Shown here piece by piece: positions 1 to 64,000 of a stretch of DNA of 64,000 nucleotides. Source of the stretch: Aurantiochytrium sp. KH105. Its lineage: Eukaryota > Sar > Bigyra > Thraustochytrida > Thraustochytriidae. Within the stretch, counting starts at the first letter, position 1. Each line of letters begins with the position of its first letter. Where the stretch lies: NCBI GenBank assembly GCA_003116975.1, contig BGKB01000158.1:107923-171922 (forward strand), given 5' to 3'. The notes beneath the pieces are model-generated. The model did not search any database and was not told the DNA's origin. It was given only the letters and a program-made list of their open reading frames with translations. The translations under genes were made by a program, and so were the position numbers.

Positions 1-2249
1 TAAGGATTCGAAACTTGCGGCACTTGCTGACCACTCGTCGACGAAAGAGACGCGAAGGGATCCTGGCTACCTCCGGACCCCTGAAATTGACCAAATGGAT
101 CCTGCGCGGCAGAACCTCCGGAAGAAAATGATCCTTGCTGTTGCAATTGTGCACCTTGCCCTGGCTGCTGCACTGGAAAGCTCTGTGAGGATCCTTCAAA
201 GTCCCCGAAATCAGCATCTGAATTGCCGTTTGCACCCGTATGCTGCTGCTGCTGATACGGCTGTGGCTGCTGATACTGCTGTGGCTGCGTCCCCGAAAAG
301 GACGACTGTTGCGAAGACGAAGGCTGCTGCATGCTTGGAAACGTTTGCGATGAGCCCTGAAAGTCGCCAAAGTCTCCAAAGTCTCCGTCGTCACTTGATT
401 GCTTTTGCTGTGGCTGTGTGTTTGGAAAAGACGGCTGCTGCGTCGACGAGGGCTGCTGCATGCTTGAAAACGGCTGTGCCGAGCCTTGAAAGTCGCCAAA
501 GTCTCCGAAACCCCCGTCGTCACTTGACTGTTGTTGCTGTGGCTGTGTGCCCGAAACAGACGGCTGTTGCGTTGACGAGGGCTGCTGCATGTTTGAAAAC
601 GTTTGCGACGAGCCCTGAAAGTTGCCAAAGTCCCCACCGTCAGCTGACTGGTGTTGCTGTGGCTGTGTGCCCGGATAAGACGGCTGCATTCCCTGAAATC
701 CTTCTAGTGACGACTTGTCCTGATGTTGCGGTTGTTGTTGCGGTTGCTGATGCTGATGCTGCTGGTATTGCTGATGTTGCGGATTCGGAAATGACGATGA
801 AGGACCTTGCATTTGACCCGAGGTAGAATCATTGTGGGTATTGATGTCGTTGCTGTACTGTTGCGATGGCAATTGTTGTTGAGGATGCTGCTGATACTGC
901 TGCTGGTGTTGAAACGGAGGGTATTGCGGAGGAGCCTGTGACTGAGTTTCTTGCATGTTCTGAAATCCACCCAAGGCGTCATTACTTGTTTGTCGCTGAA
1001 ATGGTTGCTGTTGTGCACCTGGATGAGCTTCAAACGATCCAGTTGCAATGCCATTTTGCATGACGTGGGGATCCCCCCCTTGATATTGGTGAGTGCCTGC
1101 CTGCAAGCCGCTGGCTGAATCCGAAGGTGCGGTACTTGACGTCGTCTCAAAAGACAAAGCTGCGAAAGGATCGTCCAATGATGTTGCACCTTGTCCCATG
1201 GCATTGTTCTGCGACGACGTAGACGCCATCTGCGATGCACCGAAGCCATCACTCGGCCCGGATTGTCCCTGAGGTTGCTGTAGATGCTGCTGATGCTGCT
1301 GAAGCTGCGACGGAAAAGACTCCATCTGCGCCGACGGTGGCTGGGTAGAGTTGTGAAAAGCATCGGGCTGCCCTGGATTGAAAGCCTGTGGGGACGAGAA
1401 GTCTCCCCAGTCATCATCGTCATTGCTCTCATGAACGCCTGCTGAAGCGGATGCCCCATTACCCTGCCCGAAAGGAGCAGAGGGCTGCGTCATGTGCGGT
1501 CTTGACACTGGCGCCGAAGGCCCGCTTGAGTACAGATCAAAACCGAACATGTCATCTACTGGAGCAGACTTTTTGGGAGCAGCATCGCCAACCACAAGAC
1601 GAGGTGCATTGGGCATGATCTCGTTAATGTTTCGCGTCGGAGGAGGCGCAGAAAAGCCCGTCTCGACGTCGGAGTCGGAGGAGCTCGAGTCCTCGTCGCC
1701 AGCGGTTTTGGATTTGCGCTTCTTTAACTTCTTTTTCTCCTTCTTTGCCGCCTTTTTTGCAGCCTTCTTGCGGGCCTTGGCCTCGGCGCGACGGCGTTCC
1801 TCTTCCGAATCGGTCGAGTCACTCGAGGACGAAGAGTCTTCTTCCGAAGATGATTCCGCCGCGGCTGCCTTTTTCTTACCCCCGCTGCTTTTGCACCAGC
1901 GTCGATCCTGATACTTGTACATGATAAACTTGCGAATACGATCGCGCTGACCAGGTGTCGGCTCTGGAAAGTCCTTTTCTTTATATTTTGCGAGCCAGAT
2001 TTTGCGGGCAATTGCATTGCCTCCGTTGCGAATGCTTTGCATCTCCTCGTCGGTAAAGGTGCTCATACTGATGCCCTTGACCCGATAGCTGAACTCTCGC
2101 AGAATGCCACTGCAGCTCGTGCACACGAACGTGTTGAAGTTGAGGCAAATGTAGCTCGGTCCACGCTCGCCACACTCGAAGCAGAGTTTGTTGGCCTTGC
2201 TCTTTCGCTGCATGCCCCGCAGGATCTTCACATTGCGGTCGTCCGCCAT
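1..2249 (-). CDS. AGFG/HRB-type ArfGAP protein, C-terminus truncated by window edge
   Basis: The reading frame is open from the ATG at 2249 to the window edge (749 codons, no stop), so the C-terminus is missing. Residues about 10-115 form an ArfGAP zinc domain with C-x2-C-x16-C-x2-C spacing (CFEC...CTSC) followed by SGILR, which supplies the arginine finger. The wording after it (YRVKGISMSTFTDEEM, then IWLAKY) resembles AGFG1/HRB rather than classical ArfGAPs. ArfGAPs stimulate GTP hydrolysis on Arf at Golgi and endosomal membranes. A Lys/Ala-rich basic stretch and Ser/Asp clusters (possible CK2 sites) follow. The remaining ~500 residues are Gln/Ser-rich and disordered, with DPF and repeated FGDF/WGDF motifs typical of adaptor-binding tails. 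The gene is divergent from NOC2. Family call is firm; the partner is inferred. Confidence 0.85.
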   Translation of the reverse strand, partial: MADDRNVKILRGMQRKSKANKLCFECGERGPSYICLNFNTFVCTSCSGILREFSYRVKGISMSTFTDEEMQSIRNGGNAIARKIWLAKYKEKDFPEPTPGQRDRIRKFIMYKYQDRRWCKSSGGKKKAAAAESSSEEDSSSSSDSTDSEEERRRAEAKARKKAAKKAAKKEKKKLKKRKSKTAGDEDSSSSDSDVETGFSAPPPTRNINEIMPNAPRLVVGDAAPKKSAPVDDMFGFDLYSSGPSAPVSRPHMTQPSAPFGQGNGASASAGVHESNDDDDWGDFSSPQAFNPGQPDAFHNSTQPPSAQMESFPSQLQQHQQHLQQPQGQSGPSDGFGASQMASTSSQNNAMGQGATSLDDPFAALSFETTSSTAPSDSASGLQAGTHQYQGGDPHVMQNGIATGSFEAHPGAQQQPFQRQTSNDALGGFQNMQETQSQAPPQYPPFQHQQQYQQHPQQQLPSQQYSNDINTHNDSTSGQMQGPSSSFPNPQHQQYQQHQHQQPQQQPQHQDKSSLEGFQGMQPSYPGTQPQQHQSADGGDFGNFQGSSQTFSNMQQPSSTQQPSVSGTQPQQQQSSDDGGFGDFGDFQGSAQPFSSMQQPSSTQQPSFPNTQPQQKQSSDDGDFGDFGDFQGSSQTFPSMQQPSSSQQSSFSGTQPQQYQQPQPYQQQQHTGANGNSDADFGDFEGSSQSFPVQQPGQGAQLQQQGSFSSGGSAAQDPFGQFQGSGGSQDPFASLSSTSGQQVPQVSNP
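352..738 (-). repeat. Three in-frame 129-bp tandem repeats in the ArfGAP tail
   Basis: The same anchor (gagccctga or a one-base variant) recurs at 352, 481 and 610, exactly 129 bp apart, so each unit encodes 43 residues. Each unit contains an SSDDG-FGDF-type acidic/aromatic block and a Gln/Ser-rich spacer ending in FQGS. The third unit is the most diverged. The frame is kept throughout, so the repeats are part of the protein and not a broken gene. Confidence 0.85.
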
Positions 2250-3139
2250 GACGGCGAGTCAATCAAATGGGTGCACCACGTGAGCCAAGCCAACCCGCGT
2301 CGCAAGGGAGGGAAAAAGGTAAACGCGCCCGGCGTCGCGAGGCCCAAATCAACCCGATCGTTCGGAAAAGTTGTCGCAGCCTCTGTAAGGAAGGCCTCGC
2401 AGCCGCCTGCCAGTCCTCTGTCGGCGCAGTTGCGACGCGCCTGCTCTCCACCTCTCCCTGCCTGCCTCCCTCCGTGTCTCTCCCTCACGCGCGCGCCACG
2501 CGCCGTCGCTGCCCTGGCTGCGACTCAGGCCCGAGAGAGGCTTGTTCGTTTCTCGATTTGTTTGCTTGGGCCTGCCTGCCAGCATACCGCGCCGTGAAAC
2601 GGAACGGCATAAATAGAACAACCCCGCCGGCGAGTCGAGTTTCACTTATACATGTCAGCGCAGCGAAATAAGCCAGTATTGGCGGCCAATGCTTGCTTTC
2701 TGCACGGCGTAACCTGGCTGCAAGAAGCTACTATCGTCTTTGCCGAACCTTGGAAAGGGATACATCGCGGTAAGAATTACAACACATTCGCAAAATGCAC
2801 AGTGAACATAGTTTCGGAGATAAACATACCTATACTTGGTCGCTGCATCGTTGATTACTTTCAAAGAACAGCTGTGCGCGATCAATCCGATCGCCCAGCC
2901 AGACCTGCTTTTCCAGCCCGCCCGCTAATGCCCTGCCCGAGCTTAAGATTCGGGGAAGAGGGAAGAACAACCCATTTTTGGACAACCCATTTCCAGAACA
3001 ACCCAATCTTGGGTGGTCCTGGCATGACTGGCGGCGGGGCGGGCGGTGGCAGAACTGCAAGCGGGGAGCTCTGCGCCGCGCGTCGTGGGCAGGGCTTGTT
3101 GCGGACGGGGCTGCGGCGTCGCGCAAGAGGGTTGGCACG
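2250..3139. promoter_or_regulatory. Divergent intergenic promoter region between the ArfGAP gene and NOC2
   Basis: This 890-bp stretch lies between two divergent start codons and holds no gene that I can support. It contains a CCAAT-type sequence (ggccaat near 2683) and an AT-rich cataaata near 2608. Close to NOC2 there are three near-tandem ACAACCCA motifs starting at 2967, 2982 and 2998. Open frames crossing it are short and unlike known proteins. Promoter function is inferred from position only. Confidence 0.5.
2967..3006 (+). repeat. Triple ACAACCCA motif upstream of NOC2
   Basis: ACAACCCA occurs three times at 15- and 16-bp spacing, about 135-170 bp upstream of the NOC2 start. The first two copies continue as ACAACCCATT. 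The position suits a promoter or 5' leader element; the function is unknown. Confidence 0.5.
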
Positions 3140-5770
3140 ATGGGCCGCAAGCAGACGAAGAAGCTCATTCAGAAGTTTGTCAAGAAGCAAAAGGTTTCCG
3201 GCAAGTCCGCTGCCGTCTCGGGGGTCAAGTCCTCGAGCCTGGCCAAGACCAGCAAGGGCGCCAGGGCCATCGACAGCGCCAGAAAGAAGTCTGGCGGGCC
3301 CACGGTGCAGTCCTTGATTGCCAAGGAGTTCAAGAAGCGCAAGCGCGCTGGCGGTGACCCTGTTCCCGCAAAGGACGCCAAAACCGATGCCGAAAAGACG
3401 GCAAAGCGCAAACTCTTTGACGGCGAGACCGGCAAGGCTGTAGCAAAGGCCACCGCCAATGGAAACGACGATGACGACGTGGAAGAGGGCCCCTCGGCCA
3501 TCAACGGCGCCATGAGCATCGAGGATTTTCTTGCCGGCGGCTTCAAGGCCGACCCAGGAAGTGACGAGGATGATGAGGATGATGAGGATGATGCGGCTCA
3601 GCTCGACGACGACGACGACGACGAAGAAGAAGAAGAAGAAGAAGAAGAAGAAGACGCGCCAAAGTCGGATGGCGCGAAAACGGCCAAGACCAAGACTGGC
3701 AAGACCAAGTCCGACGAGGAATCCGACGAGGAGGATGACGACGACGAGGAGGACGAGGACGAATCAGATGACGAAGAAGCCGCGGAGCGCCACAAGGCAG
3801 AACTCGAGGCTCTCAAGGAAAAAGATCCCGAGTTCTACAAATATCTTCAGCAAGAAAATGCCGAGCTTCTCAAGTTCGGTGAAAGCGACGATGAAGATGA
3901 AGATGAAGATGCGGACAAAGCGACCGAGGGTGAAAACGACGCAGAAAAGCCCCAAAAGGATGGCAAGACCGTGGTCTCCTTTGTCTACCTTCGCAAGCTA
4001 GAAAAGGAGCTCAAGGACGCACCGAGCCTCAAGACCATCAAGACCATGGTGCGCATCTTTGCCACGGTCGAGAGCGAACTCAGCACTCCCGAAGGCGAAG
4101 AGAAGGCAGAGTCTAACTTTCGCGTTCCTAACGAACTTGCCAAGGAGCGCGTTCTCCGCGTCGCAATGACGCGGCTCGCTACGGCCTTTGATACCTTTCT
4201 TTCGCTGCAGCGTCCCAAGATTGATGGACGGCGCAAGATCGTCTCGTCACACAAGCGTTGGTCGAAATTGAGCCCGGTGGCCTCGTCGTTCCTGGGTGCA
4301 GTTGTTCGACTCATGTCAGCGACCATCCCCGAGGATCTTCAGAGTTTTGTTCTCCGTCATCTTTTGCCATACGGCATTTACATTTGCGGGTTGCCACCCA
4401 AGGTGCTTCGCAAATTTGTCAAGGTGCTCACCACCATTTGGGGCAATTCTCGCACTGCTGACCGCGCCCGTCTTCTGGCGTTCTCTTGTCTGAGGCGCCT
4501 CGCGACAGAGTGCGGGACTGGGCCGTTGCCCGATATCCTCAAGCCTGTCTATCTCGAGTTTGTGCGCGGTTCCAAGCACAGCAATGCTCAGGAGTCTGGC
4601 CGTATTGCCATGCAGGCCAAGTGTCTTGTGGACCTTTTTGGCATTGATCTTAGCGTGACGTACCAATTGGCCTTTGTCTACATTCGCCAGCTGGCTCTGC
4701 ACTTGCGCGCAGCCATCATCTCGAAGACTTCCGAGTCCACGCGGGGCGTGTACGGCTGGCAATTTGTGCATTGTCTCCGCCTCTGGGGCGTCGTACTCAG
4801 CTCGTACCCGGGTACTCCCAAGGCTGACGAAAAGGGCGCCGCCGCGACTGCCGACGACCATCAGCTTCGTTCCCTAATTTACCCGCTCATCCAGGTGATC
4901 ACCGGCACCATTCGTCTGGCGCCCGCCGCGCGCAACTTTCCCGTGCGTTTCCATTGTGTCGCAATCCTGAACAATCTCACTCGCTCGTCGCGTTTTTACA
5001 TTCCGTGCGCGCCCCTCCTGCTCGACGTACTCGCCTGCAAAGAGCTCCAGGAGAGACCTTCGCAAGCAACGATGGTCAAGGAGCCCAAGCTCGAAGATAT
5101 TCTCTCGTTGAACAAGAACGCGCTTGCGATGGCACCCACACAGATTGCTCTTGTGCGCCGCACCACCGAGCTTCTCGAGGACTTTCTTGATAGTAATCGC
5201 TTTTCCATCGCCTTTCCCGAGGTTGCCTTTCCTGTTGCCGCTGCGCTGCGATCGTTCCGGCGCAAATGCAAGGTGCCGCGAGCGCGCGAGGAGGTCAAAG
5301 CTCTCATTTCCAAAATCGATGGCTGGATCGAGTCGATCAAGCAGAAACGCGAAAAGTCAGATTTTGCGCCAAACAACGTCGCCCGGATGAACGCCTTTCT
5401 CAGCGAGGAGGAAGAAGCTGCTCGTGCTCAGCGCGCGATTGAAAAGGCTGCTGCCTTGTCGGCTGCCGAAAGTACCGCTCTTCATCCTGAGAATCTTGAA
5501 GCCGCTGCTGCCGAGGTCGACGATGAGGATGATGATGACGAGGTCGAAGATTCTGCAGAGGCCGAGGATGACCAGGATGACAACGAAGACGCCGAAGCGA
5601 ACGATGAAAGCAGTGACGAGGAGGATGAAGAGGAGACACCAGCCCCTAAGACCAAGAAATCAGCCAAGAAGCCCACATCCAAAAAGGCTGCCGTAGCAAA
5701 GAAGGACATTGGCGACGAGGATGAAGGTGATCTCGTCGAAGACATGGAGATGTCCTCGGACGAAGAGTAA
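3140..5770 (+). CDS. NOC2: Nucleolar complex protein 2 (NOC2 family)
   Basis: The frame encodes 876 residues from the ATG at 3140; the open frame upstream of it has no earlier ATG. The start matches the expected basic N-terminus (MGRKQTKKLIQKFVKK). NOC2 binds NOC1 and NOC3 in the nucleolus and nucleus and escorts pre-60S ribosomal subunits. The conserved core lies at about residues 280-740, including AFVYIRQLALHLR, GWQFVHCLRLWG, LIYPLIQVITGTIRL and RFHCVAILNNL. Two long Asp/Glu runs (about 160-265 and 790-840) and a Lys-rich C-terminal stretch flank the core, as in many nucleolar proteins. It is longer than yeast and human NOC2 (roughly 700-750 residues), mainly because of these acidic inserts. 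No intron is needed. Confidence 0.93.
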   Translation: MGRKQTKKLIQKFVKKQKVSGKSAAVSGVKSSSLAKTSKGARAIDSARKKSGGPTVQSLIAKEFKKRKRAGGDPVPAKDAKTDAEKTAKRKLFDGETGKAVAKATANGNDDDDVEEGPSAINGAMSIEDFLAGGFKADPGSDEDDEDDEDDAAQLDDDDDDEEEEEEEEEEDAPKSDGAKTAKTKTGKTKSDEESDEEDDDDEEDEDESDDEEAAERHKAELEALKEKDPEFYKYLQQENAELLKFGESDDEDEDEDADKATEGENDAEKPQKDGKTVVSFVYLRKLEKELKDAPSLKTIKTMVRIFATVESELSTPEGEEKAESNFRVPNELAKERVLRVAMTRLATAFDTFLSLQRPKIDGRRKIVSSHKRWSKLSPVASSFLGAVVRLMSATIPEDLQSFVLRHLLPYGIYICGLPPKVLRKFVKVLTTIWGNSRTADRARLLAFSCLRRLATECGTGPLPDILKPVYLEFVRGSKHSNAQESGRIAMQAKCLVDLFGIDLSVTYQLAFVYIRQLALHLRAAIISKTSESTRGVYGWQFVHCLRLWGVVLSSYPGTPKADEKGAAATADDHQLRSLIYPLIQVITGTIRLAPAARNFPVRFHCVAILNNLTRSSRFYIPCAPLLLDVLACKELQERPSQATMVKEPKLEDILSLNKNALAMAPTQIALVRRTTELLEDFLDSNRFSIAFPEVAFPVAAALRSFRRKCKVPRAREEVKALISKIDGWIESIKQKREKSDFAPNNVARMNAFLSEEEEAARAQRAIEKAAALSAAESTALHPENLEAAAAEVDDEDDDDEVEDSAEAEDDQDDNEDAEANDESSDEEDEEETPAPKTKKSAKKPTSKKAAVAKKDIGDEDEGDLVEDMEMSSDEE
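3607..3652 (+). repeat. GAC/GAA trinucleotide run coding for Asp then Glu
   Basis: A (GAC)n run passes directly into a (GAA)n run inside NOC2 and encodes an uninterrupted acidic tract. Such runs tend to vary in length between strains; the frame is intact here. Confidence 0.8.
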
Positions 5771-6091
5771 AAGTAAACAATTCAATGAATCATCTTGACG
5801 AGACAATTAAGAGAATGTTCGTACACTTTGCTTCATTATACACCTCTTTTTCGCAAGCTTGAAGTGGCGTCTTGCTCGCTTTGAGCAGCCACCTAAAAGG
5901 GAAGGCACCGGCCCCAAAAAAAACGTCAAGCTTGACTCTCAGTGAGGGATGGCGCAGGAGCGGCCACAGCAGCCACCACTTGTCACGACAGCTAAAAGAG
6001 GCAAGAGCTCAGAGCTCAAACTCCCTTCAGACATCGCCAAGGGTCGGCGCGCAGCTGGCTGAGACGCAGGACCTTTCTTCCTCCCTGCGCC
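5771..6091. other. Intergenic spacer between NOC2 and DPH7
   Basis: This 321-bp stretch has an AT-rich NOC2 3' flank (cattatacacc near 5833) and then GC-richer sequence before DPH7. No RNA gene or ORF that I can support was seen. It presumably holds the NOC2 polyadenylation region and the DPH7 promoter. Confidence 0.4.
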
Positions 6092-7279
6092 ATGGCAACA
6101 ACAGTCCCAGCCGCAGAGCTAGAGCTCACGAAAGACAACCTTGGAGAGGCCCACATCGTGGCCCTCGCCAAGTGCGGCGACTGCGCGGAACGACGACCCC
6201 TCCAAGAAGAAGGCGTACCCGCAGACGGCACGACTGTCGCGCTGGCGCTTGCAACATACGAGCTCGACAAAACCACAAACAAACGGAAAGGACAGATTGT
6301 GCCTTGTACGGTTGCTATTGCCCAAGACAGCGCGTGCGATCAAAGTCCTAAATACAAACTTTGTCCGCAGACCGACGTCGCGGATCTCGCCGGAGTCTTT
6401 GACATCAAATGGAGTGCCGACGGAAACATGCTCGCATCCGCGCACGCAGACGGAACCTGCCAGGTTCGTACAGTAGCAAGTTTGCACGAGGCCACACCCC
6501 TCGCTGCTGATCAGCTACAGACAAAAGACGATGAGGAGGAGGTTGAGGCAAGCGAATCTTGCTTTTGCCTTTCGCTTGACTGGAACGACCGCGCAGGCTG
6601 CGCACCAGGCGAAGCCAAGTTGGCGGTCAGCCGCTCGGATGGCAAGTTGTCGGTACTGGCAATGCGCTCTGATGGCCTAGAAGCTGTGCACACGTGGGAC
6701 GCCCATGCCTACCCTGGTCCAGCGCCAGCCGAGGTGTGGATCACTGCTTTCGACTGCTTCGATCCCCAGGTTCTCATAAGCGGCGCCGACGAGGCCAAAC
6801 TCAAATTGTGGGACCAACGCGTCGGCACCGACATGCCTCTCGGGGTTTGCAACGTGCACGACGCTGGGGTGTGCAGTGCTCAGTTCCATCCACGCAAACC
6901 AAATATTTTCGCCACCGGATCCTACGATAGCCATGTTCGTATTTGGGACAAGCGCAATCTCAAAAAACCGACCCTGGAACCCCTTGACACGAGCGGCGGC
7001 GTCTGGCGCGTCAAGTGGCACCCAACCGATGATGATAGGCTGCTGGTTGCAGCCATGCGCTCAGGTTTTATTGAAACGAAAATCTCGACGTCAAACGCGA
7101 AACTTGAGCCGCTTCGATTTTACCGAGACAACTTCGAACCCGGCCGCTGGGAGGCTCTAGGCTACGGTGTAGACTGGCTGCGAGTCAGGGGCCAACCAGC
7201 TGACCTTGTTGTGGGAGCCTCCTTCTACGATCGCAAGGGATACCTATTTTCTCCAACTCGATGCACAGCTGTTCAATAA
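6092..7279 (+). CDS. DPH7: WD40 protein, diphthine methylesterase DPH7-like
   Basis: The frame encodes 395 residues from an ATG in a good context, close to yeast Dph7 in length. DPH7 removes a methyl ester from diphthine on elongation factor 2, allowing the final amidation step of diphthamide synthesis in the cytosol. WD repeats are visible: FDIKWSADGNMLASAHADG (about 110-130), LISGADEAKLKLWDQRVG (about 230-248), FATGSYDSHVRIWDKRN and GVWRVKWHPTDDD. The C-terminal YGVDWLR and VVGASFYDRKGYLF segments resemble the family's closing repeat, where a conserved SFYD is expected. It is convergent with ASPM, with 164 bp between the two stops. A general WD40 protein is the alternative, but the closing motifs favour DPH7. 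Confidence 0.8.
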   Translation: MATTVPAAELELTKDNLGEAHIVALAKCGDCAERRPLQEEGVPADGTTVALALATYELDKTTNKRKGQIVPCTVAIAQDSACDQSPKYKLCPQTDVADLAGVFDIKWSADGNMLASAHADGTCQVRTVASLHEATPLAADQLQTKDDEEEVEASESCFCLSLDWNDRAGCAPGEAKLAVSRSDGKLSVLAMRSDGLEAVHTWDAHAYPGPAPAEVWITAFDCFDPQVLISGADEAKLKLWDQRVGTDMPLGVCNVHDAGVCSAQFHPRKPNIFATGSYDSHVRIWDKRNLKKPTLEPLDTSGGVWRVKWHPTDDDRLLVAAMRSGFIETKISTSNAKLEPLRFYRDNFEPGRWEALGYGVDWLRVRGQPADLVVGASFYDRKGYLFSPTRCTAVQ

Positions 7280-7443
7280 CTATGCCGCTTAGCGTTGATG
7301 AAAATTAGGAGAAAATCCTCTTCATATTGTATTATCATGATTACGTGAACAAGCCATCATTTCCACAAAGTGTATTATACATTCTTCTTTATCCATCTGA
7401 ACCTGGACCTATTCCAAGGCTGGGCCTAGTTGGCTGGTCTAGC

Positions 7444-10400
7444 TTAGTACTCGTCGAGCTCATCGAGCAGGCGTCGGAGCTTGGCATGCTGGCGGACTTC
7501 AAGTTGCTCCTTCTTCACCCGCTCCGACTGAGCCGGCCCTGGTCGACCAGGGCGATGCTGCTTGTTGATGTCGCACTTACGACGCAAAATGTGCTCGATT
7601 TGCTGCAAACGCCGCTGCAGCTCATGGTTGTCCACAATGTAGTTGATGGCTCGGCTCGAGTCAGAGCAAAAGTAGTCAAGGAGAGCGAGCGCCTTGGCGA
7701 AAATGCGAACCTGGTCGCGAAACATTTGCATCAGGTCCAAAATGGAGCTGGCGCTCGCCTCCTTGTTCGCAAAGAGGCGCTCGTAGTTGCGGGGCCGGTC
7801 TTGCTTTGCGACTTGCAACAGAATCTGCAAGGCGATCTCCAGCAGCTTCATATGCGGCAGACTCCGGTTGCATGAGTGAACCAGTGCAAAGAGCACGTCG
7901 CTCGCAGTTGAGTCGAGAAAGGCCTCGGCCATGGTCGGGTACCGTGTAGATACCTGGAGCGTTTCGCACGCATTACGAATAGCACCCAGGTTCTTGCTTT
8001 CGAGAAGCCACGCGAGCGCAGACTTGGTGCGAGCCCCGAGAGTCATGTCGTCCGTGGCCTTTGCACGTGCCGCGGCGAGACGGCGCTGAATCCGTGCCAA
8101 TTCCTTGGAGCGTGCCGCGCGCACCTTCCAGCCGCGGTAAATTGCTTGCAGCTTGCAAAAGCCGCGCATTTGCGCAAGGTGAGCCAGGCAGTACTTTTTC
8201 GCAAAGCATTGAATCTTGCATGCCGCGTCGCGCTGGGAGACAAACCTGCGACGCGCTTGACGCATGCGCACCCAGCTCTGGGCGAGAGTAATGTCTCGCG
8301 TGAAGCCTCGAAGGCTCTCTCGCACCAGCCAACCCCTGCAAATCGCTTGCGTTTTGACCACAGCTCGCTGTCGCTCCATGGCCACGCGCCTCGCCAAGAT
8401 CATGCGCCCAAGCGACTGCATCACAACAACTGCGCGACGCGTTGCCGCTACTTGGCGACGAGCCGCAGCTCCTCGTGACAGCGCCTGAAGACATACCACG
8501 GCACGACGCTCAACCGCCAAGCGTTGCAAGACAAGGGACCGTCGCCAGAGGGACTGAATGCGGACCACAGCCTGACGCCGCTTGCAGGACACCACACGCG
8601 CCTGCAGTCTGCGCACCGCAGCTTGTGCCATAATAATCTGTCGCAGCGAGCGCTGGAACTCCATACGGGCAACAACCATGCGGCCACACGAGGAAATCTT
8701 GGTTGCAGCTGCATGCTGCAGACGCAAATCATTGCGTGCAGAAGCGCCGCGGAAGGCTGCCTGGATGAGCGTCGCCTTGTCCACAGTTGCACGAAAAGCA
8801 TTTGTGGCCTGTACGGCCCTTGTCCAAGCCTGCAGGCGCGTGGCGCACGCATGCTGAAGCGCAATGTGCTTCCGTACTGCGCGTCCACGCCATGCCGCCT
8901 GCACTTGCAACGCACTCTGGCGCTGCATCTTGTAGCGACTTTGCTCGGCCCACATGCGGGCACACGACTGCACTGTCACCGTTGACCTGCGAACGACGAG
9001 CCAAATTTCGCGCATTTCGAACGCGCGGAAGAACGCCTGGATCTTGACAGTGCTGGTGCGGATCCGAGAAAAGTGCTGTTGAGCTGCGTGTCTGCGCCAG
9101 GCCGTCTGAATCTTGTTACAAGCCTGCCGTTGCTCGGCGAGCTCACGTTGGCAGATCCACATGCGGGCCACGGCTTGAATGACAGTGCCAGCATGGCGGG
9201 AAACAGCAAGCTTGCTGCGGGCTTGCGAAGCTCGAAACGCAGTCTGTACCGTCACAGCCGCAAGCTTGGCATTTCGAAGCTCCTCCTCGGCTCGCACGCG
9301 ACGTGCGAGCGCTTGTAGCTTGAGGATGGCGGCGCGGCGCGAGTTTGCAGCTGCACGAGCGCAAATGCCACGAGCGAGGCTCTGAATCGTGACGATGGCG
9401 TAGCGGTGCTGCTCGGCCAAACGTGTTGCCTGCTGGGTCCGGGCAATGCTTTGCAGCTTGATCACCGCGGTCCGAATGCGTAAAAATTGCATGCGTTCAA
9501 GCGCTGTGCGCGCAAACGCTTGCACTTCGAGAATGGCGACGCGTCGAGATTTTGCAGCTGTACGAGCGCAAATGCCACGAGCGAAGCTCTGGATCGTGAC
9601 AATAGCACAGCGGTGCTGCTGAGCCAAGCGTGTTGCCTGCTGGGTGCGAGAGACACTCTGCAGCTTGATTACCGCAGCTCGAGTGCGCAAAAAGCACACT
9701 CGCGCAAGCACTGTGCGTGCAAACGCTTGTACCTCGACAACGGCGGCGCGACGTGCATCTGCGGCTGACCGAGCGCAAATGCCACGAGCCAGGCTCTGGA
9801 TCGTAAGGACAGCGCAGCGGTGCTGTTCGGCCAAACGCGTCGCTTGCTGGGTGCGTGCGATACTCTGCAACTTGACCACAGCGGCCCGCGTGCGCAGATA
9901 CTGCATGCGTCCAAGTGCTGCTCGCGTAAACGCCTGCGTCTTTGTGACACAAGCAACCTTGGCAGAGAATTCACGCTGTGCATTCATGCGGCGCGCGTGG
10001 GCTTGAGCAAACACCGCAGCTCGCTTGGCCTTGAGCAGCGTTTGCTGCGCCACTCGAGCACGAAAGAGACTTTGCACGGTAACGATGCTCTTGCGCTCTC
10101 GAAGAAAGCGCTTGCGTTCGAGAAGCGTCCGAGCAGCGGCCTGTGCCTGGACGATCTGGGCCAGCTTACTGGCACATACGCGCCGCGTCTGATGCCTGCG
10201 GGCATTGCTCTGGCAAAAGATGGCGACCTTTCGAGCGCGGAGGAGGTGCTGCTGGGCCTGGTGGGCGCGAACAGAGCTCTGGACTGCGATGGCGGCATTG
10301 CGCTTGGTCAAGAATTCCTTTCGAGCAAGAAGAGCACGTACGCCAGCCTGAACCTGAACGACTTGGGCAAATTTCTCGTCAAAGGCACGCTGAGCCTGGA

Positions 10401-13400
10401 TTCTCCGGGCGTGAGATTGCGCAAAGAGAGCGACTTGCTTTGCCCCAAGGAACCGTTTCCGCGAAAGAAGCATGCGGACCTGTGCTTCGACGCGAAGCGC
10501 GGCATTGCGCTGGATCAAAAGCATGTGAGATGCGCGCCACATGCGCGCCATCGCCTGCAGTTGAATTGCTGCGTCCTGCGCCTGGTGCAAGTTATGAACA
10601 GCTGCGCATTTGCGTACCCATGATTGGATGCGCACCGTCGCTGTGCGAATGTAGAGGAACTGCGTGCGGATAACGTGCATGCGGAGAACGCTTTCGAGCT
10701 TGACTGCGGCCGTTGTCTGCTTTGCCAGAGCGTGACGTGCCGCCCAAGCCCGTGCGAGAGACTGAACCTTGACAATGCGACGCCGGGTGAGTGCGACTTG
10801 GCAGCAGGCACGATGGCGGCGCGCGAGAGATTGAACACGGGTAATGTCGCGAATCTGTGCGCGGCACATGGAACGAGCATGCGCACCTCGTACGGCTGCC
10901 TGGATAGCCGTCGCTGCTGTATGACGCACGGTCAGCTGCGAACGTACCTGGCATCCCCGCCATGCTGCCTGAATCTCGATAATGGATTCCCGAACGAAGC
11001 GATACATGCCGCGAATTCGGTCCTGACGAACACAAGCCTGAATTGTGATGGCTGCGCGGGTCATCTCCTGGTAGTGCGTCTGCGCGAGAGCCATGCGCAA
11101 AAAGGCTTGCACCTTGATGCAGGCATCTTCAGCTGCAGCGAAGCGTTTTCGTGCAAAATAAGCGCGCATTGCATTCTGCAAGACAATTGTCTTCTCCTGC
11201 AGCATCGTGTATCGGGTCATATGGTGACGCTGACGTGCCATGGCTTGCAGACGAATCGATGCAGAACGAATTTGCAACCACGATATTTCAGCGGCATGGC
11301 GGCGCCACACCGTTTGCAGACGAAGTGCCGCGCCTTGCATGCATCTCATCTGCCGACGTACTGCTACTCCACGCGAGAGAGCCTGCATTGCGATGGCGTG
11401 ATCTTTCAGCGTGAGGAAGCCGCGACGCACAAGGACGGATCCTCGAACAAAAGCTTGCATGTGCACAACAGCAATCTTGGAGCGTTGCTGCCAGCGCCGG
11501 TCCAGAAACCCGCGAACAAGCGACTGGATCGTCACCGCAGCGGACATCTCGTACAAGAGGTTCATACGCTGGTTGTGGCCGCGTACAAACGCCTGAATGG
11601 CGACCGCGGCAGTCTCCTTGGCGCGAAGGGTTCGCGTCCGAATGCAGGCCTGGTGACGCCGCACGACAGCCTGGACTTGCACAATCATGCTCAACACAGC
11701 GTTATAGATCTCGTACGTAGCACGGCAGCGGAAAAAGGCTTGCAAAGTGATTGCCGCATCGCGCAAATCACAATAGGCAAGACGCATCGGGTAGCCGCGC
11801 GCAAAGGCCTGCAGTTTGCGGGCCATGCGATCCTTGCGAAGAAATTGTCGCGCAAGCAGCCCCCTCGTGTACTTTTGAATGACGAGAGCAGCGTCCAGAG
11901 ACCTCTCTCCGAGTTCGCGCAGGTACCTGCCGCGGTAATGCTGGCGCCAAACGGCCTGGATCCGCGTCGCGGCAGCAATTTCATCGCGCGATACGAGCAA
12001 ACGTGACGAAAGATACGTGACAAAGAGAAGCATCATCTTCTCCTCGGGGACATTCTCGGTATCGAATTGGGGAAGGAGCACCGGGACGGATCCCAACGCG
12101 GTGGCGCACTCGTTGACGAGCTGAAAGTTTGCTCGCTCGTTTTCGAGGCTTCGACGGTACTCTGATCGCGGCATGTCCTGCACGTTGTGCACAGCCCAGT
12201 CGAGATCTGCAGCATAGCTTTCTGGGTGTCTTGCACGGCACACGTCGACGGTGGTCTCGCGAATGGACTCACGCGGAAGAAGACCCGGATGGTAGTGGTG
12301 GATGAGCAGGCAGAGCGCGCGGCCAGAGGCCATGGAGGTCGTAAAGTTGGCCACACGCATGCCATGATGCGCGCAGATGCTCTGGCACCAGCGCAATAGA
12401 ACGTCCATGGCGGCCTCCGTATGCTCAGTCTCTTGGTTTTCTTCTGCGGTGGCCTCTCCGCGCTGCGCCCGCACTTGCATCTTGTGATGTTTGGCGAGCT
12501 CCTCAGACTTGGCCATGATGCGGGAGGCGGTCTTTCCATGCATGGTACGCACGCGTGATGTCTCGTCACAAAGTGCTTCCTCTGGGAGGACGCCATCGAG
12601 CTTCCACTTGAGGATCATCTTCCACAGCAACGCAAGAGTCTTGCGCCTGTCGCCGTCGACAATGTCGCGGTTGCTGATCGTTTCCGGTTTGACGGGCATT
12701 TGCGCGCGCGCCAATCCGGCCGCCGTGTTGTGGGAAAATACCAGGCTTACGCCCTGGCGTTCGAGCTCCTTGAGGGCCACGTCCGTGTTGTGCAGCTTTT
12801 GCAGACGACTGACAGCCGGAGCGCGCATGAGCTCTGACAATGTGCGGTCTCTGTTGTCTGTGAGAAGCTCTACAGCACGCGAGAGCCGCAAGCCGTCGCG
12901 CAGATCGACAGCCAAATTTGTGACGCGAAAGTCAAACTCGTCGAGTTTGCGCTGTTCGTGGTGCAGCGTGTAGGCGCATGAGTTTTGAAGGTGTCGGAGG
13001 ACATTGCCCTCGCCCGCAAGAAACTCTTTGGCAAAGTTGATGAGCATGTCTGCAGAGGACTTGATCGGGGAGTCCACGCGAAAGAGGCAGCTTGGGTGAT
13101 CGATGAGGCTTGCCTGCTTGGCACGGTCCAGGAAGATGACAAGTTTGAGGAAGCGACGCAGGGTGCGCCGGCGCATCTCTTGCTTGTATTCGGGGTTTTC
13201 GTCAAAGAGTCCCTTCTTTGTCGCGCGGTACTCCTCGTCGAGCTCGGGGTCTCCGAGAAAGTATGTCGTCGCGAAACGCTTCATGGAGCGACGCGCCGCG
13301 TGGTGTTGGAGAGTGTGCCCTCCAAGGACGGTGTCGAGACCGATGCGCAGCCATGCATCTTGGTAGCAGAACAGCATGTCGAGCACCATGCGCCGCAGCC

Positions 13401-14580
13401 CGAGATCTTTGAACATGTCGCGATCAGCTCGAATGGAGATGCCTCCGCTCGCAATTTCGCGGTCGATTTGGAGGCTTGTGGCCTCCATCTCAGGGCTGTG
13501 CATGACTACAAAGGCACGTCGCTGCAACGCAGCGTGTCGCTGCTTGCGTGCAAGTTCTGCGAGCGCGAGCCGAGGCACCGCCTCGGTCTGCGCCTCTTCA
13601 CTGACATCGGACATTTCTGGGTCCATGACAAAGTTGAGCCATGCTGCAAAGCCCTTTTCTTGCTTTTCCATCCAGCGCTCGTCGTAGGACACCTGTCGCA
13701 TTTTCAGGTCCCGGTGACCAACATTGGTGAGCGTGGTCGACTTTTGTGCATTGGGCTGTCTCCGAAGGCGCAGCGAAGCAGCTGGGCGGGCAGACTGCGA
13801 TGTCGTTCGCGATTTTGAGCCGGTTAACGCCGGTTTGGACACATTTGCGTCACGGTCTGCGTTAGTTCTTGCGAGGGAGTTGTGTGGCCGATTTGCCTTG
13901 TCTGACACCCCGAGAGGCGCTTTGTTGACACCACGCGATGAGTTTTCTGTGCCCTTGAATCGGTGCAGAGGTTTCGGGCCGCCGCCGGTGCTTGCATGGC
14001 GCGCTGCCCTCGGTTTGCCTCCGAGGCGGAGTTTCTTATTGTCTGCTGTCTTGGCGACACCGCACACGAAAGCGCCAACGCGAATGCGGCGGCGCTGTGC
14101 GTTGAGGAGGCTGAAAGAAATGCTCTGACGCACACCGCCAGCGGATGCTGGCCGCCATGCAATCGAGCAGATCGCGGTGCTTTCGGGGGGGATCTCGTAT
14201 AGGGCTTCGCCGCCACTTGCATTGAGGATCTCGAAGCCGTTGCGCGTGCTAAAGCGTTCTGCACGGACGGCGACGAGCTCCGTGGCGTTATTCCGAAGCA
14301 CAAACTCGCCAACGTAGGGTTCCGCATCCGAAGACTCGAGAACGTTTCGCGAGCCGAAGTCGAGCATGGACTGTTGCTGCACGTTTTGCAGGACCACTTC
14401 CACGCGCGTGGGCTCGTTACCGGCAGCATGCTTTGACTCATCTTCGCCGCGAATGGCAATGTCAAAATTTTCTGGTTCCTCGTCCAGTCCGAACTCGCTT
14501 AGTTCCTGGCTCTCCTCATCCAAGACGCGCACCGCCGGTGGTGGTGTCCATTGGATTTCGAACGCTGTGCCTTTACTCAT
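7444..14580 (-). CDS. ASPM: ASPM (abnormal spindle) family protein
   Basis: The protein has 2378 residues in one exon. An N-terminal ASH-type beta-sandwich domain (about 1-175) is typical of centrosome and cilium proteins. A basic disordered stretch follows, then two calponin-homology-like regions (about 560-690 and 725-870). About fifty IQ motifs of ~23 residues (about 895-2120; recurring IQA, VQA and LQS cores followed by R) should bind calmodulin-type light chains. The C-terminal ~220 residues are helical and armadillo-like (around WLLESKNLGAIRNACETLQ). ASPM focuses microtubule minus ends at spindle poles, and its relatives are centrosome-associated. Human ASPM is longer, with more IQ units. 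Domain order matches the family, which rules out a myosin. The 5' side faces the GH47 gene divergently. Confidence 0.93.
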   Translation of the reverse strand: MSKGTAFEIQWTPPPAVRVLDEESQELSEFGLDEEPENFDIAIRGEDESKHAAGNEPTRVEVVLQNVQQQSMLDFGSRNVLESSDAEPYVGEFVLRNNATELVAVRAERFSTRNGFEILNASGGEALYEIPPESTAICSIAWRPASAGGVRQSISFSLLNAQRRRIRVGAFVCGVAKTADNKKLRLGGKPRAARHASTGGGPKPLHRFKGTENSSRGVNKAPLGVSDKANRPHNSLARTNADRDANVSKPALTGSKSRTTSQSARPAASLRLRRQPNAQKSTTLTNVGHRDLKMRQVSYDERWMEKQEKGFAAWLNFVMDPEMSDVSEEAQTEAVPRLALAELARKQRHAALQRRAFVVMHSPEMEATSLQIDREIASGGISIRADRDMFKDLGLRRMVLDMLFCYQDAWLRIGLDTVLGGHTLQHHAARRSMKRFATTYFLGDPELDEEYRATKKGLFDENPEYKQEMRRRTLRRFLKLVIFLDRAKQASLIDHPSCLFRVDSPIKSSADMLINFAKEFLAGEGNVLRHLQNSCAYTLHHEQRKLDEFDFRVTNLAVDLRDGLRLSRAVELLTDNRDRTLSELMRAPAVSRLQKLHNTDVALKELERQGVSLVFSHNTAAGLARAQMPVKPETISNRDIVDGDRRKTLALLWKMILKWKLDGVLPEEALCDETSRVRTMHGKTASRIMAKSEELAKHHKMQVRAQRGEATAEENQETEHTEAAMDVLLRWCQSICAHHGMRVANFTTSMASGRALCLLIHHYHPGLLPRESIRETTVDVCRARHPESYAADLDWAVHNVQDMPRSEYRRSLENERANFQLVNECATALGSVPVLLPQFDTENVPEEKMMLLFVTYLSSRLLVSRDEIAAATRIQAVWRQHYRGRYLRELGERSLDAALVIQKYTRGLLARQFLRKDRMARKLQAFARGYPMRLAYCDLRDAAITLQAFFRCRATYEIYNAVLSMIVQVQAVVRRHQACIRTRTLRAKETAAVAIQAFVRGHNQRMNLLYEMSAAVTIQSLVRGFLDRRWQQRSKIAVVHMQAFVRGSVLVRRGFLTLKDHAIAMQALSRGVAVRRQMRCMQGAALRLQTVWRRHAAEISWLQIRSASIRLQAMARQRHHMTRYTMLQEKTIVLQNAMRAYFARKRFAAAEDACIKVQAFLRMALAQTHYQEMTRAAITIQACVRQDRIRGMYRFVRESIIEIQAAWRGCQVRSQLTVRHTAATAIQAAVRGAHARSMCRAQIRDITRVQSLARRHRACCQVALTRRRIVKVQSLARAWAARHALAKQTTAAVKLESVLRMHVIRTQFLYIRTATVRIQSWVRKCAAVHNLHQAQDAAIQLQAMARMWRASHMLLIQRNAALRVEAQVRMLLSRKRFLGAKQVALFAQSHARRIQAQRAFDEKFAQVVQVQAGVRALLARKEFLTKRNAAIAVQSSVRAHQAQQHLLRARKVAIFCQSNARRHQTRRVCASKLAQIVQAQAAARTLLERKRFLRERKSIVTVQSLFRARVAQQTLLKAKRAAVFAQAHARRMNAQREFSAKVACVTKTQAFTRAALGRMQYLRTRAAVVKLQSIARTQQATRLAEQHRCAVLTIQSLARGICARSAADARRAAVVEVQAFARTVLARVCFLRTRAAVIKLQSVSRTQQATRLAQQHRCAIVTIQSFARGICARTAAKSRRVAILEVQAFARTALERMQFLRIRTAVIKLQSIARTQQATRLAEQHRYAIVTIQSLARGICARAAANSRRAAILKLQALARRVRAEEELRNAKLAAVTVQTAFRASQARSKLAVSRHAGTVIQAVARMWICQRELAEQRQACNKIQTAWRRHAAQQHFSRIRTSTVKIQAFFRAFEMREIWLVVRRSTVTVQSCARMWAEQSRYKMQRQSALQVQAAWRGRAVRKHIALQHACATRLQAWTRAVQATNAFRATVDKATLIQAAFRGASARNDLRLQHAAATKISSCGRMVVARMEFQRSLRQIIMAQAAVRRLQARVVSCKRRQAVVRIQSLWRRSLVLQRLAVERRAVVCLQALSRGAAARRQVAATRRAVVVMQSLGRMILARRVAMERQRAVVKTQAICRGWLVRESLRGFTRDITLAQSWVRMRQARRRFVSQRDAACKIQCFAKKYCLAHLAQMRGFCKLQAIYRGWKVRAARSKELARIQRRLAAARAKATDDMTLGARTKSALAWLLESKNLGAIRNACETLQVSTRYPTMAEAFLDSTASDVLFALVHSCNRSLPHMKLLEIALQILLQVAKQDRPRNYERLFANKEASASSILDLMQMFRDQVRIFAKALALLDYFCSDSSRAINYIVDNHELQRRLQQIEHILRRKCDINKQHRPGRPGPAQSERVKKEQLEVRQHAKLRRLLDELDEY
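9340..9960 (-). repeat. 207-bp higher-order repeats in the ASPM IQ array (three copies)
   Basis: The anchor gcaaatgccacgagcga (with small variants) starts at 9361, 9568 and 9775, exactly 207 bp apart. Each unit equals three 23-residue IQ motifs (69 residues) and carries the recurring words RTQQATRLA, QHR and ARGICAR. The copies are far more alike than the rest of the array, which indicates recent tandem duplication or gene conversion. Confidence 0.88.
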
Positions 14581-15884
14581 CGTACCGTTTAAAGTCGATG
14601 TTTATGTTTGTGTTGCTTTCTTTACCTTTGCTTTGGGAAAGCAAGTCGCGAAGGAGAAAGATGAATGGGCCGCGCTGAGCTGCTGATGGCGACGTCTAGT
14701 CTTGGCTTGCCGTGTTTGCTTCGTGCGCTCGCCCGAATTGTAGGCAGCGCCGACGTAATCGCTCGCGAGGTGAGGACTGTTTCGTCTGTTTTCTGGGATG
14801 AATGAAGGCGAATTTGCAACAGCCCAAAGTCCCCCTGTGTCTTTGCTCTTGCAAGACAAGGCAATGCAAAGCAAAGCAGTGTAGGGCAAGGCCACCGCCG
14901 CCGCCACGCGCTAGCTTGTTGGTCCCGCCCGGTCTTTGAGGCCTCCTCTCCTCCGTTCTAGCCCGAGGGTGGGTCCCGGCGAGGGTGCTCGGCGATCGCG
15001 GCTGCGCGAGTGTGGCCTGTCACGTAAATCGAATTGGTTGCAGATCTGGCTGGGCCTGCTTTTCCCTTACCTGCCAGTTATTTCTCCTCCTCCGGCTCCT
15101 CCTCCTCCTCCTCCTCCTTCTCTTGCGGCGTCGTCGTCGCTTTGCCGCTCGCCGTCTCGCTCTCGAGCCCCGTTTGCGCGGTCGTTTCGGGCAAGAACTC
15201 GGATAACCGTTTTCCGCTCGGCCGCCGCACCGGACCCGGCGACATATCCGCTACCGCCGTGGGTCTGTGTCCTCGTTTCCGGTACGGGGATAAGATATAC
15301 CGGACCCCGCGCACGCTTTGAACAGCGGAGCACAGTGGGACGCACTTTTACGACCAAATCAGTCGCGTGGTCGATCAATCAGCCAGCCCAAGATGCACGG
15401 ACGCGAGTCGTTCCAAGTTGCGCGAGAAGACGTCTGTCTTCTCCGAGGATGCGCGCTAGCCCCACTGCACAAAGCAAGAAAAGAAAGGGAGGAGGATGCG
15501 GGCCTGCTGAGAGCAGGCCGGTGCCCGACAGCAAGCTTTCGAGATGGCGACGACCAGATGGAAAAAATAAATGAAGGCATGCACAGAGAAATTGGAGAGC
15601 GAGAGACTGACAACCTGGGTCGGCAGGTGATGAACGGCAAGCACCTTTGGCAAGCTTGTGAACGTCCTCCTCCTTCCCTCCTTTCTTTCCATTCTCCTGG
15701 CATCGGAATCCCGCTTCTCGAGCTGGGTGGCCGGGCGTGTGGTCGCAGTCCCTGTCCTCGGGGTTCCATGGTTGTAATGTGACGGGAGATCATCGAAGGC
15801 CGGGCCTGTTGTATACCTGACAGTGAGTATAGGTCGGTATAGGCTACTAGTAAACTCCGAAGATTGGAAAGAATCGATGACAAG
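14581..15884. promoter_or_regulatory. Divergent intergenic region between ASPM and the GH47 gene
   Basis: This 1.3-kb stretch holds no gene that I can support; its open frames are GC-rich or low-complexity and match nothing I know. It contains CTTTG/CAAAG clusters near the ASPM side (14620-14640, 14840-14880), a CTC/CTCCT run around 15087-15118, and GTATA-type motifs just before GH47. It presumably carries two divergent promoters. Confidence 0.45.
15811..15843 (+). promoter_or_regulatory. Clustered GTATA motifs just upstream of the GH47 start
   Basis: GTATACC at 15811 and GTATAGG at 15827 and 15837 lie 42-74 bp before the GH47 ATG. They could be TATA-like core promoter elements. No transcript data support this; the call rests on position and composition. 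Confidence 0.35.
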
Positions 15885-17831
15885 ATGAGCGACTTGCGAT
15901 CGCGAGGGGCCGCGACGGCCTCCGGGCGCCCGCCTGCAGCCATGGCGTCCTCCTCGAGCGTGCCCTGGACAATGGCGGCCGACTGCGCAAACGGCGAGAG
16001 CTTGCGGGCAACAACACTCTTCGTCGATAGCAGCAGCAATAGCAGCAGCAGCAACAGCGGCAATGGCGGCATGAACAGCGACACGTTGCTTGGGAGTACG
16101 CGCGACCTGCCACGCTCAGAGAGCGACGCGGACAAGCGGATGGCCAGGATGCATGCACACCAGAACAGACCACGAAGTATGGCCGAACTTCTTGGATTCG
16201 CCGTCTGTTTCTCAGTCTGTCTGCTGGCGGCTGTCCACCTTGCCACTGTCGCTCGAGATCTCATCGCCCCTTCTCTTCAAGCTCCATTCAGTCGACGAGG
16301 CTCCTTTCGTTCCAACAGTCTCGACTTTTCCGCCAATGCTGCCGACGGCGATGATGACGCAGTTGGCGAAGCGGCACCCGTCACTGAGCCACATCTGGAT
16401 GCGGAAGCTGAAGCGCTTGCCAGATCGCGGCAAACTGCGGTCCGCGATGCGTTTTTGCACGCTTGGCGCGGGTACAAAACGTACGCCTGGGGCAAGGACT
16501 CGCTGCATCCTAAAACAAAACGTGGCAGCGATGATTTCCTTGGCATGGCCATTTCCATTCTGGACAGCATGGACACGGCTCTCATCATGAATCTTGATGA
16601 TGTTTTTGAGGAACAGTACGCATGGGTCGTGCAAGAGCTCAAGTTTGGCCATCAAGAAGACATTAACGTTTTTGAAACGACAATTCGCGTGGTGGGAGGC
16701 CTGCTCAGTGCGTACGCGCTGTCTGGCCGCACGCCGTTGTTGGATCTGGCCGATGATTTAGGGCAAAGACTATTACCTGCATTTGACAGCAAGACTGGAA
16801 TCCCGTACGGCACGCTGGGTCTCAAGACAGGGAAAAAGTACAATCCGAGCTGGGTGAGCCAAGCCAGCTCCGTAGCTGAAGCCGGAACGCTCCAGATGGA
16901 GTTTCGGTATTTGGCCAAGCTCACGGGCAAACGCGAGTACCGAAATAAGGTGGACCGCGTCTTGCACTTTTTCGAAAAGCAGATGCGCACAGGATCGAGC
17001 TCCGACGTTTACGACGGACTCTTTCCAATGTATGTCCATCCCGAGACAGGCCGCGCAACGGGAGAACCCATTATTACATTTGGCGCGCGGGGTGACAGCC
17101 TCTACGAGTATTTTCTGAAGTCTTATCTGCAATCAGACCGCAGCGAGCAGTGGCTTTTGCAAATGTATGAAATATCCATGACGGGCATGACAAATCATCT
17201 CTTGCATCAGACGAGTGGTCCCGAGCGTTACACCTATCTTGCCGAGCTCAATATGAAGAAACCTTATGATCCCATCAAAAAAATGGATCACCTCGTGTGT
17301 TTCGTGCCGGGCATGTTAGCGCTCGGGTCTGTGCGTGGCGCGGGTTCCAAAGTGGCCCATGATCGGGCCAGGAGCCACTTGGCCATTGCAGAGCGCCTCA
17401 TGCGAACCTGTTATTCCATGTACTCTACCACAGCGACAGGTCTCGCCCCGGAAATCGCGCACATGGACCAGCCTTCGTCGCCGGAGCTTATGCCCAAGAA
17501 TGGCGCCAAGCACTCGCTCCTTCGGCCGGAGACTGTCGAGTCGCTCTTTATCCTTTGGCGCGTCACCAAGAAGCAGAGATACCGCGACTGGGGCTGGGAA
17601 ATCTTTCGTGCCATTGAGAACCACGCCCGGGTTTCCTCGGGTGGCTACAGTGGCATCGCCGACGTCACGCAGGTCCCGCCCAAACTGAACGACAAGATGG
17701 ACTCGTTTTTCCTCGCCGAGACACTCAAGTACCTCTACTTGCTTTACGCCCCGGACGATTTAGTTCCGCTTGACAAGTACGTCTTCTCTACGGAGGCGCA
17801 TCCCCTGCCTGTCTTTCAATGGGACGAATAA
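15885..17831 (+). CDS. GH47 mannosyl-oligosaccharide alpha-1,2-mannosidase, type II membrane protein
   Basis: The first true ATG of the frame is at 15885, giving 648 residues. A Ser/Asn-rich cytosolic N-terminus leads to one membrane anchor (about 102-123, LLGFAVCFSVCLLAAVHLATVA region), as in ER and Golgi class I mannosidases. The GH47 barrel covers about 180-645. Diagnostic segments are FETTIRVVGGLLSAY, EAGTLQMEFRYLAKL, GARGDSLYEYF, LRPETVESLF and the terminal FSTEAHPLPV, where the family's calcium-binding Thr sits. The acidic catalytic positions expected in these motifs are all present. The enzyme trims Man9 N-glycans in the secretory pathway. Whether it acts as ER mannosidase I or a Golgi mannosidase cannot be settled by eye. 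Confidence 0.92.
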   Translation: MSDLRSRGAATASGRPPAAMASSSSVPWTMAADCANGESLRATTLFVDSSSNSSSSNSGNGGMNSDTLLGSTRDLPRSESDADKRMARMHAHQNRPRSMAELLGFAVCFSVCLLAAVHLATVARDLIAPSLQAPFSRRGSFRSNSLDFSANAADGDDDAVGEAAPVTEPHLDAEAEALARSRQTAVRDAFLHAWRGYKTYAWGKDSLHPKTKRGSDDFLGMAISILDSMDTALIMNLDDVFEEQYAWVVQELKFGHQEDINVFETTIRVVGGLLSAYALSGRTPLLDLADDLGQRLLPAFDSKTGIPYGTLGLKTGKKYNPSWVSQASSVAEAGTLQMEFRYLAKLTGKREYRNKVDRVLHFFEKQMRTGSSSDVYDGLFPMYVHPETGRATGEPIITFGARGDSLYEYFLKSYLQSDRSEQWLLQMYEISMTGMTNHLLHQTSGPERYTYLAELNMKKPYDPIKKMDHLVCFVPGMLALGSVRGAGSKVAHDRARSHLAIAERLMRTCYSMYSTTATGLAPEIAHMDQPSSPELMPKNGAKHSLLRPETVESLFILWRVTKKQRYRDWGWEIFRAIENHARVSSGGYSGIADVTQVPPKLNDKMDSFFLAETLKYLYLLYAPDDLVPLDKYVFSTEAHPLPVFQWDE

Positions 17832-18030
17832 TTTGGGGTTTTTTCGAGCTTTTATGTATCGATCGATCGGTCGATTCTACATTGATCTCTTTCTCATGCA
17901 GTGCTACGCCTTCCTACCGTTTACTACTACGGCACAAGAAATCGGGATTTTGGGCCAAGCCAAACAAACACCAGGCTCCAAGGACGGCCCGGCTGCGAAG
18001 ACGCGTACAGCGCGAGAGCAGCGAGTCACC

Positions 18031-18876
18031 ATGCAAGCGCTGATGAACTTCGCCAACAAGGTGGCAACCGGCACGCTATTTGACGCGACGCCGCAGAGTG
18101 ACGAAGAGCGCCGAGCCGCCATCACCAAGATGTTTGCGGCGTACAAGGCCAAGTCCTTCCCCGGCGTGCGGGACGCAGACCCAAAACAGGTCAACGAGGC
18201 GCTGTCGAAGGAACAGGACGAAGGTAAACCCGTCCTGGTTGATTGCCGTCCCAAGGGGGAGCAAGTATCCTCGGTGCCTGGATCGCTTCGTGAAGATGAG
18301 CTTGATCGCTTACTGTCCGAGCCCGCCGATGTCAACTTGAATGCGAAGGGGTCCAATTGCGAGATTATCCTGTATTGCACGGTCGGCTACCGCTCAGGCG
18401 TGAAAGCCAGTAAGCTGCAAAAGAAGTATCCCGATTGCAAGTTCTCGAATCTCAGTGGTGGCATTTTGCTCGTAAGTTGAACGGCGATAACTTGTCTTTG
18501 ATTGAAATCATCAATGATGCAATGCAGCTTGCCTCAAGGGTGATCAATGCGCAGAAACGTCGAGCTGAGAACTAATAGAGCCAGTCACTTGTGGCCGCTC
18601 ATTATCGATCATGGCGTCGTAATCTCTGTTCGTTTCTAGTGGGCGCACGACGTTGGCAAGGTCGTCAGCGCGGAAGGCAAGGACACGAAAATTGTTCACG
18701 TCTTTGGCAAGGCGTGGGATCTTTTGCCCCAGGGATGGACGTCCGTCATTGGCGATCCTGGCAAACTTCAAGTCCTCACAGGGCCCGAACTTGATGTCAC
18801 AACATCTGACCCGGTGGCGACGGAGGCAAATGCTCCTGCAGCACAGGAAACAGTATCTACATCAGCATCATCTTGA
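18031..18876 (+). CDS. Rhodanese-domain protein, two exons
   Basis: Exon 1 is 18031-18471 and exon 2 is 18640-18876, together 225 residues. The unspliced frame stops just inside the intron at 18480. Joining at the GTAAGT donor and TTTCTAG acceptor (phase 0) restores the rhodanese C-terminus, giving LSGGILLWAHDVG. The catalytic loop is CTVGYRS, with the active Cys present, and VLVDCRPKGEQ marks the domain's early strand. Rhodanese domains transfer or carry sulfane sulfur, though many relatives are regulatory. The start sits in a good context (cacc before ATG). No clear targeting peptide was seen. The exact substrate is unknown. It lies 199 bp downstream of GH47 on the same strand. Confidence 0.82.
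18472..18639 (+). other. Spliceosomal intron in the rhodanese gene
   Basis: The 168-bp intron starts GTAAGT and ends TTTCTAG. Removing it keeps phase 0 and rebuilds a conserved domain end. It is the only convincing intron in this window. Confidence 0.85.
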
Positions 18877-19502
18877 CCGACATCAACATCGACCTCATCC
18901 TATTTTTTTTCCATGACTTGCACGATTCTTGTACAGCAGCATTGCGTCTGCATACCGTCTGCATACTCTTGAGCAATGTATCTGCCAAAGCGATAGTAGG
19001 GAAGCCACTCTTTGTCGAAGTGGTCTCCCTCCTTCTTACTCCGCCCCTCCCTCTACCTTCCCCTTCCCCTTTACTCATCCCTTAAGAGGGTGCTTCCCAG
19101 GAGAGAAACCGCTGGATCAGCTAGCATTTGTTCTTGCCGGGTTTTGATGATGACTTGAGAAATGGCCGTTGGCGGCAATCCCAGCTGCCTGACCCAGCCT
19201 TATGTTACGAGGGCAAGTATTACGAAAGCGAGCAAACCGCGGAGGGGCCAGGTATAGCAGCGACGAGCCGCTTGCGGCGGGCTCGGGGCTTCGCAAAAGT
19301 GGAGCCTGGCGCGGGCTCGGCCGATTTGCGCTGCGGCGTTGTCGCCCTTCCTTACCGGACTTACGAGACGAGCTCGCTTGCTCGCTTGGCTTTGCTTTGT
19401 TTTGCTTTGCTTTGCTTGCTTGGGCCTCTATAACAGCGATTCCTGCTGCTTCTTCGCAAAAGACAGGAAGCCAGCCATCACGGGCACACGGGCGTGCGGA
19501 CA
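18877..19502. other. Intergenic region upstream of the dynein gene
   Basis: The 626-bp spacer has a CT-rich tract (about 19022-19078). A TTTGC/CTTTG repeat follows at 19390-19418 and a CTCTATAAC TATA-like sequence at about 19427-19434, some 70 bp before the dynein ATG. No gene was seen. It probably holds the rhodanese 3' end and the dynein promoter. Confidence 0.45.
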
Positions 19503-22500
19503 ATGATGGACGACGGCGAGTCTGCTGCAGCGGTAGCAGCCGAAATTCAACCTTGGTTGCTGGCGCAGGGCATTCTTGAAGGTGAAGCAAGTGAAGATGC
19601 CTTTCGCAAGGTCTGGAATGGCATGTGTAATTGGATGCTAGCCGTCTGTCGGGAACGCAGCTCCTTTATCATTCCCGATGTTGGCGTTGTCCAATTCAGA
19701 AAGTACAAGCTGGGGGCAGTTGTCCCGAGCTTTATTATGGCTTCTCAATACGCAGAAGTCAACGGTCTGCGTATCATCGCCAAGCTTCCGCGGGAGGAAG
19801 AGAGCGTCAATGCGCTACGTATTGATTTTCGGGCCGTTAATTGGCTCAATGATGACACCTACAAAGATTGCGTGGACACGATGCGCTTTGTTCTTCGTGG
19901 GGTCTTTCGCGGGTTTGGTGAGCTCGCATCGAAAAATCCGTCCCAAGTATTTGCCCTTGATATCGGCTGCGGCAAGCTTGTAGCTTTTGATCGTCAAATT
20001 CGACTGCAATTTTCGCCTGGCGGAGGGCTGCCTGGATCTTCTGCAGTCTTGGGAAAATTGCACGAGCCTCGACCTCCCTCTGCGACAGAGAACCCCGGCG
20101 GCGTAGAAGCGCGAAAGGTAGCCTCGCCTCGTGCAGCAAGAATCTCGTCACAAAAGCGAGCCATTGGAAGACACGACAGCGTCTCGTGCGTTTGGTTCCC
20201 CGATGGATCGTGCAAGGATCTCGCACTCGACTCGCAGAGCGTTGTGAGGCTCGAAAAACGTCAAGCAACCGTACGCAGAATGAGCCTCGGATCCGCTGAC
20301 TCGTTCAGCGGCCTCAACTCCGAGTATACATCCTCACCAAGCTGGCGAGGCAGTTCCAAGAGGCTCCTCACGGCACAGTACGCATCAATGAGCGCTCAAC
20401 GTTCTCCGCGTGCGCGGACGGAGGAAACCTCGCTGCGATTCATGCGTCGGGAAAAGAGCCTTCGGAGGCTCGCAGGGGATATTCGGGGTGAGCAAGCCCA
20501 TCCCTCGCTGCTCAACCAGCACGCACGCACCCTTGCTGCTGTACATGTCTCTCAAGACGAATCTGATCGCAAACTGCCCGATCGCATTGGGACCTACTAT
20601 TCACCAGAAGCACGTGTCCTGGCACTCGAGCGTCTGGCCTCCAGGAGCGCCGCAAAGGCTTCAAGCCGACATCAGCGTCAAGGAACAACGGACTCGTCAC
20701 CAACCTGCGATATGTTCTCGGGTCATCGCAAGGCTCCCACGCAAGATCGCGAAGATTTTCTCGCTGCTGTCACACTCGATGTACGGCGGGCTCAGGCCCT
20801 GGGCCAGGTTGATCGTGATCCTCTTGACATGCCAAATTATTCGCCGCGCGCTGTTCCTGAGCGTCGTGAGCCCTTTGATGTCGACTCCATCGCCCGCGAC
20901 GCTCACAGCGCGGCGCAGCGCCGAAATCTACGTCGATTCGGCAAAGGAATGACCTTTGTCGCCACGGAGAGTCTTCAGGCGCAACAAGCGGCAGTGCGAG
21001 CTACATACCTTCCTGCAGTGGACCAAGCTACAAGCCCAGAGGTCAACTCCCCTCAACAGGCCCCTTTCGCTTCGCGTTCAGGCACTCCGACCCGCACATA
21101 TCTCGGCACAGAGGAAGATATTGCACAGCAGTACGTGTGGTACGTTCGGCACGGTGTGGACGATAAGACGCTTGCTCCAATTCGGCGAGAGTGGCTTCAG
21201 CGCGTTTCCGATCTCCTTCCTGCGCCAAGGATTACCCATGAAAATGCTTCGAGTCTGGTGCAAACCTTTCAAACCCTCGTTGCGACCTTGACCAAAAATG
21301 TGGAATATGACTATCAATGCGCTGTGCGCCGCGCAATTCTCGACTATATTTTGAGAGACGCACAGCAGCGCTCTCGACTTGGAATTCCATATATTCCATC
21401 GAGCTGCCAGCGCAGGGATCCCGTTCATTTTCATGCAGATGCTCCACGGTACTGGAGAGAGACGTTTCAAGGCACACGTGAGCACATCAGGAGAAATCTC
21501 ACGCTCGTGAACCCCTTGATTCGCCAGGTGCTGCACTTGTGGCAAGACTATGCGCATCTCTCCTTGGTAAATTTGCCCTCAACCGATGACGAAGCTCTTC
21601 GATGCAGCTGGAAGCCGCCTACGCTCGAAGTCTTTGTTGAAGCTCAAGTTGAACACGCTCAAACTGTGCGAGACATTTTTCTGCATCAGTGGCACCCTGA
21701 AGTGGTTCGCATCTTTACGGAAGCTGCCAAAGGCGACGCGCCTCCTCTCGATACGCTTGGTGTTCGCCTCTGTGAAATGTCCCAGAACGATCTTCAGTCC
21801 CTTTTCGAGAGCGCCGCGACGCTCATGGCTCGCCAGCTGAGAGGCCTGGTCCTTGATTCACTCCAGCGACTACTATCATTCTTTCTGCGGCTTGGCCGTG
21901 GCGGACCTGACAAGGCGAGCAAACCACACCCGTACAAGTCTGAACTCACGGCGACACTTCGGAGCGCCTTCTACAACAAGCTTGTCGTGACTCGTGTTGA
22001 TAGTGGTGCAGACTCAACAACCCAGCCCCGGGCCGTGTGTCTCGAGGTGGACCTCGAGAAGATTGTCAATGGCCTCTCGCACGTAATCGACACAATCTCA
22101 ACATGTCTGAACCGAGTCGTACGTATTGAGCGCAAAGGCATTGGGCTCAATCTCGAATTCCTCGACGAGATTGACGAGAGCATGCCTCTCGTCAATACAA
22201 CAGAGGATCCGTCCACTGGCAGAAATGCAGGCCGAGGTCAGCCCAGTGGTACGAACGAGGGAAAGGGTGCAGAAGGAGGGCTTGCAACGGCACTGGCGCA
22301 GCAGAGCACATACGTGATGGACATCTCACCTTCCGAGGATTCCGTGTCCCGTTTTCGGCAGCGTATCGAGGACATTCTCATCGCAAGTAACGCCTCGTGC
22401 CAGACTGCAATTGCCATGTACGTGCCGTTCGAACCCATCTTCAACGCCTGGGACGCTCTCAACAGCAAGCTGCGACCCAGCACACGTCTTCAAGAACTGC

Positions 22501-25500
22501 AAGACGAGCTTGACGCGCTTGCGCAAATGCAGATGCGCGTTTGTGCAGAAACGAAGGAGACGGCCGTTCTCGGCGCGCAGACCATCGATTGTCAGGATCT
22601 CAACTCGCAAATTTTGGCCGAAATCGAGGCGCAGCGACAGCACCTGCTTCGCTTTGCCGTGCAAGACAACATTCGCCGCAATCTTGACGTCTGCAAGGCT
22701 TTCAGCGAGTCCGCCGAGCGTCTGGCCAAGGTCCCAGCGGACTCTCACGCGCTCATTGATGCTGAAGAGTACCTGCGCGGGTTTCAGAGCAAGGGGCTTG
22801 ACGCCCTCCTCGCGGATGTGGCCGACGTGAAGCACCGCCTCGATTTCATTTTTCGGAATCAAATGCAGGTTGAGGCAGATCTCCTCCGCCCTCTTGGCAT
22901 CACGTACTCGTGGGTCCACAAGGTGGACCATCTTGTGGAAGATGCTGCAGCGATGCTGAGGCGCGAGCGCGAACAGCTCGAAGGACAGTTCCAACTCGAC
23001 CGGGACCGTTTTATCCAAGAGCTTTCGTCTATTTCAAAGTCCGTCGCCAAGCTGAAGGATCAGGGTGATATGCGTCACGCCAAGGCACAATTGCGGGCCA
23101 CGGAGGAGGCACGTGATCTTGTTGAAGGTGCAAAACGGCGCGCAGACCTTTTGCACGACGAAGAAGATCGACTTGGACTCACAAGCACTGAATTTAAGGC
23201 GCTGACGCTTGTCGATGAGGCCCTCAAGCCATTCGAGACCTTTTGGAGCTTGGCCAACCGTTTTCAGACTCAGTTTCAACGTTGGAACCACGGTGTGGTC
23301 TTCACTCTCGATGGCGAACACGTCGAGCGGGAAGTAGGAGAGATGTTCCGCGCTGCGCACCAGCTAGCAGAAAGCCTCAAGGATGAGGCACCGGCGGTTG
23401 CCAGCTGCGCCGACGCGATCAAGGCCAAGTTGAACGAGTTTCGGGATGACATCCCCCTTCTTAGCATCATCTCTAATGATGGCCTTCGCGAGCGTCACTG
23501 GACGCAAATTTCCGACTTGCTTGGGTTCCCGATCGTTCCTGACGACAACATGACGCTGTCGCGTCTTATCGAACTCCAGGTCGGAGAACATGTGGAGGCC
23601 CTCGAGGCCATTTCCGAAGGTGCTTCCAAGGAACACGCCATTGAAAATGCGCACACCAAGATGATGGCAGAGTGGGCTCCGCTCGAATACGCAACACAGT
23701 CGTACAAGGACACAGGCACATTCATTCTTCAGGGCGGCAACCTCGACGAGCTGCAAACGCTGTTGGACGATCATCTGGTGAAAACGCAAACCATGCGGGG
23801 ATCGCCGTATTGCAAATTCATGGAAGAGAAAATGGCAGAATGGGAACACTTTCTTGTGTACACGCGGGACCTCATTGACGCCTGGATCAAGGTGCAGACA
23901 GCTTGGTTGTACCTTGACCCTATTTTTGCCTCGGAAGACATTATGCGGCAAATGCCAAACGAAGGCCAAGCTTTCCAACAGGTGAGCAAAATGTGGCGTG
24001 ATATCATGGACCTTGTCCACTCGGCGCCAAAGGTGACCTTTATTGCCAAGGTAGACCATCTTCTCGAGCAGTTCCACGAAATCGACGAGATGCTGGAGCA
24101 AATCAACAAGGGTCTAAGCTCGTACTTGGAGACCAAGCGACTGTATTTTTCACGCTTCTTTTTTCTTTCCAACGACGAGCTGCTCGAGATCCTCGCCGAA
24201 ACCAAGGACCCTACACGTGTGCAGCCGTTTCTGAAAAAGTGCTTCGAAGGCATCAAGTCGCTACGTTTCCGAAGTGACAATCAAGGCCGGCCTACGATCT
24301 CGCACATGATTAGCTCTGAGGGCGAGAGCGTCCAACTGACGCAGGAAATCGCTCCGCACGAAGCAAATGGGGCAGTCGAGGTCTGGCTTCTCCAACTCGA
24401 GGAAGAAATGTGTCGCACGGTCAAACACTTTGTCCGCGAGGCAATTGCGGACTACCCGACAAAGTCGCGAGGTCGCTGGATTCTGGATTGGGCTGGTCAG
24501 GTTGTTCTGGCGGTTGGGTCCGCATTCTGGACCCAAGAAGTGGAAACCGAACTTCGTGGGACCACGGGAGGGGGTCTTGCGGCCTACGAATCGCAACTGA
24601 GCGACCAGCTCTCCTCCCTCGTGACCTTGGTAAGAGGCGAACTCTCCAAGCTTGAGCGGGCCACGCTTTCTGCGCTCGCTGTCATCGACGTGCATGCGAG
24701 AGACGTCGTGAGACTTCTCGCCGAAGCGAGCGTGTCCTCGGTGCAAGACTTTGACTGGACCAGCCAACTTCGGTATTACTGGGAGAACGAGACGCTTGCT
24801 GTCAAGATCATCACTTCTTCGCTCGAGTATGGCTACGAATATTTGGGGAACAGTTCGCGTCTGGTCATCACGCCTCTCACGGACCGTTGCTATCGAACGC
24901 TGATGGGAGCTCTTCATCTGCAGTACGGTGGAGCGCCTGAAGGGCCTGCGGGAACGGGTAAGACGGAAACCGTAAAAGATTTAGCCAAGGCCTTGGCGCG
25001 ACAATGCGTAGTGTTCAACTGCTCCGACGGTCTCGACTACCTGGCGATGGCAAAGTTTTTCAAAGGACTTGCTTCAAGCGGTGCCTGGGCGTGCTTTGAT
25101 GAGTTCAATCGTATCGAGCTTGAAGTGCTGTCCGTCATTGCCCAGCAGATCTCAAGCATACAAGGCGCCATTGCGCGCCGCGCGCAGGTCTTTGAGTTCG
25201 AAGGAACAGAAATCAACTTGCGCTGGACAGCCAATGAATTTATTACCATGAATCCGGGCTACGCCGGAAGATCCGAACTTCCAGATAACCTCAAGGCCCT
25301 CTTTCGCACGGTCGCCATGATGGTCCCCGACTACGCCATGATTGCCGAAATCATCCTCTTTAGTTATGGGTACGCCGACTCGCGTAATCTTGCAAACAAA
25401 ATCGTCACAACCTACAAGCTTTGTAGCGAGCAGCTTTCCTCTCAAGACCATTACGATTATGGTATGCGCGCAGTTATTAGCGTGCTCAAGGCTGCAGGGG

Positions 25501-28500
25501 CGCTCAAGCGTCAGTTCCCCGATGAAGACGAGTCTATCATCGTGCTCCGGTCCATTTGCGATGTCAATCTTGCCAAGTTCATCTCGCAGGACCTTCCTCT
25601 GTTCAAAGGCATTATCTCGGACCTCTTTCCTGGAGTCGTCCTACCGGATCCAGACTATGTGCATCTCACCGCTGCAGCAGAAGAAGCGTGCGCAGCGGCT
25701 GATCTTGGTATTGAGCCTGTGCCGGTGTTTATGGAAAAGGTGATCCAGCTGTACGAAATGCTAGTCGTCCGTCATGGACTCATGATAGTGGGCGGCCCGC
25801 TTGCGGGCAAAACGATGAGCTGGAAGGTGCTTTCTCGCGCATTGACGACGCTTTGCGAACGTCAGCAAATGCCTTGCAAGCTCGCGGACCACGAGCTTGC
25901 CACTGACGTCTTTCAGATCAATCCTAAAGCTGTCACAATGCAACAGCTCTATGGTTGCTTTGACATGGTCTCTCACGAGTGGTCTGATGGTGTGCTGGCC
26001 AAGACCTTCCGCGACGCCTGCAAGGCTACAGACAACCGCCGCAAGTGGATCCTCTTTGACGGACCTGTTGATGCGGTGTGGATTGAGAATCTCAACACTG
26101 TTCTCGACGATAACAAGAAGCTCTGTCTCATGAGTGGCGAGATCATCGCCATGTCGGACTACATGAATATGGTTTTCGAGCCGATTGATCTCGCCGTGGC
26201 GTCCCCGGCGACAGTATCTCGTTGTGGAATGGTCTACATGGAACCAGAAAAGCTGGGATGGCGCCCGATGGTGGACGCCTGGCTGCGCCGTTTGCGTGAA
26301 AAGGTGGGCGACGAGGGTTGCGAAACGCTACGCGAGATTTTTGATTGGCTTGTTGCCCCGTCCCTGTACTTTTACCGCAAAAATGTTACGGAACTCGCCC
26401 CAACTTCGGACCTCATGCTCGTGCGTTCCATGACTCAGCTCATCGATACACTCGTCTACGATGTCCAAACGACTCCCGTTCCTGCGGATTGTCTCGAGCC
26501 TCTTACTGTCTTTGCCCTGGTATGGTCCGTGGGAGGCACGGCAAACAATGCCGGACGTGAAAGCTTTGACGCTTTTTTCCGCAGTCTGACCTCAGGTTCA
26601 AGCTCGGGTGCAGGGACTGGCGGCGCGCACGGCAAGGAAAGTCGCGCTCTCACTCAGACTTTGCCCAAGGAAGGTCTCGTGTACGACTACTTTGTGCAGG
26701 TCGACGAGTCGCGAGGGGTCTGTGACTGGAAACCGTGGACCTCAACGCTTGCACAAGAACCCGATTTCGCTAAAGACGCCGTGTACGCGTCCATCATTGT
26801 TCCAACCAAGGACACTGCTCGATATACGTACTTGCTGCGTCTGGCAGTGCAAGAGTCCCGTCCTCTACTCTTCGTTGGTCCCACTGGAACGGGCAAGTCA
26901 GCGTACACGTCGCAATACCTTCTCAATGACCTGGATCCGGAAGCGTACCAGATCCTTATGCTTGGATTCTCTGCGCAAACGTCTGTAACTCAGGTACAAG
27001 GGATTATCGACGCCAGTCTCGATCGACGTCGCAAGGGCGTTTTCGGTCCGTCGCTTGGACGCAAGTGCGTCATCTTTCTCGACGACGTAAACATGCCGCA
27101 GCCCGAGACCTACGGAGCACAGCCGCCGCTCGAGTTGCTGCGGCAAGGCATGAAGTATGGTGGCTGGTACGACTTCAAGGACCTAAGCTTTCGGCACATG
27201 GTGGACTGCTTTTACGTCGCAGCCATGGGCCCGCCTGGTGGGGGCCGTAACCACGTGTCACCTCGATTCTTGCGACACTTTCACATGGTTGGCGTGACCG
27301 AGTTTGACGAAGCGAGCATGTCGCGTATTTTTTCGAGTCTAATGCGATGGAACATGAAGTGTCATGGCTGCAGTGGAATTGGTATTCTACGAGCAGGCCA
27401 GGGCGCCGTGGATGCGACTATGGAAGTGTATCGTCGTAGTGTGCAGGAATTACTTCCTACACCATCGCGATCGCACTACCTTTTCAACTTGCGCGACGTA
27501 AGCCGCGTGATTCAAGGCATGACGCAATTTGTCTTGTCGGACGCAAGCACGCCGGAAGATATCGCGCGTCTTTGGGCGCATGAGACGCTTCGCGTCTTTG
27601 GAGACCGTCTCGTTGATGGTGTGGACCGTGACAAGCTTGTAGGGGAGATGATGAGCCCGGCCATGAAATCGCACTTTGGCAAGGACTTTGCGGAATCGTT
27701 TTCACACCTGGCGGACGAGTCCACAGGCATGGTTTCAGCATCGGGATCTTTTCGCGAAAGTGCCGCGAACTGGACCACGGCCCGCAGAGTCTTGTTTGGG
27801 AGTCTTAAATCGTCGGCGTACGAGCAAGTGGTCGATTTGGACGACTTGCGAGCGCTCTGTGAAGCCAAGCTTGAGGAATACAACACAATATCTCCCAAGC
27901 CCATGGACCTTGTTATGTTTTTGTACGCCATCGAACACACCGTGCGCATTTGCCGTGTCATTGGGACGCCGGGTGGCAATGCTCTTTTGGTGGGCGTGGG
28001 TGGATCGGGTCGCCAGTCTCTGACGCGCCTCGCAGCTTCGATGCGGGGCTACCAGGTGTTTCAGATTGAATTGAGTCGAAACTACGGTGTCACGGACTGG
28101 CATGCAGACCTGCGACGTGTTCTTGCTCTTGCAGGAGGCCGCGGTGAGGACACAGTCTTCCTCCTTAGTGACGCGCAGATCAAAGAGGAGTCCTTTGTGG
28201 AGGACATTAACAGCTTGCTCAACTCTGGCGAGGTTCCGAACATGCTGGCTGCAGATGAGAAAGCGGAGCTTTGCGAGCTTGCGCGAGCAGCCGCAAAGCA
28301 GGAGCGGCGCAGCGTGGAAACTCCAGAGGCTTTGTACGCATTCGTTGTTGAGCGTGTGCGCAGTCGACTGCACCTCGTCTTGGCTTTCAGTCCGATTGGA
28401 GAAGCTTTCCGTGCACGTATCCGGCGTTTCCCGTCCCTTGTGAACTGCTGTGTCATTGACTGGTTCAGCGAGTGGCCCCAAGACGCGCTCACATCTGTTG

Positions 28501-31500
28501 CAGAGCGTTTTCTGGACGATTTGGATCCAGGTGCTGACGAAATGCTCAAGGCGACGTGCGTGGCGCTTTGCAAAAAGTTCCACGTGAGCACAGCCAAGTA
28601 CGCAAAGCGCTTTATGCAAGAGCTGCGACGACCGTACTACGTGACTCCAACCTCGTACTTGGAGCTCATCAATACGTTCAAGACGATGTTATCAGTAAAA
28701 CGAAGCGAGGTGGAGCAGACGCTGAGGCGGTACGAGGTGGGTCTGGAGAAGTTGCAATTTACGGAAGACTCTGTTCAAGGAATGCAAAAAGAATTGCAAG
28801 ATCTGCAGCCCGTGCTTGTGCGGACAACGCGACAAACTGAGGAAATGATGGCCGCCGTGGAGAAAGAGCAAACGGAAGCAGACAAGATCGCCACCGTTGT
28901 CAAGAGCGAGGAAGCGATTGCCAATGAGAAGGCTCAGAGCGCCAAAGGTATCAAGGAGGAGTGTGAGGCGGATCTAGCCAAAGCCATGCCAGTTTTGGAG
29001 TCGGCAATCGCCGCGTTGAACACCCTGAGTAAGAGCGATATCACCGAAGTCAAATCGATGAAGTCCCCGCCAGATGGTGTCAAGCTCGTTATGGAAGCGT
29101 TGTGCATCATGATGAATGTAAAACCCATCAAAGCCAAGGACCCGAACGATGCTTCAAAAAAGATTAATGACTACTGGGAACCTGCCAAAAAGACGCTTCT
29201 TTCGGACCCGAAGTTGTTGAAGACGCTCATTGACTATGACAAGGACAACATTGATCCGAAAGTCGTACAGAAGGCGACGACTTACGTGGAGAACCCGGAC
29301 TTTGATCCGGAGAAAATCAAGAAAGCATCGCGGGCTGCATATGGACTATGCTGCTGGATCCGCGCCATGGTCCAGTACGACAGTGTGGCCAAGGTGGTAG
29401 CTCCGAAACGGGCCGCACTTGCGGAAGCCGAGCAAGAGTTCGAGCTTGTCATGGCCGGTTTGCGTGAGAAGCAGGCCGAATTGAGCAAAATCGAGAGTCG
29501 TGTTGCAGGTCTCGCGCGCCAGCTCGAGGAATGCAAGGAGCGAAAACGCGATCTCGAGCAACAGGTGAGTGACTGTACCGCCAAGCTCGACCGTGCCGAA
29601 AAGCTCATCTCTGGTTTGGGCGGGGAGAAAGCACGATGGGGCGAAGAAGCCGTGCGTCTTCGTGGCCTGCTCGGAAATCTAATCGGAAATGTCCTGGTGT
29701 GCTCTGGCATGATCGCGTACCTTGGACCCTTTACGGTGACGTTTCGACGCGAGATTACGGCAGCCTGGATCACAGAGGCCATTGCCATGCACATTCCATG
29801 CTCAAGCGCCGAGGAGATGAATCTCGTGCAAACATTGGGCGACAAGGTGAAAATTCGCGCATGGACGATTCAAGGTCTCCCTGTGGACGAGTATAGCATC
29901 GAGAACGGTATTATGCTCTCGAACTCACGTCGCTGGCCGCTCATGATCGACCCGCAGGGTCAAGCGAACAAGTGGGTGCGTAACATGGAGGCAGAGCACG
30001 AGCTCAAGGTCTGCAAGCTTAGCGATGCAAATTATCTCAGAACGATGGAGAACGCGGTGCAGTTTGGGCATCCTGTCTTACTCGAGAACATTGAAGAAAG
30101 CTTGCCGGCAGCGCTGGAGCCCCTTTTGCTGAAACAGGTCTTCAAAAAGGGCGGTGTTCCAAGCATTCGCCTTGGTGACGCCACAGTGGAGTACTCTGAA
30201 CGCTTTCGGTTCTACATGACAACGAAGCTGCGCAATCCGCACTATCTGCCGGAGATCAGCGTCAAGGTGACGCTTTTGAACTTTATGATTACACCGGTCG
30301 GGCTCGAGGACCAGATGCTTGGAATTGTGGTGGCGCGGGAGCGCCCCGATCTCGAGCGGGAGAAGAGCCAGCTCATCATAGAAACGTCCAAAAACCAGGA
30401 GATGCTTCGGGACATTGAAGACAAAATCCTCAAGGTGATGTCCTCCTCGGAAGGGAACATTCTCGATGACGCATCGGCCATTGAGGTTCTGAGCAAGTCT
30501 CAGACCGTCGCAAAGGAGATCTCTGTCAAGCAAGAGGTAGCAAACAAGACCTCAGCGCAGATTGACGCGGCGCGGCAGCATTATGTACCAATCGCGCGCC
30601 GGGCTGCAACCATGTTCTTTTGTTGCAGCGATCTCGCTTTTGTGGATCCCATGTATCAGTACTCGCTGACGTGGTTTGTAGATCTTTACGAGGCGAGCAT
30701 CGAAAAGTCTGAGCCGCAGGAACTGGTATCGCGTCGTCTCGAAGTCTTGGAGACGCACTTTACCGATTCCCTCTACAGGAATATTTGCCGCTCGCTCTTT
30801 GAGCGGGACAAGCTTTTATTTTCCTTCTTGCTATGCATGCGCCTGCATGCCGATGCAGTCCCCCCTTCGCTCTTTCGTTTCCTCGTTTCCGGGCCGGTGC
30901 GAGCTGGAAACGAGCCACCAGAGAATCCGTGCGCCCAATGGCTTCCAGACACGGCGTGGTCCGCCTTTGACCTGCTTTGCGAGGCGATGGAGGATGCAGG
31001 CGGAGACGACGCGCTACGTTCATCACTGTCCGGACAAGATCAGGCGGTCTGGGAAGCCTTTTATCAGAGTCCGCAACCAGAAGTGAAACCTGCGCTTCCG
31101 ACGCCATGGGAAGAGGATGGGCTTCTCAAGCTGTGCGTGCTGCGGAGCCTGCGCCCGGACCGCGTGGTCCCCGCAGTCCGTGACTACGTGGCAAAGACAA
31201 TGGGGCCGCGATTCGTGGAACCTCCGCGCTTTGACCTCGAGGCTTGCTGGCAGGACTCGCGACCTCACACGCCGCTCGTCTTTGTGCTGTCTCCTGGATC
31301 GGACCCGATGGCGGCGCTTTCGAAGCTTGCTGACCAGCGCGGTGTTCCCTTGGCTTCGCTTTCGCTGGGTCAGGGCCAAGGGGTCATTGCAGAGCGCATG
31401 ATTGACCGCGGAGTGGTTAAGGGCTCGTGGGTTGTCCTGCAGAACTGCCACTTGTATCCGAGCTGGATGCCCACGTTGGAGCAAATTGTCGAGCGACTCG

Positions 31501-33170
31501 GTCACACGTACTCGAACGCAGGTGTAGGAATCGGTGGCGGGGAAGCGGAAAGGCCCTCGGAGGACTTTCGACTGTGGCTCACCTCGTACCCTTCGGAGAA
31601 GATGCCGGTCGCAATCCTGCAGAGTGGCGTAAAGATGACAAACGAACCGCCGAAGGGTCTGCGCTCAAACCTTGTGCGCTCGTACTTTACCGATCCCATT
31701 TCGGATCCCGAGTTTTTTGAGACATGCGTATCATCGCGCGCACGCGAGTTCAAAAGACTTGTATTTGGTCTTTGCTTTTTCCATGCGGTGGTTCAGGAGC
31801 GCCGAAGCTTTGGCCCTCTCGGCTGGAATGTGCCGTATGGTTTTAATGAGGATGATCTTCGCATTTCCGTGCGGCATCTGCGCATGTTTGTAGAGGGCGA
31901 CGAAGAAGACGGGTCAAACTCCAATGATGGTCTGCCATTCAAGGCGCTAGTGTATACAATTGGAGCATGCAATTACGGAGGACGCGTCACGGATGACCAG
32001 GACCGACGCCTGTTGGATGCGCTGCTCAAGGCGTACATGAATCCGGATCTGGCCGAGACGGACAACTACGCCGTGTCTCCGTGCGGACTGTACAAGGTGC
32101 CTTCGCCAACGTCTCATGCTGCATATGTGGAGATTCTGCGTGATTTGCCCGCAGAGGCAGAACCGCAGGTGTTTGGGCTTCACGCGAACGCGGACATTAC
32201 TCGAGCGCAGCAGGAGACGCTCGAGCTGTTTCGTGCTGTGCAGGCGACGCAACCTCGAAGCCAGGCAGATGGCGGTGGTGACGGCGCGAGTGCCGAGCAC
32301 GTGGTGGAGGAGATGGCCGACTCAATTTTGGAAAAGCTGCCGGCTCGCTTTGACGTTGAAGCAGCACGCGTGAGGTTTCCGGTTCTTTACGAGGAGAGCA
32401 TGAACACGGTTTTGACCCAGGAGCTCGTCCGGTACAATGTGCTCACGGATGCGATTCGCGAGAGTTTGCTCGATTTGATCAAAGCGACGCAAGGACTAGT
32501 TGTCATGAGCGCAGAGCTGGAGAACATTTTTTATGCTCTTCTTGATGGGATCGTGCCGCAGCTCTGGATGTCTCGATCGTATCCGTCGTTGCGAGGTCTC
32601 ACGGGTTACATTGGTGATTTAGTCGATCGTCTAGCATTCTTCCAGCGATGGGTGGACGAGGGTACGCCGACGGTGTTTTGGATCTCGGGTATCTTCTTCA
32701 CGCAATCATTCAACACGGCTATTTTGCAAAATTTCGCGCGACGACACCAGCTTCCGATTGATACGATTGACTTTTCCTTTGTGATCGATGCCGATGCGTC
32801 GCTTGCAAGCGAGAAGGGTGATGGCGCTCTGGTGAATGGAATGTATCTTCAGGGCGGCATTTGGGACGCGGAGACTCACGCGATTGCGGAATGTCGGCCA
32901 AAGGAGTTGTACTCTGTGGCGCCGACGATTCATCTCTTGCCCGCGGTGACAATGGGTTCTGAGAGCGAAGAAGGGGATTTGAGCGAGGAGGCCAAGGTTT
33001 CCAAGTACGCTTGTCCGCTCTACCGCACCCCGGATCGTCGAGGAGTGCTTGCGACAACGGGGCGCAGCTCCAACTTTGTCATGATGGTGGATCTTCCTTG
33101 TGCCCCGGGCACCTCTCCGCATCACTGGATCATCCGTTCTGTTGCGCTTCTTCTCGAACCTCCGCGCTAG
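19503..33170 (+). CDS. Axonemal inner-arm dynein heavy chain with N-terminal HU (CCDC81-like) extension
   Basis: One exon encodes 4555 residues from the ATG at 19503. The motor is complete. Walker A loops are GPAGTGKT in AAA1 (about 1814), GGPLAGKT in AAA2 (about 2096), GPTGTGKS in AAA3 (about 2459) and GVGGSGRQ in AAA4 (about 2831; the R is normal for axonemal dyneins). The stalk coiled coil and microtubule-binding region lie at about 3060-3400 (KSPPDGVKLVMEA, YDKDNIDPK), followed by AAA5, AAA6 and a C-terminal domain. Wording best matches the single-headed DNAH3/7/12/6 group that drives flagellar beating. Residues about 30-170 resemble a tandem HU-domain pair of the CCDC81 type. A Ser/Arg-rich linker (about 170-530) joins it to the dynein tail. 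The usual length is about 4000-4200 residues. Confidence 0.95.
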   Translation: MMDDGESAAAVAAEIQPWLLAQGILEGEASEDAFRKVWNGMCNWMLAVCRERSSFIIPDVGVVQFRKYKLGAVVPSFIMASQYAEVNGLRIIAKLPREEESVNALRIDFRAVNWLNDDTYKDCVDTMRFVLRGVFRGFGELASKNPSQVFALDIGCGKLVAFDRQIRLQFSPGGGLPGSSAVLGKLHEPRPPSATENPGGVEARKVASPRAARISSQKRAIGRHDSVSCVWFPDGSCKDLALDSQSVVRLEKRQATVRRMSLGSADSFSGLNSEYTSSPSWRGSSKRLLTAQYASMSAQRSPRARTEETSLRFMRREKSLRRLAGDIRGEQAHPSLLNQHARTLAAVHVSQDESDRKLPDRIGTYYSPEARVLALERLASRSAAKASSRHQRQGTTDSSPTCDMFSGHRKAPTQDREDFLAAVTLDVRRAQALGQVDRDPLDMPNYSPRAVPERREPFDVDSIARDAHSAAQRRNLRRFGKGMTFVATESLQAQQAAVRATYLPAVDQATSPEVNSPQQAPFASRSGTPTRTYLGTEEDIAQQYVWYVRHGVDDKTLAPIRREWLQRVSDLLPAPRITHENASSLVQTFQTLVATLTKNVEYDYQCAVRRAILDYILRDAQQRSRLGIPYIPSSCQRRDPVHFHADAPRYWRETFQGTREHIRRNLTLVNPLIRQVLHLWQDYAHLSLVNLPSTDDEALRCSWKPPTLEVFVEAQVEHAQTVRDIFLHQWHPEVVRIFTEAAKGDAPPLDTLGVRLCEMSQNDLQSLFESAATLMARQLRGLVLDSLQRLLSFFLRLGRGGPDKASKPHPYKSELTATLRSAFYNKLVVTRVDSGADSTTQPRAVCLEVDLEKIVNGLSHVIDTISTCLNRVVRIERKGIGLNLEFLDEIDESMPLVNTTEDPSTGRNAGRGQPSGTNEGKGAEGGLATALAQQSTYVMDISPSEDSVSRFRQRIEDILIASNASCQTAIAMYVPFEPIFNAWDALNSKLRPSTRLQELQDELDALAQMQMRVCAETKETAVLGAQTIDCQDLNSQILAEIEAQRQHLLRFAVQDNIRRNLDVCKAFSESAERLAKVPADSHALIDAEEYLRGFQSKGLDALLADVADVKHRLDFIFRNQMQVEADLLRPLGITYSWVHKVDHLVEDAAAMLRREREQLEGQFQLDRDRFIQELSSISKSVAKLKDQGDMRHAKAQLRATEEARDLVEGAKRRADLLHDEEDRLGLTSTEFKALTLVDEALKPFETFWSLANRFQTQFQRWNHGVVFTLDGEHVEREVGEMFRAAHQLAESLKDEAPAVASCADAIKAKLNEFRDDIPLLSIISNDGLRERHWTQISDLLGFPIVPDDNMTLSRLIELQVGEHVEALEAISEGASKEHAIENAHTKMMAEWAPLEYATQSYKDTGTFILQGGNLDELQTLLDDHLVKTQTMRGSPYCKFMEEKMAEWEHFLVYTRDLIDAWIKVQTAWLYLDPIFASEDIMRQMPNEGQAFQQVSKMWRDIMDLVHSAPKVTFIAKVDHLLEQFHEIDEMLEQINKGLSSYLETKRLYFSRFFFLSNDELLEILAETKDPTRVQPFLKKCFEGIKSLRFRSDNQGRPTISHMISSEGESVQLTQEIAPHEANGAVEVWLLQLEEEMCRTVKHFVREAIADYPTKSRGRWILDWAGQVVLAVGSAFWTQEVETELRGTTGGGLAAYESQLSDQLSSLVTLVRGELSKLERATLSALAVIDVHARDVVRLLAEASVSSVQDFDWTSQLRYYWENETLAVKIITSSLEYGYEYLGNSSRLVITPLTDRCYRTLMGALHLQYGGAPEGPAGTGKTETVKDLAKALARQCVVFNCSDGLDYLAMAKFFKGLASSGAWACFDEFNRIELEVLSVIAQQISSIQGAIARRAQVFEFEGTEINLRWTANEFITMNPGYAGRSELPDNLKALFRTVAMMVPDYAMIAEIILFSYGYADSRNLANKIVTTYKLCSEQLSSQDHYDYGMRAVISVLKAAGALKRQFPDEDESIIVLRSICDVNLAKFISQDLPLFKGIISDLFPGVVLPDPDYVHLTAAAEEACAAADLGIEPVPVFMEKVIQLYEMLVVRHGLMIVGGPLAGKTMSWKVLSRALTTLCERQQMPCKLADHELATDVFQINPKAVTMQQLYGCFDMVSHEWSDGVLAKTFRDACKATDNRRKWILFDGPVDAVWIENLNTVLDDNKKLCLMSGEIIAMSDYMNMVFEPIDLAVASPATVSRCGMVYMEPEKLGWRPMVDAWLRRLREKVGDEGCETLREIFDWLVAPSLYFYRKNVTELAPTSDLMLVRSMTQLIDTLVYDVQTTPVPADCLEPLTVFALVWSVGGTANNAGRESFDAFFRSLTSGSSSGAGTGGAHGKESRALTQTLPKEGLVYDYFVQVDESRGVCDWKPWTSTLAQEPDFAKDAVYASIIVPTKDTARYTYLLRLAVQESRPLLFVGPTGTGKSAYTSQYLLNDLDPEAYQILMLGFSAQTSVTQVQGIIDASLDRRRKGVFGPSLGRKCVIFLDDVNMPQPETYGAQPPLELLRQGMKYGGWYDFKDLSFRHMVDCFYVAAMGPPGGGRNHVSPRFLRHFHMVGVTEFDEASMSRIFSSLMRWNMKCHGCSGIGILRAGQGAVDATMEVYRRSVQELLPTPSRSHYLFNLRDVSRVIQGMTQFVLSDASTPEDIARLWAHETLRVFGDRLVDGVDRDKLVGEMMSPAMKSHFGKDFAESFSHLADESTGMVSASGSFRESAANWTTARRVLFGSLKSSAYEQVVDLDDLRALCEAKLEEYNTISPKPMDLVMFLYAIEHTVRICRVIGTPGGNALLVGVGGSGRQSLTRLAASMRGYQVFQIELSRNYGVTDWHADLRRVLALAGGRGEDTVFLLSDAQIKEESFVEDINSLLNSGEVPNMLAADEKAELCELARAAAKQERRSVETPEALYAFVVERVRSRLHLVLAFSPIGEAFRARIRRFPSLVNCCVIDWFSEWPQDALTSVAERFLDDLDPGADEMLKATCVALCKKFHVSTAKYAKRFMQELRRPYYVTPTSYLELINTFKTMLSVKRSEVEQTLRRYEVGLEKLQFTEDSVQGMQKELQDLQPVLVRTTRQTEEMMAAVEKEQTEADKIATVVKSEEAIANEKAQSAKGIKEECEADLAKAMPVLESAIAALNTLSKSDITEVKSMKSPPDGVKLVMEALCIMMNVKPIKAKDPNDASKKINDYWEPAKKTLLSDPKLLKTLIDYDKDNIDPKVVQKATTYVENPDFDPEKIKKASRAAYGLCCWIRAMVQYDSVAKVVAPKRAALAEAEQEFELVMAGLREKQAELSKIESRVAGLARQLEECKERKRDLEQQVSDCTAKLDRAEKLISGLGGEKARWGEEAVRLRGLLGNLIGNVLVCSGMIAYLGPFTVTFRREITAAWITEAIAMHIPCSSAEEMNLVQTLGDKVKIRAWTIQGLPVDEYSIENGIMLSNSRRWPLMIDPQGQANKWVRNMEAEHELKVCKLSDANYLRTMENAVQFGHPVLLENIEESLPAALEPLLLKQVFKKGGVPSIRLGDATVEYSERFRFYMTTKLRNPHYLPEISVKVTLLNFMITPVGLEDQMLGIVVARERPDLEREKSQLIIETSKNQEMLRDIEDKILKVMSSSEGNILDDASAIEVLSKSQTVAKEISVKQEVANKTSAQIDAARQHYVPIARRAATMFFCCSDLAFVDPMYQYSLTWFVDLYEASIEKSEPQELVSRRLEVLETHFTDSLYRNICRSLFERDKLLFSFLLCMRLHADAVPPSLFRFLVSGPVRAGNEPPENPCAQWLPDTAWSAFDLLCEAMEDAGGDDALRSSLSGQDQAVWEAFYQSPQPEVKPALPTPWEEDGLLKLCVLRSLRPDRVVPAVRDYVAKTMGPRFVEPPRFDLEACWQDSRPHTPLVFVLSPGSDPMAALSKLADQRGVPLASLSLGQGQGVIAERMIDRGVVKGSWVVLQNCHLYPSWMPTLEQIVERLGHTYSNAGVGIGGGEAERPSEDFRLWLTSYPSEKMPVAILQSGVKMTNEPPKGLRSNLVRSYFTDPISDPEFFETCVSSRAREFKRLVFGLCFFHAVVQERRSFGPLGWNVPYGFNEDDLRISVRHLRMFVEGDEEDGSNSNDGLPFKALVYTIGACNYGGRVTDDQDRRLLDALLKAYMNPDLAETDNYAVSPCGLYKVPSPTSHAAYVEILRDLPAEAEPQVFGLHANADITRAQQETLELFRAVQATQPRSQADGGGDGASAEHVVEEMADSILEKLPARFDVEAARVRFPVLYEESMNTVLTQELVRYNVLTDAIRESLLDLIKATQGLVVMSAELENIFYALLDGIVPQLWMSRSYPSLRGLTGYIGDLVDRLAFFQRWVDEGTPTVFWISGIFFTQSFNTAILQNFARRHQLPIDTIDFSFVIDADASLASEKGDGALVNGMYLQGGIWDAETHAIAECRPKELYSVAPTIHLLPAVTMGSESEEGDLSEEAKVSKYACPLYRTPDRRGVLATTGRSSNFVMMVDLPCAPGTSPHHWIIRSVALLLEPPR

Positions 33171-34583
33171 AAGGATGCTCTTTTTAGAAATTTTTTGTAG
33201 TAGGCCCAGATAAATCAAGATTTGGTCCATGTTGGCTTCTCGGCATCAGTGGATCGATCATCCGTTCTGTCCTTCTCGAGCCTCCCGGGGGTGCTCGACG
33301 TAGTCGGAGAGGAAAGGAAATGAAAGAAAAGGAAAGGAAGCGAGACTCTTCATTGTCCGTAAAAGTGGCTTTGCAGGCTCTTTTGAAAGTAGGGAGGGAG
33401 CCTTTTTGCCCATGCTGCCAGTGCCAGTCTGCGACGTCAAGTCGTTTAGTACTATTACTACTAGTATACATACGCCAAGGTCTTTCAAGCCTGCAAGCTG
33501 CACTGCGTGTTGAAAGCAAAGCAAAGCAAGTGCAGCCAGCAGCTGCAACCAACTGCAGCCGTTCCCAACGAAAAATTCGCTCCACGGCCCTCTTGGCCGC
33601 CAGCCCAGCGCTCCTCTCTCCCCTCCTCCTTCTCTTCAAGTTTCAGACGTCCGGTCGACGGCGAACCCCTCCTCGCTGCACTGCCACTTCCACCCAGCAG
33701 CTCCATGAAAAGTCCCGACTCGGGCTCCTTCTCGGCCCCGCCGCGCCCGCCCGCGCGCCTCCGCCGCCCCCGCTGCCTCCCGCACGGCCGCGCCCGGCGG
33801 GGGCGGGGGGCGGCGGGGCCGCGAGGGCTGGGCTCCCAGGCCGCCGCCGCGCGCGGCGAGGAGGGCGGCGGGGCCGAGGCGGGCCGAGGGCGCGGCGCAG
33901 CGGGGCGGGACTTGCGGGCTGCACGCGCACGGCAAGCGCAGCCGCCGCCGGCTAGGGGTCCCTAGGCGCCGGCTAGGCGTCCGGGTGCACGCGGCAGGCT
34001 GCGAGCCCGCTTTCCTGCCTGTGCGCACTTGTGCCGCAAGTGGGCTATCCGCGTGGTGCAAGTACGCTATCCGCGCGCTGCAAGTGCGGCATGGCGGCCG
34101 CAAGTGCAATGCAGCGGCCACTCGCATCGCGATCGATCCATCGATTGATTGATCCACACACCCACCCATCCATCCATCCATCCATCGATGCCGCGCCGCG
34201 CGGCGCTCCCTTCCTCGCGGCTCTCCTCGTTCCCTCCCTCCCTTCCTCCCTCCCTCGCTCGCTCGCTCTGCCGGGCCAGGCCTTGCGCCGCCCCTTGGCC
34301 AGGCGTGCAGAGGCAGGATCTCTCTCCCGATCCACGCTATCTTTCCTTCCTTCCTTCCTTCCTCCATTTATTCTTTCTTTCATTCATTCATTCATTCTTT
34401 CTTTCCCGCTGCACTGCAGCTGCAGCTGCTGCTTTATTCGCCACTTTCCCGCTCGGAATCCGCCGTGTTGGGCCCCCTTTTATCCCACTTCCGGCGTCTC
34501 TGCCGCGCGGTGCAGCAGTGCAGCAGTGCAGCAGTGCAGCGCAGCGCAGCGCAGTGCAAGAGCGCGCCTCCCTTCTTCTTCCC

Positions 34584-34621
<38 letters not shown>

Positions 34622-34900
34622 GTTTCTTTCTGAGCAAGTGCGCGAGTAGTACTACCTAGTACTCGGCGCTTCCGCTTGCTCTGCTTGCCCTGCCTGCTCT
34701 GCTTGCAGTGCTGCCTGCTCTGCTTGCCCTGGTGTGGCTGCTGCAGCAGAAGAGCAAGCGTGCACGAGCGAGCGTGCGTGCGTGCGTGCGTGCGCGGCGA
34801 GGCAGCGAGGCAGCGCGGGCGGGAGCGGCTCTGCGGCGGCTGGCGAGCGCGGCGGCGGCGGAGGAGGCAGCCCGGGCGCGCGCGAGAGGCGGGGAGAAAG
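33171..34900. other. Low-complexity intergenic region between dynein and V-ATPase C genes
   Basis: This 1.7-kb stretch holds no gene that I can support. It has a very GC-rich core (about 33730-33960) and a CCAT microsatellite. CTTC/CCTC and TTTC runs follow (34220-34420, 34570-34640), with GCAGT/GCAGC repeats at 34510-34560 and GCGT repeats at about 34770-34795. Long open frames crossing it arise from biased composition. It may hold a CpG-like promoter for the downstream gene. Confidence 0.5.
34166..34185 (+). repeat. (CCAT)5 microsatellite
   Basis: Five perfect CCAT units. Related tetranucleotide tracts occur at 37134-37161 and, as ATGG, at 62164-62228. Confidence 0.8.
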
Positions 34901-36136
34901 ATGGGCGACGAGTACATTTTGCTGAGCGCCAAGGACGCCGGCACGCCGCAGCCCGGCGACGATGAGGCGAGCCGCGCGAGCTTCGCGAAGCTGTCGAGCG
35001 CGGTGTCCGACGTGGCGGAATCGTACCGGTTCGAGATGCCGGAGCTGCGCGTGGGGACCCTGGAAAAGCTCATGGCCTCAGGCGATGCGCTCTCCAAGGT
35101 AGACCTGAACGTGGAGCAGGTGATCCGCAAGATCGAGCGGCAATTCGCAGAGCTCAACTCGAACAACGAGGTCCTCACCGTGAGCAGCGCACCGCCCGCA
35201 GCCTACATCGAGTCCTTTCGCTGGAACGCCGCAAAGTACCCCACACAGCGCCCCGTGGACGAGCTCGTCCGCCAGATCGTACAGGCCGCCAACAAGACCG
35301 AGTCCGAGCTCAAGGAGAGCGCCGGATTCGTGCAGGAGCGCCGCCAACGCGTGCAGGCGCTCGAGCGGCAAAAGGGCGGCAACCTCATGGTCTGCGACCT
35401 CAACGACGCCCTCACCCCGAACGTGTCGCCCGAGATGATGCATGACTCGCAGTACCTCAAGACGGTCGTGGTCGTCGTCGGAAAGGGCCTCGAAAAGGAG
35501 TTCCTCAGCACCTACCACACGCTCGGCGAGGACATCGTCGGCTACGGCCCAGAGTCCGACCGCGGCAGCGTCAAGGGCTCGCCTGTGGTCCCCGGGTCGG
35601 CCGAGCGGGTCATGGAGGACAAGGATCGGGACGGCTATGCCATTTACCTTGTGACCATTCTCAAAAAGTTTATCGAGGAGTTCAAGGTGGCCGCGCAGAC
35701 CGCGCGCTTCCTCGTTCGCGACTACGACTTTGAAAAGGCGTACGAGGAGCTCCAGCGCGCACAGCTCGAGGGCGACGGCGATGCACTCACACATGCGCAG
35801 CGTGACCTCAGCGACGCTTCCGTTCAGCTCGCACAGTGGTGCAAGACCCATTATGGCGATGCCTTTATCGCTTGGATTCATGTCAAGGCTATTCGTCTCT
35901 TTGTCGAGTCTGTGCTCCGCTACGGTCTGCCCGTCAACTTCACTGCTGCTCTGGTCAAGCCCAAGAAGAAGGCTCTTGAGAAGAAGGTCCGCGAAAAGCT
36001 TCTCAAGCTCTACTCGCACTATGACGTTCACGGCATGATGCAGATGCAGGCCGACGAGGCTGCCGCTGGCACTGCCACCGAGGAGATGTTCCCCTACGTT
36101 TCTTACAAGATTGCACCTTATGTCGAGAAGCACTGA
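34901..36136 (+). CDS. V-type proton ATPase subunit C
   Basis: The 411-residue protein starts at the family-typical MGDEYILLSAK at 34901; the frame is open further upstream but has no earlier ATG. Subunit C (Vma5, ATP6V1C) is a cytosolic V1 stalk protein that bridges V1 and V0 through the peripheral stators and controls reversible assembly. Supporting segments include FEMPELRVGTLEKLMASGD (about 45-65), FRWNAAKYPTQRPV (about 105-120), FEKAYEELQRA, AQWCKTHYGDAFIAWIHVKAIRLF, RYGLPVNF and LYSHYDVHGMM. Length is slightly above human subunit C1 (about 380 residues). No membrane segment is expected or seen. The gene is complete and unspliced. Confidence 0.95.
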   Translation: MGDEYILLSAKDAGTPQPGDDEASRASFAKLSSAVSDVAESYRFEMPELRVGTLEKLMASGDALSKVDLNVEQVIRKIERQFAELNSNNEVLTVSSAPPAAYIESFRWNAAKYPTQRPVDELVRQIVQAANKTESELKESAGFVQERRQRVQALERQKGGNLMVCDLNDALTPNVSPEMMHDSQYLKTVVVVVGKGLEKEFLSTYHTLGEDIVGYGPESDRGSVKGSPVVPGSAERVMEDKDRDGYAIYLVTILKKFIEEFKVAAQTARFLVRDYDFEKAYEELQRAQLEGDGDALTHAQRDLSDASVQLAQWCKTHYGDAFIAWIHVKAIRLFVESVLRYGLPVNFTAALVKPKKKALEKKVREKLLKLYSHYDVHGMMQMQADEAAAGTATEEMFPYVSYKIAPYVEKH

Positions 36137-36661
36137 GCCCGCGCATTCATTCAGCCTTTTACTAACTCAGACGCTTCTGGCCTCAAACCCAACCCATTTT
36201 TTTTTGCATGTGATCTCTCTTGTTCCATCGCTGATCCTCTTTTTCACCATATGCATCTTTGCACTGCCTTGGTCTGCTTGCTGACGCTGTAGTCGTGTTA
36301 CGTACTTTGCATCGTGCGGTTCGCTTCCATGACGACTCTCTCTCTACTTGATATTTCCCGAAAGATTTACAAGTGCGGCGTGCAAGCCCCTGCTTCACCA
36401 CCTTTTTGGTCCAAGTGTGACTCGTGCGAGACGCCTTGGCATCACAGATCGCGCCATCGGCCTAGTTCGCAGCATCGTCACAATGCATCGTCATCTCATC
36501 TTTTCCTTTCACGCCTTTGTTTCACGATGACGACGAAGTGGCCACCCACTAGGCCTAGGACTGCAGAGCCTGAATAAGCGCTGCAAACGCATCGAGCGAA
36601 ACACGACACGTGCGCAGGCGACAGAGAGAGGCAGCGAGAGCAGCGCGAGACAGAGGACGCA
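36137..36661. other. Intergenic spacer between V-ATPase C and Mic10-like genes
   Basis: The 525-bp stretch is pyrimidine-rich and has no ORF or RNA gene that I can support. It presumably holds the 3' flank of the ATPase gene and the promoter of the next gene. Confidence 0.4.
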
Positions 36662-37099
36662 ATGGCAGGCGAGGGTAGTAGCGAGGAGCGGCCCGCCGGC
36701 GCCGGCGGCTTCAAGGTGCCGGAGTCCATGGACGAGGCCAAGGCGCAGCTGTCCAGCTTCGCGGGTCTCGCGCAGCGCAAGCTGAGCGAGTTTGGCGGCG
36801 CGTTGCAGGAGCGCCGCTCCGAGGTGCACGACACACTGCAAAAGCGCCGCGAGCAACAGCTCGAAGGCGTTCGTAGCGAGCAGCGCTACCGAAAACGCCT
36901 CCAGCTCGCCGCAGAAGATATCACCTTGGCCGGCGCAGCAGGATTCGCGGTTGGCGGCTTCCTCTCGCTTGTCTTTATGCGCCGCACGGGCACGCGTCTG
37001 CTCTTTACGGGTTTCTCTACAGGTTGCGGCGTGGGCTCTACGTGGACCGAAGTCAGCCACGAGTTCTCCCTCAAGGCCCCTGTGGAGGAACAGCAATAA
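36662..37099 (+). CDS. Mic10-like MICOS subunit with extended N-terminus
   Basis: The protein has 145 residues. The C-terminal ~65 residues have two short membrane hairpin segments rich in Gly: GFAVGGFLS (about 96-104), then a basic turn (MRRTGTR), then GFSTGCGVGSTWTEVSHEF. This matches the Mic10/MINOS1 plan of paired glycine-zipper segments ending in an acidic/His-Asp-Phe-like tail. Mic10 oligomerises in the mitochondrial inner membrane and bends it at crista junctions. The first ~85 residues are charged and probably helical (QRKLSEFGGALQERRSEV), and they are extra compared with the usual ~75-100-residue proteins. The similarity is short, so the assignment is probable and not certain. Confidence 0.68.
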   Translation: MAGEGSSEERPAGAGGFKVPESMDEAKAQLSSFAGLAQRKLSEFGGALQERRSEVHDTLQKRREQQLEGVRSEQRYRKRLQLAAEDITLAGAAGFAVGGFLSLVFMRRTGTRLLFTGFSTGCGVGSTWTEVSHEFSLKAPVEEQQ

Positions 37100-37572
37100 C
37101 TTCGACGTCAACTCAAGCCCTCAATCCCTCAATCCATCCATCCATCCATCTATCCATCCATTGATCCCTCCCCACAAAATAACAATTGATCTCCATATGA
37201 ATTTGGCAATACCAAGCTCTTTTTCCCAGCCGTTGCTGAATGATCTGCTTGATGGTCTCCGTTTTTTCTTGAGTAATGATACTTGTTGTTATTGTTGTTG
37301 TTAAAGGTATCAATCATCTCCCTCACTCCCTCCCTCTTGGTAATTTGCAGACCTACCTCTGGCTTTTATCTCTCTCTTGATTCTCTTGCTCGATCAATTT
37401 TTCTTGCCATATCTTAAAAACTCACTTCTGTTGTGTTCGTCAGCCTTTCACTTTTAAAACTTACATACACATGCAGCAAATTCTCGGTTTCAACCCTTTT
37501 TGATTTCTGGGGCTTGTTGCAAATTCAATCAGAGAAAGCAAGCCATCGTCATTATCTTTGTTGCTACAAATC
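37100..37572. other. Convergent 3' intergenic region with CCAT microsatellite
   Basis: This 473-bp spacer separates two convergent stops. It has a CCAT tract at 37134-37161 and AT-rich sequence with repeated GTTGTT near 37288. No gene was seen; it probably holds both 3' ends. Confidence 0.45.
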
Positions 37573-38718
37573 CTAGTAGTGACGCGGGTCGCCATTTGGT
37601 CGCAAGACCTCCTCAAAGTAATCGCCCGGCTCGGGTCCCCATAAACTCGTGTCTGCGATCGCCGAGGCTGCCGAGGTCGAGATCTCGCCGTGCGGAATGC
37701 CCTCTTTAGCAAAAGAATCACCATAGGCTTTCTCAGAAAAATCGCCAATCTGGGCTGCTTGATAGAGCGGATGATCTTCGTTCACGTCAAAGACAACACC
37801 TGCTGAGATATCCGAAGGAAGACCATAGCGCGTCGGAAGAGGCCACGTCCAGACAGGACCCATCACGTGCTTGATATTGTGCAGGACGCCAAGGTCGTAC
37901 GGACTTTGTTTGTACAAATCGCGAATGCTCACCTCCTGCGAAGTCTTGACCTCAGGCGCGCGTCGCTTCTCGCAGAATTCCACCGTTGTGTATGCATGGG
38001 TCATGAGGTAGATGTGAAAACATGTAAAGACGCAAAGCGCAGTGCCGAGCAAAAGACTGAGCATCCAGGCGAAAATTACGAAAAAGTCCAAGACCGTGTC
38101 CATGCGCTTGCACGCATGCACAAAGTGCGGGCCCAGGGCAACTGCGAACCCCACGAGCGAGCATGACCCGTAAAAGATGAGAAGGAAAAAGTACTTTTTG
38201 TTGAAGTACCCAATCGCTTGGCGAATCCATGGACACATATGATCAAGCTCGAGAATGCATGCCCCTGCCGGTGTCGAGTGGTGCGTGCGATCTGGTTTGT
38301 ACTTGCCGCAGATGCGACAGAAGCGTGGACGGCCGTCGCTTTTACGTTCAATGCCGCGATAATTCAAGAGACCGCGCTCTTCAAGCGCTTGCTCGATTTT
38401 CGCGCCTTCGCCCAGTGCACCTGCGGGGCAGTCTGGGTCGAACGGATGCACATGGGGCACGAGACCTGGATGCGTAAAGCTTGCGCGCAAAAACGAGACG
38501 AGGGTTAATAAGAAGAACGTATTCACCACTGCAACATTGACATAGTCTGCGTTGGCGTACAAGGCATGTACAGGATACTTTTCCTCCTCTTTGCGCTCCT
38601 CTTGCACGGATTTGGCCAAAGGCGGGACCAGAGTCAGCATGAAAACCGAGTAGAAGAACGCCATAATCGCGATGAGCGCAGTTATGGGGCCATAGGACCC
38701 AGGGCTGTTGCTTCGCAT
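37573..38718 (-). CDS. DHHC-family palmitoyltransferase with DHMC active site and missing zinc ligands
   Basis: The first ATG of the frame is at 38718, giving 381 residues. Four membrane segments are visible (about 8-30, 50-70, 177-197, 210-240). A cysteine-rich domain lies between the second and third, and a TTVE motif follows the fourth, as in S-acyltransferases. The Cys-rich domain (about 133-180) is aberrant: it reads CRIC...THHS...GAC, then DHMC-PWIRQAIG. The third zinc Cys is Ser, the DHHC second His is Met, and the usual NC before the last Gly is QA. The spacing between HH and the next Cys is longer by two residues. The catalytic Cys remains. It may have altered metal binding or activity. 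The family is clear from topology; activity is uncertain. Confidence 0.78.
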   Translation of the reverse strand: MRSNSPGSYGPITALIAIMAFFYSVFMLTLVPPLAKSVQEERKEEEKYPVHALYANADYVNVAVVNTFFLLTLVSFLRASFTHPGLVPHVHPFDPDCPAGALGEGAKIEQALEERGLLNYRGIERKSDGRPRFCRICGKYKPDRTHHSTPAGACILELDHMCPWIRQAIGYFNKKYFFLLIFYGSCSLVGFAVALGPHFVHACKRMDTVLDFFVIFAWMLSLLLGTALCVFTCFHIYLMTHAYTTVEFCEKRRAPEVKTSQEVSIRDLYKQSPYDLGVLHNIKHVMGPVWTWPLPTRYGLPSDISAGVVFDVNEDHPLYQAAQIGDFSEKAYGDSFAKEGIPHGEISTSAASAIADTSLWGPEPGDYFEEVLRPNGDPRHY

Positions 38719-39546
38719 CTGCTTTGCATAAACTTGAACGAACAAAAGAATCAGAAGTAGAAGTCTGTCGAGGGCTCCCGGTCTAGCTTTGGTTTAGATC
38801 ACCAATGGAGAAAGAGTCACGCGAGAAAGTCAGGATTTGAGGAGGAAGGCCGCTAAACCAGGCCCACGTAGACCAGGCCACGTTCACGACAAGCTTGGCC
38901 CAGACTCATGCAGCAAAGTTCAACCTTCGCCAGTGCCCACCCACGGTGGCCGCAAACCCGGCTTTATCAACAAAGGAGAAGAGAGAAAAGCACGCCCGGG
39001 CCCCTCGGCCGAGGCGCGCACCGTGCGCAGGCAGGCCAGCGAGCCTCGCCGCCCGCCGCTGCTGCTCTCCGTCCTCTTCGCCGTCGTTGTCCTCTTCGCC
39101 GTCTGCTCCAGGACCGGCCGGCTGCGGATAGCGGGAGCGAAGAGAGCGAAGAGGCCTATTTTTGCCTGGTAAAAAGGCCCCAAAAAAGTAAAAATCATAC
39201 CCTACTACACATTTTTTTTTATAAAAAGGGAAAGCCCAAGCTTGGGCTTCTTCGATCGTTCCGCTCGTTGCCGCACGGCACGGCACAAGCCTGCTTGGAG
39301 GGAGCAAAGCGCGATCGATCACCAGCGCAGACTCTACTCGGGCAAGACTTGAGGAGGAGCAGCAGGCAGCAAGGGGAGAAGAGAGCGGCTTCTTTGGTGT
39401 GCCTCGTACGCGTGGCCCGAGAAAGACTGCGGCGATCTCCATTACAGACGCAAGAACTCTTCTTGCGCAGCAGCGTCCTAGACCTGTGCGAGGCAAATCC
39501 CCAAGGCTGTCGTACTACTACTACTCCAAAAGCTTCAAGGACAAAG
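38719..39546. promoter_or_regulatory. Divergent intergenic region with a TATA box and long palindrome
   Basis: This 828-bp region separates the DHHC gene and the NTF2-like gene. It has a strong TATA-type sequence and an 18-bp palindrome near 39220-39249. Open frames here (for example 38908 to the downstream gene) lack recognisable protein and probably reflect composition. The rest, apart from the TATA-palindrome core, shows nothing else. Confidence 0.5.
39220..39249 (+). promoter_or_regulatory. Candidate core promoter: TATAAAAAGGG followed by an 18-bp palindrome
   Basis: TATAAAAAGGG at 39220-39230 is followed one base later by the perfect palindrome AAGCCCAAGCTTGGGCTT (39232-39249). A TATA-driven start would lie near or just after the palindrome, about 300 bp before the ATG at 39547. 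Transcript start is unknown. Confidence 0.5.
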
Positions 39547-40194
39547 ATGACGTCCCCTGCAGAGCGACGCGTCGCGAGGTTCGCAGCTCACTTCCAGACG
39601 GAAAGGCAGACGCAAATGAACAAGACCGTGCAGCGCCAGAACACTGCAGCTGCGAGTGAAGGCGAGGTGGCCAAGGATGGCGAAGACGTGCGCAAGATCT
39701 TTGAAGCAGACGGCGTCGACGTGTACAATGGAGCGCTCACGAACCCGGGTACTTCACGCACGCTTGATATGTGGCACCGCGCGCTCGAGTGCGGTCTCAA
39801 GGGTGCCGACCAGGACATGCTGGAAATCCTCGAAGACATCATGGACGATAATGTCGTCTTTCTCGCGCCCACCTATTGGAAGGAGCGCCGCAGCAAGGAG
39901 TTTATCAAGTACGCACTCGTCGGAGTCACCAAGGCCTTCAAGAACTTCAAGTACACCAGGATTTTCCTCAACGATAAGGGCTTTGCTCTCGAGTTTGAGT
40001 GCAACGTTGAGACCGAGGATGGGCCTTTTCTCCGTGGAGTTGACATGGTGACTGTCGACACCGCCACGGGAAAGATCACCCGCTTCGAGGTCATGTGCCG
40101 TCCTCCCAAGGCCGTCCTCAAACTACTCGATTTTCAGACCGCCTTTATGCGAAAGATGGGACTCATCCCACCTGCCAAGAACAAGTCCAAGTAA
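39547..40194 (+). CDS. NTF2/SnoaL-like small protein
   Basis: The 215-residue protein starts at the ATG at 39547 (A at -3). The frame is open upstream to 38908, where another ATG exists, but a TATA box at 39220 and non-protein-like composition favour the later start. About residues 55-190 look like an NTF2-like cone fold: DMWHRALECGL, MDDNVVFLAPTYWKERRSKEF, FKYTRIFLNDKGFALEFEC, GVDMVTVDTATGKITRFEV and CRPPKAVLKL. The last resembles the end of SnoaL-like proteins. Members include small-molecule isomerases, cyclases and binding proteins, so substrate and role cannot be named. The N-terminus is charged, without an obvious signal peptide. Two AATAAA signals follow the stop. Confidence 0.6.
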   Translation: MTSPAERRVARFAAHFQTERQTQMNKTVQRQNTAAASEGEVAKDGEDVRKIFEADGVDVYNGALTNPGTSRTLDMWHRALECGLKGADQDMLEILEDIMDDNVVFLAPTYWKERRSKEFIKYALVGVTKAFKNFKYTRIFLNDKGFALEFECNVETEDGPFLRGVDMVTVDTATGKITRFEVMCRPPKAVLKLLDFQTAFMRKMGLIPPAKNKSK

Positions 40195-40196
40195 AA

Positions 40197-40213
40197 AATA
40201 AACAGTCAATAAA
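40197..40213 (+). terminator. Paired AATAAA polyadenylation-type signals after the NTF2-like gene
   Basis: AATAAA occurs at 40197 and 40208, immediately after the stop codon at 40192-40194. Whether this organism uses AATAAA is not established from the window. Confidence 0.35.
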
Positions 40214-40453
40214 CCAGCTTGGGCTGCTTAGTAAACTTGCGCGTGCTTTGAGGCAATCATCAATTTTTTGTTATTTTGTTTTTCTGTTCTCTTGTGTGTT
40301 CTTTTTTCTCGTCCTAGATTTGATTTGGCCGTTGATCGATCCCGGGGCCGCCCAAAACTCACCGTCAATGTTAGCTTGTGTAGCGAGGAGGTTGACTTGA
40401 TTTGGGCTCCCAAAGCAAAGCCGGACCATGCATATCTCACGGGCTGAGTGGCG

Positions 40454-43400
40454 ATGGCTGCTGAGCCGCGGGCATGGTGTCACCGTATAACATTTGCACT
40501 CTTGGTGCTTGCTGCGTCGACGGGTGTCGCGGTTTGGCTTGCAGCGCGCGATCAGATCGTGTTCTGCAAGGCTGGCACATACTTTTTCGCCGAACGCGAT
40601 ATTTGCTTGCAGTGCGCGGCCGGAACGTACAGCAGCGACAACTGGACAGCTTGCGAGCCCTGCGCTGCTGGCAGCTTTTGCAGCGTTGGAGCTGCAAGTC
40701 CAACAGAAAACGAGTGCCCACGCGGATCATTTTGCCCCAAAGGAGCCGCACATCCTGCCCCATGTCCAAGGGGTCGCTATGGGGCACAAGCAGGTCTTAC
40801 GACGGCGAATTGCTCAGGACCTTGCGATCCCATGCCCGGTTCCTATTGCGAACTCGGCAGTGTTGGTCCTCAAGATTGGGAATTGTGTCCCGTGGGCCAC
40901 TTTTGCTCCGGGAGCAACCCGGAACGCTGTCCGGCGGGTCGCTATGGCGCTCAGACGGGGCTCGCAACATCTGAATGCTCCGGAGAATGCCCTGCAGGCG
41001 CATTCTGTGAAGCTGGCTCTGCCAACGCGAGTGTTCCGTGTCCCGCAGGGTTTTATTGTCCTTTGGGGGCGAGCGCACCTCTTCCCTGCGAGGCTGGTTG
41101 CTATTGCACGCAAGGATCAGGCACAGCTTGCCCGGACAAATGCCCTAGCGGAACGCATTGCCCTGGTCAGGACGTAGACGCAAGTCAGCCATGTCCAGCT
41201 GGCTCGGGATGCCCAGACGGAATAGCGCTTCCTTGTGCACCAGGCAGCTACTGTCCCGAAGGCGCATGGAGCGTCGAGCAAGTCATCTGCCCCAAGGGAT
41301 TCTACTGTCCTGCTACCTCCGCATCACCCGTGCCGTGTCCATCTGGTAGCTTTGGAAATGAAACGGGAATGGCCAACGAAACCAAGGCTTGTCGCTTCCC
41401 ATGCCCTCCAGGATACTATTGTCCACCTGGAACTTCTGATGAAAGTATTCTTCCCTGCCCTGCAGCTTATTGGTGCCCGCAGAGCACACCTGGCGAATAT
41501 CTCGTGGAAGAGGATGGTTCATATCAAATCAAGCCAATGGATGATTTTAAATGTCCTGGAGGACTCCGCGTTTCGCGCACACGCAACACCATGATTCTCG
41601 GTTGCTATTGCAATTATACAGGGGCCGTAGACCCCGACTGTGCATGTCCCGCTGGCTATTACTGTCCTCCTGGCACGACCCCGGAAACGGTGCGTGCCTG
41701 TCCATTTAATCATTACTGTCCTGAAGGGAGCGCACTTCCAATCTTGTGCGAAGAGCCGGGGTATTACTGCTCGCGTTACAGCACGACTCCACGCTTTCGC
41801 ACCGTTCGCGCCGAGCTCTCACTCTATGCTCTCACAAACGGTCTTGCTATCGAACAGAACAACTCCGGACTTTCGGACCTCGCCGAGGCGTTCGCGAGTC
41901 GCCAAGGCATATCAACTAATGAGGCTGTCGTTGAACTCCGCACAAACAATCTTCCCGTTTACTCTGTTGAGCGCGGGATTGCAGAGCTACGCCTTGACCT
42001 ATACTCGCGAGGTCTCTCTCGTTTACCCAACGTTCTCTCCACATGCCAGATCGACGACGAGGGAGCCAGCATTGGCAGAGTCCGCGACGTTTGGGAGATT
42101 CCTCTTGCAAACAACTCAGCAGATCCTGAAGTCCACGTCGGGGAGGTCGTCTATCCGGTTCCTCGAGACTATCCAACGGGAAATTCGTTTGCTTTTTGCC
42201 TCACGTACGTTTCTGGCTCCGGGGGGTTGCGGACGACGTTTACAGAACGCTTTTCCGTGACGCGGAGTTTCGCTGCCCTCCGTCAATGGCAAATTGTGTC
42301 GGGTCTTCTGTGGCCAGGTCTACTTGGCTGGGCTTTCGTTTTCTGTACACGAAAATTGCGTGCCAAAAAGGGCTTCAAGCCAGAAAGGAGAAAGAATCTC
42401 GAGTTCGAGCGCTTCCGCTCGTATCACGCACGCTTCAAACCTCGCCCTGTGGACACGGTTTTCGCGATATGTATGTTCGCGCTCGACACGCCTTTGGTGC
42501 TGCTGACCTTCTCCCCGCCTTTGGACTATTCATACTCGTTGATTTTGTGTGTCTACGCAACAGTAGGCATGCTCCTCACTCAAAGAGGCGACGAGGATGT
42601 AATTTTGGCGCCGTTTTTCGAGCAGCTCCTTGGCCCTATCATGAGTGTGCTCCTTTACACGAGCACGGCGTGTCCGTACACGTCAGAGTCAGAGTTCCTT
42701 GACAAGATTGTGCTCCAAGGCTTGCAGTGCTGGTGGGATCCCCGTCACGCGATTATCGCCGCACTCGGCCTCGTGTTGGCAACTCGATATTTCGAACAGG
42801 CTTACGCCTTTGCTGCACGCAAATCTGGCATCGAGCGTGTTGCGCTTCCGGTCGTTCCTGCTTTCGATGTTCTCATGCTTTTTGTCCGGATGTGGCTTGC
42901 AGTAGCGCAGGCCCTTGGCAATCTTGCCAATCTGGGCCTGGTGCTAGCGCCATTGCTAGCCGTATTACTGCTCGGGCTTGTAGTCCTTCCTGTCCAAGTC
43001 AAGCAGCAACCTTATTTTGGGACGCCCTTTGCACATCGTGTCAATGATGTGGTTGCTGGCAATTTGGCTTCACAACTTGTTGCGGCCATTGTGACCGTAA
43101 TTGCTCGAGGCTGGTCCTATGCACACCTCTTCTTCGTGCCCTGCACGTGGGCTTGCATGTTTGCCATCAATGGCAAGCGCTCGAAATGGTCCACGAAACG
43201 GCTCAAACGTCGCTTGGCGGATTCGCTCACACCTGAAGATGAGGACGTTGCCTTTGCCTATGCGCATGAGTATGGCCTCACTTCAGGCTTTACGCATCGC
43301 ATTCTGCGATCGCTTGGCAAAAGCGGCCAAAACGCCGCAGCGCTTCGACTCGAAAAGCTCTGCGTGCAGGCGGCTTTACAGCAAGCGAACGCTAATGTCA

Positions 43401-45160
43401 ACATTATGGCATTAAAAGCACGCGACGTGATTTTTCCTGCAGCATCCTCGAGCGTTTTCATGTCGAGCGCCTGGACGCACGTAAAAGTGCTGAACTTGCA
43501 CGAACTCAAGGTCGACGATGCCACTGCAAGCCGTCTGTTTGACGCTCTCTCGTCGCTGGGGAACGTCTCCGACCTTGATCTTTCGGAGAATCTCTTGACG
43601 CTCGACTCTGTAGTTCCTTTTCTTCGTGATGTTCTTCCATTCCATCCCGGTCTTGCCCGTGTGAATTTGCTGCACAACGCTGGCGTCTTACCGTTTCAGA
43701 TCAGTCCCGCCAAGGTATTGTGCCCTCTCTTTGCAAGCACCCGGAGCTGTCTTTCGGCCCTCTGTCTTCATGAGCGAGCTTTATTCAATGCGCGCTGGAC
43801 CGTCAAGATCCATCGCTACCATCGTGACCGAGCCACGTGCGACTGGATGTATGAGCTTGTCAGCGGTCTTCTTGAGCAACCAAATGTGGATCTTCGTCTC
43901 GTGTTGGGGCGCGGTCCACAACTGCAGCAGGAGGCTATGCGGGCTATTATGGAGTGTGACAGTGCAGGGGAACGCGTCGCCAACATTCAAGTTGACGATC
44001 ACACTATAGATTTTGCAAACGACGAGAAGCTTGTTGCATTGGCCCATGTCGATGACCCCACGCTCCTCGTCACGTGCGCGACACGAATGCCACGGCTTGT
44101 GGAAATCGACATTTCGTACGAATCCACTCAGCGCTTGGGAGGCTTTGATTTTGTGCAGAAATTGGCAGAAGGAATCTCCAAAAGGATTCGCTTGGTTCGC
44201 GTCCGAGATCAGTTTGTGGACTTTGACATCAAAGACGAAAATCTTAGTCTCTGCGGACGGGAGCTTTGGGACGAAGATGCTCCGATCGTGGCCAGGCTGT
44301 TAACGTTCTGTCCTGCGAGATCAGATCTTCAGCTCGAGGGGAATCGTTTCGGAGATCGAGGCATTCCTGTGATTGTTGCAAGCGCGCTTGCGGGTGGCAA
44401 ACTTCGCCGACTGAGCCTCGGCTCTTGGAAACTTGGCAATCGTTTGCGCATGGCTGGCGCCGCAGCACTTGCGGAATTGCTCTTTGCTGGTTCTTCACAT
44501 TCGACTCTGCGTGAGCTAGATCTTCGACATAATCAAATCGGACCCATCGGTTGCCGTGAGCTTGTGCAATCGCGCTCGCTTGGGCAGCTGCGCGTTCTGA
44601 GTCTATGCGGAAACGCCGTGAGCGACGAGGGTGCACAGGCATGCGCCGAAATGCTACGTACGAATCGCGGACTCCACACTTTACGGCTATGTCGAAGTCG
44701 AATATCGCCGCAGGGAGCTCAGGCAATTGCGGAGGCTCTCTGTGTGAACAATACGCTCAAAGAGCTTTATCTCGACTGGAATGAAATTGTCGACGAGGGC
44801 TGCCTTGCTTTCGCGCAAAATATGCCCTCCTTCAGAGGCTTACGGGTCCTCGCAGTGGAGAACAACATGATTGGCGACCAAGGCGCCCTGGGTCTCTCAG
44901 ATCTGGGCAATCTGGAAGAATTGTATCTAGGATACAATCAGATTGGTGACGGTGGAGTTTTGTCGTTGCGCGACGCCTTGGCAGATGCTTCACATCGCGC
45001 CCCGCGTCTTTCAGTTCTCTCGCTTACAGGAACTGCCGTGGCTCATTTGGGTGACGAGATGCTTCGCGTCGCGACAACCTCTATTCAAGTTGATCTCGAG
45101 TACAAGGCCATCAAGCAGGTGCGCAACAGGCACCTCGACAGTTCACGACGCGATGAATAA
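40454..45160 (+). CDS. Receptor-like protein: GCC2/GCC3 Cys-rich ectodomain, multi-pass membrane region, cytosolic LRRs
   Basis: The ATG at 40454 gives 1568 residues. An N-terminal hydrophobic segment (about 10-30) is a signal peptide or anchor. Residues about 36-450 are a Cys-rich array of C-x-AGxYC/CPxGxxC words like GCC2/GCC3 (ephrin-receptor-like) repeats, with several N-glycosylation sequons (NWT, NCS, NET). Roughly six membrane segments lie between about 615 and 910. The C-terminal half has leucine-rich repeats of the ribonuclease-inhibitor type, for example LRELDLRHNQIG, LKELYLDWNEIVDEG and LEELYLGYNQIGDGG (about 1310-1530). The layout suggests a surface sensor with an intracellular LRR domain. 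No kinase or other effector domain was found. Ligand and pathway are unknown. Confidence 0.75.
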   Translation: MAAEPRAWCHRITFALLVLAASTGVAVWLAARDQIVFCKAGTYFFAERDICLQCAAGTYSSDNWTACEPCAAGSFCSVGAASPTENECPRGSFCPKGAAHPAPCPRGRYGAQAGLTTANCSGPCDPMPGSYCELGSVGPQDWELCPVGHFCSGSNPERCPAGRYGAQTGLATSECSGECPAGAFCEAGSANASVPCPAGFYCPLGASAPLPCEAGCYCTQGSGTACPDKCPSGTHCPGQDVDASQPCPAGSGCPDGIALPCAPGSYCPEGAWSVEQVICPKGFYCPATSASPVPCPSGSFGNETGMANETKACRFPCPPGYYCPPGTSDESILPCPAAYWCPQSTPGEYLVEEDGSYQIKPMDDFKCPGGLRVSRTRNTMILGCYCNYTGAVDPDCACPAGYYCPPGTTPETVRACPFNHYCPEGSALPILCEEPGYYCSRYSTTPRFRTVRAELSLYALTNGLAIEQNNSGLSDLAEAFASRQGISTNEAVVELRTNNLPVYSVERGIAELRLDLYSRGLSRLPNVLSTCQIDDEGASIGRVRDVWEIPLANNSADPEVHVGEVVYPVPRDYPTGNSFAFCLTYVSGSGGLRTTFTERFSVTRSFAALRQWQIVSGLLWPGLLGWAFVFCTRKLRAKKGFKPERRKNLEFERFRSYHARFKPRPVDTVFAICMFALDTPLVLLTFSPPLDYSYSLILCVYATVGMLLTQRGDEDVILAPFFEQLLGPIMSVLLYTSTACPYTSESEFLDKIVLQGLQCWWDPRHAIIAALGLVLATRYFEQAYAFAARKSGIERVALPVVPAFDVLMLFVRMWLAVAQALGNLANLGLVLAPLLAVLLLGLVVLPVQVKQQPYFGTPFAHRVNDVVAGNLASQLVAAIVTVIARGWSYAHLFFVPCTWACMFAINGKRSKWSTKRLKRRLADSLTPEDEDVAFAYAHEYGLTSGFTHRILRSLGKSGQNAAALRLEKLCVQAALQQANANVNIMALKARDVIFPAASSSVFMSSAWTHVKVLNLHELKVDDATASRLFDALSSLGNVSDLDLSENLLTLDSVVPFLRDVLPFHPGLARVNLLHNAGVLPFQISPAKVLCPLFASTRSCLSALCLHERALFNARWTVKIHRYHRDRATCDWMYELVSGLLEQPNVDLRLVLGRGPQLQQEAMRAIMECDSAGERVANIQVDDHTIDFANDEKLVALAHVDDPTLLVTCATRMPRLVEIDISYESTQRLGGFDFVQKLAEGISKRIRLVRVRDQFVDFDIKDENLSLCGRELWDEDAPIVARLLTFCPARSDLQLEGNRFGDRGIPVIVASALAGGKLRRLSLGSWKLGNRLRMAGAAALAELLFAGSSHSTLRELDLRHNQIGPIGCRELVQSRSLGQLRVLSLCGNAVSDEGAQACAEMLRTNRGLHTLRLCRSRISPQGAQAIAEALCVNNTLKELYLDWNEIVDEGCLAFAQNMPSFRGLRVLAVENNMIGDQGALGLSDLGNLEELYLGYNQIGDGGVLSLRDALADASHRAPRLSVLSLTGTAVAHLGDEMLRVATTSIQVDLEYKAIKQVRNRHLDSSRRDE

Positions 45161-45161
45161 A
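45156..45161 (+). terminator. AATAAA overlapping the stop codon of the receptor-like gene
   Basis: AATAAA overlaps the TAA stop codon at 45158-45160. A 14-bp tandem duplication (AACCAACAAGGAGG, copies at 45163 and 45177) follows directly. Use as a polyadenylation signal is unproven. Confidence 0.3.
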
Positions 45162-45341
45162 AAACCAACAAGGAGGAACCAACAAGGAGGCCCATTTCTA
45201 GAAATAAAAGTTTAGGGGAAATAAGGCAAATACTAGACCATAGAAAGTAATCACCAAGCCAGGAAGAGGAAAACATTTACTAGGGGCTTGGCTAGCTAGC
45301 TTTAGGCCAAAGTACGATCATACAAGAACTCGTTGCTGAAT

Positions 45342-48300
45342 CTAGAACATGCCTCCAAAGAGCTGATCAACACCCCCTACCGTGATGTTAAGCTCTTTGC
45401 AGACGAGGACTAAAATATCTCGGGTCACAGTGCGGTCCAATGTCAAACAATTTACCAGAACGGAGACGCAGACCTTGAGCTCTGGCACCAGCACCAGCAT
45501 GGAGCCTCCAAACGCATGATGAACGAGCATGCGGATGCCAGTATCTGGCATGATAAAGACTTGAAGTCCAAGACTCCACGCCATTTCACCATAGAGTGGA
45601 CTGGTCTCCGTACGAAGAGGACCGTAAGAAAGTCTTTTCACAAGCTTGCCCGAGGCTGGCTTGTAAAAAAAACTTGCTGCAACACTGGCAAGTCCTCGCG
45701 CCGTTCCAAAAGCGCCGAAGCTTGGCACAGGACTCTCGCGAAGCCCCGAAGCATTTACACAGCATGGATCCAGCAAAGCGCCGTTGGGTAACTTCACACC
45801 GGGCGGCAGAGGACTCTCTGTGTCCTCTTCGTCGTCCGCATCAATCTCGGCATCAACATTGACGTCGTCTTTTTGCTCGTCATCGTCATCATCATGTTCG
45901 CTGCCACTGTCGAGCGACGCAGCAGGAAGATTAAGGGCGGCGTTATTCTTTTCGCCATCTGTTTCTTTGCCCATCTGAATTTCAGTTTTCCGGGTCGTGA
46001 AACCCTTAAATGCACCCTCTTGCGAGCTGCTGCGTTCGACATTGACTTCCTCAGGACGGGAAGTTGCATTTTTGGCCGACCACGTCGTCTTTTGGGTCCG
46101 CGTGAGCGAGGGAGCTTCGCTTGGCAAGTCTTTGCGACCGCTTTCTGCCTTGCGTTCGGGTCTTTCAGCGCTGAAAGAGGCAGCGGCGGCGGTGCCGCCG
46201 CCCATGGCCATTGAGCGGACAAACCCCGCAAATCCATTCGAAAGCTCGGCGCAACGCCCATTTGAAGCCATTGACGAAGCACAAAGATGCACTTCCTCGA
46301 AAGACGACTGAGCAACCCTCTGCGCGTAGATCGCGTCAATTGAGTTCTCCTTTACAGCTTCGAGAAGACCAGCCATGATGTATCCACTCGTGAAAATGGT
46401 GTAGTGCGCCTTGCTGCGATCCGCATCTCGTCGTGAACGCATCGCGGAAGTGTCTTGCAGCTTCGCCTTGAGCGAAGAATAATCCCGCAAGCTGTTGACC
46501 GATGTTGTCGCGGGAACAATGTCACGAATATTGCTCGCATAGCTAAGAAGATCTTCGATGGTCACCGACTTGTCCGCAAAGTCAGACCAGTGCTTGCAAA
46601 TAGGATCTTTAGGGTCAAGCGTGCCCTTGTCAATGAGATCCAAAATGTCTACAACGAGTACCACGCGAGTGAGATCCATGAGCGGAAATACTGTGCTCGA
46701 GCTTACTCGCACAGGACTCAGCTCATCCTGGACGCCAGCAAAGGTGTCCACCACAACCTTATCTCCCATCATGACACAAACTTGCGCCCCAAGAAAGGTG
46801 TCGGCGGCGAAACCGTGACTCTCAGGAAGCGCGAGCTCATGCGAAGCGTCAGACTGGGCGCGGGAAAGAAGTTGCGCCACTTTCCCCTGGAGGAATTGCG
46901 GTGAGCGCGGGGTCTGCACAGCTGGTGGCAAAGCTTGAGGACTGCTCCTCTGCGTGGCGGCGTCTGCGGCCTCTTGCATCTTGTAGTGCATAAGACCAAG
47001 CTTGGCGTAATCGCCAAGGATATCGACATAACTAATGGGGGCGTCAAGAGTCGTGCAGAGTCCACGAATGAGACCCAATACACGAAAGAGAAAGATGAGA
47101 GAGTCGGGGAAGCCCGAAAAGTAGCGACCCTCCTTGGCAGGATCGCGCTCAAGGTCTGCTGCCCGCTGCGCTTTACGACGCTTGCGGAACTGGGCCTGCG
47201 ACTGCCGCTGCGACTTGCGGTCACCCGTGTCGCGAAGAAGGTGAGCGAAAAACTCGAGATCACGCTCAGGATGTACGTCCGATTGCGAGTTCTTGTAACC
47301 AATGCTAGCGATCGCCTCTGCGAGACCCGACACACTAATGTTTGCAATGCTGTTGACGAGGCGGCAATATCCTACCCGAATCGGGTCTTCGAGAGTGACG
47401 ACCATGCCAAAGTCGAGAAGAACGGGCCGCGCCATACCATCATCCGAAACCGAGACCATGAGGTTGCCGGGATGCGGGTCTGCGCTGGTGAAGCCGTCGA
47501 CAAAAATCATGCACGCATACGATTGCACGACCCGTCTAACGAGCGCTGCGCGATCGACGCCAAAGAGAGCAAGCTGCTCGAGGTCTGTGATTTTAAAACC
47601 TTGTATAAAGGTCATACAAAAGGCGCGTCGCCCCACGAGCCCGCGCACAGGTCGTGGTACGAGGACATGACTTCCTCGGCAGGCAGCGTCCAAATAGTCA
47701 TCATCGGCGTCTGCGATGAGGCCGACCTGGCGCAGATTGCGGCGGACCGTCGCGAGGTTAGACGACTCCACGTTAAAGTCGAGCTCCTTGACCATTTCCG
47801 TCTCCCATGCGCGAAGAAGCGTCTTGGCAATGGCGAAACGCGGGTTCAGCCAGGCAATGAGACGGATGATGCGCCGAAAAGCTACAACGTCCGAGAGCAT
47901 AATGGCCTCAATACCTTCATGTTGCACCTTGACAGCTACCTCAAGCGGCGTTGATATAGTGGGGATAACATTGGGGCGCAAGACAGCACGATGAACCTGA
48001 GCGATGCTTGCGCTGGCCATTGGCTCGGGCTCGAAGGACTCAAACAGCTTTTCAATCTTGTGTCCGAACTCTTGCTCGATGCAGCGTTCCACGTATTTAA
48101 AGCGGTCGGCAGGCAAGTCGTCCTGAAGTTTAGCGAGTACTGTCGCCCAGCGTGGAGGAATGATGTCGGCTCGGCTGCCGATGTACTGTCCGAACTTGAC
48201 AAAGACGCTGCGCAGTGCCAAAATTTCGTTGCATGCAAAAGGGGCCATGATCAAATCCAAACTTTGGAAAATCCGTGTGCTAGCTGTTGTCCCCATGCCC

Positions 48301-49571
48301 ATGGCTCTTACCGCAACGAGGTAAGTTGTGTAGTAGCTGAAGATAACCACAAAGGCGGTCGAGTAGATGCGCAGCAAACGGCCAAAGAAGAAGCGAACAC
48401 AGTTTAGCACCGTGACACCAGTCAGCACGATTGTTGCCGCAATGGGCCGAGTCGAGAAAAGGGTTGACAGCACTTGCAGCGGTTCCGGGCGGAAAGGTAG
48501 CCAGGAGAGCCCGAGAAGCAAGGGCCGATTCCAGCAATAGGCCATGAATCCCAGCGAAAACAGGTTGTTTGGATAAGCCCAGGCCAGCGCCAAGGCTCCC
48601 GTGAGCAGAAGCTTAGGCAAGAGAAAAGTGGCCAAACGGGTCGCGAGGGCCGGCAAGCTCGCCTTGGCATGCAGCTCGACGGCGCCTTCGAGCTTGCGAA
48701 TGCGCAAAAGCAGCGGACGAATAGCCATGGATGAAGTTTCGACAGCAGCGGCAATCGAACGTGCCTGCAGACCACGAATGTGCTCAATGAGACGTTGATA
48801 GGGCAGAATGTTGGCTGCTACCTCATCATCACGTTGGGACGTCGGCGTTGTCGCGCGAAATTGACTCGGCGTTTCTGCGGCGAGCTGCGAGGCCTGCCCG
48901 TCCTTACGCTGCTGGCGTTGCAGCTCGAGCTGCTGCTGCCAGCAAGCGGAGCACGCCCTGTAGCCCTTGATCTGGTGCGATGAGCAATTCCCACAAACGG
49001 CAGCGCCACAACGTCGGCAATGGTGTTGCCGTGTCCAAAAGGTGAAGCGCGCAAGACAAAGCTTGCAGCGTTCGGCATCGCTTTCCCACGCTGGGTTATT
49101 CTTGTCGAGCACAAAGGTCGCGATTGGGACGCTATCGGGCCCGAGCTCGGCCATGACCTTTTCAGCCGCGCGTCGAAAGGGGCCTTGGAGCTCACGTAGT
49201 ACCCCATATGAACCCGAGTAGCTGACCTTGCCTCGAAGGAGGGCCATGGCCGGCCGCATCTCCCCATTCGCCAGCTTGTCGAGCGTGCGTAGGTCCGTTT
49301 CCACGCGGCACGCGGGCTTCGGCGCCCCCGCGGCCTCGGCTTGCGTGAGGAGCCGCGCACTCCCTCGGCCATTCTTGGTCTCTACGCGCCAGCTACCGCC
49401 ATGTGCGCCAGTGACGACGAGGTCCACGACGGTCTCCGGCAGCCCGCTGCTGCCGGCCAGCTCCTCGTCCAGATGCGCGAAGAAGGACGCGAGCTGCGCG
49501 CGCCGCTGGTCCATGGTGGCCGCCGCCATTCCGGGATTGCGCGCATGAACGACATTTGTTCGCTCGCTCAT
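45342..49571 (-). CDS. SCP2-FYVE-ABC1/UbiB kinase-beta-lactamase-like fusion protein
   Basis: The first ATG of the frame is at 49571 (1409 residues; later ATGs at residues 15 and 20 are possible). An SCP2-like sterol-carrier domain lies at about 20-135 (LDKLANGEMRPAMALLRGKV). A FYVE zinc finger follows at about 160-210 (WESD, CKLC, RQHHCR, CGNC), then hydrophobic segments (about 310-430). The ABC1/UbiB atypical kinase covers about 440-800: KFGQ, the Ala-rich MASASIAQVHRA, VKVQ, ADPHPGN and LLDFGM are present. The C-terminus (about 905-1400) resembles class C beta-lactamase/LACTB proteins but lacks the Ser and Lys of SxxK. ABC1 plus beta-lactamase fusions occur in plants; the SCP2-FYVE front end suggests recruitment to PI3P-rich endosomal membranes and lipid handling. 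Function is inferred. Confidence 0.88.
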   Translation of the reverse strand: MSERTNVVHARNPGMAAATMDQRRAQLASFFAHLDEELAGSSGLPETVVDLVVTGAHGGSWRVETKNGRGSARLLTQAEAAGAPKPACRVETDLRTLDKLANGEMRPAMALLRGKVSYSGSYGVLRELQGPFRRAAEKVMAELGPDSVPIATFVLDKNNPAWESDAERCKLCLARFTFWTRQHHCRRCGAAVCGNCSSHQIKGYRACSACWQQQLELQRQQRKDGQASQLAAETPSQFRATTPTSQRDDEVAANILPYQRLIEHIRGLQARSIAAAVETSSMAIRPLLLRIRKLEGAVELHAKASLPALATRLATFLLPKLLLTGALALAWAYPNNLFSLGFMAYCWNRPLLLGLSWLPFRPEPLQVLSTLFSTRPIAATIVLTGVTVLNCVRFFFGRLLRIYSTAFVVIFSYYTTYLVAVRAMGMGTTASTRIFQSLDLIMAPFACNEILALRSVFVKFGQYIGSRADIIPPRWATVLAKLQDDLPADRFKYVERCIEQEFGHKIEKLFESFEPEPMASASIAQVHRAVLRPNVIPTISTPLEVAVKVQHEGIEAIMLSDVVAFRRIIRLIAWLNPRFAIAKTLLRAWETEMVKELDFNVESSNLATVRRNLRQVGLIADADDDYLDAACRGSHVLVPRPVRGLVGRRAFCMTFIQGFKITDLEQLALFGVDRAALVRRVVQSYACMIFVDGFTSADPHPGNLMVSVSDDGMARPVLLDFGMVVTLEDPIRVGYCRLVNSIANISVSGLAEAIASIGYKNSQSDVHPERDLEFFAHLLRDTGDRKSQRQSQAQFRKRRKAQRAADLERDPAKEGRYFSGFPDSLIFLFRVLGLIRGLCTTLDAPISYVDILGDYAKLGLMHYKMQEAADAATQRSSPQALPPAVQTPRSPQFLQGKVAQLLSRAQSDASHELALPESHGFAADTFLGAQVCVMMGDKVVVDTFAGVQDELSPVRVSSSTVFPLMDLTRVVLVVDILDLIDKGTLDPKDPICKHWSDFADKSVTIEDLLSYASNIRDIVPATTSVNSLRDYSSLKAKLQDTSAMRSRRDADRSKAHYTIFTSGYIMAGLLEAVKENSIDAIYAQRVAQSSFEEVHLCASSMASNGRCAELSNGFAGFVRSMAMGGGTAAAASFSAERPERKAESGRKDLPSEAPSLTRTQKTTWSAKNATSRPEEVNVERSSSQEGAFKGFTTRKTEIQMGKETDGEKNNAALNLPAASLDSGSEHDDDDDEQKDDVNVDAEIDADDEEDTESPLPPGVKLPNGALLDPCCVNASGLRESPVPSFGAFGTARGLASVAASFFYKPASGKLVKRLSYGPLRTETSPLYGEMAWSLGLQVFIMPDTGIRMLVHHAFGGSMLVLVPELKVCVSVLVNCLTLDRTVTRDILVLVCKELNITVGGVDQLFGGMF

Positions 49572-49858
49572 AGCGCACACGCACACAGCTCGTCGTCTAC
49601 AAGCCAAGGTCGAATGTCATTGGTCAACCAGAGTACAGAGAAGCCAAAACTAGCATGTGATGACGGTAGTAGTAGGGCCTACCACCACTTGATGTGAATG
49701 CCGGGTCAGGCTGGCACCCGCCGCCGCCAGGCTCACCAACCAGCAAGACACGATGACGACTCGCGGAATAAAACACGGAACAATGAACATCGTAATGCAC
49801 AGTCACCTTTCTCAAAAATCAACAGCAGAGAGAGGAACGAGCTAGTCTTTGTTGGTTA

Positions 49859-52800
49859 TCACAATGTTTGCGCGTCGAGAATGACGAGGCGATCGTGCAT
49901 GGCGGCAACGGCCTCATTCTGCGCAGCAAGCGTCTCAATCTCTCGCCTCGCTCGACGGATGTCACGGAGAGCCTCGTACTCCTTGTCGCTCTGCCAGAGC
50001 AGCGCAAAACGAACAATGAGATGGCGCAAGAGATCGACACGATCATTGTTGCTGGCTTGGTGAATGCATGCAACAGCGAGCTCCAGATCGCCGACGATAC
50101 GAATGTGCTTGCGAATCATCTGGTCCAGCGCATTTTGCGAGGGCGCAACACTCGGAAGGCGGAATACATCGGCAGGGCCCAAAACGTCAAGAAAACCCGC
50201 AAATTTTGCAGACGCGTGAGGCGAGGGTTCCGTGTCACGCACAATCTGGAGCAGGAAATCATTGATCTGTCGGCGTGCAGCGTCGCGGTTCGAGGTCTGT
50301 TGTGCCCACCATGCGCGTATACCTGCGGCGGCCTGTTCCATGTAAGAGCTTCGTTTACCCTGCAAGGCGGCAGCCACGCAAATTGCTAAATTCTGTGGCT
50401 TCATTTGCACCAGCAACATGCCAAAGGCAGCGAGGCGTTGCGCAAAGAGGTGAATATCGCACTCGCGCTTGTCCGCGACGGCTGTCAGCCAGACACGTAC
50501 GAAAACATCTGCATAAGATTCGAGCACGAAGGCATCGAGGCATCCAAAGCGGTGCATGCTATCCATGAGAGCGGTCACGGTTCTCGCATCAATCGACTGT
50601 GTTCGGAGAATGGCATCGAGAGCTTGCCTCGCACTCGCTGAAGATTTGCTATATCGCACGGAAAGGCCTGCAAAGCTACCGATGATGTAACACAGCAGCG
50701 CTCGCGGCCTTGCTTTGGCTGCAGCAAGGAGCATCTTTAGGTGCGGCGCACTTGCGGTCGCAAGGGCTGTTAAGCCCCGCGTGACGGCAAGATTCGTGTG
50801 CATGCGCTGTCGAAATTGAGTGTACTCTTGCGCGAGCGAGCGCACGAGGTCATTACGTGTGCGTCGTGCCTGACCTTGTGCGATAAAAGCCTCCTCTTTC
50901 TGCATCACGAATTCAAACATGTCCTCAATTGAGGCTGTGGCAGGCGCGCTTTCTGAGAGTGATGCGCCTTGCTGCTCTGGCTTTTCGTCCGAAAGCGGCG
51001 AAGGAAACGGAGCGTGGTCTTGCACAAACGTAAATGACTCCAAGGGTTTCGCTGCTGCCGCAAGAACCGCCTTGCCCAGCCGCAAGATGGCGACAAAGAG
51101 TTTTGGCTGAATGTTTCCGGAGTAGAGAACCATTCGGAAAATGCGATTCATGGACTCTGCAGCCTCTGTGAGCGGTTCCTGTGGCAAGGCCGCCATTCGC
51201 TGGATGCAAATTTCGCCCAAGCCGTGCAACTTTTGGTTTGATATGCAAGTGCTCGCGAGATCTTCGAGAAAGCGCCGCGCCTGTTTGCATGGCGCCACCC
51301 CCTTGCCCTTTTCTACTAGAGTGCGGCCTCGCTCGACAATCGCAGAGGTGGCTTCCAGGAGGAGACAGATTTCGCGTCGGGAACAGTCCGAAGGACGTTT
51401 CAGACCTTGAAGCTGTCCAAACAGCTTGTCCATAATCTGTTCACTTTCGCACGAATGAGAAATTGCGACAAGCACCGCAGCATAGTTTCGCAAGCGACGT
51501 GGCCCCATTCGCGGCTGCGTGACTTGAGGGAAGCTCTGGAGGAGGCCGAGAATGTGACGTGTGTGCTTTGTTGCATCAGCCTTGTACATTTCGAGTTGCA
51601 TGCGCACAAGATCCGAAAAGGGAGTCTCGAGCAGATCATCTTCTCCTTCTCCATCTCCTCCGTCTTCGACTTCATCCTCTTCTTTGTCCTGAGATTCTTG
51701 CCTGTAATTGTGCTCGTCCACGTCGTCAGCACGAGCGTTGGGTCCAAAAAGGGGAATTCCAGGACCAGGCTTGAAGAATTTATTGTGCGCTGCGCTGTCT
51801 TCGTGCTCTGCAATTTCTTGAAGACTGGGAAACAATCTGTTGAGCATATCCTCAGGAAGTCTGCTTCCAGTGGCGGTGGCCAGCAAAGTAATGCGACCAA
51901 TGAGAAGGTCGCACATGTCCGAAACGCATGGAAGCGAATCAAGAACATCCTTCCACTTTGCCACAAATTCTTGTGTTTTGGGCCCAGGTGCCATGGGCGA
52001 GAGTTTCAAAAGATCGTTGACAAGGATCCAGACACCAGATGAGGACAAATCCGCTGTTGCAACCTCACCTGAAGTGCGGTTTGTTTGCGTGTCTTGAAGA
52101 GAATGAGCGCCTCGAGATTCAACCGTGGCTTGTCCAGACTGTGCACCCGCTGCTGTCAGCAACCAATCCCAAGCAAACTCTGTGTATTCGTGAGCTTCGG
52201 CGGGACGGAGCCGATGATTGTCCGGCCGACGTTGCCTCAATTGTTCAGTAATTGCGACTTTAAAGCTTGAGGGAATCGGAACCCCGCTTAGATCGGAAGT
52301 CGCTGTTGCGCGAAGAAGAAGACCCACGCGGTCTGTTGGAGCAAGCAACGCCTGGTCGCTTTGCAACAAGCTCGATGGGAGCATTAGTCGGAGGGTTGAC
52401 CAGTATTCATCTTCGCCAAGGACGCTGCCAACGCGAGCAAGCAGACTTCGCTCAGAAGAGGTGAGCATGCCCCGCTTGCGTACAAAGAGTGTTATTATGT
52501 CGCTTGCGAGGATCTGTGCGGTGATCCTGTGCTCTGTCTTCGAATAAGAAGCCAAGCGCAGAACAACGTGCTCTAACATACACGCAGTGCTGGCAGCCCA
52601 AGGTCTCGCTGCGGCGAGACATAGACCCGCACGTATCCAGGCTGATGCCTGGAGAGGTCTGCTTCGCAGTCGAAGCAATCCGCCGTGAGCCCGACATATA
52701 TAGCGCTTGATGTCCTCTTCGTTCCGACTATGTCGTGGTGCGCGCACACAAACAAGCGCCTGAATTGCATGAGTGACGTCCCTAGGCTCGGCATCGTCAA

Positions 52801-55783
52801 TGCGAAGCCAAGCAGGCGCCTTGTCGGCGTCATGGCGTGCAGCGAGAAGATGTCGCGCGCCTTCTTCGAGGGTTCGAACGGGAAATCGCGAGCGGGGACG
52901 ATGTGGTTGAAGTTGAGACTGCGAGAGGGACTGCAGGTCTGTTGCCGATGGCGACGAAGAGGCCGGTATTGAGACCGATTTGTCGTCCAAAAAGGTCTCC
53001 AGCGGTATTGGGCGCCGGCGCGTGGGTAGCAGCCCATCAGGTGCTCCTTCTGCCGCGGGTCCAAAGATGCGCCGCACGGACGCAATTGCGTTTTGCTCTG
53101 TTTGGATCTCTTCTACAGGTCTCTCTGCTGCAGCTCGTTGTGTTACAGCTGAGAGAGGAAGCGGTCTTCGGGAAAGATTTGTCGACCGAGATGATAGCTC
53201 TTGCGAGGGGTTGTTGGGTCTACGGGTGAGTCCTACAGCCTGACGTTGTCGTTGCTGTTGTTCTTCATCTTGTTGTTCTTCTTGTTCTTGATGATGGTGA
53301 CGGCGAGGAAGAAGAGGGGACGAAGGACTTGAGGGCGGAGACGGGTACATCAGTCGTCGAACCGTCTCAACGGCACTATATTGTTTCTTGGACGAGCTCT
53401 TTACAAGATCACGTCCTTGTTTTTGTTTTCCCACTCTGCTCGATGCCCGGTTTTGTTTCGGTGCAAACCACCGTTGAAGACGCTGGTCGTTGCGCGGAGA
53501 TGAAAGGCTTGGTTTCTTCCTTCGCTTTGGAAGACGCGAGGCACCACGTTCTGAAGCTTTGCGCGCTCGTTTGTGGGGTCCTCTTAGAACAGCTGACGAG
53601 GTCGCAAAACGCTGCATTCCGCCACTGCGATTTGCGCTGTTCGTGTTTTCTGTCTCAACAGAGAAAGATTTTGGCGGGTCGTCCGTAGCGGGAACGTAGA
53701 TTTCGGCGAATGCATCGGATGGCGCGGATCTCGCGTTGGCAGTCTGCGTCGTCGTCTCGTCTACATTTTGGAGGAAAGGTTCAGCCATGTCAACGTTGAT
53801 GACGCTAACATCACTTTCATCGCCATCGTCATCATTGTCATCGTCATCGCTTTCGCCATTACTGCGGCTGTGGTCTCCATCTTCTCCGCTGCTCGACTCT
53901 TCAAAGGTGGATTCCAAAAGTCTCCGAAGCCGCTTCTCGAGCGCAGAGACGCGCTCGTCCTGGTTACGATAAGCCGCGTCGACGGGCAAGAGATGAAGTT
54001 CAGAGATGCGAAGACTTTCCAGTCGCTTCAAAAGTACGCGTGTGACGTCGAGAAGGTCTCCTTGCAGACGGCGTCGCAAGTGGCCGTGGAGTTCTTTGAG
54101 CTGTTGCGTGCCAAGACTTCCTCGAAGACGCTTCTCGAGGTCGGCAAGTTCGCGGTCGAGGCGCGACTGGATCTTGGAGACTTGACGGAGGGCTTTTTTC
54201 TTTCCAAGAGACATGAGTTTGTGGTACATTTCTTCTGACATGGAGTGCGGACGTGCAGCAAGCTCCTCATCGTCCCATCCTCGAAGGAAATCGCAGTCAA
54301 GGTCCATATCTTCGTCCCTTACTCCTCCTTCTTCTCCTTCTTCCTCTTCTTCTTCAGCCTCACTTGCACTGTTACTAGCAAAGGAGGGAGCTCGGGGCGA
54401 CGGCGGACTTTGCGGGAACCCCGCACCGCGATGGTCGAAATCCTCTTCATATTGTTCTTCATCAGAACTGCTGACAATGATGCGTGTACGAGCCTTGGAA
54501 AAGTTCATGCGTTGCAAGTGAACCGAGCTGTCACTGCTGTCGGAAGCAGCATCAGATGCGTGCCGAGGTCGCACAAGTCTACGTTTACGCCGCTTCTTGG
54601 CCGCCGTCTTACTTTTCCTTTCGTTTTTTCGTCGCGCAATAAGATCTGCAAGTGTTATCTCGCCTTGGTTGTCGTCCTCTTCCTCTTCGTCGTCTTCGTT
54701 GTCGTTGTTGTTGTTGTAAATATCTCTTTTGTCTTTTGCAGGGGCTTTCTCTCCTCCGGGTTCAACGTAATCATCGTCGTTTTTGTCGTCATCATAGTCT
54801 TTGGAGTTTCCGGCCTCAAGGTCGTCTTCAAAGGCGCCAAGATATGCTTCGTCTTCGGAATCCGAGACTTGCAAGTCGAGGCGACGAGCTGTTCGCGTCG
54901 GAGATCGTGGTTTTGTTTTGCCACTTCCACTTGCGGTTGAACTTCCGTTTGTGAAATGATGGCCTTCTCCTTCTTCCTCTTCCTCTTCTTCTTCTTCTTC
55001 TTCTTCTTCTTCTTCTTCTTCTCCTTCTTCATCATCGTTGTCATCGTCGTCGTCTTCTTCGTCGTCTTCTTCGTCGTCGTTTTCTTCGTCATTGCTGCCA
55101 TCGCTGCTATTCTCTTTGTTTGCCCGGTAAAGTGAAAGACGTGGTGCCTGGTCCTGAGGGATAACGACACATTCAGGTAAAGCCAGAGAAGTGTGAGCCG
55201 GATTTCGTGACTGATCTCGCTTCTTTTTCAAAAGCGCGAGGTTTCGTGCTAGTTTGCGATCATTGGCGCGAGCTTGTGCCGTGTCTAGAGCAGCCTTTGC
55301 CCGCCACAAGTTATCGTCGATCCACGATTGGCGAGAAGAGGGCCCCGGCGCATTTGACGTGACAGCTTTAAAGAATGCGCGTCGGCGAAGGTAACAGTCT
55401 CTGCATTGACGTCCGGTACGTAACGCGCCTGGCAATGTGACGGAGATGAGTCCCCAGACCCCCTGGTCCAAGGCCCAGTCGTTGGCCACAAATGGCTGCA
55501 GCGCATTACGCAGCTGCACGGCTTCTTCATGATCAAGATCTCCCGTTTTCGCGCGCCCCGTGACTGTGAAGAAATACAAAAACTCCGCGGGCTCCTCGCG
55601 TCTACGCGCCCAAGCTCGCCGTTGTCGAGTTGTCCATCGCGCAACGCGCTTTGCATTCCGAAGATCAACGAGTTTCCCAGCTCTTGGTGCAGCAGCAGCA
55701 CTGCCAGCTGCGTCGTCGTGAGGCAGGCCAATCGAGGCTTCTCCGACGCGGGCCTGGGTCTCCGCGGCCCGCGCTTCGACCAT
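49859..55783 (-). CDS. Unrecognised 1974-residue protein with Myb/SANT-like N-terminus and acidic middle
   Basis: I do not recognise the full protein. The start is the ATG at 55783. Residues about 80-130 (WGLISVTLPG...RTGRQCRDCYLRR) resemble a Myb/SANT repeat, suggesting DNA or chromatin contact. Residues about 220-420 are dominated by Asp/Glu runs (including a long Glu run) and Lys/Arg patches. A predicted coiled coil follows at about 510-640 (ELADLEKRLRG...LHGHLRRRL). Near residue 770 a short motif, DQRLQRWF, resembles a PCNA-interaction box. The C-terminal ~1000 residues are helix-rich, possibly an alpha-solenoid. This layout would suit a replication or repair scaffold such as the Mus7/MMS22 type, but no diagnostic motif was found. 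The divergent neighbour is a tRNA-Ile gene. Confidence 0.7.
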   Translation of the reverse strand: MVEARAAETQARVGEASIGLPHDDAAGSAAAAPRAGKLVDLRNAKRVARWTTRQRRAWARRREEPAEFLYFFTVTGRAKTGDLDHEEAVQLRNALQPFVANDWALDQGVWGLISVTLPGALRTGRQCRDCYLRRRAFFKAVTSNAPGPSSRQSWIDDNLWRAKAALDTAQARANDRKLARNLALLKKKRDQSRNPAHTSLALPECVVIPQDQAPRLSLYRANKENSSDGSNDEENDDEEDDEEDDDDDNDDEEGEEEEEEEEEEEEEEEEEGEGHHFTNGSSTASGSGKTKPRSPTRTARRLDLQVSDSEDEAYLGAFEDDLEAGNSKDYDDDKNDDDYVEPGGEKAPAKDKRDIYNNNNDNEDDEEEEDDNQGEITLADLIARRKNERKSKTAAKKRRKRRLVRPRHASDAASDSSDSSVHLQRMNFSKARTRIIVSSSDEEQYEEDFDHRGAGFPQSPPSPRAPSFASNSASEAEEEEEEGEEGGVRDEDMDLDCDFLRGWDDEELAARPHSMSEEMYHKLMSLGKKKALRQVSKIQSRLDRELADLEKRLRGSLGTQQLKELHGHLRRRLQGDLLDVTRVLLKRLESLRISELHLLPVDAAYRNQDERVSALEKRLRRLLESTFEESSSGEDGDHSRSNGESDDDDNDDDGDESDVSVINVDMAEPFLQNVDETTTQTANARSAPSDAFAEIYVPATDDPPKSFSVETENTNSANRSGGMQRFATSSAVLRGPHKRARKASERGASRLPKRRKKPSLSSPRNDQRLQRWFAPKQNRASSRVGKQKQGRDLVKSSSKKQYSAVETVRRLMYPSPPSSPSSPLLPRRHHHQEQEEQQDEEQQQRQRQAVGLTRRPNNPSQELSSRSTNLSRRPLPLSAVTQRAAAERPVEEIQTEQNAIASVRRIFGPAAEGAPDGLLPTRRRPIPLETFLDDKSVSIPASSSPSATDLQSLSQSQLQPHRPRSRFPVRTLEEGARHLLAARHDADKAPAWLRIDDAEPRDVTHAIQALVCVRAPRHSRNEEDIKRYICRAHGGLLRLRSRPLQASAWIRAGLCLAAARPWAASTACMLEHVVLRLASYSKTEHRITAQILASDIITLFVRKRGMLTSSERSLLARVGSVLGEDEYWSTLRLMLPSSLLQSDQALLAPTDRVGLLLRATATSDLSGVPIPSSFKVAITEQLRQRRPDNHRLRPAEAHEYTEFAWDWLLTAAGAQSGQATVESRGAHSLQDTQTNRTSGEVATADLSSSGVWILVNDLLKLSPMAPGPKTQEFVAKWKDVLDSLPCVSDMCDLLIGRITLLATATGSRLPEDMLNRLFPSLQEIAEHEDSAAHNKFFKPGPGIPLFGPNARADDVDEHNYRQESQDKEEDEVEDGGDGEGEDDLLETPFSDLVRMQLEMYKADATKHTRHILGLLQSFPQVTQPRMGPRRLRNYAAVLVAISHSCESEQIMDKLFGQLQGLKRPSDCSRREICLLLEATSAIVERGRTLVEKGKGVAPCKQARRFLEDLASTCISNQKLHGLGEICIQRMAALPQEPLTEAAESMNRIFRMVLYSGNIQPKLFVAILRLGKAVLAAAAKPLESFTFVQDHAPFPSPLSDEKPEQQGASLSESAPATASIEDMFEFVMQKEEAFIAQGQARRTRNDLVRSLAQEYTQFRQRMHTNLAVTRGLTALATASAPHLKMLLAAAKARPRALLCYIIGSFAGLSVRYSKSSASARQALDAILRTQSIDARTVTALMDSMHRFGCLDAFVLESYADVFVRVWLTAVADKRECDIHLFAQRLAAFGMLLVQMKPQNLAICVAAALQGKRSSYMEQAAAGIRAWWAQQTSNRDAARRQINDFLLQIVRDTEPSPHASAKFAGFLDVLGPADVFRLPSVAPSQNALDQMIRKHIRIVGDLELAVACIHQASNNDRVDLLRHLIVRFALLWQSDKEYEALRDIRRARREIETLAAQNEAVAAMHDRLVILDAQTL
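54961..55090 (-). repeat. TTC/TCG trinucleotide-rich tract coding for an acidic run
   Basis: On the coding strand this is a long GAA/GAC run inside the Myb-like protein, giving Glu and Asp tracts. It is a simple-sequence region likely to vary in length. Confidence 0.75.
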
Positions 55784-55927
55784 GCCCGTGCCGCGCCGCG
55801 CTGCTGGCGCGCACGGTCCCCACTCTCACTCTCACGCCTTGGACGATTGCTTTTCGCCTCTTGCGGACCTAACGGGCAGTCGTATCTTAGCGATATATGC
55901 GCTGCGAATCCTTCTCTCCCAACAATC

Positions 55928-56002
55928 GGTCCTATAGCTCAGCTTGGTTAGAGCGTGGAGCTAATAACTCCAAGGTCGGGGGTTCGACCCCCCCTGGGAC
56001 TA
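55928..56002 (+). tRNA. tRNA-Ile, anticodon AAU
   Basis: The 75-nt sequence folds as a cloverleaf: a D-arm GCTC/GAGC, an anticodon stem TGGAG/CTCCA around loop CTAATAA (AAU at 55963-55965), a 5-nt variable loop, and a GGGGG/CCCCC T-arm with loop TTCGACC. The A box (TAGCTCAGCTTGG, 55935-55947) and B box (GGTTCGACCCC, 55981-55991) are intact. The acceptor stem pairs GGTCCTA with TGGGACT, so the terminal pair is G-U; the discriminator base is A. There is no intron. The gene is short and sits between two protein genes. Confidence 0.95.
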
Positions 56003-56008
56003 CTGTTC

Positions 56009-56026
56009 TTTTTTTTCTTTTTTTTT
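56009..56026 (+). terminator. RNA polymerase III T-run terminator for tRNA-Ile
   Basis: Runs of eight and nine T residues (separated by one C) start 7 bp after the tRNA 3' end, as expected for polymerase III termination. Confidence 0.85.
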
Positions 56027-56079
56027 CCTTTCCTTCTTTTCTTCTTGAAAGTGTGTTGGACATCGTTGCTTTTTACTGT

Positions 56080-58212
56080 TTATGTGAGGAAGCTGGGGCT
56101 GGCGAGTCTGGCTTGGGCGCATGGAGTGAGAAGGTTGCCGACAAGGCAAACTTGCAACACGTGATGATGGTGACGGTCATGGGGGGGAGGAGCGGCCGCC
56201 TGCGTCTTGAGTGCCTCAGCACCCTCGTCCGCAATCGCATTCTCACGCAAATTGAGGATCTTTAATTGCGGCAGTGAGGGGATGACTGATGCTAATAAAA
56301 TTGCCCCGCGGCACAGAATACCTTGGGAGGCGAGACTAAGGGTGGTAAGCCGCAAGGTTGATTTTGCAGCTCGAACCCCGCGACACAACGCAACGCAGCC
56401 GTGTGGACCCATCCGCTCCTGGTGCACATGGTGGTCCAGGGTTGCGTCCATCGAAAGAACCTCGAGTTTACTGGCATGGCCCCGACCAAGAGCCGCGGCA
56501 AGAGCTGCTGCGACATAGACATTAAGGGCATTTCCCGAGATATTCAACGAGCGCAACGTTGGGCAAATCGACAAAAATTGTGAGAAACGTGCTGTTGCGG
56601 CGCAAGACATTGCGTTTCGAGCAACGTCGAGGTGCTCGATCGCAAAGGACGTTGCACACAGCTGGTCGATCGTGCTACGGGATAGATGCATGCTCGCGAG
56701 CTCGAGAGATCGCAAGGCGGGCGCCTTGTCACTTGCGAGTGCTTGGCAAAGACTAGCTCCTGCTTGTGCATCGAGACGATTTCCACTCATGACGAGCTTT
56801 TGCAATCGAATGCTGGGTTTGGCAAAGAGACTCTCCATTGCTGCTGTATTCAGACAGGAATCCGCGTACGCGACGTCGAGGAGAATCAAATTTGGCGTCT
56901 GCTCAGATGGCGCGCACGGGCCATATAATCGAATGAGGAAGGCACTCATATCACAGCCTTGAAGATGCTGCAGAGAAAGCTTCTCGAGCTCGAGCCCAGC
57001 ACAGTTTGTGCTCCGTATGGCCTTGGCAAGCGCAAAAAGTGCCTTATCGTCGAGATGGGCGTTGCGATCCAAGCAGAGGTCCGCAATGCGAACAGATGCT
57101 TCGCTCATACTTTCTGCGAGCTTGCATACAGCAATGTCACCCATGCCAGGGTTGTCGCTAAGATCCAGTCGCTCACAATATTGTGTCTGCGATGCGAGTG
57201 CTGGTTCTGCGCCACGGACACAGGCTGCAAATTCGCAAAGAGCCTGAATGCCGCGATGACCAACACCAACATTCGCCAAGCGAAGAGTGATCGGCGAAGA
57301 CGGAATGGTGGATCGAAGCGGAGAGCGACGAGCTCGAGGCGAGTGCTGTTGGCAAACGATGGCACCAGCCCTGTCTGTGATCATAGATGTGGTGGAAGTC
57401 CGGGAAAGCGGTGGAGTGGGTCGCCGCGCATGTCTAAGATGCTTTTTTGCGGAAGACGCATTTTTCCCTATCGGGTCTGCGAGACGAAAAATGAACGGCA
57501 GCACACGCATGAGATCGGTAGCATTCCACTCGTTGCTCGAAAGATCGAGTGCTTTGCATTTGCTTGCCCGAGACAAGATTTGTGAAACGCGGTCGCCCGA
57601 GAGTCTGGTGCGACGCAGACAAATTTCCTTAAGATGCGCAAGCTGAGTGCGCACAAAAGGGGTTCCATGAGAATCTGCTTGCAGGTCGCGCTGCAATTTG
57701 TGGACAAGTAAGCTCTCGCGACTGACATTAGAATGCTGCCACGCGTGGCGCAAGACCTGGCGTCTCTCGCGCGATGTCCAAAAGGGGCTATGATTGAGGA
57801 ACTCTTCGAAAAGTAAGAGTTGCGACGGTGGGGCGTGAAGCAGGACGCAGAGCGTTGCGCGACGCCCAAGAGTGGCAAGGTAGTTCGGCCCGGCTAATAT
57901 GTGCGCTTGCGCGGCAAGCAGACGTGCAGCTCGGGTCATGAGCTCATCGAGGAGGAGGAAATCTGATGCGTGAACGAGATCCACAAGGACATCACACGGG
58001 GTGTCTTGATCGATATCAGGGTGGTCTTGTGCAAGCCAGCGCGCCACAGCGCGAAGCGACCTTGCATTTTTGAGCCACGGCAGAGAGATTTTCCGTTCGT
58101 GGCTCTCACGCATACCACTTTGGAGCATAGCTCGCAGCACGGGACTTTTCGCGGCGTCATCTTCCCGAACGCTTCGCTCTGCCGCGGGACTTGCCAAGAT
58201 GACCGTCGCCAT
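56080..58212 (-). CDS. POZ (Skp1/BTB-like) domain protein with leucine-rich repeats
   Basis: The protein has 710 residues. The first ~100 residues resemble the Skp1/BTB POZ fold: DDAAKSPVLRAML, then ISLPWL..., RAVARWLAQDHPD and LVDLVHASDFLLLDELM. From about residue 165 to 690 there are ribonuclease-inhibitor-type LRRs (KCKALDLSSNEW, CERLDLSDNPGMGD, LRSLNISGNALN, LKILNLRENAIADEG). A Ser/Arg/Pro-rich break at about 240-300 splits the repeats. A Skp1-like end plus LRR end suggests a substrate adaptor for a Cullin E3 ligase, but no Cullin-binding residue can be confirmed. The 3' end reaches near the tRNA gene. I do not recognise a named orthologue. Confidence 0.68.
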   Translation of the reverse strand: MATVILASPAAERSVREDDAAKSPVLRAMLQSGMRESHERKISLPWLKNARSLRAVARWLAQDHPDIDQDTPCDVLVDLVHASDFLLLDELMTRAARLLAAQAHILAGPNYLATLGRRATLCVLLHAPPSQLLLFEEFLNHSPFWTSRERRQVLRHAWQHSNVSRESLLVHKLQRDLQADSHGTPFVRTQLAHLKEICLRRTRLSGDRVSQILSRASKCKALDLSSNEWNATDLMRVLPFIFRLADPIGKNASSAKKHLRHARRPTPPLSRTSTTSMITDRAGAIVCQQHSPRARRSPLRSTIPSSPITLRLANVGVGHRGIQALCEFAACVRGAEPALASQTQYCERLDLSDNPGMGDIAVCKLAESMSEASVRIADLCLDRNAHLDDKALFALAKAIRSTNCAGLELEKLSLQHLQGCDMSAFLIRLYGPCAPSEQTPNLILLDVAYADSCLNTAAMESLFAKPSIRLQKLVMSGNRLDAQAGASLCQALASDKAPALRSLELASMHLSRSTIDQLCATSFAIEHLDVARNAMSCAATARFSQFLSICPTLRSLNISGNALNVYVAAALAAALGRGHASKLEVLSMDATLDHHVHQERMGPHGCVALCRGVRAAKSTLRLTTLSLASQGILCRGAILLASVIPSLPQLKILNLRENAIADEGAEALKTQAAAPPPHDRHHHHVLQVCLVGNLLTPCAQARLASPSFLT

Positions 58213-58475
58213 TCTATATCTACTGGCTTGAGGGTCGCCTTCTCAATTTTCTTTCTTTCTTTTGAAACGAAAAAATACTACCAGACCTCGTCGCGCAAAT
58301 CACAAGATCCGTTTAAAGTTATCAAAGTTCCAGCAATCAGTTGCTGACGGACTTGGGAGCCAGCAGCAGCTGCAGCTTCAAGTTGCTGGGTTGCAAGCCG
58401 GATCGGTCGCGAAATGGATGAAGAAAAGAAGTCATAAAATAGTTTTTGAGAACATGAGGAGCCTGAGCTTGACTT

Positions 58476-60251
58476 TTAACGTGATCCTGAGAGAGCCGAG
58501 TTTGCGGCCCACTCTGGAAATTCGGTAAGGTCCCCAAAGACAGTTCCGGTGATGAAGGGAAAGGCAATGGCAAGAATCATACCAACAATCTTGAGGGCCA
58601 TACCACCCTTGATCATGTCGTAAAAGGTGACACGGCCCGTAGCGAAGGCAATGGCCATGGGCGGAGTCGACGTCGGGAGCAGGAAGGCCAGCGAGGCGGC
58701 AATCGTGGCGGGAAGAGCGAGCAGGAGCGGGTTGATTTGCTTCTCGATGGCCAACTGAAAGAGGATGGGGCTAAAGATGGTGACAGAAGCGACGTTGGAG
58801 ATGAGCTCAGTGATAACTGCCACGAGAACGACAACAATGGCCACGAGAGCAACATCAGAAAACTCGGTCGCAGAAGCAATGACGTAGCTGACCTCCGCAG
58901 AGAGACCGCTCGAAGCAATGGCAGTGGCCATAGCAAAACCAGCGCCAAGAAGCAGAATGACACCCCAGGGCAGACGCTTGAAGCAGGACTCGTCGAGAAG
59001 CATTTCGCCAGGGCGCTGGGAGCTGGGGATCCAAAAGAGAGCAATGGCGCCGATGATGGCAACGACACTGTCATCCACGTACTCGTCCCAGTCATTGGCA
59101 GGGTCCGCGGCGTCGCAGTCGTACTTGTTCGTGTACTGCTCATCACTGCAGTAGCCGAGGTACGGCTCAATCGCATAGGGAGTGACGAGCCAAATGGCCA
59201 CCATGAGAAAGAGGACGAGGCCGAGTACCTTTTCGTCGCGCGAAACGGGCCCAAGCTCCTCGCGCTCGCGCTGCAGATTGGCGGTGTTGAGGTTGAGGTT
59301 GATGCCACGAAGGTAGATGAAGGTGAGCGAAGCCCATGCGGTGGCAACCATGAGAATGGCAATGGGCATAGCAAATCCCATCCAGGTCTGAAAGTTCACG
59401 GTAACTTGGGGAAAGGTGCCGGTGACGAGAAGGGAAAAGGCAAGGTTGGCGCCAGTGCCGATGAGCGTACCGCAGCCACCGCAGGTGGCAGCGAGGGCAA
59501 CGCCGAGAAGCGCTGCCTTTTCGAAGCGGCGGCCATCGGGCGAGTCGATGCGGCCCTCAAGAAAACCTTGAATGACGGGGAGCATGAGCAAAGTCGAAGA
59601 CGTGTTGCTGGCAAACATAGAAACGATGGCCGTGATGACCATGAAGCCGAGCAGCACAATCTTGGGATTTGTGCCGCAGTACCGAAGGGCCCAAAGCGCG
59701 AAACGTTTGTGGGCCATGGCGTCCTCGATGGCCATGACGACAAAGAAGGCGCCGAGCGTGAGGAACGAGGTGTGGTTCAGGTACTGATGGGCGAGCGTGC
59801 CGGCGCGCTCGACGCTTCCGAGAGGGTAGAGCACAAGGGGCATGAGCGTGGTAACGGTGATGGGGCAAGTTTCACAGATCCACATGACCACGATGAAGAT
59901 GGTGCCTGCGAGAGCATCGTTGGCCTTGGGGTGTTCGTCGGAGATCTCCACAAAGCAGAAGATGATGGACAGGAGAGGGCCGAGCACGAAGCCAATCTTT
60001 TGCATGAGCGTGAACTGCTTCCAGTAGCCATGCGTGTAAGTTTCCCAGCAGTCGGCATCCTGGCGCTTGGCCACAACCTCCTTCTTGGGACGCCCGTAGC
60101 TCGTGGCGGGCTTCGAGGGTGTTTCTTCGGCCTGGCCTGCCTCCGTGTCCTTATCGAGCTGCTGGAACGAGGTCTGCATCGAGCTAGCCGACTCGGGCTC
60201 GACAGCGCCTTGCTCCATCTCGCGGGACATGGTTTGATTTTGAGGCAACAT
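58476..60251 (-). CDS. SLC13-family sodium/sulfate or dicarboxylate symporter
   Basis: The first ATG of the frame is at 60251 (591 residues); the upstream open frame has no ATG. A Gln-rich, Ser-rich cytosolic N-terminus of ~90 residues precedes about eleven hydrophobic segments. Two sodium-site signatures are visible: SNTSST (about 215-220) and ISNVASVT (about 500), followed by SLAFLLPTSTPPMAIAFATG (about 530-550), which matches the family's C-terminal substrate region. Family members import sulfate, citrate, succinate or other dicarboxylates with sodium at plasma or organelle membranes; substrate cannot be told here. Two tandem-like hydrophobic halves agree with the family's inverted repeat. 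Confidence 0.88.
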   Translation of the reverse strand: MLPQNQTMSREMEQGAVEPESASSMQTSFQQLDKDTEAGQAEETPSKPATSYGRPKKEVVAKRQDADCWETYTHGYWKQFTLMQKIGFVLGPLLSIIFCFVEISDEHPKANDALAGTIFIVVMWICETCPITVTTLMPLVLYPLGSVERAGTLAHQYLNHTSFLTLGAFFVVMAIEDAMAHKRFALWALRYCGTNPKIVLLGFMVITAIVSMFASNTSSTLLMLPVIQGFLEGRIDSPDGRRFEKAALLGVALAATCGGCGTLIGTGANLAFSLLVTGTFPQVTVNFQTWMGFAMPIAILMVATAWASLTFIYLRGINLNLNTANLQREREELGPVSRDEKVLGLVLFLMVAIWLVTPYAIEPYLGYCSDEQYTNKYDCDAADPANDWDEYVDDSVVAIIGAIALFWIPSSQRPGEMLLDESCFKRLPWGVILLLGAGFAMATAIASSGLSAEVSYVIASATEFSDVALVAIVVVLVAVITELISNVASVTIFSPILFQLAIEKQINPLLLALPATIAASLAFLLPTSTPPMAIAFATGRVTFYDMIKGGMALKIVGMILAIAFPFITGTVFGDLTEFPEWAANSALSGSR

Positions 60252-60419
60252 GGTTGACTGCTGCTGCTGCGCTTGTTCTTGGTTAATGAGACCCGCCTTG
60301 TTTTGCTCTTGAGGGTTTGCTGCTGCTTTGCAGTTCGGGTTTTGCTTTGCAGATGCGCGCGGCACGGCGCTACGCGAACAGTTGAGGCTTGGCAGACGGT
60401 TCAAGGTTCATATGCTGTA

Positions 60420-60610
60420 GTCTGTTTGAGGAGCCTGCGGCTGAGCCGCGAGGGCCTCTTTGAGAGGACCAGTGGGTGCACTCGCTGGATGTCTCTCACA
60501 CCCTCTCTTGGGACTCTGGTACTTGAAGAATGCCTGACGAGAGGGCGTTTGCGAGAAAAGGCTAGAGGGCTCACCGTACGGGTGTCCCTGCAGCCCTCTC
60601 TTGGGACTCT
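60420..60610 (-). repeat. Two diverged 93-bp units upstream of the SLC13 gene
   Basis: The 17-bp word CCCTCTCTTGGGACTCT occurs at 60501 and 60594, exactly 93 bp apart, with weaker similarity in the flanking sequence. On the minus strand both lie in one open frame (RVPREG repeats), but no ATG-started protein is evident. Confidence 0.5.
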
Positions 60611-62163
60611 AAGAATCAGATGTGAGTGGAGGGAGCAGAGGGGCTTGCTTCCTTCTGAAGTTGCTGCAACTCTTGGCACTTGCGCGCGGCCAGCGCCAAT
60701 GTTCCAAAAGTAAAACTCGGCCCGTGCAACAAGCAGCCGCGACAGGACCGGCACAACCGCTGCGCTCGTGAGGAGCGGGCCGCGAAGTGCCGGTGCGGAC
60801 GGATCTCGACCCGGCGCTGCAGGCATGCAGCGCAGTTGCATCCCTCGCCAGCACTCTGCGTCCCTGGTACATACATGCATGCGTGCGTGCAGGCAGGCAG
60901 GCAAGCGGGCCAGCAGCCAAGCAGGCAGCTGCTGATGTCCTCGGGCTCGTGGCCTCGAGATCCCAGACCCGCCACGCTCTTTGCATCCATCATCAGGCCT
61001 TCCACAAAACTTCTCTCCGTCCAGCCGCATCGCGCCCTCCATCCACCCGTCCATCCGTTCGTGCCTGCGTCCGTGCGCGCATCCGTGCGTCTCGCTGCAG
61101 CTGCTTGCGCCGCCTTCGGATGCACGCGCTCCAGGCAATGCTAGCATTGCAGCTGCCACGGCTACACCGGTACACACTCTCCTTCCTCCCTCCCTTCCTT
61201 TCTTCCTCACTTACTCCCTTCCGTATGCCTCCGGCGAAAAGTGAACCCGGCGCCGCCCACAGTCCGCGTGGCCAGCAGCCAGCCCCTCTGCTCGGCCGCG
61301 TTCGCCCTCTCTCTCCCGCGCGATCGCTTTCTTTTGTTCGCCTGCGGTGCTTGCTTGCTTGCTTGCTGGTTGCTTGCTGGCTTGCTTGATTGCTTGCTTA
61401 CTTGTTGCTTGTGCTGGCTTGGCCCCAAAGTCCCCAGCGCAGCGCAGAGGCTGGCGCCTGTCGCGCTGCACTGGCCGCAGCCGGCGACAGCCGCTGGCGA
61501 CGACAATGACCGACGATTGCTAACTAGCCAGCTGCCATGGCTGTTCAATCCCCCCGCATCCAGCCGCGGCGTCTCGGCGGGCGCCCGCATCCTGGATCCG
61601 CCGCGCTTTCTTTTTCTCCCTCCCACCTCCACACGATCGGAGACGGGAGGAGCCAGACGGGATCGGGCTGAAGGGTCGCTGCGGTAGGGCTGGGGAGGAT
61701 GCTCTGCGGGGGCGGGCAGCACCAGGCCGCATCGACTGCAGCTGGCTGCTGTCTCGAGATCCACCGCGGCGCTGCTGCTTTTCCCAGCCGCGTCTTGCAC
61801 TCTGATGGGGACGGAGGGCGTCGGTCTCGGCCTCCGCTCTCCTCCCACTCGATCCGCTCGAGCGACTGCGAGCAAAGGCAGCGGAGAATAGGCAAGGCAG
61901 CGGGGCGAAGCAGCTATCTGCCAGCCGGGGTAGGTGATTCTTCGCTTTTCTGAGCGGCTTCGGAGCTTGCTTGCCCTCTGCAGCTCTGCCTAGCCGTATC
62001 TTGGTTCCGGCCCATGGTTGCAGAAAAGATTGCGCGCGTTGCGCGTGCCATAACCAACGCCTGGGCTGCCGGGAGAAAGAAACGGTCCGCTCAGTTCAGG
62101 ACCAGAAGTCTGGCTGATTGCGTCGCCGGGTCATTGGCCTTCGTCTTCAATTCGAAGCTGCGA

Positions 62164-62228
62164 ATGAATGGATGGATGCATGGATGGATGGATGGTTGCA
62201 TGGATACAGGAAGGCGAATGAATGGATG
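62164..62228 (+). repeat. ATGG tetranucleotide microsatellite
   Basis: Imperfect (ATGG)n tract, the reverse complement type of the CCAT tracts seen at 34166 and 37134. Confidence 0.75.
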
Positions 62229-63484
62229 TTCAAGCGCCCGCACGAGCGACAGCGAGCGGCAGCGAACGGCCGAGCTCGAGCGAATGAATGGAGAAACGAT
62301 CGCGTGCGATCGAGCGCCAGTCAGGACAGCACCGACAGTGAGGCTGGCACGGTTCAATCCACGGTGGCTGGCTGACTGACTGACTGGCTGGTTGGCCACC
62401 CCCCCTCCCCCGTCCCATTTATTGCGACCAGGGCTTCGCCTGCCCTTGCCCTCGGCCAGAAGGGAAGCGGCGCGTGCGCCACGATGTATGCGACGCTTTT
62501 CTTCCACGTTGCGCATTCAGGCAGGAGCAGCAGCGTCAGAAGCAGGATAATTTATTGCATCCGACATCTGTTTGCGTTTCGTTAAAAGACTCGCTTTGCT
62601 GAGCGCAGTTTCTGCGAGCAGTTTCTGCGACGTCCTAGGAAATAACCTAGCGCAAGCCGTCATTTTCAGAGTGGAAGAAGCTATCGTCGGACGGTGTTGA
62701 GGTGGAAAGCGCCGAAGGCCGCGTGAAGGCCCGGTCGCGAGGAAAGGTAAAAAATGCACCTTCATCGGAGTAAAGGGAGCAACTCGCTTTGCTTGCTCAT
62801 ATTGGCATTCACTGACAAGAAAAAAGGTGACCTGGGGCAGGCTGATCTTGCACAAGAACTGCAATTACAAGAATCTGAGATCAAACCAGGCGCAAGAACG
62901 GCGCGCGCGTTCTGCGTGCTTTTATCTATGGATGGCAAAGCGCAGAAAGTGACCCACCCGATTTCAATCGCAGCGCTATGACGCTGAGGGGAGCGACGAC
63001 GCCTTGAAACAAGCAGTTATTTGTCGCCTCGGGAGGATTATGATTACAAGAATGCGAATTCAAAAAAGCTCACGCTAGCATTAAGGAGCGCACGTTCATT
63101 GTAAACCAATGGATCCTTTGCTTTCGGCCATTCACGAACGTTTTTTAAGGGTGAAGCGTCCTGCATGATTTTCAATGGCTAGAGAGCAATGTTTGAGATA
63201 GTCATGGTGCTTGAGAGAATACTAGTCTTCTCTGAACTGGTCCTTTTCATCGTCGATTCACTGTGCCTCGTGCCTCGGGGCAATTTGTCCCTGATGGCGA
63301 CTTCAAGTGCTGCACCCGCCTGCATGAGGCTCATTTTATTTACGTACGTTGCAAAAAGTAAATGGAAACACCTCCTCTTTTCTCCTTGCGCACGAAGTTC
63401 TCCCGAGTTGTGCGATAGCGTGGGCCAAGTGCTAAATGTGTCGTGCACGAGAAAGTTGTCGGCGTTGGAGTTACCTAACGCCCC

Positions 63485-63593
63485 CGTGCTGGTCGGAGAC
63501 CTGGGCCAAATGCCAGGACCGAGGCCTCTTTTCCGTCCAGCCGAAAAGAAAGAAAGTTGCTTGCGTGCGTGCTGGTCAGGGACGTGGGCCAAA
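63485..63593 (+). repeat. Pair of 26-bp imperfect direct repeats
   Basis: Copies at 63485-63510 and 63568-63593 (83 bp apart) differ at three positions and end in GGGCCAAA. No reading frame or RNA fold that I can support spans them. Confidence 0.6.
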
Positions 63594-64000
63594 CGACGAA
63601 TCATTTCGTCGAGCCGCAATAAAAAGAATCACCAGTACACGCCACTGCTGCAGCAACTGCGCAAGTAGCCAAGACGATTCAGTTCTCAACTGCTCCTACA
63701 ACTGCGCGCAGGACTGAGCGTGCATGTCCAGAGCAAGGGACAAGATTATTTCATGGCCCGAGCCATCGCGGGCCAAAAGGTAGCGTGACAGCCTTGCACG
63801 CGCACTTTGGTCGGCTTCTTGCAGTTTTCGAAAAGGAGATCCGTCCCGTGCCTTCTGCCATCAATTCACACCAGCTCTAGAAAGCTTCACTTTATCATCG
63901 ACTATTTTGCCGTCCCCACAAGTTTTACTCCCTCGAAATCACTCTCCTTCGTGATTTGAACTTGACAAGGCACCGCTGCACTCATTTCTGAAGTGCGTTT

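Follow-up and report, generated by a model that had tools for sequence, protein, structure and literature searches.

A predicted CCDC81-type HU domain pair at the N-terminus of an inner-arm dynein heavy chain in Aurantiochytrium sp. KH105

An axonemal dynein heavy chain of Aurantiochytrium sp. KH105 appears to begin with a pair of domains of the type found in CCDC81, where HU domains were reportedly described by the founding paper. Is this pair a true part of the motor protein, encoded in one gene with it? And what might such an addition do in a flagellum? The locus was analysed in a stretch of 64,000 nucleotides, here called the window, which comes from contig BGKB01000158.1 of a 76-Mb assembly of 367 contigs (GCA_003116975.1). 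The features of the gene are collected in Table 1.

Table 1. Parts of the dynein gene, in window coordinates, with the basis of each assignment
Feature	Coordinates	Strand	Basis or remarks
Dynein gene, whole	19503..33170	+	Single open reading frame, 4555 aa; inner-arm dynein heavy chain with predicted HU-pair N-terminus
HU1, putative CCDC81-type, residues ~25-100, with IPDVG and PSFIMASQYAEVNGL	19575..19802	+	Sub-threshold PF14908; CCDC81 profile; hhalign
HU2, putative CCDC81-type, residues ~101-172, with DIGCGKLVAFDRQIRLQF	19803..20018	+	Sub-threshold PF18289; PDB best match; CCDC81 profile; hhalign
Linker, residues 173-539, Ser/Arg/Ala-rich, net charge +15	20019..21119	+	Composition; dN/dS 0.18; no haplotype indel
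First ordinary inner-arm tail block, residues 542-803	21126..21911	+	PDB phmmer: at E <= 0.01, 8 distinct sequences, each a dynein heavy chain by match
DHC_N2 region, residues 1237-1647	23211..24443	+	Pfam PF08393, E 1.7e-132
Motor (AAA modules, stalk, C-terminal domain), residues 1776-4551	24828..33155	+	Pfam; motifs

The window also carries other open reading frames on its minus strand. A 2378-aa ASPM-like protein with IQ motifs, CH domains and a sub-threshold ASH match is encoded near the dynein, at 7444-14580. The 1421-aa frame at 45342-49607 is an unusual combination, as it carries SCP2, FYVE, ABC1-kinase and beta-lactamase-like (PF00144) domains in series, and the 1974-aa frame at 49859-55783 has no Pfam matches at E <= 0.001. 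For the assembly as a whole, matches to the PUFA-synthase family TIGR02813 (best 930 bits, under the cut-off of that family; 11 of 14 control genomes match too, none above the cut-off), long uninterrupted genes and 18 dynein heavy chains would tentatively fit a thraustochytrid-like stramenopile.

The dynein frame follows a TAA stop at 19431-19433, is open from 19434, has its first ATG at 19503 and runs to a stop codon that ends at 33170. The second haplotype (contig G000:C84) carries the same 4555-aa fusion ORF, with 60 amino-acid substitutions and no indels over 13.7 kb; 370 of the 13,668 bases differ. Between the two haplotypes the HU pair (residues 25-172) is under purifying selection, with a dN/dS of 0.033 (nine synonymous changes, one non-synonymous). 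The linker has a value of 0.18, the tail one of 0.087 and residues 1237-4555 one of 0.040; residues 1-24 show a single difference, which is non-synonymous. Across its 1101 bases the linker is free of indels, unlike the DNA just outside the ORF, which has 10 per 1045 aligned bases (four upstream, six downstream). At the flanking rate ~10 indels would be expected in the linker, and by our own arithmetic the Poisson probability of seeing none is ~3e-5. Haplotype differences in residues 181-539 fall in excess at the third codon position (23 of 38). With a frame that is constrained on both haplotypes, the HU pair and the dynein constitute a real single-gene fusion. One uninterrupted reading frame from 19503 on had been proposed in the initial annotation, together with a Ser/Arg-rich linker of ~360 residues; the 4555-aa ORF without an in-frame stop bears out the former, and the latter has 367 residues, of which 45 are Ser, 45 Arg and 44 Ala. 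Every one of the motifs quoted there is present in the translation.

The linker is presumably disordered. Its second half has a dN/dS of 0.31 between the haplotypes and an atypical codon usage, the coding frame scoring -0.33 bit per codon versus 0.08 for the +1 frame. This weak codon signal fits a disordered, Ser/Arg-rich stretch, and is the weakest part of the one-gene argument.

What kind of dynein is it? Pfam finds a complete motor (AAA_6, AAA_7, AAA_8, AAA_9, MT, Dynein_heavy, DHC_N2 and Dynein_C), and P-loop-like motifs are present at residues 1814 (GPAGTGKT, AAA1), 2097, 2459 and 2831. DHC_N1 (PF08385) is not among the 23 Pfam families found at E <= 10 with the whole protein; we take this family to be the dimerisation region, and its absence to be a trait of single-headed inner-arm chains. 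Single-headed inner-arm heavy chains bind actin with p28 or centrin, and dock singly. Among the best 60 of 87 PDB sequences, the highest score is that of DNAH7 (8j07, presumably the human protein) with 3814 bits, followed by DNAH3 with 3630, DNAH12 with at most 3541, DNAH1 with at most 3079 and DNAH6 with at most 2604 bits. In a phmmer search of the PDB, the tail by itself (residue 540 onwards) matches DNAH3 (E 4.9e-21), DNAH7 (3.5e-18) and DNAH12 (4.6e-6). Its eight distinct sequences at E <= 0.01 are one DNAH3, two DNAH7, two DNAH12, an 8glv chain, an IDAa chain and a 9fqr chain. The PDB matches of the whole chain and of the tail therefore assign the protein to the inner-arm heavy chains of the DNAH3/7/12 group, the class predicted initially. 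In the human nomenclature given by Walton et al. (2023, PMC10266980), IDAa is DNAH12, IDAc is DNAH3, and IDAb and IDAe are DNAH7. As a separate observation on the PDB, chain Xx of 9fqr is a 4069-residue dynein heavy chain that bears the name 'putative malate dehydrogenase 1B', which misfits its sequence.

The tail block from residue 542, the DHC_N2 region, the AAA modules, the stalk and the C-terminal domain are held in common with DNAH3, DNAH7 and the DNAH3/7/12 group as a whole. Residues 542-803 are homologous to residues 232-472 of DNAH3 and, from residue 543, to DNAH7 from residue 163. DNAH3 and DNAH7 thus have ~310-380 fewer residues N-terminal to the shared block, and the surplus of the present dynein includes the HU pair.

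How good is the case for HU domains? With residues 1-186 as query, the sole two Pfam families at E <= 10 are PF14908 (HU-CCDC81_euk_1; residues 27-68, 14.5 bits, E 0.038) and PF18289 (HU-CCDC81_euk_2; residues 126-171, 17.2 bits, E 0.0052), in the order found in CCDC81; both scores lie below the gathering cut-off of 26.1 bits for these families. The matches weaken with longer queries, to E 0.18 for PF14908 and 0.091 for PF18289 with the 539-residue extension, and with the whole 4555-aa protein neither is among the 23 families at E <= 10. The pair is divergent, and because its scores stay under the cut-off the dynein is not filed as a member of the CCDC81 family. Genome searches with PF14908 and PF18289 likewise list two other HU-pair proteins of the organism (paralogs A and B, described below), and the dynein is absent from the matches. 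As a single query against the genome, the window pair finds its own two haplotypes only at E <= 10, with A and B absent.

An independent profile was made from six CCDC81 HU pairs, namely paralogs A and B and four PDB fragments, with the window sequence excluded; the four fragments had been aligned beforehand by a profile that contained the window pair, so that their choice was not wholly blind. The window pair scores 22.8 bits with this profile (E 2.8e-5 in 5267 sequences) and matches model positions 2-148 of 148. The other haplotype scores 25.1 bits, and the best of 5000 shuffles 12.7. An hhalign comparison of the six pairs with the window pair and its allele gives a probability of 93.5% over 144 columns, with an E of 2.3e-7 for that single comparison. 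BLASTP of paralog A against the dynein pair gives E 1e-4 over 175 columns, and that of paralog B an E of 0.64, which is not significant; identity in the alignment is 27% to A and 17% to B. When the window pair is searched by phmmer against 177,635 PDB sequences, the CCDC81 chain 9e78 comes first with E 1.1, not significant by itself, followed by two aminopeptidases at E 1.4. At E <= 10, a profile of the window pair, its allele, A and B matches five sequences of the PDB, of which four are CCDC81 chains (E 1.4e-8, 0.0054, 0.018 and 0.051) and one is a bacterial HU (0.34), with no dynein among them. Paralogs A and B drive part of these matches, so this last profile is not independent for the window pair. 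Taken together, the profile comparisons establish homology to the CCDC81 HU pairs at the level of sequence, and the tandem CCDC81-type pair that had been proposed for the N-terminus is borne out by the Pfam order, the six-pair profile and hhalign. In a separate search for a viral-contig relative of the pair, 14 pattern matches were obtained and none was confirmed.

A structural check of residues 1-180, suggested in the initial annotation alongside a profile search, had a mixed outcome: the profile match is present, where its lack would have counted against the proposal, and a confident HU structure was not obtained. AlphaFold gave a mean pLDDT of 46.0 and a pTM of 0.42 for residues 1-186 alone, and of 37.4 and 0.27 for residues 1-180 with a four-sequence alignment, all poor values. 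The low-confidence models show two helices and strands, a long helix at 117-144 and a hairpin, an order that roughly suggests two HU-like units. Both models carry no weight. Foldseek with the first of them returned 110 PDB matches at E <= 10 and none at 0.001; the top six are tRNA-splicing endonuclease (TSEN) entries, and no HU protein is among the best 50 of the 110. This outcome is counted as uninformative and not as evidence against HU. Might the pair bind DNA? HU/IHF DNA-binding proteins have a long, basic DNA-binding beta-arm. Only short strand connections are seen in the low-confidence models, and the net charge of the pair is +2; DNA binding seems unlikely.

What role could the pair then have at the end of a dynein tail? 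What localises single-headed inner arms to specific axonemal substructures is their divergent N termini, as stated by Walton et al. (2023, PMC10266980). Two reports place CCDC81 relatives of Tetrahymena at the inner junction of the cilium (PMC10105768, PMC11961760), where IJ34, called a CCDC81 homolog, is said to stabilise CFAP52 (PMC10105768), and a further report has a CCDC81-relative signal marking proximal tomograms (PMC12399478). Given that N termini place such arms and that CCDC81 relatives sit at the Tetrahymena inner junction, the HU pair would most likely be an added, protein-binding docking module of the dynein tail, and it probably helps to hold the motor at a single site of the flagellum. 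The pair would bind a protein that sits on the doublet microtubule or inside it; the arm would through this binding become fixed at one 96-nm repeat site or on a subset of doublets, and the flexible linker would let the motor step without straining the HU anchor. The joint reading, a single-gene fusion in which a long flexible linker bears the HU pair and the pair serves as an additional docking module, is the one preferred here, and is regarded as reasonably probable. A natural addition of this kind also offers a ready-made test of the idea that the N-terminus places the inner arm, as put forward by Walton et al. (PMC10266980); the added pair is one known from another ciliary protein family.

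Where would the module dock? The location of the Tetrahymena CCDC81 relatives at the axonemal inner junction makes the axoneme appear a likelier site than the centrosome, and PDB entries 9y6s and 9e5c contain a CCDC81 chain together with axonemal dynein chains. CCDC81 had been tied at the outset to both centrosomes and cilia; in view of the Tetrahymena reports and these two entries, the emphasis should move from centrosome and basal body towards the axoneme. A more specific proposal, possible but on the whole doubtful, is that the pair inserts at the A-B inner junction and flexibly tethers the inner arm to a microtubule-inner-protein site, possibly on proximal or special doublets only. Should this be true, the motor would be covalently wired to the inner scaffold of the doublet.

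Could the pair, instead of anchoring the dynein in the finished axoneme, direct it to the basal body, the centrosome, or a partner in transport or assembly? A table in a review has mammalian HOOK1 interacting with CCDC81 and ODF2 (PMC8471410), which would suit such a role. The inner-junction location of the Tetrahymena relatives (PMC10105768 and PMC11961760), the pairing of CCDC81 chains with axonemal dyneins in 9y6s and 9e5c, and the placing of single-headed inner arms by their N termini, as stated in PMC10266980, all point the other way, and targeting of this kind is judged unlikely.

Could the likeness to HU have arisen by chance, in a fast-evolving and mostly disordered N-terminal extension? 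The sub-threshold Pfam scores, the poor structure models and the failure of the PF14908 and PF18289 genome searches to find the dynein might be read in this way, as might the N-termini of the other dyneins in the genome, which differ among themselves. A genome search with the dynein D6 family gives at least 40 matches, counted as 36 places; these fall into 18 pairs, the two members lying on separate contigs and scoring alike or almost so, as would be expected of a diploid assembly. For 17 dyneins besides the present one the N-termini were compared (18 sequences of 878-1773 residues, one dynein being present twice). As wholes they reach at most 1.6 bits with the six-pair CCDC81 profile, and 13 of the 18 are listed at all; cut into 180-residue pieces, they score no higher than 4.8 bits, the dynein on C59 set apart, whose N-terminus taken whole has no HU match with the profile. 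The dynein on C39, the nearest of four whose C-terminal motor parts were compared (50% identical), has ~218 residues before its aligned tail block and no HU match. Chance is opposed by these low scores and, for the present dynein, by the match of both HU models in order and alone in Pfam for residues 1-186, a full-length profile match that beats 5000 of 5000 shuffles, the 93.5% of hhalign and the low dN/dS of the pair; a chance resemblance is considered very improbable.

Least probable of all is the thought that a short gene upstream encodes the HU pair and that transcription of the dynein starts near 21000: several in-frame Met codons do lie 3' of the pair (residues 260, 296, 314, 404, 443 and 483), three weaker GTRNGT donors occur at 20186, 21131 and 21140, and the second half of the linker has a weak codon signal, but the DNA, checked for just such a split, has no in-frame stop in between, no GTRAGT donor and no AATAAA or ATTAAA poly(A) signal in a motif scan of 19503-21700, no haplotype indel in the linker, and the excess of third-position differences in residues 181-539.

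The single-gene fusion is not the only use of an HU pair in this genome. Paralog A (C44, second haplotype C141; L009:1384-3084) is a 567-aa protein whose HU pair is all that Pfam matches in it at E <= 0.05, and is probably the organism's ordinary CCDC81. Paralog B (C164, second haplotype C229; L019:475-4560), of ~1362 aa, carries several calcyphosin-like EF-hand modules after its HU pair; in the PDB the EF-hand part matches a calcyphosin-like protein (E 1.9e-44) and DMIP21 (E 3e-25), and the 1535-aa CCDC81B of Tetrahymena may be its counterpart. Both paralogs resemble the dynein in having the pair near the N-terminus, but unlike it they score over the Pfam cut-off and are not motors. As the pair is also fused to EF-hands in paralog B, it has been joined to different partners within one genome, and the dynein fusion points to the CCDC81 HU pair as a docking unit that can be moved between proteins.

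How does the construct compare with known systems? No publication was found on HU domains in CCDC81, on HU domains in a dynein heavy chain, or on a thraustochytrid dynein heavy chain, in a search that lay outside most subscription journals and so gives weak evidence of novelty. The chains used for comparison with CCDC81 (8snb_1K, 8v3l_A, which is CCDC81B, 9e78_0A and 9e2g_2N) come, we presume, from sea urchin, Tetrahymena and trypanosomatids. Like the CCDC81 family, the dynein has its two HU domains in tandem and in the family's order, over ~145 residues; it differs in the heavy chain that follows the pair, and in HU sequences that are divergent and under the Pfam cut-off. A precedent for a lineage-specific extra domain in the tail of an axonemal dynein is the outer-arm alpha heavy chain of Chlamydomonas, which is described in PMC10266980 as having Kelch-like propellers in its tail, although both the fold and the class of dynein are different there.
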